Shown here in pieces: positions 1 through 64,000 of a stretch of DNA of 64,000 nt. The translations under genes and the position numbers were made by a program. Source of the stretch: Amia ocellicauda (Eukaryota > Chordata > Actinopteri > Amiiformes > Amiidae); assembly GCF_036373705.1 (NCBI RefSeq), contig NC_089864.1, positions 4,121,001 through 4,185,000 on the forward strand. The letters are read 5' to 3'. The stretch's first letter is position 1; each line of letters opens with the position of its first letter. Under the pieces are notes generated by a model that was given only the letters and a program-made list of their open reading frames with translations, searched no databases and was not told the origin of the DNA.

Positions 1-53
1 TTATTTAATAATGATATATTTGACTTCCCAGGATCAGATTTTCCCTGGGAATC

Positions 54-1614
54 ATGCTTCAGTGGATTGTCCTGGCTGGAGTTATGACTGGAGGCAAGGA
101 AGTTTATTTTTCTTTATTTTCATTTGATTATTTCAGTATAGTGACAAAATCCTGTCTTAGATATTTTAGTTAAGATTGTTTTCTCTAAACTGAACAAGTA
201 TTTAACAAACTATGAAAAATATAGTTGTTGAATATGTATGGTTTAATTAGTAATCTACAGCTCTGGAAGAAATTAAGAGACCACTTAACATTGGTTTCTG
301 AACTTGGAGTGGTCTCATAATTTTTTCCAGAGCTGTATATGTCAATACGATTGTGTACATTTGAAGAATATGAATACTTTCAGACAAGGTTTTTTGAATC
401 ATGTTTTGTTTATTTTTTGCAGTTTTCCTTATTCTAAGACAATATTCTCTAGGTCTCCTCTTTGCAGTATGATGTCAACTTTTCTCCATTCTCCAGTCTC
501 CTCAGCTCCTGTCTCAGTGTCAGTGAGAGTCGGGGACTCTGTCACTCTGCCCTGTGATGGATCAGCCTGCAGAGGGACTCCTATAGAGCAGATCTACATT
601 AAATGGGAGACCGTGAACCAGAGAGTCGAATTTGTCCATGGGAAGTCCTACTCCAGCCCTGGGTTCGGGAACAGAGCTGAGGTTCCCCTGGAGAGGGTCA
701 GACTTCTCTCTGACCCTCCAGCACACACTGTTCACCGATGGAGGGATGTACTCTTGTAATTATAACAAAGAAAAACAACTGGGCCGCTTGGTTAATCTTA
801 TTATTATAGGTAGATGCTTGGATCATTTGAGACTGTATATGTTCATCTAGAAACCCAATGTCCTGCTATCTTTTCAGTGTTGTGGTTGCTGTAGCCTGTG
901 CCTCTCGGTCAGAGACGATGGTGCTGGGTCAATGCCAGTCCTGCTGCTCCGTAGTCCACTGTCCTAAGTGATTCACTCCACCTGAGCTTTTACCTACGTT
1001 ACTGAACATCATATATTGATCCAGTTAATTTATTAAAGGGATTTTTTAAATTGGAATCTCCACCTAATCCTAATTTTAAGTAATTCTCAAATCATTTCTA
1101 TGATTGACTTCTCTCCGCAGGCCGTAAGGAGAGTGCCTCTCTCTCCTATGGGCAGCCCCTGAGCCTCCGTCTGTACAGCAGGGCAGCTGTGACAGTGCGG
1201 TTTAACCCTGCGGGCGCTGGAGCCTCTCTCCCAGTGTGTGCTGTAGAGGGCGGCACTGTGACCCCTGACCCTGCCTATGGGTCCCCAGTTTCAGGGCAGG
1301 AGCAGGAGGTCACACTGTCTGCACTGACCTTCACTGACCAGGGCTCCTACATAGTGCTGGACTCCCAGAGCAGAAAGACCATCAGCACTGTGAACGTCAC
1401 TGTGACAGGTAGGACAGGGGCCGGGCTCTACTGGAGATCAGGGCTGTGATGAGAGACAGGACTCGGGCTGATGTTCTCCGGTTTCATCCTCTCAGCTCAC
1501 AGAGACGCCCTCACGGTGCCGTCTGGAGCCTCGCTGTCTCTCCCGCTCTACTCTCCTGGGCCGGTGGAGGTGCTGTTTGCTGCTGCAGGAGAGGGGGCCT
1601 GTGCTCTAACGTGA
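54..1614 (+). pseudogene. G1: broken IgSF receptor gene, truncated in D3
   Basis: Exons seen by comparison with G9: signal peptide 54-93 (begins MLQWIVLAGVMTG), D1 497-809, D2 1121-1408 and the first third of D3 from 1496. Intron 1 starts with GC (94-95), as in G9. D1 has lost 8 bases near 695 relative to every other copy. This shifts the frame, so the end of D1 continues in another frame through the DGGMYSC motif. The D3 exon stops matching at 1599-1603 and runs directly into sequence that lies about 1.1 kb downstream of the stop codon in the other genes. The transmembrane exon is missing and the D3 frame meets a stop at 1612-1614. D1 is also divergent: it has GKSYSS where others have RGTVHP, and Tyr replaces the second extra Cys. 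This is a pseudogene unless it makes a soluble fragment; the identity is sure, its expression unknown. Confidence 0.85.
256..337. mobile_element. Short hairpin element (Tc1-like MITE) in G1 intron 1
   Basis: The two halves are near-perfect inverted complements, beginning TACAGCTCTGG and ending CCAGAGCTGTA, and the ends are TA, the target used by Tc1/mariner elements. There is no coding capacity. Confidence 0.6.
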
Positions 1615-4475
1615 CCTTTTTCCCCACTACTGTTCAGTCTGTCCATACTCCTTTATAAGTGTACTGCTGAACTTGACTATTGACCCTGAGACTTTTTTTC
1701 TCCCCTCAACATGTAAATATTTCTGTGTAATGTGTGTCTAAGCAGCAGAATCAGAATCCAAAAAACTCTCTCATTAAGACTATTAAAATTTCAATTCAGC
1801 TATTAAATGCGCGCACGTGTATTTGTACAAGCTGAATATTTAGCAGTGAAATGGTCGGGTTCATGCGGGTTCATGCGGGTTGGGCCACTGATGTCTCTGC
1901 GGATTCTCCACACAACGTGAAGACCCAATGGAGCAGATCCTTCAACACTGTGTGCAGAGACCTGCAGTCAAAAGCTGCACAATCACTGGATCCATACATG
2001 CAGCACTGAAACAAATCACAGGATCCACCTGCTACGTGCACAGTAACACGTTTAATATCATGTTCATATTAATGTCACCTGCAGAGCACTTTAATTCAGC
2101 TGCTCAGATAACAGCGCCAGACTGATGGAGATCACAGCCTTCAGCAAGAGGCAAGTGGAGGGGCATCGTATTCATTAAGAGCCTGTGATGTCCCAGTTTA
2201 TGTTTAGGTCAGAAACACACACACACACACCAGGGTAAACTGTAGAAAACTGACTACAGTTATGAAGATCGATAATACACTGTCTTCAATTCAATAAACA
2301 TGTGAACAACAGATAATGATTAAAATATTTAAAATGAACGCAGTTTGCATTACGGCCGCATGGTGACGCAGTAAATAACCACTAACAGATGCACTTTGCT
2401 ATTGTCAATATGTCGTGTCCATAACACCTATAACAAACACAGAGTGCCTTCAAAACAACACGCGTCCACACTTTCAGTTCCAACCCTCCTGTCGTCATTC
2501 AACGTCACTTTACCTGTCAGTCCAGTCACTTTACCAGCCGCTTTATCTGCGCTGATGCTGCAACGTCCCGTCAACGACTTGCTTTCACTTTCACTGCTTT
2601 CGCGCTTTTTTAAACTCTTTCTAACGGCATTGAGGAGAATGAATGGGAAATTACGTGAATGTCTCAAAACTGAAAAGATTAATGATCCTTTTCAATTGGA
2701 AGAATTAAAATCCGTTTAACTTTTCGGTGAGTACTGACCATATTTCTTTTTAAACTAGCAGTTAAGAGGAAATGATATGAATGGTTTGTTGAGTTCATAT
2801 ATAGTTGCTTAATGATACATATAGTACAGTCATTCCTGCTATAACGCTGACATTTTTATAATGCAAAAACAAAAGAAACCTGCAAGCACTGCTGCAGTCA
2901 GACACTAATGCCCCGTTTCCAGCGGCGGAGCGTCCGGTTAATAAGGATAATAATGATCGTAGCAGCCGATGGTATTAATATTGTATGAACAGCGGCCATA
3001 CATGGTCAATGATTTGCCATCTGTATGCATACTCAACCACTTCTGTGACTGGTGTGTCTTTGCTGTCACTAAGGAAGGGGTCACTATTCCGATACAGCCA
3101 CTTTCTTGATGTAATATAAATCAACTATCCACATAACTTGTTCTAGTGTATGATTATAAACCTCTATTTTATCACTTGCTTGGAGGCAGACCAAGCAACT
3201 TTTCCCCCTAAAGGGAATCCATCGCCATAATCTGGAAGCCCTCAGGTAGAAGAATCAGGTAGGGTAACAGGACAGTATGAGAAAGTTAATACTGATGGCA
3301 GTGATTATGAATCTGTATTATACTGCACACATTAATTTGTGGGACAGTTCATGAAGCTGCCTTTACAAAGTTAGGTTTAGCTCACATTCTCAAAATTGCC
3401 AATACAGTAAACGTTGTGTGAGTTTGTTAAATCTAAACTATGTTTATTGCATATGAATTGATCATTCAATTGTGCTTTTTTGGGTGAGCAGCATCATTGC
3501 CAGGTTAATCTTGTATTGTCCACAGTACAGTATAGTGATGTTTTACAATTAAAAGAAAAAAAATATGAAGCAAAATATTTAAGTTAAATGCATACATTAA
3601 CAACAAACTACATAATCTACAGTAGTGAAACAGTCTGGTGGTGGTGTGCTAACTATTTCTCACATGAGAGACTGAGAATATCTGGTGGCCACTAAGAGGT
3701 TAGTGTTCTCGGGAATGATTGCTTACCAAATAATGATTAGTTGCATGTTTAAAGACAAATACATGGGCATGATGAATTTACACATCAATAATATGAGGAA
3801 GAAGAGAAATAAATGATAGAGGACAGGTTTAAAAGTATTAAGTTGTGTGTAGTGTTTATTGGTTTGGCCTGAATCCTGTTTTAGCATATATACTACAGAA
3901 TTGCTTCTAATTACTGATATTATGGGGGGAATGAAACGGGCAAAGTTTCTGTTGTCATTCCTTTTTATGTTTCATTCTTTGTTCCTCTAATAAATATGTT
4001 TGATCACACAAAAAAGTTGTTGATTATTCAGGTGAGAGAGAGAGACACACTAGCAGTAAAAGTTTGGGCATTTTTGGTAATTGACACGCTTTGTGCCGCA
4101 AGCTAGTGATCATAGTACAAATAAATGTAATGAAAAATCCATATCACTTTAGTGGCAGTTTCAGATACATTTACTAGTGACTGTGATGAATACAAGAAAA
4201 GGCCCACAAAATAAAAGTTTCCCACACAGACACACACAATTGCTTCCTAGGACAATTAACCACCCTGTCCCCTCCTCCAGTGAAATCCTTAGTGTGGCCC
4301 CTGATCCTGCCATTTCATAATCTCTCTCCTGGCATGTTCTTGTGTACAGAATCCATTGTTTTCTAACTGCATTATCAAATAATAGTAATACAAGTATGAA
4401 TAGTTCTAATAATAACCATATCAATAATAGTAATAATAATACTACTGAAATTGTCTTCACTGCAGGACTCTCAGC
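1615..4475. other. Spacer between G1 and G2
   Basis: First array spacer, joined directly to the truncated D3 exon of G1. It includes the G2 promoter at 2582-2726. The rest is AT-rich non-coding sequence with a (CA)n tract near 2217-2230. Confidence 0.7.
2582..2726 (+). promoter_or_regulatory. Putative ISRE-type promoter and non-coding first exon of G2
   Basis: TTTCACTTTC at 2583-2592 reads GAAAGTGAAA on the other strand, a match to the GAAANNGAAA core bound by IRF/STAT complexes. A TATA-like TTTTTTAAA follows at 2606-2614. A strong donor (TCG|GTGAGT) ends a candidate exon at 2726. The acceptor just before the G2 start (CAG ending 4465) would receive it, giving a 5' intron of about 1.7 kb. 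The transcription start is inferred near 2635-2645. An ATG inside the exon opens a short frame that stops before the donor. Confidence 0.5.
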
Positions 4476-6143
4476 ATGCTGATCTGCTGGATTGTTCTGG
4501 CTGTGACTGTCACTGCAGGTAGGAGATCAGGATTCTTGGTTTCTTTCTTTTGCATTAATAAGCACATGACCAGTGGTGCTGCTGTGTCTCAGTCTGTCTC
4601 TGCACTGTGTCTCTCAGTCTCCTCAGATCCTGTCTCAGTGTCAGTGAGAGTCGGGGACTCTGTCACTCTGCCCTGTGATGGATCAGCTTGCAGAGGGACT
4701 CCTGAAGAGCAGCTCTACATTAAGTGGGAGACAGTGGATCAGGATGTCTATGTGTTCAGGAGAGGCACAGTCCACCCCGGCCCTGGGTTTGAGAACAGAG
4801 CTGAGGTTCCCCTGGAGAGGATCAGACAGGGGGACTTCTCTCTGACCCTCCAGCACACACTGCTCTCTGATGGAGAGATATACGAGTGTTTCTGTGAGGG
4901 AGAGAGAAAACGGGATGCTTTTCTTGGAGATGTTCGGCTCACCATCACAGGTAAGAGTGTGAATGTCTTTATGATTGAATGTCTGCTCTGTGGTTTCTGT
5001 GTGACTTTAACTGCTAACATTCTGCCCAAATAATGGCAACTTCAGGTTGTTTCTGTTTTAATGACCCAAGTCTCTCAAACTCTTCCCCATTCAGTCAGTC
5101 AGAGATTCACTGGGCAGCAGTCACTTTATCCTGGTTTCTTATGTACAACATGTCCTCTCCGCAGGCTGTAAGGAGAGCGCCTCTCTCTCCTATGGGCAGC
5201 CCCTGAGCCTCCGTCTGTACAGCAGGGCAGCTGTGACAGTGCGGTTTAACCCTGCGGGCACTGGAGCCTCTCTCCCAGTGTGTGCTGTAGAGGGCGGCAC
5301 CGTGACCCCTGACCCTGCCTATGTGCCTCGAGTCTCAGGGCAGGAGCAGGAGGTCACACTGTCTGCACTGACCTTCACTGACCAGGGCACCTACACAGTG
5401 CTGGACTCCCAGAGCAGGACCATCAGCACTGTGAACGTCACTGTGACAGGTAGGACAGGGGCCGGGCTCTACTGGAGATCAGGGCTGTGATGAGAGACAG
5501 GACTCGGGCTGATGTTCTCCTGTTTCATCCTCTCAGCTCAGAGAGACGCCCTCACCCTGCCGTCTGGAGCCTCGCTGTCTCTCCCGCTCTACTCTCCTGG
5601 GCCGGTGGAGTTGCTGTTTGCTGCTGCAGGAGAGGGAGCCTGTGTCTCAGTGTGCGCTGTGGAGAGGGGCACAGCGAGCCGCCCTGGCCCCGGGTACGAG
5701 CACAGAGTGTCAGTGCAGAACGGTTCTCTGACCCTGCGCTCACTCACAGCAGCTGACCAGGGAAACTACACACTGAGGGAGTCAGGGAACAACTGCACTG
5801 TCAGCAACGTCTCTGTGTCTGTGTGTGACACTGTGAGAGGTAAGAGCCTGTTATGTGATAGTGAGTCCTAGAGTCCACAGATCACTGAAGAGCTGAAGCA
5901 CAGCCGTGGCTGCTGCTCACTGACCCCTGAGGCTTTTTATCTCCCTTGTTGAAGCTGATTGTATTTAACCCCCTTGAATTTACCTACCCTTGTCTTGCAG
6001 GGTCGGGGGTTCTCAGGAGGTCCAGGGTGGGTGCAGTGGTGGCAGTGCTGCTGCTTGTCACTGGGATTGCAGTGATCATTGGGCACGGACTGTGTTTCAG
6101 GGGAAGAGTGAGAGAGAGACGGACAGAATCTCAACAGGTCTGA
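4476..6143 (+). CDS. G2: IgSF receptor, V-type D1 + two Ig-like domains + TM (array copy 1)
   Basis: Exons: 4476-4518, 4618-4950, 5165-5449, 5537-5839, 6001-6143; all introns are phase 1 GT-AG; 368 residues. Residues 1-14 are a signal peptide. D1 (15-125) is a V-type domain with Cys34, Trp51, Tyr103 and Cys105, plus an extra Cys39/Cys107 pair. D2 (126-220) and D3 (221-321) keep the DQGxY F-strand motif but carry Leu143/Val204 and Leu238/Leu300 where the canonical disulfide Cys would be. N-x-S/T sites lie at 216, 282, 297, 306 and 311. The TM segment is about 331-354 and the tail about 14 residues, rich in Arg, without Tyr. The start was chosen because it opens a good signal peptide 10 bases after a splice acceptor (CAG ending at 4465). 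Inferred role: cell-surface recognition receptor or ligand, probably on immune cells. A B7/butyrophilin-like or NITR-like relative is possible; the family was not confirmed. Confidence 0.85.
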
Positions 6144-9100
6144 TGCCCAATAAGCACATGACTGATGCAGGCCGTTAAGGTAGTGAGCCCTGAATGACCG
6201 TGTCCTACAGAACTGTATTGCAAAGCCAGAGAAAAGGGAACAAAGCACTACAATGAGTGGCAAAATCCATAATGGCAATACTAATTCTGTGTATTATTTA
6301 CACATAAATAAGCAGTGTGTGTGGGGGGGTATTAGTAAAAATGGTAGTCCCCACACTGTACCTGTAGGACTTCGGCTGATTCCTTTTAAAACACTTGTGT
6401 GTGACATAGCTTTGGGGGTGGAGGGGTATTCACTGCCAACCAACCAGCTCCCAGGGACAACAGAATAATGGGAAAAAAAAAATCACTCAAATTGCTTCTC
6501 TTGGGAAAACAAAACGTGACCGATTATGGTGTTCATACAATGTGTGAATTGTTCCTGCACGATCCAAGATGGAGCCCAATCTATATTCTCTCCTAAAATT
6601 GAAACCCTTGTATTTAAAAACTATTTTTGCAGTCCACTCCAACTTTCACGGATATCATCCCTGAAACCATTATAATTTGGAAAAAGTGTTATTCGTGCAA
6701 ATGCTATCTTTGTCTCAAATGTTTTAGGAAAACCAATTTAAAACCAACCAGTATCATCCCTACGGAAATGGATTTCAAATTGCTTAAAATTCCAGCTTCA
6801 AAAGAAGTCCATGTGTTTGTTTGGTTTTCTGCATTGTAGCCCTGAGCCTTTTGTTAGAGTCATGTGTGTCTCTCTCTCTCTCCACCCCAGATCCCATGTT
6901 CCTGTGAAGACTCAATCTCTCTGCCTCTGCCTTTTGATTAATCAAACCTCTAAGGGATGAAAATGCTTCACCTATCTGTGCTCTAACGTGACCTTTTTCC
7001 CCACTACTGTTCAGTCTGTCCATACTCCTTTATAAGTGTACTGCTGAATTTGACTATTGACCCTGAGACTTTTTTTCTCCCCTCAACATGTAAATATTTC
7101 TGTGTAATGTGTGTCTAAGCAGCAGAATCAGAATCCAAAAAACTCTCTCATTAAGACTATTAAAATTTCAATTCAGCTATTAAATGCGCGCACGTGTATT
7201 TGTACAAGCTGAATATTTAGCAGTGAAATGGTCGGGTTCATGCGGGTTCATGCGGGTTGGGCCACTGATGTCTCTGCGGATTCTCCACACAACGTGAAGA
7301 CCCAATGGAGCAGATCCTTCAACACTGTGTGCAGAGACCTGCAGTCAAAAGCTGCACAATCACTGGATCCATACATGCAGCACTGAAACAAATCACAGGA
7401 TCCACCTGCTACGTGCACAGTAACACGTTTAATATCATGTTCATATTAATGTCACCTGCAGAGCACTTTAATTCAGCTGCTCAGATAACAGCGCCAGACT
7501 GATGGAGATCACAGCCTTCAGCAAGAGGCAAGTGGAGGGGCATCGTATTCATTAAGAGCCTGTGATGTCCCAGTTTATGTTTAGGTCAGAAACACACACA
7601 CACACACCAGGGTAAACTGTAGAAAACTCACTACAGTTATGAAGATCGATAATACACTGTCTTCAATTCAATAAACATGTGAACAACAGATAATGATTGA
7701 AATATTTAAAATGAACGCAGTTTGCATTACGGCCGCATGGTGACGCAGTAAATAACCACTAACAGATGCACTTTGCTATTGTCAATATGTCGTGTCCATA
7801 ACACCTATAACAAACACAGAGTGCCTTCAAAACAACACGCGTCCACACTTTCAGTTCCAACCCTCCTGTCGTCATTCAACGTCACTTTACCTGTCAGTCC
7901 AGTCACTTTACCAGCCGCTTTATCTGCGCTGATGCTGCAACGTCCCGTCAACGACTTGCTTTCACTTTCACTGCTGGCGCGCTTTTTTAAACTCTTTCTA
8001 ACGGCATTGAGGAGAATGAATGGGAAATTACGTGAATGTCTCAAAACTGAAAAGATTAATGATCCTTTTCAATTGGAAGAATTAAAATCCGTTTAACTTT
8101 TCGGTGAGTACTGACCATATTTCTTTTTAAACTAGCAGTTAAGAGGAAATGATATGAATGGTTTGTTGAGTTCATATATAGTTGCTTAATGATACATATA
8201 GTACAGTCATTCCTGCTATAACGCTGACATTTTTATAATGCAAAAACAAAAGAAACCTGCAAGCACTGCTGCAGTCAGACACTAATGCCCCGTTTCCAGC
8301 GGCGGAGCGTCCGGTTAATAAGGATAATAATGATCGTAGCAGCCGATGGTATTAATATTGTATGAACAGCGGCCATACATGGTCAATGATTTGCCATCTG
8401 TATGCATACTCAACCACTTCTGTGACTGGTGTGTCTTTGCTGTCACTAAGGAAGGGGTCACTATTCCGATACAGCCACTTTCTTGATGTAATATAAATCA
8501 ACTATCCACATAACTTGTTCTAGTGTATGATTATAAACCTCTATTTTATCACTTGCTTGGAGGCAGACCAAGCAACTTTTCCCCCTAAAGGGAATCCATC
8601 GCCATAATCTGGAAGCCCTCAGGTAGAAGAATCAGGTAGGGTAACAGGACAGTATGAGAAAGTTAATACTGATGGCAGTGATTATGAATCTGTATTATAC
8701 TGCACACATTAATTTGTGGGACAGTTCATGAAGCTGCCTTTACAAAGTTAGGTTTAGCTCACATTCTCAAAATTGCCAATACAGTAAACGTTGTGTGAGT
8801 TTGTTAAATCTAAACTATGTTTATTGCATATGAATTGATCATTTAATTGTGCTTTTTTGGGTGAGCAGCATCATTGCCAGGTTAATCTTGTATTGTCCAC
8901 AGTACAGTATAGTGATGTTTTACAATTAAAAGAAAAAAAATATGAAGCAAAATATTTAAGTTAAATGCATACATTAACAACAAACTACATAATCTACAGT
9001 AGTGAAACAGTCTGGTGGTGGTGTGCTAACTATTTCTCACATGAGAGACTGAGAATATCTGGTGGCCACTAAGAGGTTAGTGTTCTCGGGAATGATTGCT

Positions 9101-9852
9101 TACCAAATAATGATTAGTTGCATGTTTAAAGACAAATACATGGGCATGATGAATTTACACATCAATAATATGAGGAAGAAGAGAAATAAATGATAGAGGA
9201 CAGGTTTAAAAGTATTAAGTTGTGTGTAGTGTTTATTGGTTTGGCCTGAATCCTGTTTTAGCATATATACTACAGAATTGCTTCTAATTACTGATATTAT
9301 GGGGGGAATGAAACGGGCAAAGTTTCTGTTGTCATTCCTTTTTATGTTTCATTCTTTGTTCCTCTAATAAATATGTTTGATCACACAAAAAAGTTGTTGA
9401 TTATTCAGGTGAGAGAGAGAGACACACTAGCAGTAAAAGTTTGGGCATTTTTGGTAATTGACACGCTTTGTGCCGCAAGCTAGTGATCATAGTACAAATA
9501 AATGTAATGAAAAATCCATATCACTTTAGTGGCAGTTTCAGATACATTTACTAGTGACTGTGATGAATACAAGAAAAGGCCCACAAAATAAAAGTTTCCC
9601 ACACAGACACACACAATTGCTTCCTAGGACAATTAACCACCCTGTCCCCTCCTCCAGTGAAATCCTTAGTGTGGCCCCTGATCCTGCCATTTCATAATCT
9701 CTCTCCTGGCATGTTCTTGTGTACAGAATCCATTGTTTTCTAACTGCATTATCAAATAATAGTAATACAAGTATGAATAGTTCTAATAATAACCATATCA
9801 ATAATAGTAATAATAATACTACTGAAATTGTCTTCACTGCAGGACTCTCAGC
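6144..9852. other. Spacer between G2 and G3
   Basis: Holds the G2 3' flank with no clear AATAAA near the stop, a duplicated TTCATGCGGG motif near 7235-7256, a (CA)n tract near 7595, the G3 promoter, and an AT-rich 5' intron ending in (TAA)n just before the start. No other gene is supported. Confidence 0.7.
7959..8103 (+). promoter_or_regulatory. Putative ISRE-type promoter and first exon of G3
   Basis: Same motif order as upstream of G2: ISRE core 7960-7969, TATA-like stretch, donor after 8103. Two bases after the ISRE differ (GGCGCG for TTCGCG), just outside the core. Confidence 0.5.
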
Positions 9853-11520
9853 ATGCTGATCTGCTGGATTGTTCTGGCTGTGACTGTCACTGCAGGTAGG
9901 AGATCAGGATTCTTGGTTTCTTTCTTTTGCATTAATAAGCACATGACCAGTGGTGCTGCTGTGTCTCAGTCTGTCTCTGCACTGTGTCTCTCAGTCTCCT
10001 CAGATCCTGTCTCAGTGTCAGTGAGAGTCGGGGACTCTGTCACTCTGCCCTGTGATGGATCAGCTTGCAGAGGGACTCCTGAAGAGCAGCTCTACATTAA
10101 GTGGGAGACAGTGGATCAGGATGTCTATGTGTTCAGGAGAGGCACAGTCCACCCCGGCCCTGGGTTTGAGAACAGAGCTGAGGTTCCCCTGGAGAGGATC
10201 AGACAGGGGGACTTCTCTCTGACCCTCCAGCACACACTGCTCTCTGATGGAGAGATATACGAGTGTTTCTGTGAGGGAGAGAGAAAACGGGATGCTTTTC
10301 TTGGAGATGTTCGGCTCACCATCACAGGTAAGAGTGTGAATGTCTTTATGATTGAATGTCTGCTCTGTGGTTTCTGTGTGACTTTAACTGCTAACATTCT
10401 GCCCAAATAATGGCAACTTCAGGTTGTTTCTGTTTTAATGACCCAAGTCTCTCAAACTCTTCCCCATTCAGTCAGTCAGAGATTCACTGGGCAGCAGTCA
10501 CTTTATCCTGGTTTCTTATGTACAACATGTCCTCTCCGCAGGCTGTAAGGAGAGCGCCTCTCTCTCCTATGGGCAGCCCCTGAGCCTCCGTCTGTACAGC
10601 AGGGCAGCTGTGACAGTGCGGTTTAACCCTGCGGGCACTGGAGCCTCTCTCCCAGTGTGTGCTGTAGAGGGCGGCACCGTGACCCCTGACCCTGCCTATG
10701 TGCCTCGAGTCTCAGGGCAGGAGCAGGAGGTCACACTGTCTGCACTGACCTTCACTGACCAGGGCACCTACACAGTGCTGGACTCCCAGAGCAGGACCAT
10801 CAGCACTGTGAACGTCACTGTGACAGGTAGGACAGGGGCTGGGCTCTACTGGAGATCAGGGCTGTGATGAGAGACAGGACTCGGGCTGATGTTCTCCTGT
10901 TTCATCCTCTCAGCTCAGAGAGACGCCCTCACCCTGCCGTCTGGAGCCTCGCTGTCTCTCCCGCTCTACTCTCCTGGGCCGGTGGAGTTGCTGTTTGCTG
11001 CTGCAGGAGAGGGAGCCTGTGTCTCAGTGTGCGCTGTGGAGAGGGGCACAGCGAGCCGCCCTGGCCCCGGGTACGAGCACAGAGTGTCAGTGCAGAACGG
11101 TTCTCTGACCCTGCGCTCACTCACAGCAGCTGACCAGGGAAACTACACACTGAGGGAGTCAGGGAACAACTGCACTGTCAGCAACGTCTCTGTGTCTGTG
11201 TGTGACACTGTGAGAGGTAAGAGCCTGTTATGTGATAGTGAGTCCTAGAGTCCACAGATCACTGAAGAGCTGAAGCACAGCCGTGGCTGCTGCTCACTGA
11301 CCCCTGAGGCTTTTTATCTCCCTTGTTGAAGCTGATTGTATTTAACCCCCTTGAATTTACCTACCCTTGTCTTGCAGGGTCGGGGGTTCTCAGGAGGTCC
11401 AGGGTGGGTGCAGTGGTGGCAGTGCTGCTGCTTGTCACTGGGATTGCAGTGATCATTGGGCACGGACTGTGTTTCAGGGGAAGAGTGAGAGAGAGACGGA
11501 CAGAATCTCAACAGGTCTGA
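9853..11520 (+). CDS. G3: IgSF receptor, array copy 2
   Basis: Exons: 9853-9895, 9995-10327, 10542-10826, 10914-11216, 11378-11520; 368 residues. The predicted protein matches G2 in every exon, including the extra Cys pair in D1 and the Cys-less D2/D3. The only nearby difference I noticed is a C to T change in intron 3 (CCGGGCTC in G2, CTGGGCTC here). Intron 1 is 99 bases and has no in-frame stop, so its retention would insert 33 residues between signal peptide and D1 rather than stop the protein. All splice sites are intact, so the copy looks functional. It could be an assembly duplicate of G2, but the flanking units differ by several bases, which argues for a real copy. Confidence 0.83.
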
Positions 11521-13335
11521 TGCCCAATAAGCACATGACTGATGCAGGCCGTTAAGGTAGTGAGCCCTGAATGACCGTGTCCTACAGAACTGTATTGCAA
11601 AGCCAGAGAAAAGGGAACAAAGCACTACAATGAGTGGCAAAATCCATAATGGCAATACTAATTCTGTGTATTATTTACACATAAATAAGCAGTGTGTGGG
11701 GGGGGGTATTAGTAAAAATGGTAGTCCCCACACTGTACCTGTAGGACTTCGGCTGATTCCTTTTAAAACACTTGTGTGTGACATAGCTTTGGGGGTGGAG
11801 GGGTATTCACTGCCAACCAACCAGCTCCCAGGGACAACAGAATAATGGGAAAAAAAAAATCACTCAAATTGCTTCTCTTGGGAAAACAAAACGTGACCGA
11901 TTATGGTGTTCATACAATGTGTGAATTGTTCCTGCACGATCCAAGATGGAGCCCAATCTATATTCTCTCCTAAAATTGAAACCCTTGTATTTAAAAACTA
12001 TTTTTGCAGTCCACTCCAACTTTCACGGATATCATCCCTGAAACCATTATAATTTGGAAAAAGTGTTATTCGTGCAAATGCTATCTTTGTCTCAAATGTT
12101 TTAGGAAAACCAATTTAAAACCAACCAGTATCATCCCTACGGAAATGGATTTCAAATTGCTTAAAATTCCAGCTTCAAAAGAAGTCCATGTGTTTGTTTG
12201 GTTTTCTGCATTGTAGCCCTGAGCCTTTTGTTAGAGTCATGTGTGTCTCTCTCTCTCTCCACCCCAGATCCCATGTTCCTGTGAAGACTCAATCTCTCTG
12301 CCTCTGCCTTTTGATTAATCAAACCTCTAAGGGATGAAAATGCTTCACCTATCTGTGATCTAACGTGACCTTTTTCCCCACTACTGTTCAGTCTGTCCAT
12401 ACTCCTTTATAAGTGTACTGCTGAATTTGACTATTGACCCTGAGACTTTTTTTCTCCCCTCAACATGTAAATATTTCTGTGTAATGTGTGTCTAAGCAGC
12501 AGAATCAGAATCCAAAAAACTCTCTCATTAAGACTATTAAAATTTCAATTCAGCTATTAAATGCGCGCACGTGTATTTGTACAAGCTGAATATTTAGCAG
12601 TGAAATGGTCGGGTTCATGCGGGTTCATGCGGGTTGGGCCACTGATGTCTCTGCGGATTCTCCACACAACGTGAAGACCCAATGGAGCAGATCCTTCAAC
12701 ACTGTGTGCAGAGACCTGCAGTCAAAAGCTGCACAATCACTGGATCCATACATGCAGCACTGAAACAAATCACAGGATCCACCTGCTACGTGCACAGTAA
12801 CACGTTTAATATCATGTTCATATTAATGTCACCTGCAGAGCACTTTAATTCAGCTGCTCAGATAACAGCGCCAGACTGATGGAGATCACAGCCTTCAGCA
12901 AGAGGCAAGTGGAGGGGCATCGTATTCATTAAGAGCCTGTGATGTCCCAGTTTATGTTTAGGTCAGAAACACACACACACACACCAGGGTAAACTGTAGA
13001 AAACTGACTACAGTTATGAAGATCGATAATACACTGTCTTCAATTCAATAAACATGTGAACAACAGATAATGATTAAAATATTTAAAATGAACGCAGTTT
13101 GCATTACGGCCGCATGGTGACGCAGTAAATAACCACTAACAGATGCACTTTGCTATTGTCAATATGTCGTGTCCATAACACCTATAACAAACACAGAGTG
13201 CCTTCAAAACAACACGCGTCCACACTTTCAGTTCCAACCCTCCTGTCGTCATTCAACGTCACTTTACCTGTCAGTCCAGTCACTTTACCAGCCGCTTTAT
13301 CTGCGCTGATGCTGCAACGTCCCGTCAACGACTTG

Positions 13336-13480
13336 CTTTCACTTTCACTGCTTTCGCGCTTTTTTAAACTCTTTCTAACGGCATTGAGGAGAATGAATGG
13401 GAAATTACGTGAATGTCTCAAAACTGAAAAGATTAATGATCCTTTTCAATTGGAAGAATTAAAATCCGTTTAACTTTTCG
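13336..13480 (+). promoter_or_regulatory. Putative ISRE-type promoter and first exon of G4
   Basis: ISRE core 13337-13346; donor after 13480. This unit has the TTCGCG variant, like the G2 unit. Confidence 0.5.
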
Positions 13481-13936
13481 GTGAGTACTGACCATATTTC
13501 TTTTTAAACTAGCAGTTAAGAGGAAATGATATGAATGGTTTGTTGAGTTCATATATAGTTGCTTAATGATACATATAGTACAGTCATTCCTGCTATAACG
13601 CTGACATTTTTATAATGCAAAAACAAAAGAAACCTGCAAGCACTGCTGCAGTCAGACACTAATGCCCCGTTTCCAGCGGCGGAGCGTCCGGTTAATAAGG
13701 ATAATAATGATCGTAGCAGCCGATGGTATTAATATTGTATGAACGGCGGCCATACATGGTCAATGATTTGCCATCTGTATGCATACTCAACCACTTCTGT
13801 GACTGGTGTGTCTTTGCTGTCACTAAGGAAGGGGTCACTATTCCGATACAGCCACTTTCTTGATGTAATATAAATCAACTATCCACATAACTTGTTCTAG
13901 TGTATGATTATAAACCTCTATTTTATCACTTTGCAG

Positions 13937-14011
13937 AGGATGTGCTTGGAGGCAGACCAAGCAACTTTTCCCCCTAAAGGGAATCCATCGCCATAATCTG
14001 GAAGCCCTCAG
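13937..14011 (+). other. Candidate extra 5' exon present only in the G4 unit
   Basis: A 12-base segment at 13931-13942 supplies TTTGCAG ahead of this stretch. A donor (CAG|GTAGAA) follows at 14012. The other four units lack the 12 bases, which lie between two TGC repeats, so they probably lost this acceptor by slippage. Whether the exon is used is unknown. Confidence 0.3.
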
Positions 14012-15241
14012 GTAGAAGAATCAGGTAGGGTAACAGGACAGTATGAGAAAGTTAATACTGATGGCAGTGATTATGAATCTGTATTATACTGCACAAATTA
14101 ATTTGTGGGACAGTTCATGAAGCTGCCTTTACAAAGTTAGGTTTAGCTCACATTCTCAAAATTGCCAATACAGTAAACGTTGTGTGAGTTTGTTAAATCT
14201 AAACTATGTTTATTGCATATGAATTGATCATTCAATTGTGCTTTTTTGGGTGAGCAGCATCATTGCCAGGTTAATCTTGTATTGTCCACAGTACAGTATA
14301 GTGATGTTTTACAATTAAAAGAAAAAAAATATGAAGCAAAATATTTAAGTTAAATGCATACATTAACAACAAACTACATAATCTACAGTAGTGAAACAGT
14401 CTGGTGGTGGTGTGCTAACTATTTCTCACATGAGAGACTGAGAATATCTGGTGGCCACTAAGAGGTTAGTGTTCTCGGGAATGATTGCTTACCAAATAAT
14501 GATTAGTTGCATGTTTAAAGACAAATACATGGGCATGATGAATTTACACATCAATAATATGAGGAAGAAGAGAAATAAATGATAGAGGACAGGTTTAAAA
14601 GTATTAAGTTGTGTGTAGTGTTTATTGGTTTGGCCTGAATCCTGTTTTAGCATATATACTACAGAATTGCTTCTAATTACTGATATTATGGGGGGAATGA
14701 AACGGGCAAAGTTTCTGTTGTCATTCCTTTTTATGTTTCATTCTTTGTTCCTCTAATAAATATGTTTGATCACACAAAAAAGTTGTTGATTATTCAGGTG
14801 AGAGAGAGAGACACACTAGCAGTAAAAGTTTGGGCATTTTTGGTAATTGACACGCTTTGTGCCGCAAGCTAGTGATCATAGTACAAATAAATGTAATGAA
14901 AAATCCATATCACTTTAGTGGCAGTTTCAGATACATTTACTAGTGACTGTGATGAATACAAGAAAAGGCCCACAAAATAAAAGTTTCCCACACAGACACA
15001 CACAATTGCTTCCTAGGACAATTAACCACCCTGTCCCCTCCTCCAGTGAAATCCTTAGTGTGGCCCCTGATCCTGCCATTTCATAATCTCTCTCCTGGCA
15101 TGTTCTTGTGTACAGAATCCATTGTTTTCTAACTGCATTATCAAATAATAGTAATACAAGTATGAATAGTTCTAATAATAACCATATCAATAATAGTAAT
15201 AATAATACTACTGAAATTGTCTTCACTGCAGGACTCTCAGC

Positions 15242-16909
15242 ATGCTGATCTGCTGGATTGTTCTGGCTGTGACTGTCACTGCAGGTAGGAGATCAGGATT
15301 CTTGGTTTCTTTCTTTTGCATTAATAAGCACATGACCAGTGGTGCTGCTGTGTCTCAGTCTGTCTCTGCACTGTGTCTCTCAGTCTCCTCAGATCCTGTC
15401 TCAGTGTCAGTGAGAGTCGGGGACTCTGTCACTCTGCCCTGTGATGGATCAGCTTGCAGAGGGACTCCTGAAGAGCAGCTCTACATTAAGTGGGAGACAG
15501 TGGATCAGGATGTCTATGTGTTCAGGAGAGGCACAGTCCACCCCGGCCCTGGGTTTGAGAACAGAGCTGAGGTTCCCCTGGAGAGGATCAGACAGGGGGA
15601 CTTCTCTCTGACCCTCCAGCACACACTGCTCTCTGATGGAGAGATATACGAGTGTTTCTGTGAGGGAGAGAGAAAACGGGATGCTTTTCTTGGAGATGTT
15701 CGGCTCACCATCACAGGTAAGAGTGTGAATGTCTTTATGATTGAATGTCTGCTCTGTGGTTTCTGTGTGACTTTAACTGCTAACATTCTGCCCAAATAAT
15801 GGCAACTTCAGGTTGTTTCTGTTTTAATGACCCAAGTCTCTCAAACTCTTCCCCATTCAGTCAGTCAGAGATTCACTGGGCAGCAGTCACTTTATCCTGG
15901 TTTCTTATGTACAACATGTCCTCTCCGCAGGCTGTAAGGAGAGCGCCTCTCTCTCCTATGGGCAGCCCCTGAGCCTCCGTCTGTACAGCAGGGCAGCTGT
16001 GACAGTGCGGTTTAACCCTGCGGGCACTGGAGCCTCTCTCCCAGTGTGTGCTGTAGAGGGCGGCACCGTGACCCCTGACCCTGCCTATGTGCCTCGAGTC
16101 TCAGGGCAGGAGCAGGAGGTCACACTGTCTGCACTGACCTTCACTGACCAGGGCACCTACACAGTGCTGGACTCCCAGAGCAGGACCATCAGCACTGTGA
16201 ACGTCACTGTGACAGGTAGGACAGGGGCTGGGCTCTACTGGAGATCAGGGCTGTGATGAGAGACAGGACTCGGGCTGATGTTCTCCTGTTTCATCCTCTC
16301 AGCTCAGAGAGACGCCCTCACCCTGCCGTCTGGAGCCTCGCTGTCTCTCCCGCTCTACTCTCCTGGGCCGGTGGAGTTGCTGTTTGCTGCTGCAGGAGAG
16401 GGAGCCTGTGTCTCAGTGTGCGCTGTGGAGAGGGGCACAGCGAGCCGCCCTGGCCCCGGGTACGAGCACAGAGTGTCAGTGCAGAACGGTTCTCTGACCC
16501 TGCGCTCACTCACAGCAGCTGACCAGGGAAACTACACACTGAGGGAGTCAGGGAACAACTGCACTGTCAGCAACGTCTCTGTGTCTGTGTGTGACACTGT
16601 GAGAGGTAAGAGCCTGTTATGTGATAGTGAGTCCTAGAGTCCACAGATCACTGAAGAGCTGAAGCACAGCCGTGGCTGCTGCTCACTGACCCCTGAGGCT
16701 TTTTATCTCCCTTGTTGAAGCTGATTGTATTTAACCCCCTTGAATTTACCTACCCTTGTCTTGCAGGGTCGGGGGTTCTCAGGAGGTCCAGGGTGGGTGC
16801 AGTGGTGGCAGTGCTGCTGCTTGTCACTGGGATTGCAGTGATCATTGGGCACGGACTGTGTTTCAGGGGAAGAGTGAGAGAGAGACGGACAGAATCTCAA
16901 CAGGTCTGA
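15242..16909 (+). CDS. G4: IgSF receptor, array copy 3
   Basis: Exons: 15242-15284, 15384-15716, 15931-16215, 16303-16605, 16767-16909; 368 residues, same protein as G2. This gene lies on the one unit that is 12 bases longer (13931-13942). The extra bases supply a TTTGCAG acceptor about 1.3 kb upstream of the start, so G4 may splice an additional 5' exon that its neighbours cannot. Coding exons show no breaks. Confidence 0.83.
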
Positions 16910-19900
16910 TGCCCAATAAGCACATGACTGATGCAGGCCGTTAAGGTAGTGAGCCCTGAATGACCGTGTCCTACAGAACTGTATTGCAAAGCCAGAGAAA
17001 AGGGAACAAAGCACTACAATGAGTGGCAAAATCCATAATGGCAATACTAATTCTGTGTATTATTTACACATAAATAAGCAGTGTGTGGGGGGGGGTATTA
17101 GTAAAAATGGTAGTCCCCACACTGTACCTGTAGGACTTCGGCTGATTCCTTTTAAAACACTTGTGTGTGACATAGCTTTGGGGGTGGAGGGGTATTCACT
17201 GCCAACCAACCAGCTCCCAGGGACAACAGAATAATGGGAAAAAAAAAATCACTCAAATTGCTTCTCTTGGGAAAACAAAACGTGACCGATTATGGTGTTC
17301 ATACAATGTGTGAATTGTTCCTGCACGATCCAAGATGGAGCCCAATCTATATTCTCTCCTAAAATTGAAACCCTTGTATTTAAAAACTATTTTTGCAGTC
17401 CACTCCAACTTTCACGGATATCATCCCTGAAACCATTATAATTTGGAAAAAGTGTTATTCGTGCAAATGCTATCTTTGTCTCAAATGTTTTAGGAAAACC
17501 AATTTAAAACCAACCAGTATCATCCCTACGGAAATGGATTTCAAATTGCTTAAAATTCCAGCTTCAAAAGAAGTCCATGTGTTTGTTTGGTTTTCTGCAT
17601 TGTAGCCCTGAGCCTTTTGTTAGAGTCATGTGTGTCTCTCTCTCTCTCCACCCCAGATCCCATGTTCCTGTGAAGACTCAATCTCTCTGCCTCTGCCTTT
17701 TGATTAATCAAACCTCTAAGGGATGAAAATGCTTCACCTATCTGTGCTCTAACGTGACCTTTTTCCCCACTACTGTTCAGTCTGTCCATACTCCTTTATA
17801 AGTGTACTGCTGAATTTGACTATTGACCCTGAGACTTTTTTTCTCCCCTCAACATGTAAATATTTCTGTGTAATGTGTGTCTAAGCAGCAGAATCAGAAT
17901 CCAAAAAACTCTCTCATTAAGACTATTAAAATTTCAATTCAGCTATTAAATGCGCGCACGTGTATTTGTACAAGCTGAATATTTAGCAGTGAAATGGTCG
18001 GGTTCATGCGGGTTCATGCGGGTTGGGCCACTGATGTCTCTGCGGATTCTCCACACAACGTGAAGACCCAATGGAGCAGATCCTTCAACACTGTGTGCAG
18101 AGACCTGCAGTCAAAAGCTGCACAATCACTGGATCCATACATGCAGCACTGAAACAAATCACAGGATCCACCTGCTACGTGCACAGTAACACGTTTAATA
18201 TCATGTTCATATTAATGTCACCTGCAGAGCACTTTAATTCAGCTGCTCAGATAACAGCGCCAGACTGATGGAGATCACAGCCTTCAGCAAGAGGCAAGTG
18301 GAGGGGCATCGTATTCATTAAGAGCCTGTGATGTCCCAGTTTATGTTTAGGTCAGAAACACACACACACACACCAGGGTAAACTGTAGAAAACTCACTAC
18401 AGTTATGAAGATCGATAATACACTGTCTTCAATTCAATAAACATGTGAACAACAGATAATGATTGAAATATTTAAAATGAACGCAGTTTGCATTACGGCC
18501 GCATGGTGACGCAGTAAATAACCACTAACAGATGCACTTTGCTTTTGTCAATATGTCGTGTCCATAACACCTATAACAAACACAGAGTGCCTTCAAAACA
18601 ACACGCGTCCACACTTTCAGTTCCAACCCTCCTGTCGTCATTCAACGTCACTTTACCTGTCAGTCCAGTCACTTTACCAGCCGCTTTATCTGCGCTGATG
18701 CTGCAACGTCCCGTCAACGACTTGCTTTCACTTTCACTGCTGGCGCGCTTTTTTAAACTCTTTCTAACTGCATTGAGGAGAATGAATGGGAAATTACGTG
18801 AATGTCTCAAAACTGAAAAGATTAATGATCCTTTTCAATTGGAAGAATTAAAATCCGTTTAACTTTTCGGTGAGTACTGACCATATTTCTTTTTAAACTA
18901 GCAGTTAAGAGGAAATGATATGAATGGTTTGTTGAGTTCATATATAGTTGCTTAATGATACATATAGTACAGTCATTCCTGCTATAACGCTGACATTTTT
19001 ATAATGCAAAAACAAAAGAAACCTGCAAGCACTGCTGCAGTCAGACACTAATGCCCCGTTTCCAGCGGCGGAGCGTCCGGTTAATAAGGATAATAATGAT
19101 CGTAGCAGCCGATGGTATTAATATTGTATGAACGGCGGCCATACATGGTCAATGATTTGCCATCTGTATGCATACTCAACCACTTCTGTGACTGGTGTGT
19201 CTTTGCTGTCACTAAGGAAGGGGTCACTATTCCGATACAGCCACTTTCTTGATGTAATATAAATCAACTATCCACATAACTTGTTCTAGTGTATGATTAT
19301 AAACCTCTATTTTATCACTTGCTTGGAGGCAGACCAAGCAACTTTTCCCCCTAAAGGGAATCCATCGCCATAATCTGGAAGCCCTCAGGTAGAAGAATCA
19401 GGTAGGGTAACAGGACAGTATGAGAAAGTTAATACTGATGGCAGTGATTATGAATCTGTATTATACTGCACAAATTAATTTGTGGGACAGTTCATGAAGC
19501 TGCCTTTACAAAGTTAGGTTTAGCTCACATTCTCAAAATTGCCAATACAGTAAACGTTGTGTGAGTTTGTTAAATCTAAACTATGTTTATTGCATATGAA
19601 TTGATCATTCAATTGTGCTTTTTTGGGTGAGCAGCATCATTGCCAGGTTAATCTTGTATTGTCCACAGTACAGTATAGTGATGTTTTACAATTAAAAGAA
19701 AAAAAATATGAAGCAAAATATTTAAGTTAAATGCATACATTAACAACAAACTACATAATCTACAGTAGTGAAACAGTCTGGTGGTGGTGTGCTAACTATT
19801 TCTCACATGAGAGACTGAGAATATCTGGTGGCCACTAAGAGGTTAGTGTTCTCGGGAATGATTGCTTACCAAATAATGATTAGTTGCATGTTTAAAGACA

Positions 19901-20618
19901 AATACATGGGCATGATGAATTTACACATCAATAATATGAGGAAGAAGAGAAATAAATGATAGAGGACAGGTTTAAAAGTATTAAGTTGTGTGTAGTGTTT
20001 ATTGGTTTGGCCTGAATCCTGTTTTAGCATATATACTACAGAATTGCTTCTAATTACTGATATTATGGGGGGAATGAAACGGGCAAAGTTTCTGTTGTCA
20101 TTCCTTTTTATGTTTCATTCTTTGTTCCTCTAATAAATATGTTTGATCACACAAAAAAGTTGTTGATTATTCAGGTGAGAGAGAGAGACACACTAGCAGT
20201 AAAAGTTTGGGCATTTTTGGTAATTGACACGCTTTGTGCCGCAAGCTAGTGATCATAGTACAAATAAATGTAATGAAAAATCCATATCACTTTAGTGGCA
20301 GTTTCAGATACATTTACTAGTGACTGTGATGAATACAAGAAAAGGCCCACAAAATAAAAGTTTCCCACACAGACACACACAATTGCTTCCTAGGACAATT
20401 AACCACCCTGTCCCCTCCTCCAGTGAAATCCTTAGTGTGGCCCCTGATCCTGCCATTTCATAATCTCTCTCCTGGCATGTTCTTGTGTACAGAATCCATT
20501 GTTTTCTAACTGCATTATCAAATAATAGTAATACAAGTATGAATAGTTCTAATAATAACCATATCAATAATAGTAATAATAATACTACTGAAATTGTCTT
20601 CACTGCAGGACTCTCAGC
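16910..20618. other. Spacer between G4 and G5
   Basis: Same layout as the preceding spacers; lacks the 12-base segment. No extra feature. Confidence 0.7.
18725..18869 (+). promoter_or_regulatory. Putative ISRE-type promoter and first exon of G5
   Basis: ISRE core 18726-18735; donor after 18869. GGCGCG variant; one further change (CTAACTGC for CTAACGGC) lies in the candidate exon. Confidence 0.5.
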
Positions 20619-22286
20619 ATGCTGATCTGCTGGATTGTTCTGGCTGTGACTGTCACTGCAGGTAGGAGATCAGGATTCTTGGTTTCTTTCTTTTGCATTA
20701 ATAAGCACATGACCAGTGGTGCTGCTGTGTCTCAGTCTGTCTCTGCACTGTGTCTCTCAGTCTCCTCAGATCCTGTCTCAGTGTCAGTGAGAGTCGGGGA
20801 CTCTGTCACTCTGCCCTGTGATGGATCAGCTTGCAGAGGGACTCCTGAAGAGCAGCTCTACATTAAGTGGGAGACAGTGGATCAGGATGTCTATGTGTTC
20901 AGGAGAGGCACAGTCCACCCCGGCCCTGGGTTTGAGAACAGAGCTGAGGTTCCCCTGGAGAGGATCAGACAGGGGGACTTCTCTCTGACCCTCCAGCACA
21001 CACTGCTCTCTGATGGAGAGATATACGAGTGTTTCTGTGAGGGAGAGAGAAAACGGGATGCTTTTCTTGGAGATGTTCGGCTCACCATCACAGGTAAGAG
21101 TGTGAATGTCTTTATGATTGAATGTCTGCTCTGTGGTTTCTGTGTGACTTTAACTGCTAACATTCTGCCCAAATAATGGCAACTTCAGGTTGTTTCTGTT
21201 TTAATGACCCAAGTCTCTCAAACTCTTCCCCATTCAGTCAGTCAGAGATTCACTGGGCAGCAGTCACTTTATCCTGGTTTCTTATGTACAACATGTCCTC
21301 TCCGCAGGCTGTAAGGAGAGCGCCTCTCTCTCCTATGGGCAGCCCCTGAGCCTCCGTCTGTACAGCAGGGCAGCTGTGACAGTGCGGTTTAACCCTGCGG
21401 GCACTGGAGCCTCTCTCCCAGTGTGTGCTGTAGAGGGCGGCACCGTGACCCCTGACCCTGCCTATGTGCCTCGAGTCTCAGGGCAGGAGCAGGAGGTCAC
21501 ACTGTCTGCACTGACCTTCACTGACCAGGGCACCTACACAGTGCTGGACTCCCAGAGCAGGACCATCAGCACTGTGAACGTCACTGTGACAGGTAGGACA
21601 GGGGCTGGGCTCTACTGGAGATCAGGGCTGTGATGAGAGACAGGACTCGGGCTGATGTTCTCCTGTTTCATCCTCTCAGCTCAGAGAGACGCCCTCACCC
21701 TGCCGTCTGGAGCCTCGCTGTCTCTCCCGCTCTACTCTCCTGGGCCGGTGGAGTTGCTGTTTGCTGCTGCAGGAGAGGGAGCCTGTGTCTCAGTGTGCGC
21801 TGTGGAGAGGGGCACAGCGAGCCGCCCTGGCCCCGGGTACGAGCACAGAGTGTCAGTGCAGAACGGTTCTCTGACCCTGCGCTCACTCACAGCAGCTGAC
21901 CAGGGAAACTACACACTGAGGGAGTCAGGGAACAACTGCACTGTCAGCAACGTCTCTGTGTCTGTGTGTGACACTGTGAGAGGTAAGAGCCTGTTATGTG
22001 ATAGTGAGTCCTAGAGTCCACAGATCACTGAAGAGCTGAAGCACAGCCGTGGCTGCTGCTCACTGACCCCTGAGGCTTTTTATCTCCCTTGTTGAAGCTG
22101 ATTGTATTTAACCCCCTTGAATTTACCTACCCTTGTCTTGCAGGGTCGGGGGTTCTCAGGAGGTCCAGGGTGGGTGCAGTGGTGGCAGTGCTGCTGCTTG
22201 TCACTGGGATTGCAGTGATCATTGGGCACGGACTGTGTTTCAGGGGAAGAGTGAGAGAGAGACGGACAGAATCTCAACAGGTCTGA
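20619..22286 (+). CDS. G5: IgSF receptor, array copy 4
   Basis: Exons: 20619-20661, 20761-21093, 21308-21592, 21680-21982, 22144-22286; 368 residues, same protein as G2-G4. It is the last array gene with the short Arg-rich tail (FRGRVRERRTESQQV at the C-terminus). The next unit downstream carries the same promoter and first exon but leads into the chimeric G6. Upstream, its unit has GGCGCG instead of TTCGCG just after the ISRE-like motif, as do the units of G3 and G6. Confidence 0.83.
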
Positions 22287-25200
22287 TGCCCAATAAGCAC
22301 ATGACTGATGCAGGCCGTTAAGGTAGTGAGCCCTGAATGACCGTGTCCTACAGAACTGTATTGCAAAGCCAGAGAAAAGGGAACAAAGCACTACAATGAG
22401 TGGCAAAATCCATAATGGCAATACTAATTCTGTGTATTATTTACACATAAATAAGCAGTGTGTGGGGGGGGGTATTAGTAAAAATGGTAGTCCCCACACT
22501 GTACCTGTAGGACTTCGGCTGATTCCTTTTAAAACACTTGTGTGTGACATAGCTTTGGGGGTGGAGGGGTATTCACTGCCAACCAACCAGCTCCCAGGGA
22601 CAACAGAATAATGGGAAAAAAAAAATCACTCAAATTGCTTCTCTTGGGAAAACAAAACGTGACCGATTATGGTGTTCATACAATGTGTGAATTGTTCCTG
22701 CACGATCCAAGATGGAGCCCAATCTATATTCTCTCCTAAAATTGAAACCCTTGTATTTAAAAACTATTTTTGCAGTCCACTCCAACTTTCACGGATATCA
22801 TCCCTGAAACCATTATAATTTGGAAAAAGTGTTATTCGTGCAAATGCTATCTTTGTCTCAAATGTTTTAGGAAAACCAATTTAAAACCAACCAGTATCAT
22901 CCCTACGGAAATGGATTTCAAATTGCTTAAAATTCCAGCTTCAAAAGAAGTCCATGTGTTTGTTTGGTTTTCTGCATTGTAGCCCTGAGCCTTTTGTTAG
23001 AGTCATGTGTGTCTCTCTCTCTCTCCACCCCAGATCCCATGTTCCTGTGAAGACTCAATCTCTCTGCCTCTGCCTTTTGATTAATCAAACCTCTAAGGGA
23101 TGAAAATGCTTCACCTATCTGTGCTCTAACGTGACCTTTTTCCCCACTACTGTTCAGTCTGTCCATACTCCTTTATAAGTGTACTGCTGAATTTGACTAT
23201 TGACCCTGAGACTTTTTTTCTCCCCTCAACATGTAAATATTTCTGTGTAATGTGTGTCTAAGCAGCAGAATCAGAATCCAAAAAACTCTCTCATTAAGAC
23301 TATTAAAATTTCAATTCAGCTATTAAATGCGCGCACGTGTATTTGTACAAGCTGAATATTTAGCAGTGAAATGGTCGGGTTCATGCGGGTTCATGCGGGT
23401 TGGGCCACTGATGTCTCTGCGGATTCTCCACACAACGTGAAGACCCAATGGAGCAGATCCTTCAACACTGTGTGCAGAGACCTGCAGTCAAAAGCTGCAC
23501 AATCACTGGATCCATACATGCAGCACTGAAACAAATCACAGGATCCACCTGCTACGTGCACAGTAACACGTTTAATATCATGTTCATATTAATGTCACCT
23601 GCAGAGCACTTTAATTCAGCTGCTCAGATAACAGCGCCAGACTGATGGAGATCACAGCCTTCAGCAAGAGGCAAGTGGAGGGGCATCGTATTCATTAAGA
23701 GCCTGTGATGTCCCAGTTTATGTTTAGGTCAGAAACACACACACACACACCAGGGTAAACTGTAGAAAACTCACTACAGTTATGAAGATCGATAATACAC
23801 TGTCTTCAATTCAATAAACATGTGAACAACAGATAATGATTGAAATATTTAAAATGAACGCAGTTTGCATTACGGCCGCATGGTGACGCAGTAAATAACC
23901 ACTAACAGATGCACTTTGCTTTTGTCAATATGTCGTGTCCATAACACCTATAACAAACACAGAGTGCCTTCAAAACAACACGCGTCCACACTTTCAGTTC
24001 CAACCCTCCTGTCGTCATTCAACGTCACTTTACCTGTCAGTCCAGTCACTTTACCAGCCGCTTTATCTGCGCTGATGCTGCAACGTCCCGTCAACGACTT
24101 GCTTTCACTTTCACTGCTGGCGCGCTTTTTTAAACTCTTTCTAACGGCATTGAGGAGAATGAATGGGAAATTACGTGAATGTCTCAAAACTGAAAAGATT
24201 AATGATCCTTTTCAATTGGAAGAATTAAAATCCGTTTAACTTTTCGGTGAGTACTGACCATATTTCTTTTTAAACTAGCAGTTAAGAGGAAATGATATGA
24301 ATGGTTTGTTGAGTTCATATATAGTTGCTTAATGATACATATAGTACAGTCATTCCTGCTATAACGCTGACATTTTTATAATGCAAAAACAAAAGAAACC
24401 TGCAAGCACTGCTGCAGTCAGACACTAATGCCCCGTTTCCAGCGGCGGAGCGTCCGGTTAATAAGGATAATAATGATCGTAGCAGCCGATGGTATTAATA
24501 TTGTATGAACAGCGGCCATACATGGTCAATGATTTGCCATCTGTATGCATACTCAACCACTTCTGTGACTGGTGTGTCTTTGCTGTCACTAAGGAAGGGG
24601 TCACTATTCCGATACAGCCACTTTCTTGATGTAATATAAATCAACTATCCACATAACTTGTTCTAGTGTATGATTATAAACCTCTATTTTATCACTTGCT
24701 TGGAGGCAGACCAAGCAACTTTTCCCCCTAAAGGGAATCCATCGCCATAATCTGGAAGCCCTCAGGTAGAAGAATCAGGTAGGGTAACAGGACAGTATGA
24801 GAAAGTTAATACTGATGGCAGTGATTATGAATCTGTATTATACTGCACACATTAATTTGTGGGACAGTTCATGAAGCTGCCTTTACAAAGTTAGGTTTAG
24901 CTCACATTCTCAAAATTGCCAATACAGTAAACGTTGTGTGAGTTTGTTAAATCTAAACTATGTTTATTGCATATGAATTGATCATTTAATTGTGCTTTTT
25001 TGGGTGAGCAGCATCATTGCCAGGTTAATCTTGTATTGTCCACAGTACAGTATAGTGATGTTTTACAATTAAAAGAAAAAAAATATGAAGCAAAATATTT
25101 AAGTTAAATGCATACATTAACAACAAACTACATAATCTACAGTAGTGAAACAGTCTGGTGGTGGTGTGCTAACTATTTCTCACATGAGAGACTGAGAATA

Positions 25201-25995
25201 TCTGGTGGCCACTAAGAGGTTAGTGTTCTCGGGAATGATTGCTTACCAAATAATGATTAGTTGCATGTTTAAAGACAAATACATGGGCATGATGAATTTA
25301 CACATCAATAATATGAGGAAGAAGAGAAATAAATGATAGAGGACAGGTTTAAAAGTATTAAGTTGTGTGTAGTGTTTATTGGTTTGGCCTGAATCCTGTT
25401 TTAGCATATATACTACAGAATTGCTTCTAATTACTGATATTATGGGGGGAATGAAACGGGCAAAGTTTCTGTTGTCATTCCTTTTTATGTTTCATTCTTT
25501 GTTCCTCTAATAAATATGTTTGATCACACAAAAAAGTTGTTGATTATTCAGGTGAGAGAGAGAGACACACTAGCAGTAAAAGTTTGGGCATTTTTGGTAA
25601 TTGACACGCTTTGTGCCGCAAGCTAGTGATCATAGTACAAATCAATGTAATGAAAAATCCATATCACTTTAGTGGCAGTTTCAGATACATTTACTAGTGA
25701 CTGTGATGAATACAAGAAAAGGCCCACAAAATAAAAGTTTCCCACACAGACACACACAATTGCTTCCTAGGACAATTAACCACCCTGTCCCCTCCTCCAG
25801 TGAAATCCTTAGTGTGGCCCCTGATCCTGCCATTTCATAATCTCTCTCCTGGCATGTTCTTGTGTACAGAATCCATTGTTTTCTAACTGCATTATCAAAT
25901 AATAGTAATACAAGTATGAATAGTTCTAATAATAACCATATCAATAATAGTAATAATAATACTACTGAAATTGTCTTCACTGCAGGACTCTCAGC
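22287..25995. other. Spacer between G5 and G6
   Basis: Last complete copy of the spacer; it still has the array promoter although the gene it leads to is chimeric. One private change (AAATCAATG for AAATAAATG) lies near 25641. Confidence 0.7.
24102..24246 (+). promoter_or_regulatory. Putative ISRE-type promoter and first exon driving chimeric G6
   Basis: ISRE core 24103-24112; donor after 24246. This array-type control region now precedes a receptor whose 3' half is of the G10 type, so the crossover may have changed how that receptor type is regulated. Confidence 0.5.
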
Positions 25996-28166
25996 ATGCT
26001 GATCTGCTGGATTGTTCTGGCTGTGACTGTCACTGCAGGTAGGTGATCAGGATTCTTGGTTTCTTTCTTTTGCATTAATAAGCACATGACCAGTGGTGCT
26101 GCTGTGTCTCAGTCTGTCTCTGCACTGTGTCTCTCAGTCTCCTCAGATCCTGTCTCAGTGTCAGTGAGAGTCGGGGACTCTGTCACTCTGCCCTGTGATG
26201 GATCAGCTTGCAGAGGGACTCCTGAAGAGCAGCTCTACATTAAGTGGGAGACAGTGGATCAGGATGTCTATGTGTTCAGGAGAGGCACAGTCCACCCCGG
26301 CCCTGGGTTTGAGAACAGAGCTGAGGTTCCCCTGGAGAGGATCAGACAGGGGGACTTCTCTCTGACCCTCCAGCACACACTGCTCTCTGATGGAGAGATA
26401 TACGAGTGTTTCTGTGAGGGACAGACAAAACAGGATGCTTTTCTCGGAGATGTCAGACTCACCATCACAGGTAAGAGTGTGAACGTCTCAATTTTCCTGT
26501 CCTAACCTGTCAAAACCTAGTTCATATTAATTATAAGGAACTCCCAATCACATTTAATGTTTCAGTATTAAATAATACAAAGTGTATTTTATGTTAATAC
26601 AATAACATAAGTCAAGGGAGTCATGTCAGTCTCTAGCGCTCATAGTGTTGTTTTCTGTCCTTGTTTTTAAAACGAAATGCAACACTATCCCACAATCGCT
26701 CTGCCTCTTCCCACAACAAGGATGGGTTTTATAAAATTAAATAAAAATTATAAAATAATATAATGACTTAAGAGAAGTTTTGATATGTTCCACATTGTCC
26801 TGTCCTCTCTCTGCAGCTCGTGAGGAGAGCAGCTCTGTCTCCTATGGGCAGCCCCTGAGCCTCCGTCTGTACAGCAGGGCATCTGTGACAGTGCGGTTTA
26901 ACCCTGCGGGCGCTGGAGCCTCTCTCCCAGTGTGTGCTGTAGAGGGCGGCACCGTGACCCCTGACCCTGCCTATGGGCCCCGAGTCTCAGGGCAGGAGCA
27001 GGAGGTCACACTGTCTGCACTGACCTTCACTGACCAGGGCTCCTACACAGTGCTGGACTCCCAGAGCAGAAAGACCATCAGCACTGTGAACGTCACTGTG
27101 ACAGGTAGGACAGGGGCTACACTAGATTTCTCAGCTCCAGGTGTTCATTGTCATTAACCATGTTCATTTTCTGTAAAATACATATATACATTATGACTTA
27201 AATGGAAGTCAGTCCTGATCTAAAATTAATTTATTCTCATTAAATCCCAAATCAGATTTGTTCGAATTGCTGTTTCCAGCCGTATTGATGGCCTCCTGTC
27301 TCCTAATGTCTCTCAGCTCACAGTGACGCCCTCACCCTGCCGTCTGGCACAGACCTGTGCGTCTCTCTGCTCACTGCAGAGCCGGTGGAGGTGCTGTTTG
27401 CTCCGGTGGGAGACCAAACCTCTGTCCCAGTGTGCGCTGTGGAGAGGGACACTGTGTTCAGACCCGGCCCCGGGTACCAGCCCAGAGTGTCAGTGCAGAA
27501 CGGCTCTCTGACCCTGCGCTCACTCACAGCAGCTGACCAGGGAAACTACACACTGAGGGAGTTAGACAGCAGCAACACCATTAACACCGTCTCTGTGTCT
27601 GTCACTGCAGAGGGTAAGTGTCCCTTTAATAACACTGTTATACACTGTATAGGGTGTGTCTCAGATCTGGTCCTTGGGGAACATTGACCTGATTTTACCT
27701 TTTAATTTATTAAAACATAAAGGCAATGTATTTGTGTAATTGGGTAATTTGAGAGTTTGGGTGGAACAAACAGCAGCAGGACAGTGAGCCCCAGACCCGG
27801 TCTGAGAAGAACTGCACTGTGTGACCAAACAACACTGGGACTGGAGTCCAGACTGAGGGCCCTGACATCAGTGCAGAAATGTGCTGAATGGACCTCTGTG
27901 CTGCTGTCCCACTGAGAGACCTCTACTGCAAGTGACAATATTAATTTTACATTTTTTTTCTTCTAGAATCACTGTGGGTTGGCCTGGTCACAGGGATCAC
28001 TTTGCTGATCTTAGCAGTGCTGGGACTCGCTCTGCTCTATTGGTACAGACGGTGTCGTCATAAGAAAGTGCCCCAGGTGCACAGTGTGCAGCCCACAGAC
28101 GAGGACTGTAATTCAGACCAGGAGGGCTCAGAGAGCTCCGCCCTGAAGACAAGCAGGCCAACCTGA
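25996..28166 (+). CDS. G6: chimeric IgSF receptor with array-type 5' end and G10-type 3' end
   Basis: Exons: 25996-26038, 26138-26470, 26817-27104, 27317-27613, 27967-28166; 386 residues. Signal peptide, intron 1 and most of D1 match the G2-G5 array. From about 26415 onward (end of D1, introns 2-4, D2, D3, TM exon) it matches the G7/G10 type. It therefore looks like an unequal-crossover product inside the D1 exon. D2 and D3 again lack the canonical Cys pair; D3 has an unusual Cys in strand B (TDLCVSLL). The TM segment follows ESLWVGL and ends near YWYRRCR. The tail ends at a TGA (28164-28166) where G10/G11 have CGA, so it is 17 residues shorter than theirs; the old stop is at 28215-28217. It is driven by an array-type upstream region. 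Probably functional, with a shortened tail of no known motif. Confidence 0.82.
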
Positions 28167-28650
28167 GACATAGCCAATGGGAACAGGAGTTTGATGGGGA
28201 GGGAACACATTGTGTAGATTGTGTCTGTGCTGTGTGTGTATTTCTCACTGGTGATAGTGGTCTTATCAGATTGGAAGAGTCATTATTTTCTTGTATTTTC
28301 CAAGATCAATGTGGCACCTGTGGCTATATTTGTATCATCTTGTATCATCTGTACACTTGGAATTCATTTTTATTTTCTAAATCACTGCAATTGTACATAT
28401 TTTTTAAATTATATATTCACAGTACACCTATAACTAGTTTCTCCAGGGCTGAGGTGCTGGTGGCTTCCGCTCCTGAGACCCACTGCAGGACTGTGGGGAT
28501 GTAAATATATATTCACTTTAGTCACAGTTGTGTTTTTAATGATTGTTTTGTATTGAACCTGAATTGTGCACACTCACAGAAATGTGTATTTAAATGTGAT
28601 GCCTTTTGAGACAACTAGATACATTTCTTCCACTTCCTATGGTTTTGTAA

Positions 28651-28656
28651 AATAAA
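28651..28656 (+). other. Poly(A) signal of G6
   Basis: AATAAA, 434 bases after the ancestral stop codon position, in a stretch conserved after G10 and G11. Confidence 0.55.
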
Positions 28657-28679
28657 TGCATTCTCGTTTGTTTTATATG

Positions 28680-31620
28680 AAGTGTAGTGTGTGCGGGTTT
28701 GTGAGCCGATAACCTCACTCTGCATGAATTTGTAAATTCCCTCTGTTATGAATGTCTCATCTTACTGCAGAATTACAGCCACAGCCAAGATGTAACAAGA
28801 TTATTGATTTAGTTCTACATATAAATTGTCCCCCACTTCACTTTGCTACGTGTATTGACCTCCTATAGCTGAGTATTTTGACTCATTCTTGTTTTGCATG
28901 TGATGTAATCGCTCCACACAGCCCTCTGAAACGGCAGCGATCAAGAGAGCAATTTTAATTAGATCAGCTTTTCGTAGGGAACGAGTACTGAGAAATCACA
29001 AATATAATTTGTTTCATTCATGTTTTGCCATTTGAGCGCTACAGATTCAGTCGTCAACGTATAATGTACCTAACTTGCTTTGACAGTAACGCAGACTCAG
29101 TTCAAAATACCGGCAATGCTGCTGCTACAAGGTTATATGCAATTTAAGTAACAGGTAATCCTATCGTTATAGTTTTATAAAATACATTTTTATCCATAAA
29201 GTCATTGTTGCTGTACAGATCCACATCAAGGCACATCAGGACCAAATGAGGCAGATTTTGTGAACGGGAAATCATTTCACAGCATTAATGTACAGATGCT
29301 TATGACTTTAATGACAATTTGAACGACAATTAGACCTATACAATGCCTCTTCTAGACAGTAGGGTATCAGATTTTGGATAATACTGTACACCATCCATGA
29401 CTTGACCTCAGTTATTCCTATGATTTGTGAATCCACCTGCCTCATTTCAAATATTGAACCCAAGTGCCCAGGCTCTGTGCATGATTCTACATTGTGTCAG
29501 AGATTCGAGGAAGGTGTAGGAAACAAACTTATTTGTCAGAAATCATTGCTTAAATATTTATTTTTTGAAGTGATCTAATAGTGTTCATGTCATAGGTCAA
29601 TGTGATGGGATGTCCTGTTAATTTGGCTAAAAATGCAGATGCAGATTAATTAACAGATTAATTAGTCCAACATAATACTAAAGTATTATACATTTAAAAT
29701 CAGACACCCAGATAAGAACTTCATAGAATTTATACAGAATATCATTTAGAGATGTTACTGAATTGCGTTCCTCAGACAGGGTAGAAGTGCCTGACTGCTG
29801 GATGTGTACAGCTTTTCTGGTGATAAATTCTCAGTCGTTAGGGGGGCTAGTTTTGTGTTGTTGATGAACCGTGCCGCTCCTGCAAACCCCCACCGCGGTG
29901 CTGAGAGCAGGACGTGCTGCTTGTGAAGCCCCTCCACTGCAGTGTGATCCTGTCAGGGCATCAGTGGGATGACTGTGTGAACTGTTTCGGTGAAGCAAAT
30001 TCTTAATAAAACGTTCAAATATTCAACTGTGTCGGTTTGGTCTTTATAACTCACCCTGTTATTATGGTTATTTATTTATTTATGTATGTATTTTCTATTT
30101 ATTTTTTATCGGTTTTCTCTATTTCTAGCCCATCTCTCTTTTTCTGTGCCTGATTGTTTTGTGTTAACCCTATCTCACTACAGACTTGCTGGATTCACGC
30201 ATGATCCGGTGTGACTCTAGTGTGACTGTGTCTCCCTGCGCTTGTCTTTCGCTGTCGTCTCTAAGGTTGCTGCTCCCTCTGGCCTCTGTCTGTATTGTGT
30301 TTATGTGCTGCTAGGTAGGTCTCATTACTTGAGATGCTGAGACTGGAGATTATTTTTCTAGAACAAGTATAAATCTACTTAATGAATACACATACCTAAT
30401 GAATACACATACTTAATGAATGATACATATTTAATATGTCTAAAGTTACTTTAGTATTTTTTAATTTATGTTTTTCTTAACATCATGGGGTGCATTCTTT
30501 ATTTCTGTAAGAAAGTTACTACTATAAGGCCTCTGTTTGACCTTGGAGAGTTATCTAACTAGCAAAGAGAGCTGTGCTCAGTTAAATGTCAGTTATTTAC
30601 TGTATTTCTTAAGTTAAATAAGTGTGGTTTAGTTTCATTTACTTACTGTCATTATTAAAATTGTGTTTTCGTTCTTTATGTCTGTACATAAGTTACTAGT
30701 GTGTTGTACTGAAGTCTGTTCAAATGTCTTACTGTCAATACAACCAAGACCATTAAGGTCTTCAGACTGCACCCCCAAGCTATTGTAATGTGTAAATTAT
30801 ATAAATATACATACACACATAGGTTTTTGCTTAAATCATATTGTGTATTTACTTTTTGCATGGATTACATTAGATATTTATTTAAAATAATTTGATGTTT
30901 TGTTACTAATATTATTACAAATGCTGATTTTATTGAGTTGTATTGAAATTTCCCAGTTTCTACATATATAGTCTATGCTTCTTTTATAACATATATATTC
31001 TATAATTCTTCTTTATTTAAGGATTTCTTAACTTAACTTAGTAACGTTACATTTCATTTACATTGCACGCTGTTGTGAATACACACACACACCTTTAAAA
31101 CTTAATAATTGTATTTATTCAATCTTTACATTGTATCTGTTCTTTAAATAATACATTTGATATATTCTGAAATGCAAGAAAATATTGGTCTTGGGTAGGT
31201 GTAGTATTTACTGAGATTATGCTGATTACTGAAAGTTTTAATTTACATTTTCTGTATTACATTTCTTTTCATTTTGCTCATATTCAGGATTTTCTAAAGT
31301 TCAGTCCATCTTGTGTCTCTCAAGCTGTCCACAGCCCCCACCGCTTCTACAGATCGCTATCTCTCAACACTATCCGGGGCCCGGGGGGCCCATCGCCTCA
31401 AATGTAAACAGAGCCGCATCTTAAATTGAAAACAGACCCCAGCTGTCATCAGTGCCCTGTCAACTCCGCCCCCAAATATACTAATTCTTCACCGATCCGA
31501 GGTTACTAAAGACGTAGACATCTCCTCGCCACCCCCACTAGCTCAAAAAGCTCCAGACTGACATAACCCTTGTCCATTTGAAAGAGGTAACCGCTTTGGC
31601 CCTGTTGAAGAGACAGCCTC
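28680..31620. other. Non-coding flank after G6
   Basis: AT-rich. The part to about 30300 recurs after both G10 and G11; the remainder recurs only after G11. A short GC-richer patch near 29760-29990 has a 60-codon reverse frame in all three copies, but nothing recognisable. No gene is supported. Confidence 0.6.
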
Positions 31621-31635
31621 GCGGATCTCGCTTAA

Positions 31636-31850
31636 GTAGAAGTATCTGTGTTACTAAAGAATCGGGAGGGCTTTAATAGAACTCTTTTGGAGCTTCACTC
31701 GCGTAGGGAAAAATATCTATGTTTTCTAAAGAATCTGAAGGGTATACATAGCGCTCTTTTGGAGCTTCACACGTATAGAGAAAAATAGCTATTTTACTAA
31801 GGAATCAGTCTGGCTTAAAGACAAATCTTTTGGAGGGTTTGAAAAACAGT
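31636..31850 (+). repeat. Three imperfect tandem repeats of about 70 bp
   Basis: Units begin near 31641, 31711 and 31781. Shared words are CTAAAGAATC, TCTTTTGGAG and AGCTTCAC; the third unit is most divergent. The first unit starts again at the right edge of the window (63956). Confidence 0.6.
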
Positions 31851-32066
31851 TGAAGACCCCCACCACCCTGCACATTCCTTCGGTGCCCTGTCAACTCCAC
31901 CCATCAATATGGTAATTATTATGTGACGCGGTACAAGCACCCCCACCCCCCTAGGAAGACACCCCCCCCCCCCGAGTTCAACTCAAGCTTAGGTCAAAGG
32001 TCAAATCCCCCGCATCCCCCCCACTCCGAAAAAGTGCCCTATATTACTACTGAGGCGCAGCTACAC

Positions 32067-32309
32067 CTAGCAGACACTGAGCATAAGGCAGGTTGTTGCC
32101 ACAGCTAACTGGAAGGTAAGTTTCTGTACTTCTTTTGGAGAAATACCAAAATAAAGATCAGACACCTTAGATATGTATTCCACCAGCTGCCTCTCCTTCT
32201 CAAAAGGAAAGATCTGTCTTTTCTTAATGTATCCAAATGATGCTGTTCTTCTCTTTATGTCCTCTACACTGATCTTTTTGCAATATCGACATGTGACAAC
32301 CAGCCCCAA
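32067..32309 (-). pseudogene. Possible N-terminal fragment of a pogo-like transposase
   Basis: The frame contains EKERQLVEYISKVSDLYFGI followed by KEVQKLTFQLAVA. This resembles the CENP-B/HTH-type DNA-binding region of pogo/Tigger-like DDE transposases (a pattern like EEELVxYxxxMxxxxFGLTxxxVxxLAxQLA). No catalytic part is seen nearby. Resemblance judged by eye; it could also be a domesticated relative or chance. Confidence 0.35.
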
Positions 32310-33060
32310 ATTTCATGTGACAACTTGCCTCAATCAGACTGTTATGCTAACTTCATGCTGACTACCTGACATGATGTAGCACAGCCTTCCAGACAAAGAA
32401 TCAAAACATAACTGAGTCCTTCCTTTATTCCAGTTCTATTTTTTGAAAACCCCAATGTCACAGAGTTTTATTACTAACGTAGTGGGACACCTTTCCTTTC
32501 TTGGTGGTAAAACATGAAAGTTGTGCTCACCTCAATGTTTTGTGACTTTCAGTTGTAATAACACAGTCATTGACCTCAGATGAAGGAGACACATTTTTTG
32601 ATGTTACATTTTTGTGTCAGAGCCCTCCCTCTAGACTGGTAGATCAACTTAACCATATGACAGCCAGCTCTGTTCTCCCGGTTATTGTTTGTAACCGTTG
32701 ATGTAGGTGGTTGCTGGCACACCTGTGCTGAAGATAAAGCCAACACATGCTGTTTCCTGTCTGGTTTGCACTAAAGGAAAATGGCTACTGAGTGAGAATA
32801 CTACAGAGACATACTGAGAGGATATTTGGGTTGGTGAGTTGGGACACGGCTTGATCGGCAATCGCTGTGTGTCTTATTCTTGTGTTTGGTCATCCTCCCA
32901 CCTCAGACTTTCTTCTGTGTTTTACGTTGGTGTGTTTTATTGCTGTGCATCACACATGCACTGCTCACTTTTAATTTACTTTAGCTCCGCAGTGTTTAAA
33001 AATAGGATTGCGTACCCCTGCCTAGTATTTTAAATGACCTTCGTTGTCCAAATTGTCTGT
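32310..33060. other. Unassigned spacer before the G7 duplication
   Basis: No gene, RNA or repeat recognised. The stretch ends at the left breakpoint of the 4630-bp duplication. Confidence 0.5.
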
Positions 33061-33675
33061 CTGGTTTTATTCTATTACTGTTCAGAGTATGTGAAAATTG
33101 AGTATCTGCAGTAATTGTGCCTTAGGCTTTTCAGTGACATGTATCTATTTATTGATTTACTTACTGAGATCTGTGTACAAGATTATCAATTTATATTGCT
33201 GTTTTGGCTTCAAACCTACTCACATCTCCTTATGAGATTATAGATGTGTGTGTATTTATAAATATGTTGTTTATTCACATTATTTAATATTCATTCTATG
33301 ATACTGAATTATTTGTGGCTCTCTGGTATTACCCTGTTATTTCAGACTCTTGAATCAGTAAATCTGTTTTGCTAATGTAAAGTATTGGATCTTTTAGGAC
33401 ACTGTAAGGACAATATATTAATGGTGTGTGTATAATAAATAAGTTATTTGCCATAATTGTTGGCTTGTTGTCCTGCATACAACCCTGCAGTCACTCTTGT
33501 CTCACCCAGTTTGAGATCTAGGAGGTCATGAGAGGTCACTCACCTTTTTTAAGGTGGCATAGTCATTTGCATATTCTAAATCATTTGAATATATAAAGAG
33601 TAGCATGCTTCACTACACTTACAACTTCTGCTTATAAAACATTCTTACTCTGATTCGTTGACTGGCTGATAGAGG

Positions 33676-33785
33676 GGTGTGGACTGGCGTACTATCATTT
33701 GCCATTATCTATGCTTTCCGGGATCGGCTCCAGTGATCCACATGGATAAGCGGTTTCGACGATGGATGGATGGATGGATGGATGT
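33676..33785 (+). mobile_element. 3' tail of an L2-type LINE or derived SINE
   Basis: GGACTGGCGT, GGGATCGGCTCCAG and GGATAAGCGGTTTCGA are followed by a GATG tetranucleotide run. This word order is typical of 3' ends of fish L2-clade LINEs and the SINEs that use them. Only the tail is present. Confidence 0.55.
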
Positions 33786-34336
33786 AACAAACCTTAAAAA
33801 CAGATGGAATTATGAATCCTTGATTCATGCTGGGACACAGACAGGTTCATATTCAACAGCTTGTCCTGCTGGGTCTTTTAATAATAAACCTAATACACAT
33901 TTAAGGAAAAGCCCTGCAAAGTTGCAAATTCAGTTATATTTTACCTGTGACTGTGGAAAATAAATGAGAATCCACAAAAACTATTAGTTTCCCCACACAG
34001 ACTTAAACCTATTTCATAGTACTCTATTCAATACAGTCGTTTTAGGATTGCATAGGATTATTGTATAATGAACCCTCGTATAAATCCCCTCTTCCTCTCC
34101 CACTAGCCATCTTTCTCTCTCAATTACCTGTGACTCCACCACCCTCTATCCTCCTCCTTCACCACGACAAACTTAGATCTGCCTCGATCCCAATCTTTCA
34201 TATTCGATATATATCTTTCCTTGCATGTGTCTGCCATTTCATTCTGATCAGTGGTTACAGGACCCATTTTCTCCGGACTGTGTGACTAAACAATAATATT
34301 CAAAGTAATAATAGTCTTCTCAACAGGTGTCTCAGC

Positions 34337-36745
34337 ATGAGGATCTGCTGGATTGTTCTGGCTGTGACTGTCACTGCAGGTAGGAGTTCAGGATTCTCTG
34401 TCTTACTCTATCTTTTCCATTAATAAGCACATGACCAGTGGTGCTGCTGTGTCTCAGTCTGTCTCTGCACTGTGTCTCTCAGTCTCCTCAGATCCTGTCA
34501 CAGTGTCAGTGAGAGTCGGGGACTCTGTCACTCTGCCCTGTGATGGATCAGCTTGCAGAGGGACTCCTGTAGAGCAGCTCTACATTAAGTGGCAGACAGT
34601 GGATCAGGATGTCTATGTGTTCAGGAGAGGCACAGTCTACCCCGGTCCTGGGTTTGAGAACAGAGCTGAGGTTCCCCTGGAGAGGATCAGACAGGGGGAC
34701 TTCTCTCTGACCCTCCAGCACACACTGCTCTCTGATGGAGAGATATACGAGTGTTTCTGTGAGGGACAGAGAAAACAGGATGCTTTTCTCGGAGATGTCA
34801 GTCTCACCATCACAGGTAAGAGTGTGAACGTCTCAATTTTCCTGTCCTAACCTGTCAAAACTCACAACCTAGTTCATATTAATTATAAGGAACTCCCAAT
34901 CACATTTAATGTTTCAGTATTAAATAATACAAAGTGTATTTTATGTTAATACAATAACATAAGTCAAGGGAGTCATGTCAGTCTCTATCGCTCATAGTGT
35001 TGTTTTCTGTCCTTGTTTTTAAAACGAAATGCAACACTATCCCACAATCGCTCTGCCTCTTCCCACAACAAGGATGGGTTTTATAAAATTAAATAAAAAT
35101 GATAAAATAATATAATGACTTAAGAGAAGTTTTGATATGTTCCACATTGTCCTGTCCTCTCTCTGCAGCTCGTGAGGAGAGCAGCTCTGTCTCCTATGGG
35201 CAGCCCCTGAGCCTCCGTCTGTACAGCAGGGCAGCTGTGACAGTGCGGTTTAACCCTGCGGGCGCTGGAGCCTCTCTCCCAGTGTGTGCTGTAGAGGGCG
35301 GCACCGTGACCCCTGACCCTGCCTATGTGCCTCGAGTCTCAGGGCAGGAGCAGGAGGTCACACTGTCTGCACTGACCTTCACTGACCAGGGCTCCTACAC
35401 AGTGCTGGACTCCCAGAGCAGGACCATCAGCACTGTGAACGTCACTGTGACAGGTAGGACAGGGGCCGGGCTCTACTGGAGATCAGGGCTGTGATGAGAG
35501 ACAGGACTCGGGCTGATGTTCTCCTGTTTCATCCTCTCAGCTCACGGAGACACCCTCACCCTGCCGTCTGGAGCTTCGCTGTCTCTCCCACTCTACTCTC
35601 CTGGGCCGGTGGAGGTGCTGTTTGCTGTTGCAGGAGAGGGAGCCTGTGTCTCAGTGTGCCCTGTGGAGAGGGACACAGTGTTCAGTCCTGGCCCCGGGTA
35701 CGAGCAGAGAGTGTCTGTGCAGAGCGGCTCTCTGACCCTGCGATCACTCACAGCAGCTGACCAGGGAAACTACACAGTGAGGGAGTCCAGCACCGACCAC
35801 ACCATCAGCAACGTCTCTGTGTCTGTCACTGCAGAGGGTACGTGTCCCTATAATAACACTGTTATACACTGTATAGGGTGTGTCTCAGCTCTGGTGCTTG
35901 GGGCGCACTGACCTGATTTTATTTAATTAAACTTAATTGAACTCACAATAATCATAAGCGACATTTTACATTATCTGAAACAGTTGAACATTAGAAGTTA
36001 GATATAAAATGATAAGGCACTTGTATTCAATAACATTTTGTAAGATTAACAAATTAAGAAGTCAAATTATGCAAATTATGAAATTAAGTATCTGAATACT
36101 AGAGCCAGCAAGTCCTTGGGGCTTGGGTTCATTAATGTACCTGTTCAATGGTACCCACAGTACAAAGCAACGTACACTTTTATAGGGCTACACTATATCA
36201 TGGCAAATGTTCTTTATTAAAGCAATGTATTAGTGTAATTGGGTCATTTGAGAGCTTAGGTGGAACAAACAGCAGACAGTGAGCCCCAGACCCGGTCTGA
36301 GAAGAACTGCACTGTGTGACCAAACAACACTGGGACTGGAGTCCAGACTGAGGGCCCTGACATCAGTGCAGAAATGTGCTGAATGGACCTCTGTGCTGCT
36401 GTCCCACTGAGAGACCTCTACTGCAATACTCAGTGACCAAAGTCATTTTACTGCTTTGTTGTTTCTCTTCTAGAATCGGTGTTCCCGGTTGGCCTGGTCA
36501 CAGGGATCTTAGTGCTGATCTCAGTGCTGGGACTCGCTCTGCTCTGCTGGTACAGATGGTGTCGCAATAAAGAGCGTGTGAGGATCACCGAGCCCCAGGT
36601 GCCCAGTGTGCAGCTCACAACCCAGGACTGCAGCTCAGAGCAGGAGGGCCCAGAGATCTCCACCCTGATGAGGAACAGACACACCCCGGCCAAAGCCAAT
36701 GGGAACGGGAGTGTGATGAATCAGGTGGTAAATTCAGTCCTTTAG
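34337..36745 (+). CDS. G7: IgSF receptor with longer cytoplasmic tail (tandem pair, copy 1)
   Basis: Exons: 34337-34379, 34483-34815, 35169-35453, 35541-35837, 36474-36745; 409 residues. The signal peptide begins MRICWIVLAV. D1 is V-type with both Cys pairs (CDGSAC and ECFC). D2 and D3 lack the canonical Cys pair. The TM segment is about 325-346 and the tail about 63 residues (347-409), with acidic/Ser-rich stretches and no Tyr, so no ITIM or ITAM. Structure is mosaic: intron 2 (353 bases) is like G10, intron 3 (87 bases) is like the G2 array, and intron 4 is longest (636 bases). A splice acceptor (CAACAG ending at 34326) lies just before the start, so a 5' UTR exon must lie upstream. Inferred: surface receptor or ligand; partner unknown. 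Confidence 0.84.
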
Positions 36746-37207
36746 AAACTATTGGAGCAATTATCTCAAAATCTATGGCCTCCTGAGGGAAGAATTCCCT
36801 TCTCTGACTTGCTTAATTGATTAAACGCTCCCATGTGTTCCCAGTATTTAGAAACTGGTGATTTAGGGTGACCCACAAGATTAAGTGGATTGGGGCTCTC
36901 CAGGACTAGGGTTGGACACCCCTGGTGTAGATTGTGTTTGTGTGTGTATTTCTTCCTGTTTCTAGAGGTCTTATCAGATTGGAAGAGTAATAATGTTCTT
37001 GTATTTTGCAAGATCAATGTGGCACCTATGGTTATATTTGGATATATTATAACATATAACATAACCAGTTTCTCCAGGGCTGAGATGCTGGTGGCTTCAG
37101 CTCCTGAGACCCACTGCAAGACTGTGGGCATGTAAATATGTTCACTTTGTCACAGTTGTGTTTTTAATTATTGTTTGGTATTGAACCTGATTTTCCTAAC
37201 CCTGTTA
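36746..37207. other. 3' flank of G7
   Basis: A stretch near 36891-36925 (GGGGCTCTCCAGGACTAGGG, then TTGGACACCCCTGG) resembles the end of a common vertebrate DNA-transposon remnant. No clear AATAAA. Duplicated at 41376-41837. Confidence 0.45.
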
Positions 37208-37690
37208 TACAGTGAGGGAAAAAAGTATTTGATCCCCTGCTGATTTTGTACGTTTGCCCACTGACAAAGAAATGATCAGTCTATAATTTTAATGGTAGGT
37301 GTGTTTTTACAGTGAAAGACAGAATAACAACAACAAAATCCAGAAAAACGCATTTCAAAAAAGTTATAAATTGATTTGCATGTTAATGAGTGAAATAAGT
37401 ATTTCACCCCTTCGACTTAGTACTTGGTGGCAAAACCCTTGTTGGCAATCACAGAGGTCAGATGGCCACCAGGTTTGCACACATCTCAGGAGGGATTTTG
37501 TCCCACTCCTCTTTGCAGATCCTCTCCAAGTCATTAAGGTTTCGAGGCTGAGGTTTGGCAACTCGAACCTTCAGCTCCCTCCACAGATTGTCTATGGGAT
37601 TAAGGTCTGGAGACTGGCTAGGCCACTCCAGGACCTTAATGTGCTTCTTCTTGAGCCACTCCTTTGTTGCCTTGGCTGTGTGTTTTGGGT
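37208..37690 (-). mobile_element. Tc1 element fragment cut by the duplication junction
   Basis: Starts with TACAGTGAGGG like the full element at 41838, and includes the terminal inverted repeat and the 3' end of the transposase on the reverse strand. It stops at the 4630-bp duplication joint and is a by-product of that event, not a separate insertion. Confidence 0.85.
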
Positions 37691-38305
37691 CTGGTTTTAT
37701 TCTATTACTGTTCAGACTATGTGAAAATTGAGTATCTGCAGTAATTGTGCCTTAGGCTTTTCAGTGACATGTATCTATTTATTGATTTACTTACTGAGAT
37801 CTGTGTACAAGATTATCAATTTATATTGCTGTTTTGGCTTCAAACCTACTCACATCTCCTTATGAGATTATAGATGTGTGTGTATTTATAAATATGTTGT
37901 TTATTCACATTATTTAATATTCATTCTATGATACTGAATTATTTGTGGCTCTCTGGTATTACCCTGTTATTTCAGACTCTTGAATCAGTAAATCTGTTTT
38001 GCTAATGTAAAGTATTGGATCTTTTAGGACACTGTAAGGACAATATATTAATGGTGTGTGTATAATAAATAAGTTATTTGCCATAATTGTTGGCTTGTTG
38101 TCCTGCATACAACCCTGCAGTCACTCTTGTCTCACCCAGTTTGAGATCTAGGAGGTCATGAGAGGTCACTCACCTTTTTTAAGGTGGCATAGTCATTTGC
38201 ATATTCTAAATCATTTGAATATATAAAGAGTAGCATGCTTCACTACACTTACAACTTCTGCTTATAAAACATTCTTACTCTGATTCGTTGACTGGCTGAT
38301 AGAGG

Positions 38306-38415
38306 GGTGTGGACTGGCGTACTATCATTTGCCATTATCTATGCTTTCCGGGATCGGCTCCAGTGATCCACATGGATAAGCGGTTTCGACGATGGATGGA
38401 TGGATGGATGGATGT
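38306..38415 (+). mobile_element. Duplicated copy of the LINE/SINE tail
   Basis: Same tail, carried along in the 4630-bp duplication rather than inserted independently. Confidence 0.55.
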
Positions 38416-38966
38416 AACAAACCTTAAAAACAGATGGAATTATGAATCCTTGATTCATGCTGGGACACAGACAGGTTCATATTCAACAGCTTGTCCTGCT
38501 GGGTCTTTTAATAATAAACCTAATACACATTTAAGGAAAAGCCCTGCAAAGTTGCAAATTCAGTTATATTTTACCTGTGACTGTGGAAAATAAATGAGAA
38601 TCCACAAAAACTATTAGTTTCCCCACACAGACTTAAACCTATTTCATAGTACTCTATTCAATACAGTCGTTTTAGGATTGCATAGGATTATTGTATAATG
38701 AACCCTCGTATAAATCCCCTCTTCCTCTCCCACTAGCCATCTTTCTCTCTCAATTACCTGTGACTCCACCACCCTCTATCCTCCTCCTTCACCACGACAA
38801 ACTTAGATCTGCCTCGATCCCAATCTTTCATATTCGATATATATCTTTCCTTGCATGTGTCTGCCATTTCATTCTGATCAGTGGTTACAGGACCCATTTT
38901 CTCCGGACTGTGTGACTAAACAATAATATTCAAAGTAATAATAGTCTTCTCAACAGGTGTCTCAGC

Positions 38967-41375
38967 ATGAGGATCTGCTGGATTGTTCTGGCTGTGACTG
39001 TCACTGCAGGTAGGAGTTCAGGATTCTCTGTCTTACTCTATCTTTTCCATTAATAAGCACATGACCAGTGGTGCTGCTGTGTCTCAGTCTGTCTCTGCAC
39101 TGTGTCTCTCAGTCTCCTCAGATCCTGTCACAGTGTCAGTGAGAGTCGGGGACTCTGTCACTCTGCCCTGTGATGGATCAGCTTGCAGAGGGACTCCTGT
39201 AGAGCAGCTCTACATTAAGTGGCAGACAGTGGATCAGGATGTCTATGTGTTCAGGAGAGGCACAGTCTACCCCGGTCCTGGGTTTGAGAACAGAGCTGAG
39301 GTTCCCCTGGAGAGGATCAGACAGGGGGACTTCTCTCTGACCCTCCAGCACACACTGCTCTCTGATGGAGAGATATACGAGTGTTTCTGTGAGGGACAGA
39401 GAAAACAGGATGCTTTTCTCGGAGATGTCAGTCTCACCATCACAGGTAAGAGTGTGAACGTCTCAATTTTCCTGTCCTAACCTGTCAAAACTCACAACCT
39501 AGTTCATATTAATTATAAGGAACTCCCAATCACATTTAATGTTTCAGTATTAAATAATACAAAGTGTATTTTATGTTAATACAATAACATAAGTCAAGGG
39601 AGTCATGTCAGTCTCTATCGCTCATAGTGTTGTTTTCTGTCCTTGTTTTTAAAACGAAATGCAACACTATCCCACAATCGCTCTGCCTCTTCCCACAACA
39701 AGGATGGGTTTTATAAAATTAAATAAAAATGATAAAATAATATAATGACTTAAGAGAAGTTTTGATATGTTCCACATTGTCCTGTCCTCTCTCTGCAGCT
39801 CGTGAGGAGAGCAGCTCTGTCTCCTATGGGCAGCCCCTGAGCCTCCGTCTGTACAGCAGGGCAGCTGTGACAGTGCGGTTTAACCCTGCGGGCGCTGGAG
39901 CCTCTCTCCCAGTGTGTGCTGTAGAGGGCGGCACCGTGACCCCTGACCCTGCCTATGTGCCTCGAGTCTCAGGGCAGGAGCAGGAGGTCACACTGTCTGC
40001 ACTGACCTTCACTGACCAGGGCTCCTACACAGTGCTGGACTCCCAGAGCAGGACCATCAGCACTGTGAACGTCACTGTGACAGGTAGGACAGGGGCCGGG
40101 CTCTACTGGAGATCAGGGCTGTGATGAGAGACAGGACTCGGGCTGATGTTCTCCTGTTTCATCCTCTCAGCTCACGGAGACACCCTCACCCTGCCGTCTG
40201 GAGCTTCGCTGTCTCTCCCACTCTACTCTCCTGGGCCGGTGGAGGTGCTGTTTGCTGTTGCAGGAGAGGGAGCCTGTGTCTCAGTGTGCCCTGTGGAGAG
40301 GGACACAGTGTTCAGTCCTGGCCCCGGGTACGAGCAGAGAGTGTCTGTGCAGAGCGGCTCTCTGACCCTGCGATCACTCACAGCAGCTGACCAGGGAAAC
40401 TACACAGTGAGGGAGTCCAGCACCGACCACACCATCAGCAACGTCTCTGTGTCTGTCACTGCAGAGGGTACGTGTCCCTATAATAACACTGTTATACACT
40501 GTATAGGGTGTGTCTCAGCTCTGGTGCTTGGGGCGCACTGACCTGATTTTATTTAATTAAACTTAATTGAACTCACAATAATCATAAGCGACATTTTACA
40601 TTATCTGAAACAGTTGAACATTAGAAGTTAGATATAAAATGATAAGGCACTTGTATTCAATAACATTTTGTAAGATTAACAAATTAAGAAGTCAAATTAT
40701 GCAAATTATGAAATTAAGTATCTGAATACTAGAGCCAGCAAGTCCTTGGGGCTTGGGTTCATTAATGTACCTGTTCAATGGTACCCACAGTACAAAGCAA
40801 CGTACACTTTTATAGGGCTACACTATATCATGGCAAATGTTCTTTATTAAAGCAATGTATTAGTGTAATTGGGTCATTTGAGAGCTTAGGTGGAACAAAC
40901 AGCAGACAGTGAGCCCCAGACCCGGTCTGAGAAGAACTGCACTGTGTGACCAAACAACACTGGGACTGGAGTCCAGACTGAGGGCCCTGACATCAGTGCA
41001 GAAATGTGCTGAATGGACCTCTGTGCTGCTGTCCCACTGAGAGACCTCTACTGCAATACTCAGTGACCAAAGTCATTTTACTGCTTTGTTGTTTCTCTTC
41101 TAGAATCGGTGTTCCCGGTTGGCCTGGTCACAGGGATCTTAGTGCTGATCTCAGTGCTGGGACTCGCTCTGCTCTGCTGGTACAGATGGTGTCGCAATAA
41201 AGAGCGTGTGAGGATCACCGAGCCCCAGGTGCCCAGTGTGCAGCTCACAACCCAGGACTGCAGCTCAGAGCAGGAGGGCCCAGAGATCTCCACCCTGATG
41301 AGGAACAGACACACCCCGGCCAAAGCCAATGGGAACGGGAGTGTGATGAATCAGGTGGTAAATTCAGTCCTTTAG
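38967..41375 (+). CDS. G8: IgSF receptor with longer tail (tandem pair, copy 2)
   Basis: Exons: 38967-39009, 39113-39445, 39799-40083, 40171-40467, 41104-41375; 409 residues. Every predicted exon product is the same as in G7, 4630 bases upstream. The duplication that made it is very young or is kept uniform by gene conversion. The 3' flank keeps the full Tc1 element (41838-43302), whereas after G7 that element is cut by the duplication junction. This suggests that G8 with its 3' flank keeps the original right-hand neighbourhood. Confidence 0.83.
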
Positions 41376-41837
41376 AAACTATTGGAGCAATTATCTCAAA
41401 ATCTATGGCCTCCTGAGGGAAGAATTCCCTTCTCTGACTTGCTTAATTGATTAAACGCTCCCATGTGTTCCCAGTATTTAGAAACTGGTGATTTAGGGTG
41501 ACCCACAAGATTAAGTGGATTGGGGCTCTCCAGGACTAGGGTTGGACACCCCTGGTGTAGATTGTGTTTGTGTGTGTATTTCTTCCTGTTTCTAGAGGTC
41601 TTATCAGATTGGAAGAGTAATAATGTTCTTGTATTTTGCAAGATCAATGTGGCACCTATGGTTATATTTGGATATATTATAACATATAACATAACCAGTT
41701 TCTCCAGGGCTGAGATGCTGGTGGCTTCAGCTCCTGAGACCCACTGCAAGACTGTGGGCATGTAAATATGTTCACTTTGTCACAGTTGTGTTTTTAATTA
41801 TTGTTTGGTATTGAACCTGATTTTCCTAACCCTGTTA

Positions 41838-43302
41838 TACAGTGAGGGAAAAAAGTATTTGATCCCCTGCTGATTTTGTACGTTTGCCCACTGACAAAGA
41901 AATGATCAGTCTATAATTTTAATGGTAGGTGTGTTTTTACAGTGAAAGACAGAATAACAACAACAAAATCCAGAAAAACGCATTTCAAAAAAGTTATAAA
42001 TTGATTTGCATGTTAATGAGTGAAATAAGTATTTCACCCCTTCGACTTAGTACTTGGTGGCAAAACCCTTGTTGGCAATCACAGAGGTCAGATGGCCACC
42101 AGGTTTGCACACATCTCAGGAGGGATTTTGTCCCACTCCTCTTTGCAGATCCTCTCCAAGTCATTAAGGTTTCGAGGCTGAGGTTTGGCAACTCGAACCT
42201 TCAGCTCCCTCCACAGATTGTCTATGGGATTAAGGTCTGGAGACTGGCTAGGCCACTCCAGGACCTTAATGTGCTTCTTCTTGAGCCACTCCTTTGTTGC
42301 CTTGGCTGTGTGTTTTGGGTCATTGTCATGCTGGAATACCCATCCACGACCCTGGCTGAGGGAAGGAGGTTCTCACCCAAGATTTGATGGTACATGGCCC
42401 CGTCCATCGTCCCTTGGATGCGGTGCAGTTGTCCTGTCCCCTTAGCAGAAAAACACCCCCAAAGCATAATGTTTCCACCTCCATGTTTGACGGTGGGGAT
42501 GGTGTTCTTGGGGTCATTCCTCCTCCTCCAAACACAGCAAGTTGAGATGATGCCAAAGAGCTCGATTTTGGTCTCATCTGACCACAACACTTTCACCCAG
42601 TTCTCCTCTGAATCATTGTTACCAATTGTTTCTTTGGTGACTATGGTCCCAGCTGCCTTGAGATCATTAACAAGATCCTCCCGTGTAGTTCTGGGCTGAT
42701 TCCTCACCGTTCTCATGATCATTGAAACTCCACGAGGTGAGATCTTGCATGGAGCCCCAGACCGAGGGAGACTGACAGTTATTTTGTGTTTCTTCCATTT
42801 GCGAATAATCGCACCAACTGTTGTCACCTTCTCACCAAGCTACTTGGTGATGGTCTTGTAGCCCATTCCAGCCTTGTGTAGGTCTACAGTCTTGTCCCTG
42901 ACATCCTTGGACAGCTCTTTGGTCTTGGCCATGGTGGATAGTTTGGAATCTGATTGATTGATTGCTTCTGTGGACAGGTGTCTTTTATACAGGTAACGAG
43001 CTGAGATTAGGAGAGTCCCTTTAAGAGAGTGCTCCTAATCTCAGCTCGTTACCTGTATAAAAGACACCTGGGAGCCAGAAATCTTGCTGATTGATAGGGG
43101 ATCAAATACTTATTTCCCTCATTAACATGCAAATCAATTGATAACTTTTTTGAAATGCGTTTTTCTGGATTTTTTTGCTGTTATTCTGTCTCTCACTGTT
43201 AAAATACACCTACCATTAAAATTATAGACTGATCATTTCTTTGTCAGTGGGCAAACGTACAAAATCAGCAGGGGATCAAATACTTTTTTTCTCCTCACTG
43301 TA
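41838..43302 (-). mobile_element. Defective Tc1 element with IR/DR-type ends
   Basis: Ends CAGTGAGG and CCTCACTG between TA dinucleotides (41838-41839 and 43301-43302). Terminal inverted repeats are about 200 bp. The word AAGTATTT recurs at their outer and inner ends (about 41853 and 42027), the IR/DR layout of the Sleeping Beauty/Passport group. Between 42973 and 43070 there is a second inverted repeat around ACAGGTAACGAGCTGAGATT. It looks non-autonomous. Confidence 0.85.
42047..42932 (-). pseudogene. Broken Tc1 transposase
   Basis: Starts [11 protein letters not shown] at 42932 and ends at 42047. It keeps [20 protein letters not shown] and VLWSDETK (first catalytic Asp). It has an early in-frame TAG near 42840, lacks about 40 residues between TIGN and NDSEENW, and shifts frame just before the second catalytic Asp region. 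It cannot make an active enzyme. Confidence 0.85.
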
Positions 43303-43649
43303 ATCTGGCCCTTATTCTGCATGTTTTCACACTCTGCCTTGCGTGTTGTACTGGGATTTCCCATTGCAGTCCTCAAATTGTATATTATTTGATTTCCATA
43401 TAAAATACTGCATTATTCTAATACTTATACCACTTCTAATAATTATAATAATACTACAGTAAATATATGTACATGGGGCTTTAATAGATTATTTGTATTA
43501 TTATTCAGTCGTCACAACTCTGCTACGAATCCTGGTAAAAAAATACCCTACATACCTAATTTCATTACCTATAATATAGCATATTGTCTATGATTTGATC
43601 ATGCTTTAAAGTATTTAACCATGTGGTTTCCCTTTTTAATACTGTACTA
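43303..43649. other. AT-rich spacer between two Tc1 elements
   Basis: No feature seen. Confidence 0.5.
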
Positions 43650-44874
43650 TACACTCACCTAAAGGATTATTAGGAACACCATACTAATACTGTGTTTGAC
43701 CCCCTTTCGCCTTCAGAACTGCCTTAATTCTACGTGGCATTGATTCAACAAGGTGCTGAAAGCATTCTTTAGAAATGTTGGCCCATATTGATAGGATAGC
43801 ATCTTGCAGTTGATGGAGATTTGTGGGATGCACATCCAGGGCACGAAGCTCCCGTTCCACCACATCCCAAAGATGCTCTATTGGCTTGAGATCTGGTGAC
43901 TGTGGGGGCCAGTTTAGTACAGTGAACTCATTGTCATGTTCAAGAAACCAATTTGAAATGATTCGACCTTTGTGACATGGTGCATTATCCTGCTGGAAGT
44001 AGCCATCAGAGGATGGGTACATGGTGGTCATAAAGGGATGGACATGGTCAGAAACAATGCTCAGGTAGGCCGTGGCATTTAAACGATGCCCAATTGGCAC
44101 TAAGGGGCCTAAAGTGTGCCAAGAAAACATCCCCCACACCATTACACCACCACCACCAGCCTGCACAGTGGTAACAAGGCATGATGGATCCATGTTCTCA
44201 TTCTGTTTACGCCAAATTCTGACTCTACCATCTGAATGTCTCAACAGAAATCGAGACTCATCAGACCAGGCAACATTTTTCCAGTCTTCAACTGTCCAAT
44301 TTTGGTGAGCTTGTGCAATTTGTAGCCTCTTTTTCCTATTTGTAGTGGAGATGAGTGGTACCCGGTGGGGTCTTCTGCTGTTGTAGCCCATCCGCCTCAA
44401 GGTTGTACGTGTTGTGGCTTCACAAATGCTTTGCTGCATACCTCGGTTGTAACGAGTGGTTATTTCAGTCAAAGTTGCTCTTCTATCAGCTTGAATCAGT
44501 CGGCCCATTCTCCTCTGACCTCTAGCATCAACAAGGCATTTTCGCCCACAGGACTGCCGCATACTGGATGTTTTTCCCTTTTCACACCATTCTTTGTAAA
44601 CCCTAGAAATGGTTGTGCATGAAAATCCCAGTAACTGAGCAGATTGTGAAATACTCAGACCGGCCCGTCTGGCACTAACAACCATGCCACGCTCAAAATT
44701 GCTTAAATCACCTTTCTTTCCCATTCAGACATTCAGTTTGGAGTTCAGGAGATTGTCTTGACCAGGACCACACCCCTAAATGCATTGAAGCAACTGCCAT
44801 GTGATTGGTTGGTTAGATAATTGCATTAATGAGAAATTGAACAGGTGTTCCTAATAATCCTTTAGGTGAGTGTA
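43650..44874 (-). mobile_element. Complete Tc1/mariner element, DD36E (Incomer-like)
   Basis: Perfect 31-bp terminal inverted repeats (43650-43680 and 44844-44874, beginning TACACTCACCTAAAGGATTA) flanked by TA at 43648-43649 and 44875-44876. Total 1225 bp with one uninterrupted transposase. Size, repeat length and DD36E spacing fit the Incomer family described in vertebrates; the family name is my recognition, not a search result. Confidence 0.85.
43684..44724 (-). CDS. DD36E Tc1/mariner transposase, uninterrupted
   Basis: 346 residues. It catalyses cut-and-paste transposition at TA sites. An N-terminal helix-turn-helix pair occupies about 8-110 (FERGMVVSARRAGLSISQSA opens the first). The catalytic triad is Asp155 (AWSDESRF), Asp246 (YFQQDNAPCH) and Glu283 (LKPIEHLWD), with 36 residues between the last two, instead of 34 as in Tc1 and Sleeping Beauty. 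The start is the first Met after the terminal repeat and the stop lies just inside the other repeat. Length is normal for the group and no break is visible. Whether it is expressed or active is unknown. Confidence 0.88.
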   Translation of the reverse strand: MGKKGDLSNFERGMVVSARRAGLSISQSAQLLGFSCTTISRVYKEWCEKGKTSSMRQSCGRKCLVDARGQRRMGRLIQADRRATLTEITTRYNRGMQQSICEATTRTTLRRMGYNSRRPHRVPLISTTNRKKRLQIAQAHQNWTVEDWKNVAWSDESRFLLRHSDGRVRIWRKQNENMDPSCLVTTVQAGGGGVMVWGMFSWHTLGPLVPIGHRLNATAYLSIVSDHVHPFMTTMYPSSDGYFQQDNAPCHKGRIISNWFLEHDNEFTVLNWPPQSPDLKPIEHLWDVVERELRALDVHPTNLHQLQDAILSIWANISKECFQHLVESMPRRIKAVLKAKGGQTQY

Positions 44875-44914
44875 TACTAATACTTATTGCACTTCTAATA
44901 TATACTATCAAGGT

Positions 44915-45325
44915 CTCACCTACTATTCCTTCAGCTCACCACCAGAGGTCTCTCTCTCCCGAGTATTAATCCCGGTGCTTCTTTCTCTCAGTTCCCGCAT
45001 CACTCAGTCACATTACATTCCTTCTATTCACGTGCACTTGTTCTGTCTTTCCCTCTCCCCATTGGTCTTTCACCCTTTACCCAGTCATCCCTTTGTCCCT
45101 TAGCATAATCGCTAAGTCTTGTCTTCTCTCCTGAAACATTTCTGAGCATTATTCCTTGTTTAGACTCCTGTCTTCCTGTCCTTGATCATCTCTTTTGGAT
45201 CCCCTGAACTATTCCTGTTTTCCCTTCTCTATTTCCCCTCTTGGATTGTTTGCCTTTCTGCTTTGCTACTAAAGAGCCTGCACTTGGATCTATACACCTT
45301 GCCTTTGAGAAACGTTACATATATA
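44915..45325. repeat. Possible solo-LTR-like remnant
   Basis: The words CACCAGAGGTCTCTCTCTCC, GCACTTGGATCTA and a GTTACA end are reminiscent of LTRs of fish retrotransposons. No internal region is present. Family unassigned; degraded and probably old. Weak, by-eye call. Confidence 0.25.
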
Positions 45326-45980
45326 TTACATTAATCTTGTTTAATACCGTTTTATATTCTAATATGCATTCTACTTCTACAAATAATTTATACTACATTA
45401 AATTAATTGAATACTGTATTATAAACTTACTTATTTAACATCTAATACTAATAGAAATACATTATTTTTGTTTAATTTTGTTTAATACAGTTTTACATAC
45501 TAATACATATTAGTACTTCTACTAGGCTACTAGTAATAATGATACTACATTACATTTAGCTTTGATACAGATTCATATTATTCACTACTCATACCTACAT
45601 CTCAATTAATTCCCTGTACATTATACTGTATATACATTTTATTATACCATAATATACTATAATACACATTTATACCATATTACACATTTATACTATAGCA
45701 TACTATAGTATATTGTACTTACTACACTACTACATGTACATACTGCTTACTATACTCACATATACTTTCACATGCAGACAAAGTTTCTTAAGGAACTTTA
45801 GCATTCTAGTTTAGTATAGTAAACTTAAAATACCTACTTTTATAGAACCTCATACTATTTTCAGACACTAAAACAATAATGCCAACAAGTCAGACTATGT
45901 ATGTTGGGCTTGGTTTTAAATGTGATGCAGCTTCATCTGCCCCCCACACAAACACTAGAACAGCTGTGAAGTCACAGTTC
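45326..45980. other. AT-rich low-complexity spacer
   Basis: Runs of TATACTA/ATACTA-type words, densest near 45640-45740. No gene. Confidence 0.6.
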
Positions 45981-46445
45981 ATATTCAACCTTTATTTCAC
46001 ATTGCGCCCTTCGGGAACCAATTGACAGGGTGCTATTCAGGATTCATGTAGACATGATGTACATAGTGGTGAACCATTAGGCACGGAGGAGAGAAAAACA
46101 AAAACTCCTGGCGGAGAAAATAAATCTCTGGGGGTCCAAGGCCTAACGGTTTTGCCTCCCCTCTAGGCAGAGTCACAGATTGTGTAGGTGTGGTATGCGT
46201 GTTGCGGTGAAGTGTCTGAGCCGGCCGTCCAGTACAGCGTTTAAACCGCAACAAGGTGAAATCCATTGTCCAGGCGTTCAGGAACATGGATCCAGTCTTT
46301 GGGGTCACTCTGTCACAGGTCCACGGCCGCAGTAACCATCTCTGATCCGCCAGTACAATCGGAGCAGGTTGCTCAGTGGGACAGGGCATGCAGGCGAGAG
46401 AAAAATAAGTGTAAATTAAAGCAGTTAACACTCTGCTCTCACAAT
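45981..46445. repeat. Unclassified repeat-like segment
   Basis: A GC-richer island with sharp edges against AT-rich flanks (CGCCCTTCGGGAACC, CTCCTGGCGGAGAAA, GGCCGCAGTAACC). The reverse strand has a 141-codon open frame with no recognisable domain. It looks like a dispersed repeat or processed fragment, but I cannot name it. Confidence 0.3.
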
Positions 46446-47515
46446 TTAAATAACTCAAATTCCTACATTCCTCTATCCATTTGCTGACCTATTCCCTTGA
46501 GAATCTAAACTTTGCAAGTAATTTTGTTAATAAATACATAAATAAATAAAATAAACAACATGCAGACACACACATAATAAACTCACCCACTCTCTGGTAC
46601 AGTGCCCCTAAATTAAGGATATTTGGGAAAACATTAACAAGGCAATAACAAACTGCAAAATGACTATATACATACCTTTATTTGCTCCTGCTCACTTTGG
46701 TTTTGTGTTTTGGTAAAATAATGCATTAAAATGTATTATGAGGTAGTATAAACAAAATTGCACATTCAATTTACCCATTTGATATCAGTTATTTCTATAT
46801 AGAAAAGACAAGTTTTTTTAGTGTTAGAGTTAAGTTATATTTACCAGTTTACAAGTAGTAAATTGGGTTTTTGTTGTTTTCATGCCCAGAACATTACTTG
46901 GGAAGCAGACTTGGTAAGATCCTGATTACAGCGTACCAAACTGGACATGAGATTGGAGGCAATATAAGGCACCACTGTCAATCAGACAGGTTATGGGGGG
47001 TACCAACTAAAAAGTATTCATATTCATATTCTGCCGTTGCCGTCAATGTCACGAAGACTTGTTTTCCTTAGAGCCACTTTGTACATTTTCCTATGCAGTT
47101 CAAAATTATTGTAAAATGGTGGCCATCTATGGTGTAGCTATTTTCTTTAGACTGAGAGCAAGATTTCTTAACCAAGTTGTAGATTAATCCACATTATCAG
47201 TATTATTTTTCCACCTGTTCAGACCAAGTTTGAGGTACAGCGCAGTCTGGACTCGGCTGATTTTTAGTCCAATTAAGGTGCACTAAGTCACCAGTACACT
47301 ACAATCAACTTGTTTGTGGCAACTCATTACACATACAGTAATTAACTTTACTACTTGGCTAATATGTGTATCAGACATGAGCATGGCACAACAGAAAAAT
47401 ATCTGAAATGCAGAAATGGATCACCAATGGCCCTCACATATAGGGGGTGTATTCGTCACTACAATAAGGAAAAAAAACACAGAACAATGTAAATGATCAA
47501 AGACAGGGGCATTCA
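46446..47515. other. Unassigned spacer
   Basis: No gene or element recognised. Confidence 0.5.
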
Positions 47516-47523
47516 ATCTAAGC

Positions 47524-47849
47524 CAGTGGTTCCCAAACCAGTCCTGGGGGACCCTCTACCCTGTTGGGTTTTGTTCTAACCGAGCTCTCAATTGCTTAAT
47601 TGAACCTTATTTGAAGTAACAATCTGCTTAGATTTTATTTTAAATTGTGTAAGAAAATAGTTGTTTCTTCATGACATTTTTAATATAATTATATACTTAA
47701 CTTAAAACCCTTACGGTTTAAAATAATTAAAAGTCTCTAATTTAGGGAATTATTAGTTCAATTAAGGTTTAAATTAAGTAATTAAGAGCTCGGTTGGAAC
47801 AAAAACCAGCAGGGTAGGGGGTCCCCCAGGACTGGTTTAGGAACCACTG
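47524..47849. mobile_element. Foldback hAT-like MITE
   Basis: The ends CAGTGGTT and AACCACTG continue into long inverted arms (CCAGTCCTGGGGGACC and its complement). Flanks ATCTAAGC and CTCTAAGC match at 7 of 8 bases, an 8-bp target duplication as made by hAT transposases. No coding capacity. Confidence 0.75.
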
Positions 47850-49138
47850 CTCTAAGCCTTTACCACTGGAATGAGACCTACACAATTGATCAGTTACACT
47901 CATAGGTGGATATATCTATGTTTGCACTATATGGTGTCATTATTGCATACGAGGTTTGTTTAGAGCGAGGCTTCATAGTTTAGCCATTGACAAACTGCTT
48001 TGGACATTTTTTGATGCGGTCACCAATTTGAATGCAAGTTCATGTTTCCACTGCTTAGTAAATAAACAATCTAAATAGGATCAGCAGATGTATTTAATAG
48101 CTCAATTGACATATTTGAATAGTCTTAATGAGAGAGTTTTTTGGATTCTGACTTCTGCTGCTTAGACACACATTACACAGAAATATTTACATGTTGAGGG
48201 GAGAAAAAAAGTCTCAGGGTCAATAGTCAAGTTCAGCAGTACACTTATAAAGGAGTATGGACAGACTGAACAGTAGTGGGGAAAAAGGTCACGTTAGAGC
48301 ACAGATAGGTGAAGCATTTTCATCCCTTAGGGGTTTGATTAATCAAAAGGCAGAGGCAGAGAGATTGAGTCTTCACAGGAACATGGGATCTGGGGTGGAG
48401 AGAGAGAGAGACACACATGACTCTAACAAAAGGCTCAGGGCTACAATGCAGAAAACCAAACAAACACATGGACTTCTTTTGAAGCTGGAATTTTAAGCAA
48501 TTTGAAATCCATTTCCGTAGGGATGATACTGGTTGGTTTTAAATTGGTTTTCCTAAAACATTTGAGACAAAGATAGCATTTGCACGAATAACACTTTTTC
48601 CAAATTATAATGGTTTCAGGGATGATATCCGTGAAAGTTGGAGTGGACTGCAAAAATAGTTTTTAAATACAAGGGTTTCAATTTAAGGAGAGAATATAGA
48701 TTGGGCTCCATCTTGGATCGTGCAGGAACAATTCACACATTGTATGAACACCATAATCGGTCACGTTTTGTTTTTCCAAGAGAAGCAATTTGAGTGATTT
48801 TTTTTTTTCCCCATTATTCGGTTGTCCCTGGGAGCTGGTTGGTTGGCAGTGAATACCCCTCCACCCCCAAAGCTATGTCACACACAAGTGTTTTAAAAGG
48901 AATCAGCCGAAGTCCTACAGGTACAGTGTGGGGACTACCATTTTTACTAATACCCCCCCACACACACTGCTTATTTATGTGTAAATAATACACAGAATTA
49001 GTATTGCCATTATGGATTTTGCCACTCATTGTAGTGCTTTGTTCCCTTTTCTCTGGCTTTGCAATACAGTTCTGTAGGACACGGTAATTCAGGGCTCACT
49101 ACCTTAACGGCCTGCATCAGTCATGTGCTTATTGGGCA

Positions 49139-50992
49139 TCAGACCTGTTGAGATTCTGTCCGTCTCTCTCTCACTCTTCCCCTGAAACACAGTCCGTGCC
49201 CAATGATCACTGCAATCCCAGTGACAAGCAGCAGCACTGCCAGCACTGCACCCACCCTGGACCTCCCGAGAACCCCCGACCCTGCAAGACAAGGGTAGGT
49301 AAATTCAAGGGGGTTAAATACAATCAGCTTCAACAAGGGAGATAAAAAGCCTCAGGGGTCAGTGAGCAGCAGCCACGGCTGTGCTTCAGCTCTTCAGTGA
49401 TCTGTGGACTCTAGTGGGACTCACTATCACATAACAGGCTCTTACCTCTCACAGTGTCACACACAGACAGAGAGACGTTGCTGACAGTGCGGTTGTTCCC
49501 TGACTCCCTCAGTGTGTAGTTTCCCTGGTCAGCTGCTGTGAGTGAGCGCAGGGTCAGAGAACCGTTCTGCACTGACACTCTGTGCTCGTACCCGGGGCCA
49601 GGGCGACTTGCTGCGTCCCTCTCCACAGCGCACACTGAGACACAGGCTCCCTCTCCTGCAGCAGCAAACAGCACCTCCACCGGCCCAGGAGAGTAGAGCG
49701 GGAGAGACAGCGAGGCTCCAGATGGCAGGGTGAGGGCGTCTCTGTGAGCTGAGAGGATGAAACAGGAGAACATCAGCCCGAGTCCTGTCTCTCATCACAG
49801 CCCTGATCTCCAGTAGAGCCCGGCCCCTGTCCTACCTGTCACAGTGACGTTCACAGTGCTGATGGTTCTGCTCTGGGAGTCCAGCACTGTGTAGGAGCCC
49901 TGGTCAGTGAAGGTCAGTGCAGACAGTGTGACCTCCTGCTCCTGCCCTGAGACTCGAGGCACATAGGCAGGGTCAGGGGTCACGGTGCCGCCCTCTACAG
50001 CACACACTGGGAGAGAGGCTCCAGCGCCCGCAGGGTTAAACCACACTGTCACAGCTGCCCTGCTGTACAGACGGAGGCTCAGGGGCTGCCCATAGGAGAG
50101 AGAGGCACTCTCCTTACGGCCTGCGGAGAGAACATGTTGTACATAAGAAACCAGGTGTGTGTGTGTGTTGGGGTGGGGATGGGAGGACATGGGAATCAAG
50201 ACATTCAGATTCTTACCTGTGATGGTGAGACTGACATCTCCGAGAAAAGCATCCTGTTTTCTCTGTCCCTCACAGAAACACTCGTATATCTCTCCATCAG
50301 AGAGCAGTGTGTGCTGGAGGGTCAGAGAGAAGTCCCCCTGTCTGATCCTCTCCAGGGGAACCTCAGTCCTGTTCTCAAACCCAGGACCGGGGTAGACTGT
50401 GCCTCTCCTGAACACATAGACATCCTGATTCACTGTCTGCCACTTAATGTAGAGCTGCTCTACAGGAGTCCCTCTGTAGGCTGATCCATCACAGGGCAGA
50501 GTGACGGAGTCCCCGACTCTCACTGACACTGAGACAGGAGCTGAGGAGACTGGAGAATGGAGAAAAGTTGACATCATACTGCAAAGAGGAGACCTAGAGA
50601 ATATTGTCTTAGAATAAGGAAAACTGCAAAAAATAAACAAAACATGATTCAAAAAACCTTGTCTGAAAGTATTCATATTCTTCAAATGTACACAATCGTA
50701 TTGACATATACAGCTCTGGAAAAAATTATGAGACCACTCCAAGTTCAGAAACCAATGTTAAGTGGTCTCTTAATTTCTTCCAGAGCTGTAGATTACTAAT
50801 TAAACCATACATATTCAACAACTATATTTTTCATAGTTTGTTAAATACTTGTTCAGTTTAGAGAAAACAATCTTAACTAAAATATCTAAGACAGGATTTT
50901 GTCACTATACTGAAATAATCAAATGAAAATAAAGAAAAATAACCTTCCTTGCCTCCAGTCATAACTCCAGCCAGGACAATCCACTGAAGCAT
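49139..50992 (-). CDS. G9: reverse-strand IgSF receptor, intact relative of G1
   Basis: Exons (reverse order): 50953-50992, 50217-50549, 49836-50120, 49446-49748, 49139-49281; 367 residues. Signal peptide MLQWIVLAGVMTG as in G1; intron 1 uses a GC donor (50951-50952). D1 has the canonical Cys pair, but the first extra Cys is Tyr (CDGSAY), which leaves its partner in ECFC unpaired. D2 and D3 lack the canonical Cys. The TM/tail exon is the short array type, ending TESQQV. Intron 2 is only 96 bases, carries a short (CA)n tract and has no in-frame stop, so one open frame runs from 50742 to 49795 through D1 and D2. All exons are open and all splice sites acceptable. It is the only receptor on this strand and lies in an inverted block related to the array. 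Confidence 0.83.
50709..50790. mobile_element. Same hairpin element in G9 intron 1
   Basis: Reverse-complement copy of the element at 256-337, at the same place in intron 1. It therefore predates the inverted duplication that separated G1 and G9. Confidence 0.6.
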
Positions 50993-51050
50993 GATTCCCA
51001 GGGAAAATCTGATCCTGGGAAGTCAAATATATCATTATTAAATAAGGCTT

Positions 51051-52729
51051 ACATTTTCATTATAAAACACAGGGTTGCAGAGTGTTGGGTAAGAGCCATG
51101 GTTAAGCTCATGTCTTCTGGTTATTGTTCCAGATAAGTGCTTGGGTACATAATCAAACCCTTTAACTTTAATTTAATACACCTATAAACAGCTGACAGCA
51201 ATTAAAAAAGGTCAACTGATATGTTAATCACTCTTCTACTTGTGTTATTTAGCTCTCAGCTGGAACAAACCCCTGCAGACATGGGGGTAGGGCTGGGCTG
51301 AATACCACTGTTGTAACATTTATGCATACATGAGTGGGAAAGGCAGATGAACAGTGGCGTACCACGAGTCTCTGGTGCTTGGAGATCGATGCCTTGATCC
51401 TCAGCCGAGGATTCGTCCTGGGTCTTCAGATGGATCGCACGCTAGGGGGATGATTAATGTACACTTTTCTTACTGCATTTTGTCTCCAGCTTTACAGGAC
51501 CTGGGTTTGGTGTGCAGAAGAGCCTCTTCCAGTTGTGTAGGGCATCATTGGGACAGACTGTTGTGGGGAGAGAAGTGATGTTGTGATTCCTTGTTGTATT
51601 GTTATTTATGAGGAGACCTCATCGTATAAGGAAGGTGATAATCATTGCTTTGGGCTAGGCTTCCCATATACTTCAGTTTAATAGAAGACCTGCAACAATA
51701 TTTAAATTTAGTCGAAACAGAAACCCTACTTTGTATTACATTCGTGTTTATTACCTGAAGTGTTGAGCAGAGAATGTGTTCGTTTACTCTTTAAATAAAC
51801 TAATAATCTGCACTGACACAAAGGGGTAGATGTACTAACAAAGTCACTACTCAAACATATCCTCATTGCTTTTCTGGTGTGAAGTCTCAAAATAATATAG
51901 CGTTTTTATGTTAAAGACCACAGCAAATGGTGATTTAAAGATAAGTAGCATCATTGTGAGGAGCATTGCATGAGCTTTGCAATATTTTAATACATTAGCT
52001 TAGCAACGCTAGCACACAATACCATTTAAATGAAAACGTGCACCTTATTATAGGTCCTGTCCCGGCAGAAGCCATTCATCCACCTGATATCAATTAAACT
52101 AGTTTAGCAGCGCCGGGACAGAAGCAAGAAACCGGGCTTAAATTCAGATCAAACTGGGGGTGGGGGGTATAGATCAGAAGCGGTGAACGAGAGCCTGTGT
52201 TTTACAGTTTGATTGGTTTTTATTGAACATGCATTTGGTTTTATGAATTCAGAGTTCTTCAAATTTGTTTTACCATTCATGTCTACTCTATGTATGTTCC
52301 CGTACTGCGCATGTCTACCAAGTCTCCACACCCATTTTCATATTGAATGAAAACAATGACAAGCTGCTGCAGATTCAGTAATTTGACTTAATTTACCCAA
52401 GTTCAGTTACAAACACAACTGTATTCCGTCGTTGCTGTGTTTTAAAGCACATGCATGATGCCTTACTTTCGGTTTTGTATCCGGTCAATGAATAGGCGAT
52501 TCGTAAGAGCCACACATATACCGTGAACCTGACATTTAAAATGGATTTCACGATCAATAAATCAGACTGTTGAATATGTACGCGCGATTTCATTATTCTT
52601 ATACTTAAATTACAACTTTGAATACTTCTGGCAATGCAGATCAGATTCATGTTGATTCATGTTGTCTTCTGTTTAACTTTTTATTCAATTGTATAACCAT
52701 TTAATATTTATGCATTTCTTTTCTCTGCG
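51051..52729. other. Spacer between G9 and the foldback elements
   Basis: A remnant near 51250-51310 (AGCTCTCAGCTGGAACAAAC) resembles an internal arm of the hAT-like MITE. Otherwise nothing recognised, including no clear promoter for G9. Confidence 0.5.
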
Positions 52730-53150
52730 TTTCACAATAAAATTGTTGACTTTATATTTCAATACTCACGGACTTGTGCAACAAGGTGCATTTCTACAGA
52801 CACAAACAGTATCCTTTACATGATGACAGGCCGTTTGTGTGCTAGTGCTTTATTATTGACTGGATTTGAAGGAGCATCATTGGCTGATACTGATCCAATG
52901 GGCTGCGTCCAAAATGTAACTCTTCCGTTATTTACATATGAAGTAGCCAATACAGGGCAGCGCTCATCCCATTGGATCAAATTGTAAGCAGCAGTCAATG
53001 ACACTAATTTCAAATCCATTTAAACTTTTAATCGCCACTTACTACTTGTTCTCGTGTAAAGGATCGTGTTTGTGTCTGAAGAAATACACCCTGTTACACA
53101 AATCCGTGAGTAGAAATGTAAAGTCTATATAAGTACTGTTGTGAAGTAAT
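52730..53150. mobile_element. Large imperfect foldback element
   Basis: The left arm (about 52730-52830) and right arm (about 53035-53150) are inverted complements: TCACGGACTTGTGCAACA pairs with TGTTACACAAATCCGTGA, and GACACAAACAGTATCCTTTA with TAAAGGATCGTGTTTGTGTC. The centre is also partly palindromic around GATCCAATGGG/CCCATTGGATC. No frame; target duplication not resolved. Confidence 0.6.
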
Positions 53151-53208
53151 AATTAAGAGAAAAATACTTTTGTTCATTTTGAATTTTGAGTGCACATGCA
53201 AACTAGAC

Positions 53209-53396
53209 CAGGGGTTTTCAAACCAGGAGAACCCCCTGCCCTGCTGTGTTTTGTTCCAGCTTAGGTCTTAATTACTTAATTGAATGGTTTGTTGCTTTGT
53301 TAGGTCAATTAAGGATTCAATTAAGCAATTAAATACTTGGTTGGAACAAAAACCAGCAGGGCAGGGGATACTCCTGGACCAGTTTGAAAACCACTG
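53209..53396. mobile_element. Second hAT-like MITE, internally shorter
   Basis: Ends CAGGGGTTTTC and GAAAACCACTG; flanks AACTAGAC and ATCTAGAC (7 of 8 matching). The inner arms (ACCAGCAGGGCAGGGG) show it belongs with the element at 47524. Confidence 0.72.
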
Positions 53397-53649
53397 ATCT
53401 AGACAATAATAGATAGATCATTAATCGGTACAGTTTTCAATATTAAGTTAACTTCTTCTTAAAGTATTCAATTCACTATCAAACTATTTATCCCACAGCA
53501 ATGAACACATCAAATCAAATAAAACTGTTTTCTTTCCATGCAATAAATGTCTTACTAATTTCCAGCAAATCAACGCATTCGTGTTCGCTGTGTTTTAACC
53601 ACACCTACCGTTCTTGCCGTTCAATGTATGATTTTTTTTAAAGATTTTT

Positions 53650-53745
53650 TATTTGAGCATTCAATTAAGTAATTACGAGCTCAGCTCTTAGCAAAAATAC
53701 ACCAGGGCAGGGGGTCCCAGGACCAGGATTGAGAACCAATGGTCT
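53650..53745. mobile_element. hAT-like MITE remnant at the left duplication edge
   Basis: Holds ATTAAGTAATTACGAGCTCA and CCAGGGCAGGGGGTCCCAGG, arm words of the MITE family. The 4462-bp duplication starts inside it (53690); its right part recurs at 58152-58207. Confidence 0.55.
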
Positions 53746-53837
53746 ACATAACCTATTTCCAACTGCTTTAAAAAATAATAGTAAAATCAAGTGATGATAA
53801 TGCAAATAATAATAGTCTTCACTGCAGGACTGTCAGC

Positions 53838-56070
53838 ATGAGGATCTGCTGGATTGTTCTGGCTGTGACTGTCACTGCAGGTAGGAGATCAGGATTCTCT
53901 GATTGTTTCTTTCTTTTGCATTAATAAGCACATGACCAGTGGTGCTGCTGTGTCTCAGTCTGTCTCTGCACTGTGTCTCTCAGTCTCCTCAGATCCCGTC
54001 TCAGTGTCAGTGAGAGTCGGGGACTCTGTCACTCTGCCCTGTGATGGATCAGCTTGCAGAGGGACTCCTGAAGAGCAGCTCTACATTAAGTGGCAGACAG
54101 TGGATCAGGATGTCTATGTGTTCAGGAGAGGCACAGTCCACCCCGGCCCTGGGTTTGAGAACAGAGCTGAGGTTCCCCTGGAGAGGATCAGACAGGGGGA
54201 CTTCTCTCTGACCCTCCAGCACACACTGCTCTCTGATGGAGAGATATACGAGTGTTTCTGTGAGGGAGAGAGAAAACAGGATGTTTTTCTTGGAGATGTC
54301 AGTCTCACCATCACAGGTAAGAGTGTGAACGTCTCAATTTTCCTGTCCTAACCTGTCAAAACTCACAACCTAGTTCATATTCATTATAAGGAACTCCCAA
54401 TCACATTTAATGTTTCAGTATTAAATAATACAATGTGTATTTTATGTTAATACAATAACATAAGTCAAGGGAGTCATGTCAGTCTCTAGCGCTCATAGTG
54501 TTGTTTTCTGTCCTTGTTTTTAAAACGAAATGCAACACTATCCCACAATCGCTCTGCCTCTTCCCACAACAAGGATGGGTTTTATAAAATTAAATAAAAA
54601 TTATAAAATAATATAATGACTTAAGAGAAGTTTTGATATGTTCCACATTGTCCTGTCCTCTCTCTGCAGCTCGTGAGGAGAGCAGCTCTGTCTCCTATGG
54701 GCAGCCCCTGAGCCTCCGTCTGTACAGCAGGGCAGCTGTGACAGTGCGGTTTAACCCTGCGGGCGCTGGAGCCTCTCTCCCAGTGTGTGCTGTAGAGGGC
54801 GGCACCGTGACCCCTGACCCTGCCTATGGGCCCCGAGTCTCAGGGCAGGAGCAGGAGGTCACACTGTCTGCACTGACCTTCACTGACCAGGGCTCCTACA
54901 CAGTGCTGGACTCCCAGAGCAGAGAGACCATCAGCACTGTGAACGTCACTGTGACAGGTAGGACAGGGGCTACACTAGATTTCTCAGCTCCAGGTGTTCA
55001 TTGTCATTAACCATGTTCATTTTCTGTAAAATACATATATACATTATGACTTAAATGGAAGTCAGTCCTGATCTAAAATTAATCTATTCTGATTAAATCC
55101 CAAATCAGATTTGTTCGAATTGCTGTTTCCAGCCGTATTGATGGCCTCCTGTCTCCTAATGTCTCTCAGCTCACAGTGACGCCCTCACCCTGCCGTCTGG
55201 CACAGACCTGTGCGTCTCTCTGCTCACTGCAGAGCCGGTGGAGGTGCTGTTTGCTCCTGTGGGAGACCGAACCTCTGTCCCAGTGTGCGCTGTGGAGAGG
55301 GACACTGTGTTCAGACCCGGCCCCGGGTACCAGCCCAGAGTGTCAGTGCAGAACGGCTCTCTGACCCTGCGCTCACTCACAGCAGCTGACCAGGGAAACT
55401 ACACACTGAGGGAGTTAGACAGCAGCAACACCATCAACACCGTCTCTGTGTCTGTCACTGCAGAGGGTAAGTGTCCCTTTAATAACACTGTTATACACTG
55501 TATAGGGTGTGTCTCAGATCTGGTCCTTGGGGAACATTGACCTGATTTTACCTTTTAATTTATTAAAACATAAAGGCAATGTATTCGTGTAATTGGGTAA
55601 TTTGAGAGTTTGGGTGGAACAAACAGCAGCAGGACAGTGAGCCCCAGACCCGGTCTGAGAAGAACTGCACTGTGTGACCAAACAACACTGGGACTGGAGT
55701 CCAGACTGAGGGCCCTGACATCAGTGCAGAAATGTGCTGAATGGACCTCTGTGCTGCTGTCCCACTGAGAGACCTCTACTGCAAGTGACAATATTAATTT
55801 TACATTTTTTTTCTTCTAGAATCACTGTGGGTTGGCCTGGTCACAGGGATCACTTTGCTGATCTTAGCAGTGCTGGGACTCGCTCTGCTCTATTGGTACA
55901 GACGGTGTCGTCATAAGAAAGTGCCCCAGGTGCACAGTGTGCAGCCCACAGACGAGGACTGTAATTCAGACCAGGAGGGCTCAGAGAGCTCCGCCCTGAA
56001 GACAAGCAGGCCAACCCGAGACATAGCCAATGGGAACAGGAGTTTGATGGGGAGGGAACACATTGTGTAG
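53838..56070 (+). CDS. G10: IgSF receptor (third tandem pair, copy 1)
   Basis: Exons: 53838-53880, 53984-54316, 54670-54957, 55170-55466, 55820-56070; 403 residues. The signal peptide begins MRICWIVLAV after an acceptor (CACTGCAG ending at 53827). D1 has both Cys pairs. D2 is one residue longer than in G2 (QSRETIST instead of QSRTIST). D3 has TDLCVSLL in strand B and DQGNYTL in strand F. The TM segment is about 325-347, then a basic stretch (RRCRHKK) and a Ser/Asp/Glu-rich tail ending REHIV, without Tyr-based signalling motifs. A poly(A) signal lies 434 bases after the stop. It differs from G11 at D3: Arg here in GDRTS, Gln there. Function inferred only as a surface immune-type receptor. Confidence 0.84.
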
Positions 56071-58151
56071 ATTGTGTCTGTGCTGTGTGTGTATTTCTCA
56101 CTGGTGCTAGTGGTCTTATCAGATTGGAAGAGTCATTATTTTCTTGTATTTTCCAAGATCAATGTGACACCTGTGGCTATATTTGTATCATCTTGTATCA
56201 TCTGTACACTTGGAATTCATTTTTATTTTCTAAATCACTGCAATTGTACATATTTTTTAAATTATATATTCACAGTACACCTATAACTAGTTTCTCCAGG
56301 GCTGAGGTGCTGGTGGCTTCCGCTCCTGAGACCCACTGCAGGACCGTGGGGATGTAAATATATATTCACTTTAGTCACAGTTGTGTTTTTAATGATTGTT
56401 TTGTATTGAACCTGAATTGTGCACACTCACAGAAATGTGTATTTAAATGTGATGCCTTTTGAGACAACTAGATACATTTCTTCCACTTCCTATGGTTTTG
56501 TAAAATAAATGCATTCTCGTTTGTTTTATATGAAGTGTAGTGTGTGCGGGTTTGTGAGCCGATAACCTCACTCTGCATGAATTTGTAAATTCCCTCTGTT
56601 ATGAATGTCTCATCTTACTGCAGAATTACAGCCACAGCCAAGATGTAACAAGATTATTGATTTAGTTCTACATATAAATTGTCCCCCACTTCACTTTGCT
56701 ACGTGTATTGACCTCCTATAGCTGAGTATTTTGACTCATTCTTGTTTTGCATGTGATGTAATCGCTCCACACAGCCCTCTGAAACAGCAGCGATCAAGAG
56801 AGCAATTTTAATTAGATCAGCTTTTCGTAGGGAACGAGTACTGAGAAATCACAAATATAATTTGTTTCATTCATGTTTTGCCATTTGAGCGCTACAGATT
56901 CAGTCGTCAACGTATAATGTACCTAACTTGCTTTGACAGTAACGCAGACTCAGTTCAAAATACCGGCAATGCTGCTGCTACAAGGTTATATGCAATTTAA
57001 GTAACAGGTAATCCTATCGTTATAGTTTTATAAAATACATTTTTATCCATAAAGTCATTGTTGCTGTACAGATCCACATCAAGGCACATCAGGACCAAAT
57101 GAGGCAGATTTTGTGAACGGGAAATCATTTCACAGCATTAATGTACAGATGCTTATGACTTTAATGACAATTTGAACGACAATTAGACCTATACAATGCC
57201 TCTTCTAGACAGTAGGGTATCAGATTTTGGATAATACTGTACACCATCCATGACTTGACCTCAGTTATTCCTATGATTTGTGAATCCACCTGCCTCATTT
57301 CAAATATTGAACCCAAGTGCCCAGGCTCTGTGCATGATTCTACATTGTGTCAGAGATTCGAGGAAGGTGTAGGAAACAAACTTATTTGTCAGAAATCATT
57401 GCTTAAATATTTATTTTTTGAAGTGATCTAATAGTGTTCATGTCATAGGTCAATGTGATGGGATGTCCTGTTAATTTGGCTAAAAATGCAGATGCAGATT
57501 AATTAACAGATTAATTAGTCCAACATAATACTAAAGTATTATACATTTAAAATCAGACACCCAGATAAGAACTTCATAGAATTTATACAGAATATCATTT
57601 AGAGATGTTACTGAATTGCGTTCCTCAGACAGGGTAGAAGTGCCTGACTGCTGGATGTGTACAGCTTTTCTGGTGATAAATTCTCAGTCGTTAGGGGGGC
57701 TAGTTTTGTGTTGTTGATGAACCGTGCCGCTCCTGCAAACCCCCACCGCGGTGCTGAGAGCAGGACGTGCTGCTTGTGAAGCCCCTCCACTGCAGTGTGA
57801 TCCTGTCAGGGCATCAGTGGGATGACTGTGTGAACTGTTTCGGTGAAGCAAATTCTTAATAAAACGTTCAAATATTCAACTGTGTCGGTTTGGTCTTTAT
57901 AACTCACCCTGTTATTATGGTTATTTATTTATTTATGTATGTATTTTCTATTTATTTTTTATCGGTTTTCTCTATTTCTAGCCCATCTCTCTTTTTCTGT
58001 GCCTGATTGTTTTGTGTTAACCCTATCTCACTACAGACTTGCTGGATTCACGCATGATCCGGTGTGACTCTAGTGTGACTGTGTCTCCCTGCGCTTGTCT
58101 TTCGCTGTCGTCTCTAAGGTTGCTGCTCCCTCTGGCCTCTGTCTGTATTGT
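56071..58151. other. 3' flank of G10
   Basis: Copy of the flank after G6 (offset 27853), including the poly(A) signal. It ends at the tandem-duplication joint. No gene. Confidence 0.65.
56504..56509 (+). other. Poly(A) signal of G10
   Basis: AATAAA, the counterpart of the signal after G6. Confidence 0.55.
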
Positions 58152-58299
58152 AGCAAAAATACACCAGGGCAGGGGGTCCCAGGACCAGGATTGAGAACCA
58201 ATGGTCTACATAACCTATTTCCAACTGCTTTAAAAAATAATAGTAAAATCAAGTGATGATAATGCAAATAATAATAGTCTTCACTGCAGGACTGTCAGC

Positions 58300-60532
58300 A
58301 TGAGGATCTGCTGGATTGTTCTGGCTGTGACTGTCACTGCAGGTAGGAGATCAGGATTCTCTGATTGTTTCTTTCTTTTGCATTAATAAGCACATGACCA
58401 GTGGTGCTGCTGTGTCTCAGTCTGTCTCTGCACTGTGTCTCTCAGTCTCCTCAGATCCCGTCTCAGTGTCAGTGAGAGTCGGGGACTCTGTCACTCTGCC
58501 CTGTGATGGATCAGCTTGCAGAGGGACTCCTGAAGAGCAGCTCTACATTAAGTGGCAGACAGTGGATCAGGATGTCTATGTGTTCAGGAGAGGCACAGTC
58601 CACCCCGGCCCTGGGTTTGAGAACAGAGCTGAGGTTCCCCTGGAGAGGATCAGACAGGGGGACTTCTCTCTGACCCTCCAGCACACACTGCTCTCTGATG
58701 GAGAGATATACGAGTGTTTCTGTGAGGGAGAGAGAAAACAGGATGTTTTTCTTGGAGATGTCAGTCTCACCATCACAGGTAAGAGTGTGAACGTCTCAAT
58801 TTTCCTGTCCTAACCTGTCAAAACTCACAACCTAGTTCATATTCATTATAAGGAACTCCCAATCACATTTAATGTTTCAGTATTAAATAATACAATGTGT
58901 ATTTTATGTTAATACAATAACATAAGTCAAGGGAGTCATGTCAGTCTCTAGCGCTCATAGTGTTGTTTTCTGTCCTTGTTTTTAAAACGAAATGCAACAC
59001 TATCCCACAATCGCTCTGCCTCTTCCCACAACAAGGATGGGTTTTATAAAATTAAATAAAAATTATAAAATAATATAATGACTTAAGAGAAGTTTTGATA
59101 TGTTCCACATTGTCCTGTCCTCTCTCTGCAGCTCGTGAGGAGAGCAGCTCTGTCTCCTATGGGCAGCCCCTGAGCCTCCGTCTGTACAGCAGGGCAGCTG
59201 TGACAGTGCGGTTTAACCCTGCGGGCGCTGGAGCCTCTCTCCCAGTGTGTGCTGTAGAGGGCGGCACCGTGACCCCTGACCCTGCCTATGGGCCCCGAGT
59301 CTCAGGGCAGGAGCAGGAGGTCACACTGTCTGCACTGACCTTCACTGACCAGGGCTCCTACACAGTGCTGGACTCCCAGAGCAGAGAGACCATCAGCACT
59401 GTGAACGTCACTGTGACAGGTAGGACAGGGGCTACACTAGATTTCTCAGCTCCAGGTGTTCATTGTCATTAACCATGTTCATTTTCTGTAAAATACATAT
59501 ATACATTATGATTTAAATGGAAGTCAGTCCTGATCTAAAATTAATCTATTCTCATTAAATCCCAAATCAGATTTGTTCGAATTGCTGTTTCCAGCCGTAT
59601 TGATGGCCTCCTGTCTCCTAATGTCTCTCAGCTCACAGTGACGCCCTCACCCTGCCGTCTGGCACAGACCTGTGCGTCTCTCTGCTCACTGCAGAGCCGG
59701 TGGAGGTGCTGTTTGCTCCTGTGGGAGACCAAACCTCTGTCCCAGTGTGCTCTGTGGAGAGGGACACTGTGTTCAGACCCGGCCCCGGGTACCAGCCCAG
59801 AGTGTCAGTGCAGAACGGCTCTCTGACCCTGCGCTCACTCACAGCAGCTGACCAGGGAAACTACACACTGAGGGAGTTAGACAGCAGCAACACCATCAAC
59901 ACCGTCTCTGTGTCTGTCACTGCAGAGGGTAAGTGTCCCTTTAATAACACTGTTATACACTGTATAGGGTGTGTCTCAGATCTGGTCCTTGGGGAACATT
60001 GACCTGATTTTACCTTTTAATTTATTAAAACATAAAGGCAATGTATTCGTGTAATTGGGTAATTTGAGAGTTTGGGTGGAACAAACAGCAGCAGGACAGT
60101 GAGCCCCAGACCCGGTCTGAGAAGAACTGCACTGTGTGACCAAACAACACTGGGACTGGAGTCCAGACTGAGGGCCCTGACATCAGTGCAGAAATGTGCT
60201 GAATGGACCTCTGTGCTGCTGTCCCACTGAGAGACCTCTACTGCAAGTGACAATATTAATTTTACATTTTTTTTCTTCTAGAATCACTGTGGGTTGGCCT
60301 GGTCACAGGGATCACTTTGCTGATCTTAGCAGTGCTGGGACTCGCTCTGCTCTATTGGTACAGACGGTGTCGTCATAAGAAAGTGCCCCAGGTGCACAGT
60401 GTGCAGCCCACAGACGAGGACTGTAATTCAGACCAGGAGGGCTCAGAGAGCTCCGCCCTGAAGACAAGCAGGCCAACCCGAGACATAGCCAATGGGAACA
60501 GGAGTTTGATGGGGAGGGAACACATTGTGTAG
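58300..60532 (+). CDS. G11: IgSF receptor (third tandem pair, copy 2)
   Basis: Exons: 58300-58342, 58446-58778, 59132-59419, 59632-59928, 60282-60532; 403 residues. It is almost the same as G10, shifted by 4462 bases. Two changes in D3 are visible: GDQTS for GDRTS, and CSVERD for CAVERD. Tail and 3' flank are as in G10, including the arginine codon that is a stop in G6. Its downstream flank, unlike that of G10, continues past the duplication edge into sequence shared with the region after G6 (62614 onward against 30299 onward). Confidence 0.84.
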
Positions 60533-63500
60533 ATTGTGTCTGTGCTGTGTGTGTATTTCTCACTGGTGCTAGTGGTCTTATCAGATTGGAAGAGTCATTA
60601 TTTTCTTGTATTTTCCAAGATCAATGTGACACCTGTGGCTATATTTGTATCATCTTGTATCATCTGTACACTTGGAATTCATTTTTATTTTCTAAATCAC
60701 TGCAATTGTACATATTTTTTAAATTATATATTCACAGTACACCTATAACTAGTTTCTCCAGGGCTGAGGTGCTGGTGGCTTCCGCTCCTGAGACCCACTG
60801 CAGGACCGTGGGGATGTAAATATATATTCACTTTAGTCACAGTTGTGTTTTTAATGATTGTTTTGTATTGAACCTGAATTGTGCACACTCACAGAAATGT
60901 GTATTTAAATGTGATGCCTTTTGAGACAACTAGATACATTTCTTCCACTTCCTATGGTTTTGTAAAATAAATGCATTCTCGTTTGTTTTATATGAAGTGT
61001 AGTGTGTGCGGGTTTGTGAGCCGATAACCTCACTCTGCATGAATTTGTAAATTCCCTCTGTTATGAATGTCTCATCTTACTGCAGAATTACAGCCACAGC
61101 CAAGATGTAACAAGATTATTGATTTAGTTCTACATATAAATTGTCCCCCACTTCACTTTGCTACGTGTATTGACCTCCTATAGCTGAGTATTTTGACTCA
61201 TTCTTGTTTTGCATGTGATGTAATCGCTCCACACAGCCCTCTGAAACAGCAGCGATCAAGAGAGCAATTTTAATTAGATCAGCTTTTCGTAGGGAACGAG
61301 TACTGAGAAATCACAAATATAATTTGTTTCATTCATGTTTTGCCATTTGAGCGCTACAGATTCAGTCGTCAACGTATAATGTACCTAACTTGCTTTGACA
61401 GTAACGCAGACTCAGTTCAAAATACCGGCAATGCTGCTGCTACAAGGTTATATGCAATTTAAGTAACAGGTAATCCTATCGTTATAGTTTTATAAAATAC
61501 ATTTTTATCCATAAAGTCATTGTTGCTGTACAGATCCACATCAAGGCACATCAGGACCAAATGAGGCAGATTTTGTGAACGGGAAATCATTTCACAGCAT
61601 TAATGTACAGATGCTTATGACTTTAATGACAATTTGAACGACAATTAGACCTATACAATGCCTCTTCTAGACAGTAGGGTATCAGATTTTGGATAATACT
61701 GTACACCATCCATGACTTGACCTCAGTTATTCCTATGATTTGTGAATCCACCTGCCTCATTTCAAATATTGAACCCAAGTGCCCAGGCTCTGTGCATGAT
61801 TCTACATTGTGTCAGAGATTCGAGGAAGGTGTAGGAAACAAACTTATTTGTCAGAAATCATTGCTTAAATATTTATTTTTTGAAGTGATCTAATAGTGTT
61901 CATGTCATAGGTCAATGTGATGGGATGTCCTGTTAATTTGGCTAAAAATGCAGATGCAGATTAATTAACAGATTAATTAGTCCAACATAATACTAAAGTA
62001 TTATACATTTAAAATCAGACACCCAGATAAGAACTTCATAGAATTTATACAGAATATCATTTAGAGATGTTACTGAATTGCGTTCCTCAGACAGGGTAGA
62101 AGTGCCTGACTGCTGGATGTGTACAGCTTTTCTGGTGATAAATTCTCAGTCGTTAGGGGGGCTAGTTTTGTGTTGTTGATGAACCGTGCCGCTCCTGCAA
62201 ACCCCCACCGCGGTGCTGAGAGCAGGACGTGCTGCTTGTGAAGCCCCTCCACTGCAGTGTGATCCTGTCAGGGCATCAGTGGGATGACTGTGTGAACTGT
62301 TTCGGTGAAGCAAATTCTTAATAAAACGTTCAAATATTCAACTGTGTCGGTTTGGTCTTTATAACTCACCCTGTTATTATGGTTATTTATTTATTTATGT
62401 ATGTATTTTCTATTTATTTTTTATCGGTTTTCTCTATTTCTAGCCCATCTCTCTTTTTCTGTGCCTGATTGTTTTGTGTTAACCCTATCTCACTACAGAC
62501 TTGCTGGATTCACGCATGATCCGGTGTGACTCTAGTGTGACTGTGTCTCCCTGCGCTTGTCTTTCGCTGTCGTCTCTAAGGTTGCTGCTCCCTCTGGCCT
62601 CTGTCTGTATTGTGTTTATGTGCTGCTAGGTAGGTCTCATTACTTGAGATGCTGAGACTGGAGATTATTTTTCTAGAACAAGTATAAATCTACTTAATGA
62701 ATACACATACCTAATGAATACACATACTTAATGAATGATACATATTTAATATGTCTAAAGTTACTTTAGTATTTTTTAATTTATGTTTTTCTTAACATCA
62801 TGGGGTGCATTCTTTATTTCTGTAAGAAAGTTACTACTATAAGGCCTCTGTTTGACCTTGGAGAGTTATCTAACTAGCAAAGAGAGCTGTGCTCAGTTAA
62901 ATGTCAGTTATTTACTGTATTTCTTAAGTTAAATAAGTGTGGTTTAGTTTCATTTACTTACTGTCATTATTAAAATTGTGTTTTCGTTCTTTATGTCTGT
63001 ACATAAGTTACTAGTGTGTTGTACTGAAGTCTGTTCAAATGTCTTACTGTCAATACAACCAAGACCATTAAGGTCTTCAGACTGCACCCCCAAGCTATTG
63101 TAATGTGTAAATTATATAAATATACATACACACATAGGTTTTTGCTTAAATCATATTGTGTATTTACTTTTTGCATGGATTACATTAGATATTTATTTAA
63201 AATAATTTGATGTTTTGTTACTAATATTATTACAAATGCTGATTTTATTGAGTTGTATTGAAATTTCCCAGTTTCTACATATATAGTCTATGCTTCTTTT
63301 ATAACATATATATTCTATAATTCTTCTTTATTTAAGGATTTCTTAACTTAACTTAGTAACGTTACATTTCATTTACATTGCACGCTGTTGTGAATACACA
63401 CACACACCTTTAAAACTTAATAATTGTATTTATTCAATCTTTACATTGTATCTGTTCTTTAAATAATACATTTGATATATTCTGAAATGCAAGAAAATAT

Positions 63501-64000
63501 TGGTCTTGGGTTGGTGTAGTATTTACTGAGATTATGCTGATTACTGAAAGTTTTAATTTACATTTTCTGTATTACATTTCTTTTCATTTTGCTCATATTC
63601 AGGATTTTCTAAAGTTCAGTCCATCTTGTGTCTCTCAAGCTGTCCACAGCCCCCACCGCTTCTACAGATCGCTATCTCTCAACACTATCCGGGGCCCGGG
63701 GGGCCCATCGCCTCAAATGTAAACAGAGCCGCTTCTGAAATTGAAAACAGACCCCAGCTGTCATCAGTGCCCTGTCAACTCCGCCCCCAAATATACAAAT
63801 TCTTCACCGATCCGAGGTTACTAAAGACGTAGACATCTCCTCGCCACCCCCACTAGCTCAAAAAGCTCCAGACTGACATAACCCTTGTCCATTTGAAAGA
63901 GGTAACTGCTTTGGCCCTGTTGAAGAGACAGCCTCGCGGATCTCGCTTAAGTAGAAGTATCTGTGTTACTAAAGAATCGGGAGGGCTTTAATAGAACTCT
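60533..64000. other. 3' flank of G11, to the window edge
   Basis: Matches the flank after G6 (offset 32315) across the whole stretch, with only scattered changes, and runs off the window in the first of the 70-bp repeats. No gene. Confidence 0.65.
60966..60971 (+). other. Poly(A) signal of G11
   Basis: AATAAA, the counterpart of the signal after G6. Confidence 0.55.

Follow-up and report, generated by a model that had tools for sequence, protein, structure and literature searches.

The window analysed here is the whole stretch of 64,000 nucleotides at C21:4121001-4185000, from a genome of 988 Mb in 385 contigs. It contains tandem Ig-type receptor genes composed of a signal exon, a V-set domain exon (D1), two Ig-like domain exons (D2 and D3) and a transmembrane/tail exon; judged by the look of the genes and elements, the host of the cluster is probably a fish. 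Genes in the window are named G1-G11, and neighbours outside it have E-numbers that follow their chromosome position, with r for the minus strand. Statements on the 5' exon and the array body refer to the contiguous 144 kb at chr 4091001-4235000; the search with the 5' segment of G6 (segment H, see below) covered these 144 kb plus six shorter stretches further right.

The gene G6 lies on the plus strand. Its signal-peptide exon (25996-26038, MLICWIVLAVTVTA) is of the type found in the array genes G2-G5, and is followed by the hybrid exon D1 (26138-26470). D1 can be compared with CD276 (B7-H3) and other V-set proteins: it matches the Pfam V-set profile above the cut-off (E 2.3e-10), and CD276 was the top match among the solved structures in the PDB (E 7.9e-14). 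The Ig-like exons D2 (26817-27104) and D3 (27317-27613) of G6 match Ig profiles below the curated cut-offs (V-set E 0.033 and 0.001). D3 shares 99% identity with G10/G11 and 82% with the array, and the transmembrane/tail exon (27967-28166, stop codon at 28164-28166) is also G10-type. The open frame is intact, with 386 codons (387 with the stop), and the four introns between the coding exons all have canonical GT/AG splice sites. The predicted proteins of G2-G5 are identical, with 368 residues each.

Two very recent tandem duplications are present at window 33059-42321 (G7/G8, 99.98% identical) and 53689-62613 (G10/G11, 99.91%). An open frame of 346 codons without interruption is located at 43684-44724 (minus strand), which we take to resemble a Tc1/mariner-type transposase. 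Further clusters at C1:10.5-10.98 Mb and C21:2.0-2.38 Mb contain D2-like (93-97%) and D3-like (80-85%) exons, some of them in many near-identical copies.

Array-type 5' segment and control region

Segment H of G6 (23119-26421, plus strand) comprises the 3' flank of G5, the control region, the 5' exon, the signal exon and most of D1, and shares 99.4-99.7% identity with the other array copies. Among the best 40 candidates scored, the part 23130-25940, which is nearly all of H, occurred five times, every time in the array; the remaining matches listed were internal repeats, namely 24522-25597 and a short repeat at about 23469-23750 that is found on many contigs. The dispersed repeat at 24522-25597 lies in the 5' intron, has matches of 79-88% on C8, C20, C7, C11, C27, C22 and C1, and is probably a DNA transposon. 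The search with H added matches beyond this listing: the stretch 23100-23328 is a 3' flank common to array and D bodies (97-98% beside G9, E4117r and E4198r), and short pieces of 25664-25761 show 73-84% identity upstream of G7, G8, E4107, E4187 and the gene at 4228881. The gene types B, C and D are those of the repeated blocks described below. Homology between H and the upstream DNA of the B-type genes starts only at 25949. Over the 300 bases upstream, G5 is 100% identical to G6, whereas G10 is covered over 19% at 81%.

A putative 5' non-coding exon is located at 24158-24246 (plus strand, start approximate), with the donor GTGAGT at 24247. A homologue in which the donor is conserved lies at chr 4223348 and shares 81% identity over 69 bp; the gene at 4228881 follows about 5.5 kb downstream of it. 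Genes of the array, B, C and E4228 types all retain an AG acceptor ahead of the signal exon, which is consistent with an upstream non-coding exon in each type. An ISRE-like core (GAAAGTGAAA) is predicted at 24103-24112 on the minus strand, and the same site is present in all five H copies. The window holds seven GAAANNGAAA cores against a mean of 2.9 in 100 shuffles, and five of the seven are this repeated site. The spacer of the B genes also has its own GAAANNGAAA core at 51714, with the same site in the other two spacer copies, and this weakens the idea of the ISRE as an array-only feature. Near chr 4223348, a strict scan for an ISRE-like core gave its nearest match at 4222126, about 1.2 kb upstream. 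From these features, transcription of G6 is predicted to start at the array-type 5' exon, with expression like that of the array genes. That the ISRE-like region might now drive a different tail type, as proposed in an earlier sequence-only reading, is plausible.

Change of type inside exon D1

The same reading described G6 as a crossover-type chimera with a G10-type body behind an array-type 5' region, and the comparison bears this out. Up to 26421, G6 shares 99.4-99.7% identity with G2-G5; from 26422 onward, the match is to G10/G11, at about 99% across D2, D3, the transmembrane exon and the 3' flank. Comparison of 21401-30500 with the window gave array matches of 99.4-99.7% up to 26488, and matches to G10/G11 of about 99% from 25949 to 30298 (G10) or to at least 30500 (G11), so that the two types of match overlap over 25949-26488. 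In the five-copy alignment of H, only two private bases distinguish G6 from the other four copies (25643 and 26044, the latter base also occurring in two genes outside the array), and it departs from all four starting at 26422.

Columns that are informative between the array and G10/G11 gave the same picture. G6 is array-type at 18 of 18 columns over 25952-26248 (five are gap columns). From 26432 it is G10-type, apart from the array-type site 26438 and several others that agree with neither type; the alignment closes with seven array-type calls in its final column, which are an end artefact. Among the exon-only sites, G6 is array-type in the signal peptide (2/2) and in D1 up to 26248 (2/2), and G10-type in D2 (11/11) and D3 (56/56); the D1 sites after 26421 comprise three G10-type, one array-type and one of neither type. 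For the 75 scorable exon sites, the best split was matched in 0 of 20000 permutations. Since the last array-only site is 26248 and the first departure is 26422, the switch lies inside D1, within 26249-26421. The similarity thus changes sharply along the gene and the breakpoint falls inside the exon, as had been claimed; its placement at about 26415 was over-precise, and the real limit is this interval.

Right of the switch, 100-base tiles over 27100-30200 showed that G6 shares 98-100 bases with both G10 and G11 (the last G10 tile is 30200). The other genes compared reach at most 91 identical bases or have no match, with two exceptions: G7, G8, E4187 and E4107 reach 99-100 in tile 27800, and E4202 tracks G10 (98-100) in the tiles up to 27600. 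The description of the introns as G7/G10-type holds for intron 2 only, which is 97-98% identical in G7, G10, G11, E4187 and E4202 and has no match in G5. Intron 1 is array-type, and intron 3 has matches limited to G10, G11 and E4202, without G7. Intron 4 and the transmembrane exon are about 100% identical in G10 and G11, intron 4 over its full length; in E4107, G7 and E4187, intron 4 shows 91-92% identity over just 66% and the transmembrane exon 77-78%.

The proteins of G6 and G10 differ at nine positions within their shared length; left of the breakpoint, the differences are limited to residue 2 of the signal peptide and residue 52 of D1 (E for Q). The V domain had been called hybrid; this is true of the exon, which is chimeric, but trivial in the protein, and a functionally hybrid domain was set aside because of this single D1 residue. 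The base at 28164 gives G6 its stop, whereas G10 and G11 read through; the final exon accounts for 66 residues of G6, against 83 of G10/G11, and the tail is shorter by 17. A YxxL/I/V motif was found in none of the five transmembrane/tail exons examined (G6, G10, G11, G7 and the array), so that a swap between activating and inhibitory tails has no support. The main change in G6 would be in its control region rather than in its protein.

Repeated blocks and neighbouring mosaic genes

Self-comparison of the contiguous 144 kb revealed a C(+)-D(-)-B(+) gene block that occurs three times. Block 1 includes the C gene E4107, the D body of E4117r and the B body of G6; block 2 includes G7 with its copy G8 (C), G9 (D) and G10 with its copy G11 (B); and block 3 includes E4187 (C), E4198r (D) and E4202 (B). 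The left side of block 1 (-10341 to -3306) is 99.1% identical to 42617-49654 and 98.4% to block 3. On the right side, 25969-37691 matches 58273-70003 at 99.3%, and G6 with its right flank is collinear with G11 for 11.7 kb (99.33%). Between these sides, the part from -3286 to 751 aligns in reverse with 54334-50284 (98.15%) and also with block 3 (98.2%); minus D1, the spacer of block 1 shares 99.54% identity with both other spacers over 3250 bases. The D/B spacer of block 2 (50284-54334, minus strand), with D1 exons at its ends, is collinear with block 3 and inverted relative to block 1. The reverse match indicates that the D/B spacer of block 1 is inverted, and its B-type 5' end therefore fronts the body of E4117r. 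On this sequence evidence, G6 is by position the B gene of block 1 with an exchanged 5' end, and not plain 'array plus G10'.

Just outside the left edge of the window, the gene E4117r (chr 4117179-4118210, minus strand) combines a B-type 5' end with an array/D-type body. Its upstream DNA and intron 1 are 100% identical to G10, and its transmembrane exon and 3' flank are 99% identical to the array and G9; D2 and the start of D3 are absent. In G6 numbering, its sequence as far as 26257 is other than D-type, and D-type sequence runs from 26477 onward, so that its switch interval overlaps that of G6. The combination opposite to that of G6 is present nearby in this gene, though inverted. Four pairings of 5' end and body exist: array/array (G2-G5), array/B (G6), B/B (G10 and G11) and B/array (E4117r). 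By four-gamete reasoning, these require recombination between the 5' end and the body.

Other mosaic genes were also observed. G1 (window 1-1603) has a D-type 5' end, a divergent D1, D2 and a partial D3 that is fused at about 1603 to the array 3' flank, and it looks like a pseudogene. Its D-type sequence, with one substitution relative to G9, extends through base 539, and divergence begins at window 540. The type change of G1 falls at the start of D1 or in its first 43 bases, whereas the switches of G6 and E4117r are inside D1; G1 was not accepted as a third gene switching inside D1 proper, as the data show only that the D type is lost before D1 base 44 (window 540). Another mosaic is E4202 (C21:4202569-4205300), with a B-type 5' end, G10-type exons to D3 and a different tail exon.

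The 3' end of D1 in G6 (D1b, 26422-26470, plus strand) is closest to the inverted neighbour E4117r, and less close to G10. Over 26422-26472, G6 shares 50 of 51 bases with E4117r and 92% with G10. G6 and G11 differ by 20 substitutions over 26422-30290, of which five fall in the 36 bases 26422-26457; random placement gave clustering as tight in 6 of 20000 trials. A table of 14 genes, which did not include G2-G4 and G8 (their D1 agrees with G5 and G7 in a separate alignment), showed 26426 C and 26457 A in G6 and E4117r only, as expected if both genes descend from block 1. The likeness fits a common block-1 origin or a conversion patch. The patch rules out that the D1 end of G6 was taken unchanged from a G10-like copy, and together with the array-type base 26438 it shows that a single clean crossover with such a copy did not take place.

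Origin of the mosaic and related receptor systems

In the surrounding 144 kb, the D1 exons share 94-98% identity with that of G6, except for those of G1 and the gene at 4228881 (84-85%). The control regions, introns and tails in the cluster are of distinct types, many of them not alignable; crossovers would thus be channelled into D1. We infer, with a probability of about 0.8, that D1 acted as a homology island, and that non-allelic recombination in D1 gave the B gene of block 1 an array-type 5' end. G6 would have started as a B-type gene in the first of the three C-D-B blocks. An inversion of the spacer through inverted D1 copies might have preceded or accompanied the exchange. Non-allelic homologous recombination in D1 would then have swapped in the array control region, the 5' exon, the signal exon and most of D1. 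The outcome would be an intact receptor gene with three Ig domains and a transmembrane part, under an array-type control region.

A wider model is more tentative, and we would not yet favour it. This model treats D1 as an island of recombination: where D and B genes stand head to head, their inverted D1 copies would allow the shared spacer to flip, with an exchange of 5' ends. The rearrangement of one block would have yielded both G6 and E4117r, and 5' ends would assort independently of bodies. Against a spacer inversion, also as part of the preferred reading, E4117r has neither D2 nor the start of D3, and G1, at the other end of the inverted spacer, continues into a divergent D1 and not into a B body; the intermediate of the inversion model is thus not preserved.

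The direction of the exchange in D1 can be judged from the introns. A G10-type intron 2 is present in seven genes (G6, G7, G8, G10, G11, E4187 and E4202); an insertion in intron 1 is shared by all of these but G6. E4208 has array-like sequence in both intron 1 (98%) and intron 2 (88%, two thirds covered). Without the insertion, and given the pairing in E4208, the G6 combination looks derived; G6 is more likely the derived gene, with moderate confidence. Intron 2 is D-like in both E4107 and E4117r, but intron 1 is array-like and free of the insertion in the former, whereas the latter carries the insertion. These pairings indicate that introns 1 and 2 have been separated more than once, so that the marker of direction is a weak one.

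The opposite direction is improbable. It would make the array genes the chimeras and G6 their parent: an H-type gene with a B body would have recombined in D1 with a gene that had an array body, the product being amplified into G2-G5, and G6 would mark the right edge of the tandem array. G6 does lie in exact array register, its signal exon following that of G5 at a distance of 5377, and the H copies of the other genes resemble each other no more than they resemble the one in G6. At the left edge, G1, with its D-type 5' end, array/D-like D2 and partial D3, would fit the left parent. However, D2/D3 of G1 share 95.7-95.9% identity with the array and 96.8% with G9, compared with 99.5% right of 1599. 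Moreover, the combination of introns in E4208 makes that of the array look older, and the G6 combination is seen in G6 alone.

Overwriting of the 5' half of G6 by gene conversion is still less probable, although the D1b patch and the discordant site 26438 resemble conversion tracts within D1. The replaced stretch has about 2.8 kb left of 25949 without a B-type upstream match, in exact array register. A conversion tract over all of H would lack a left homologous anchor there, whereas a crossover needs D1 only; crossover rather than conversion is therefore suggested. An assembly misjoin of array and B-gene sequence at the shared D1 is very improbable: D1 is near-identical over about 300 bases and the region holds the very recent duplicates G7/G8 and G10/G11, but the locus sits in a 31-Mb contig or scaffold, which suggests long reads, and G6 is no plain collage, as it differs from the array copies on the left (25643, 26044) and from G10 (19/3883 columns) and G11 (29/6585) on the right.

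Recombination in D1, as preferred here, can be compared with known systems. Fish NITR, DICP and similar receptors form clustered, fast-changing multigene Ig families, and ITIM/ITAM-type tails occur in many KIR and NITR. The present cluster may resemble NITR/DICP in this, and the tails examined here have no YxxL/I/V motif. A five-term literature query for fish chimeric receptor genes with promoter exchange gave no match. According to an excerpt of PMC6563257, human Fc gamma receptor IIC (FCGR2C) is a chimeric gene from unequal crossing-over that links two duplicated modules; like G6, it is an Ig-type receptor with the extracellular part of one neighbour gene and the tail of another. The FCGR2C tail described in that excerpt brings an ITAM-like motif, whereas the G6 tail has no YxxL/I/V and the main change is in the control region. 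The primate KIR, in the excerpted part of PMC7516082, are also clustered Ig-like receptor genes with fusions through recombination, and a promoter swap between KIR3DP1 and KIR2DL5 was proposed. In comparison with that account, the exchange in G6 took place within the V-set exon beside an inverted spacer, and the tails lack YxxL/I/V. By analogy, G6 would represent the known kind of event behind the FCGR2C and KIR fusions; the likeness is one of event, not of family membership. The unusual part of the G6 case is the detail of the record, as the inverted spacer next to it has kept a B-type 5' end, now in front of an array/D-type body.

The sequence gives G6 the appearance of a promoter swap that arose naturally among clustered immune receptor genes. 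One 3.3-kb 5' segment is common to the four array genes with identical predicted proteins and to G6 with its different body, which would separate the effect of the control region from that of the body. As the inverted spacer keeps the B-type 5' end, the history of the swap may be tested in related species and haplotypes. If the flipping of spacers is true, 5' ends and bodies would be independently assorting modules, and G6 and E4117r would come from one rearranged block. The formation of such chimeras would be an ordinary accident in clusters of this kind, which is here traceable in unusual detail.
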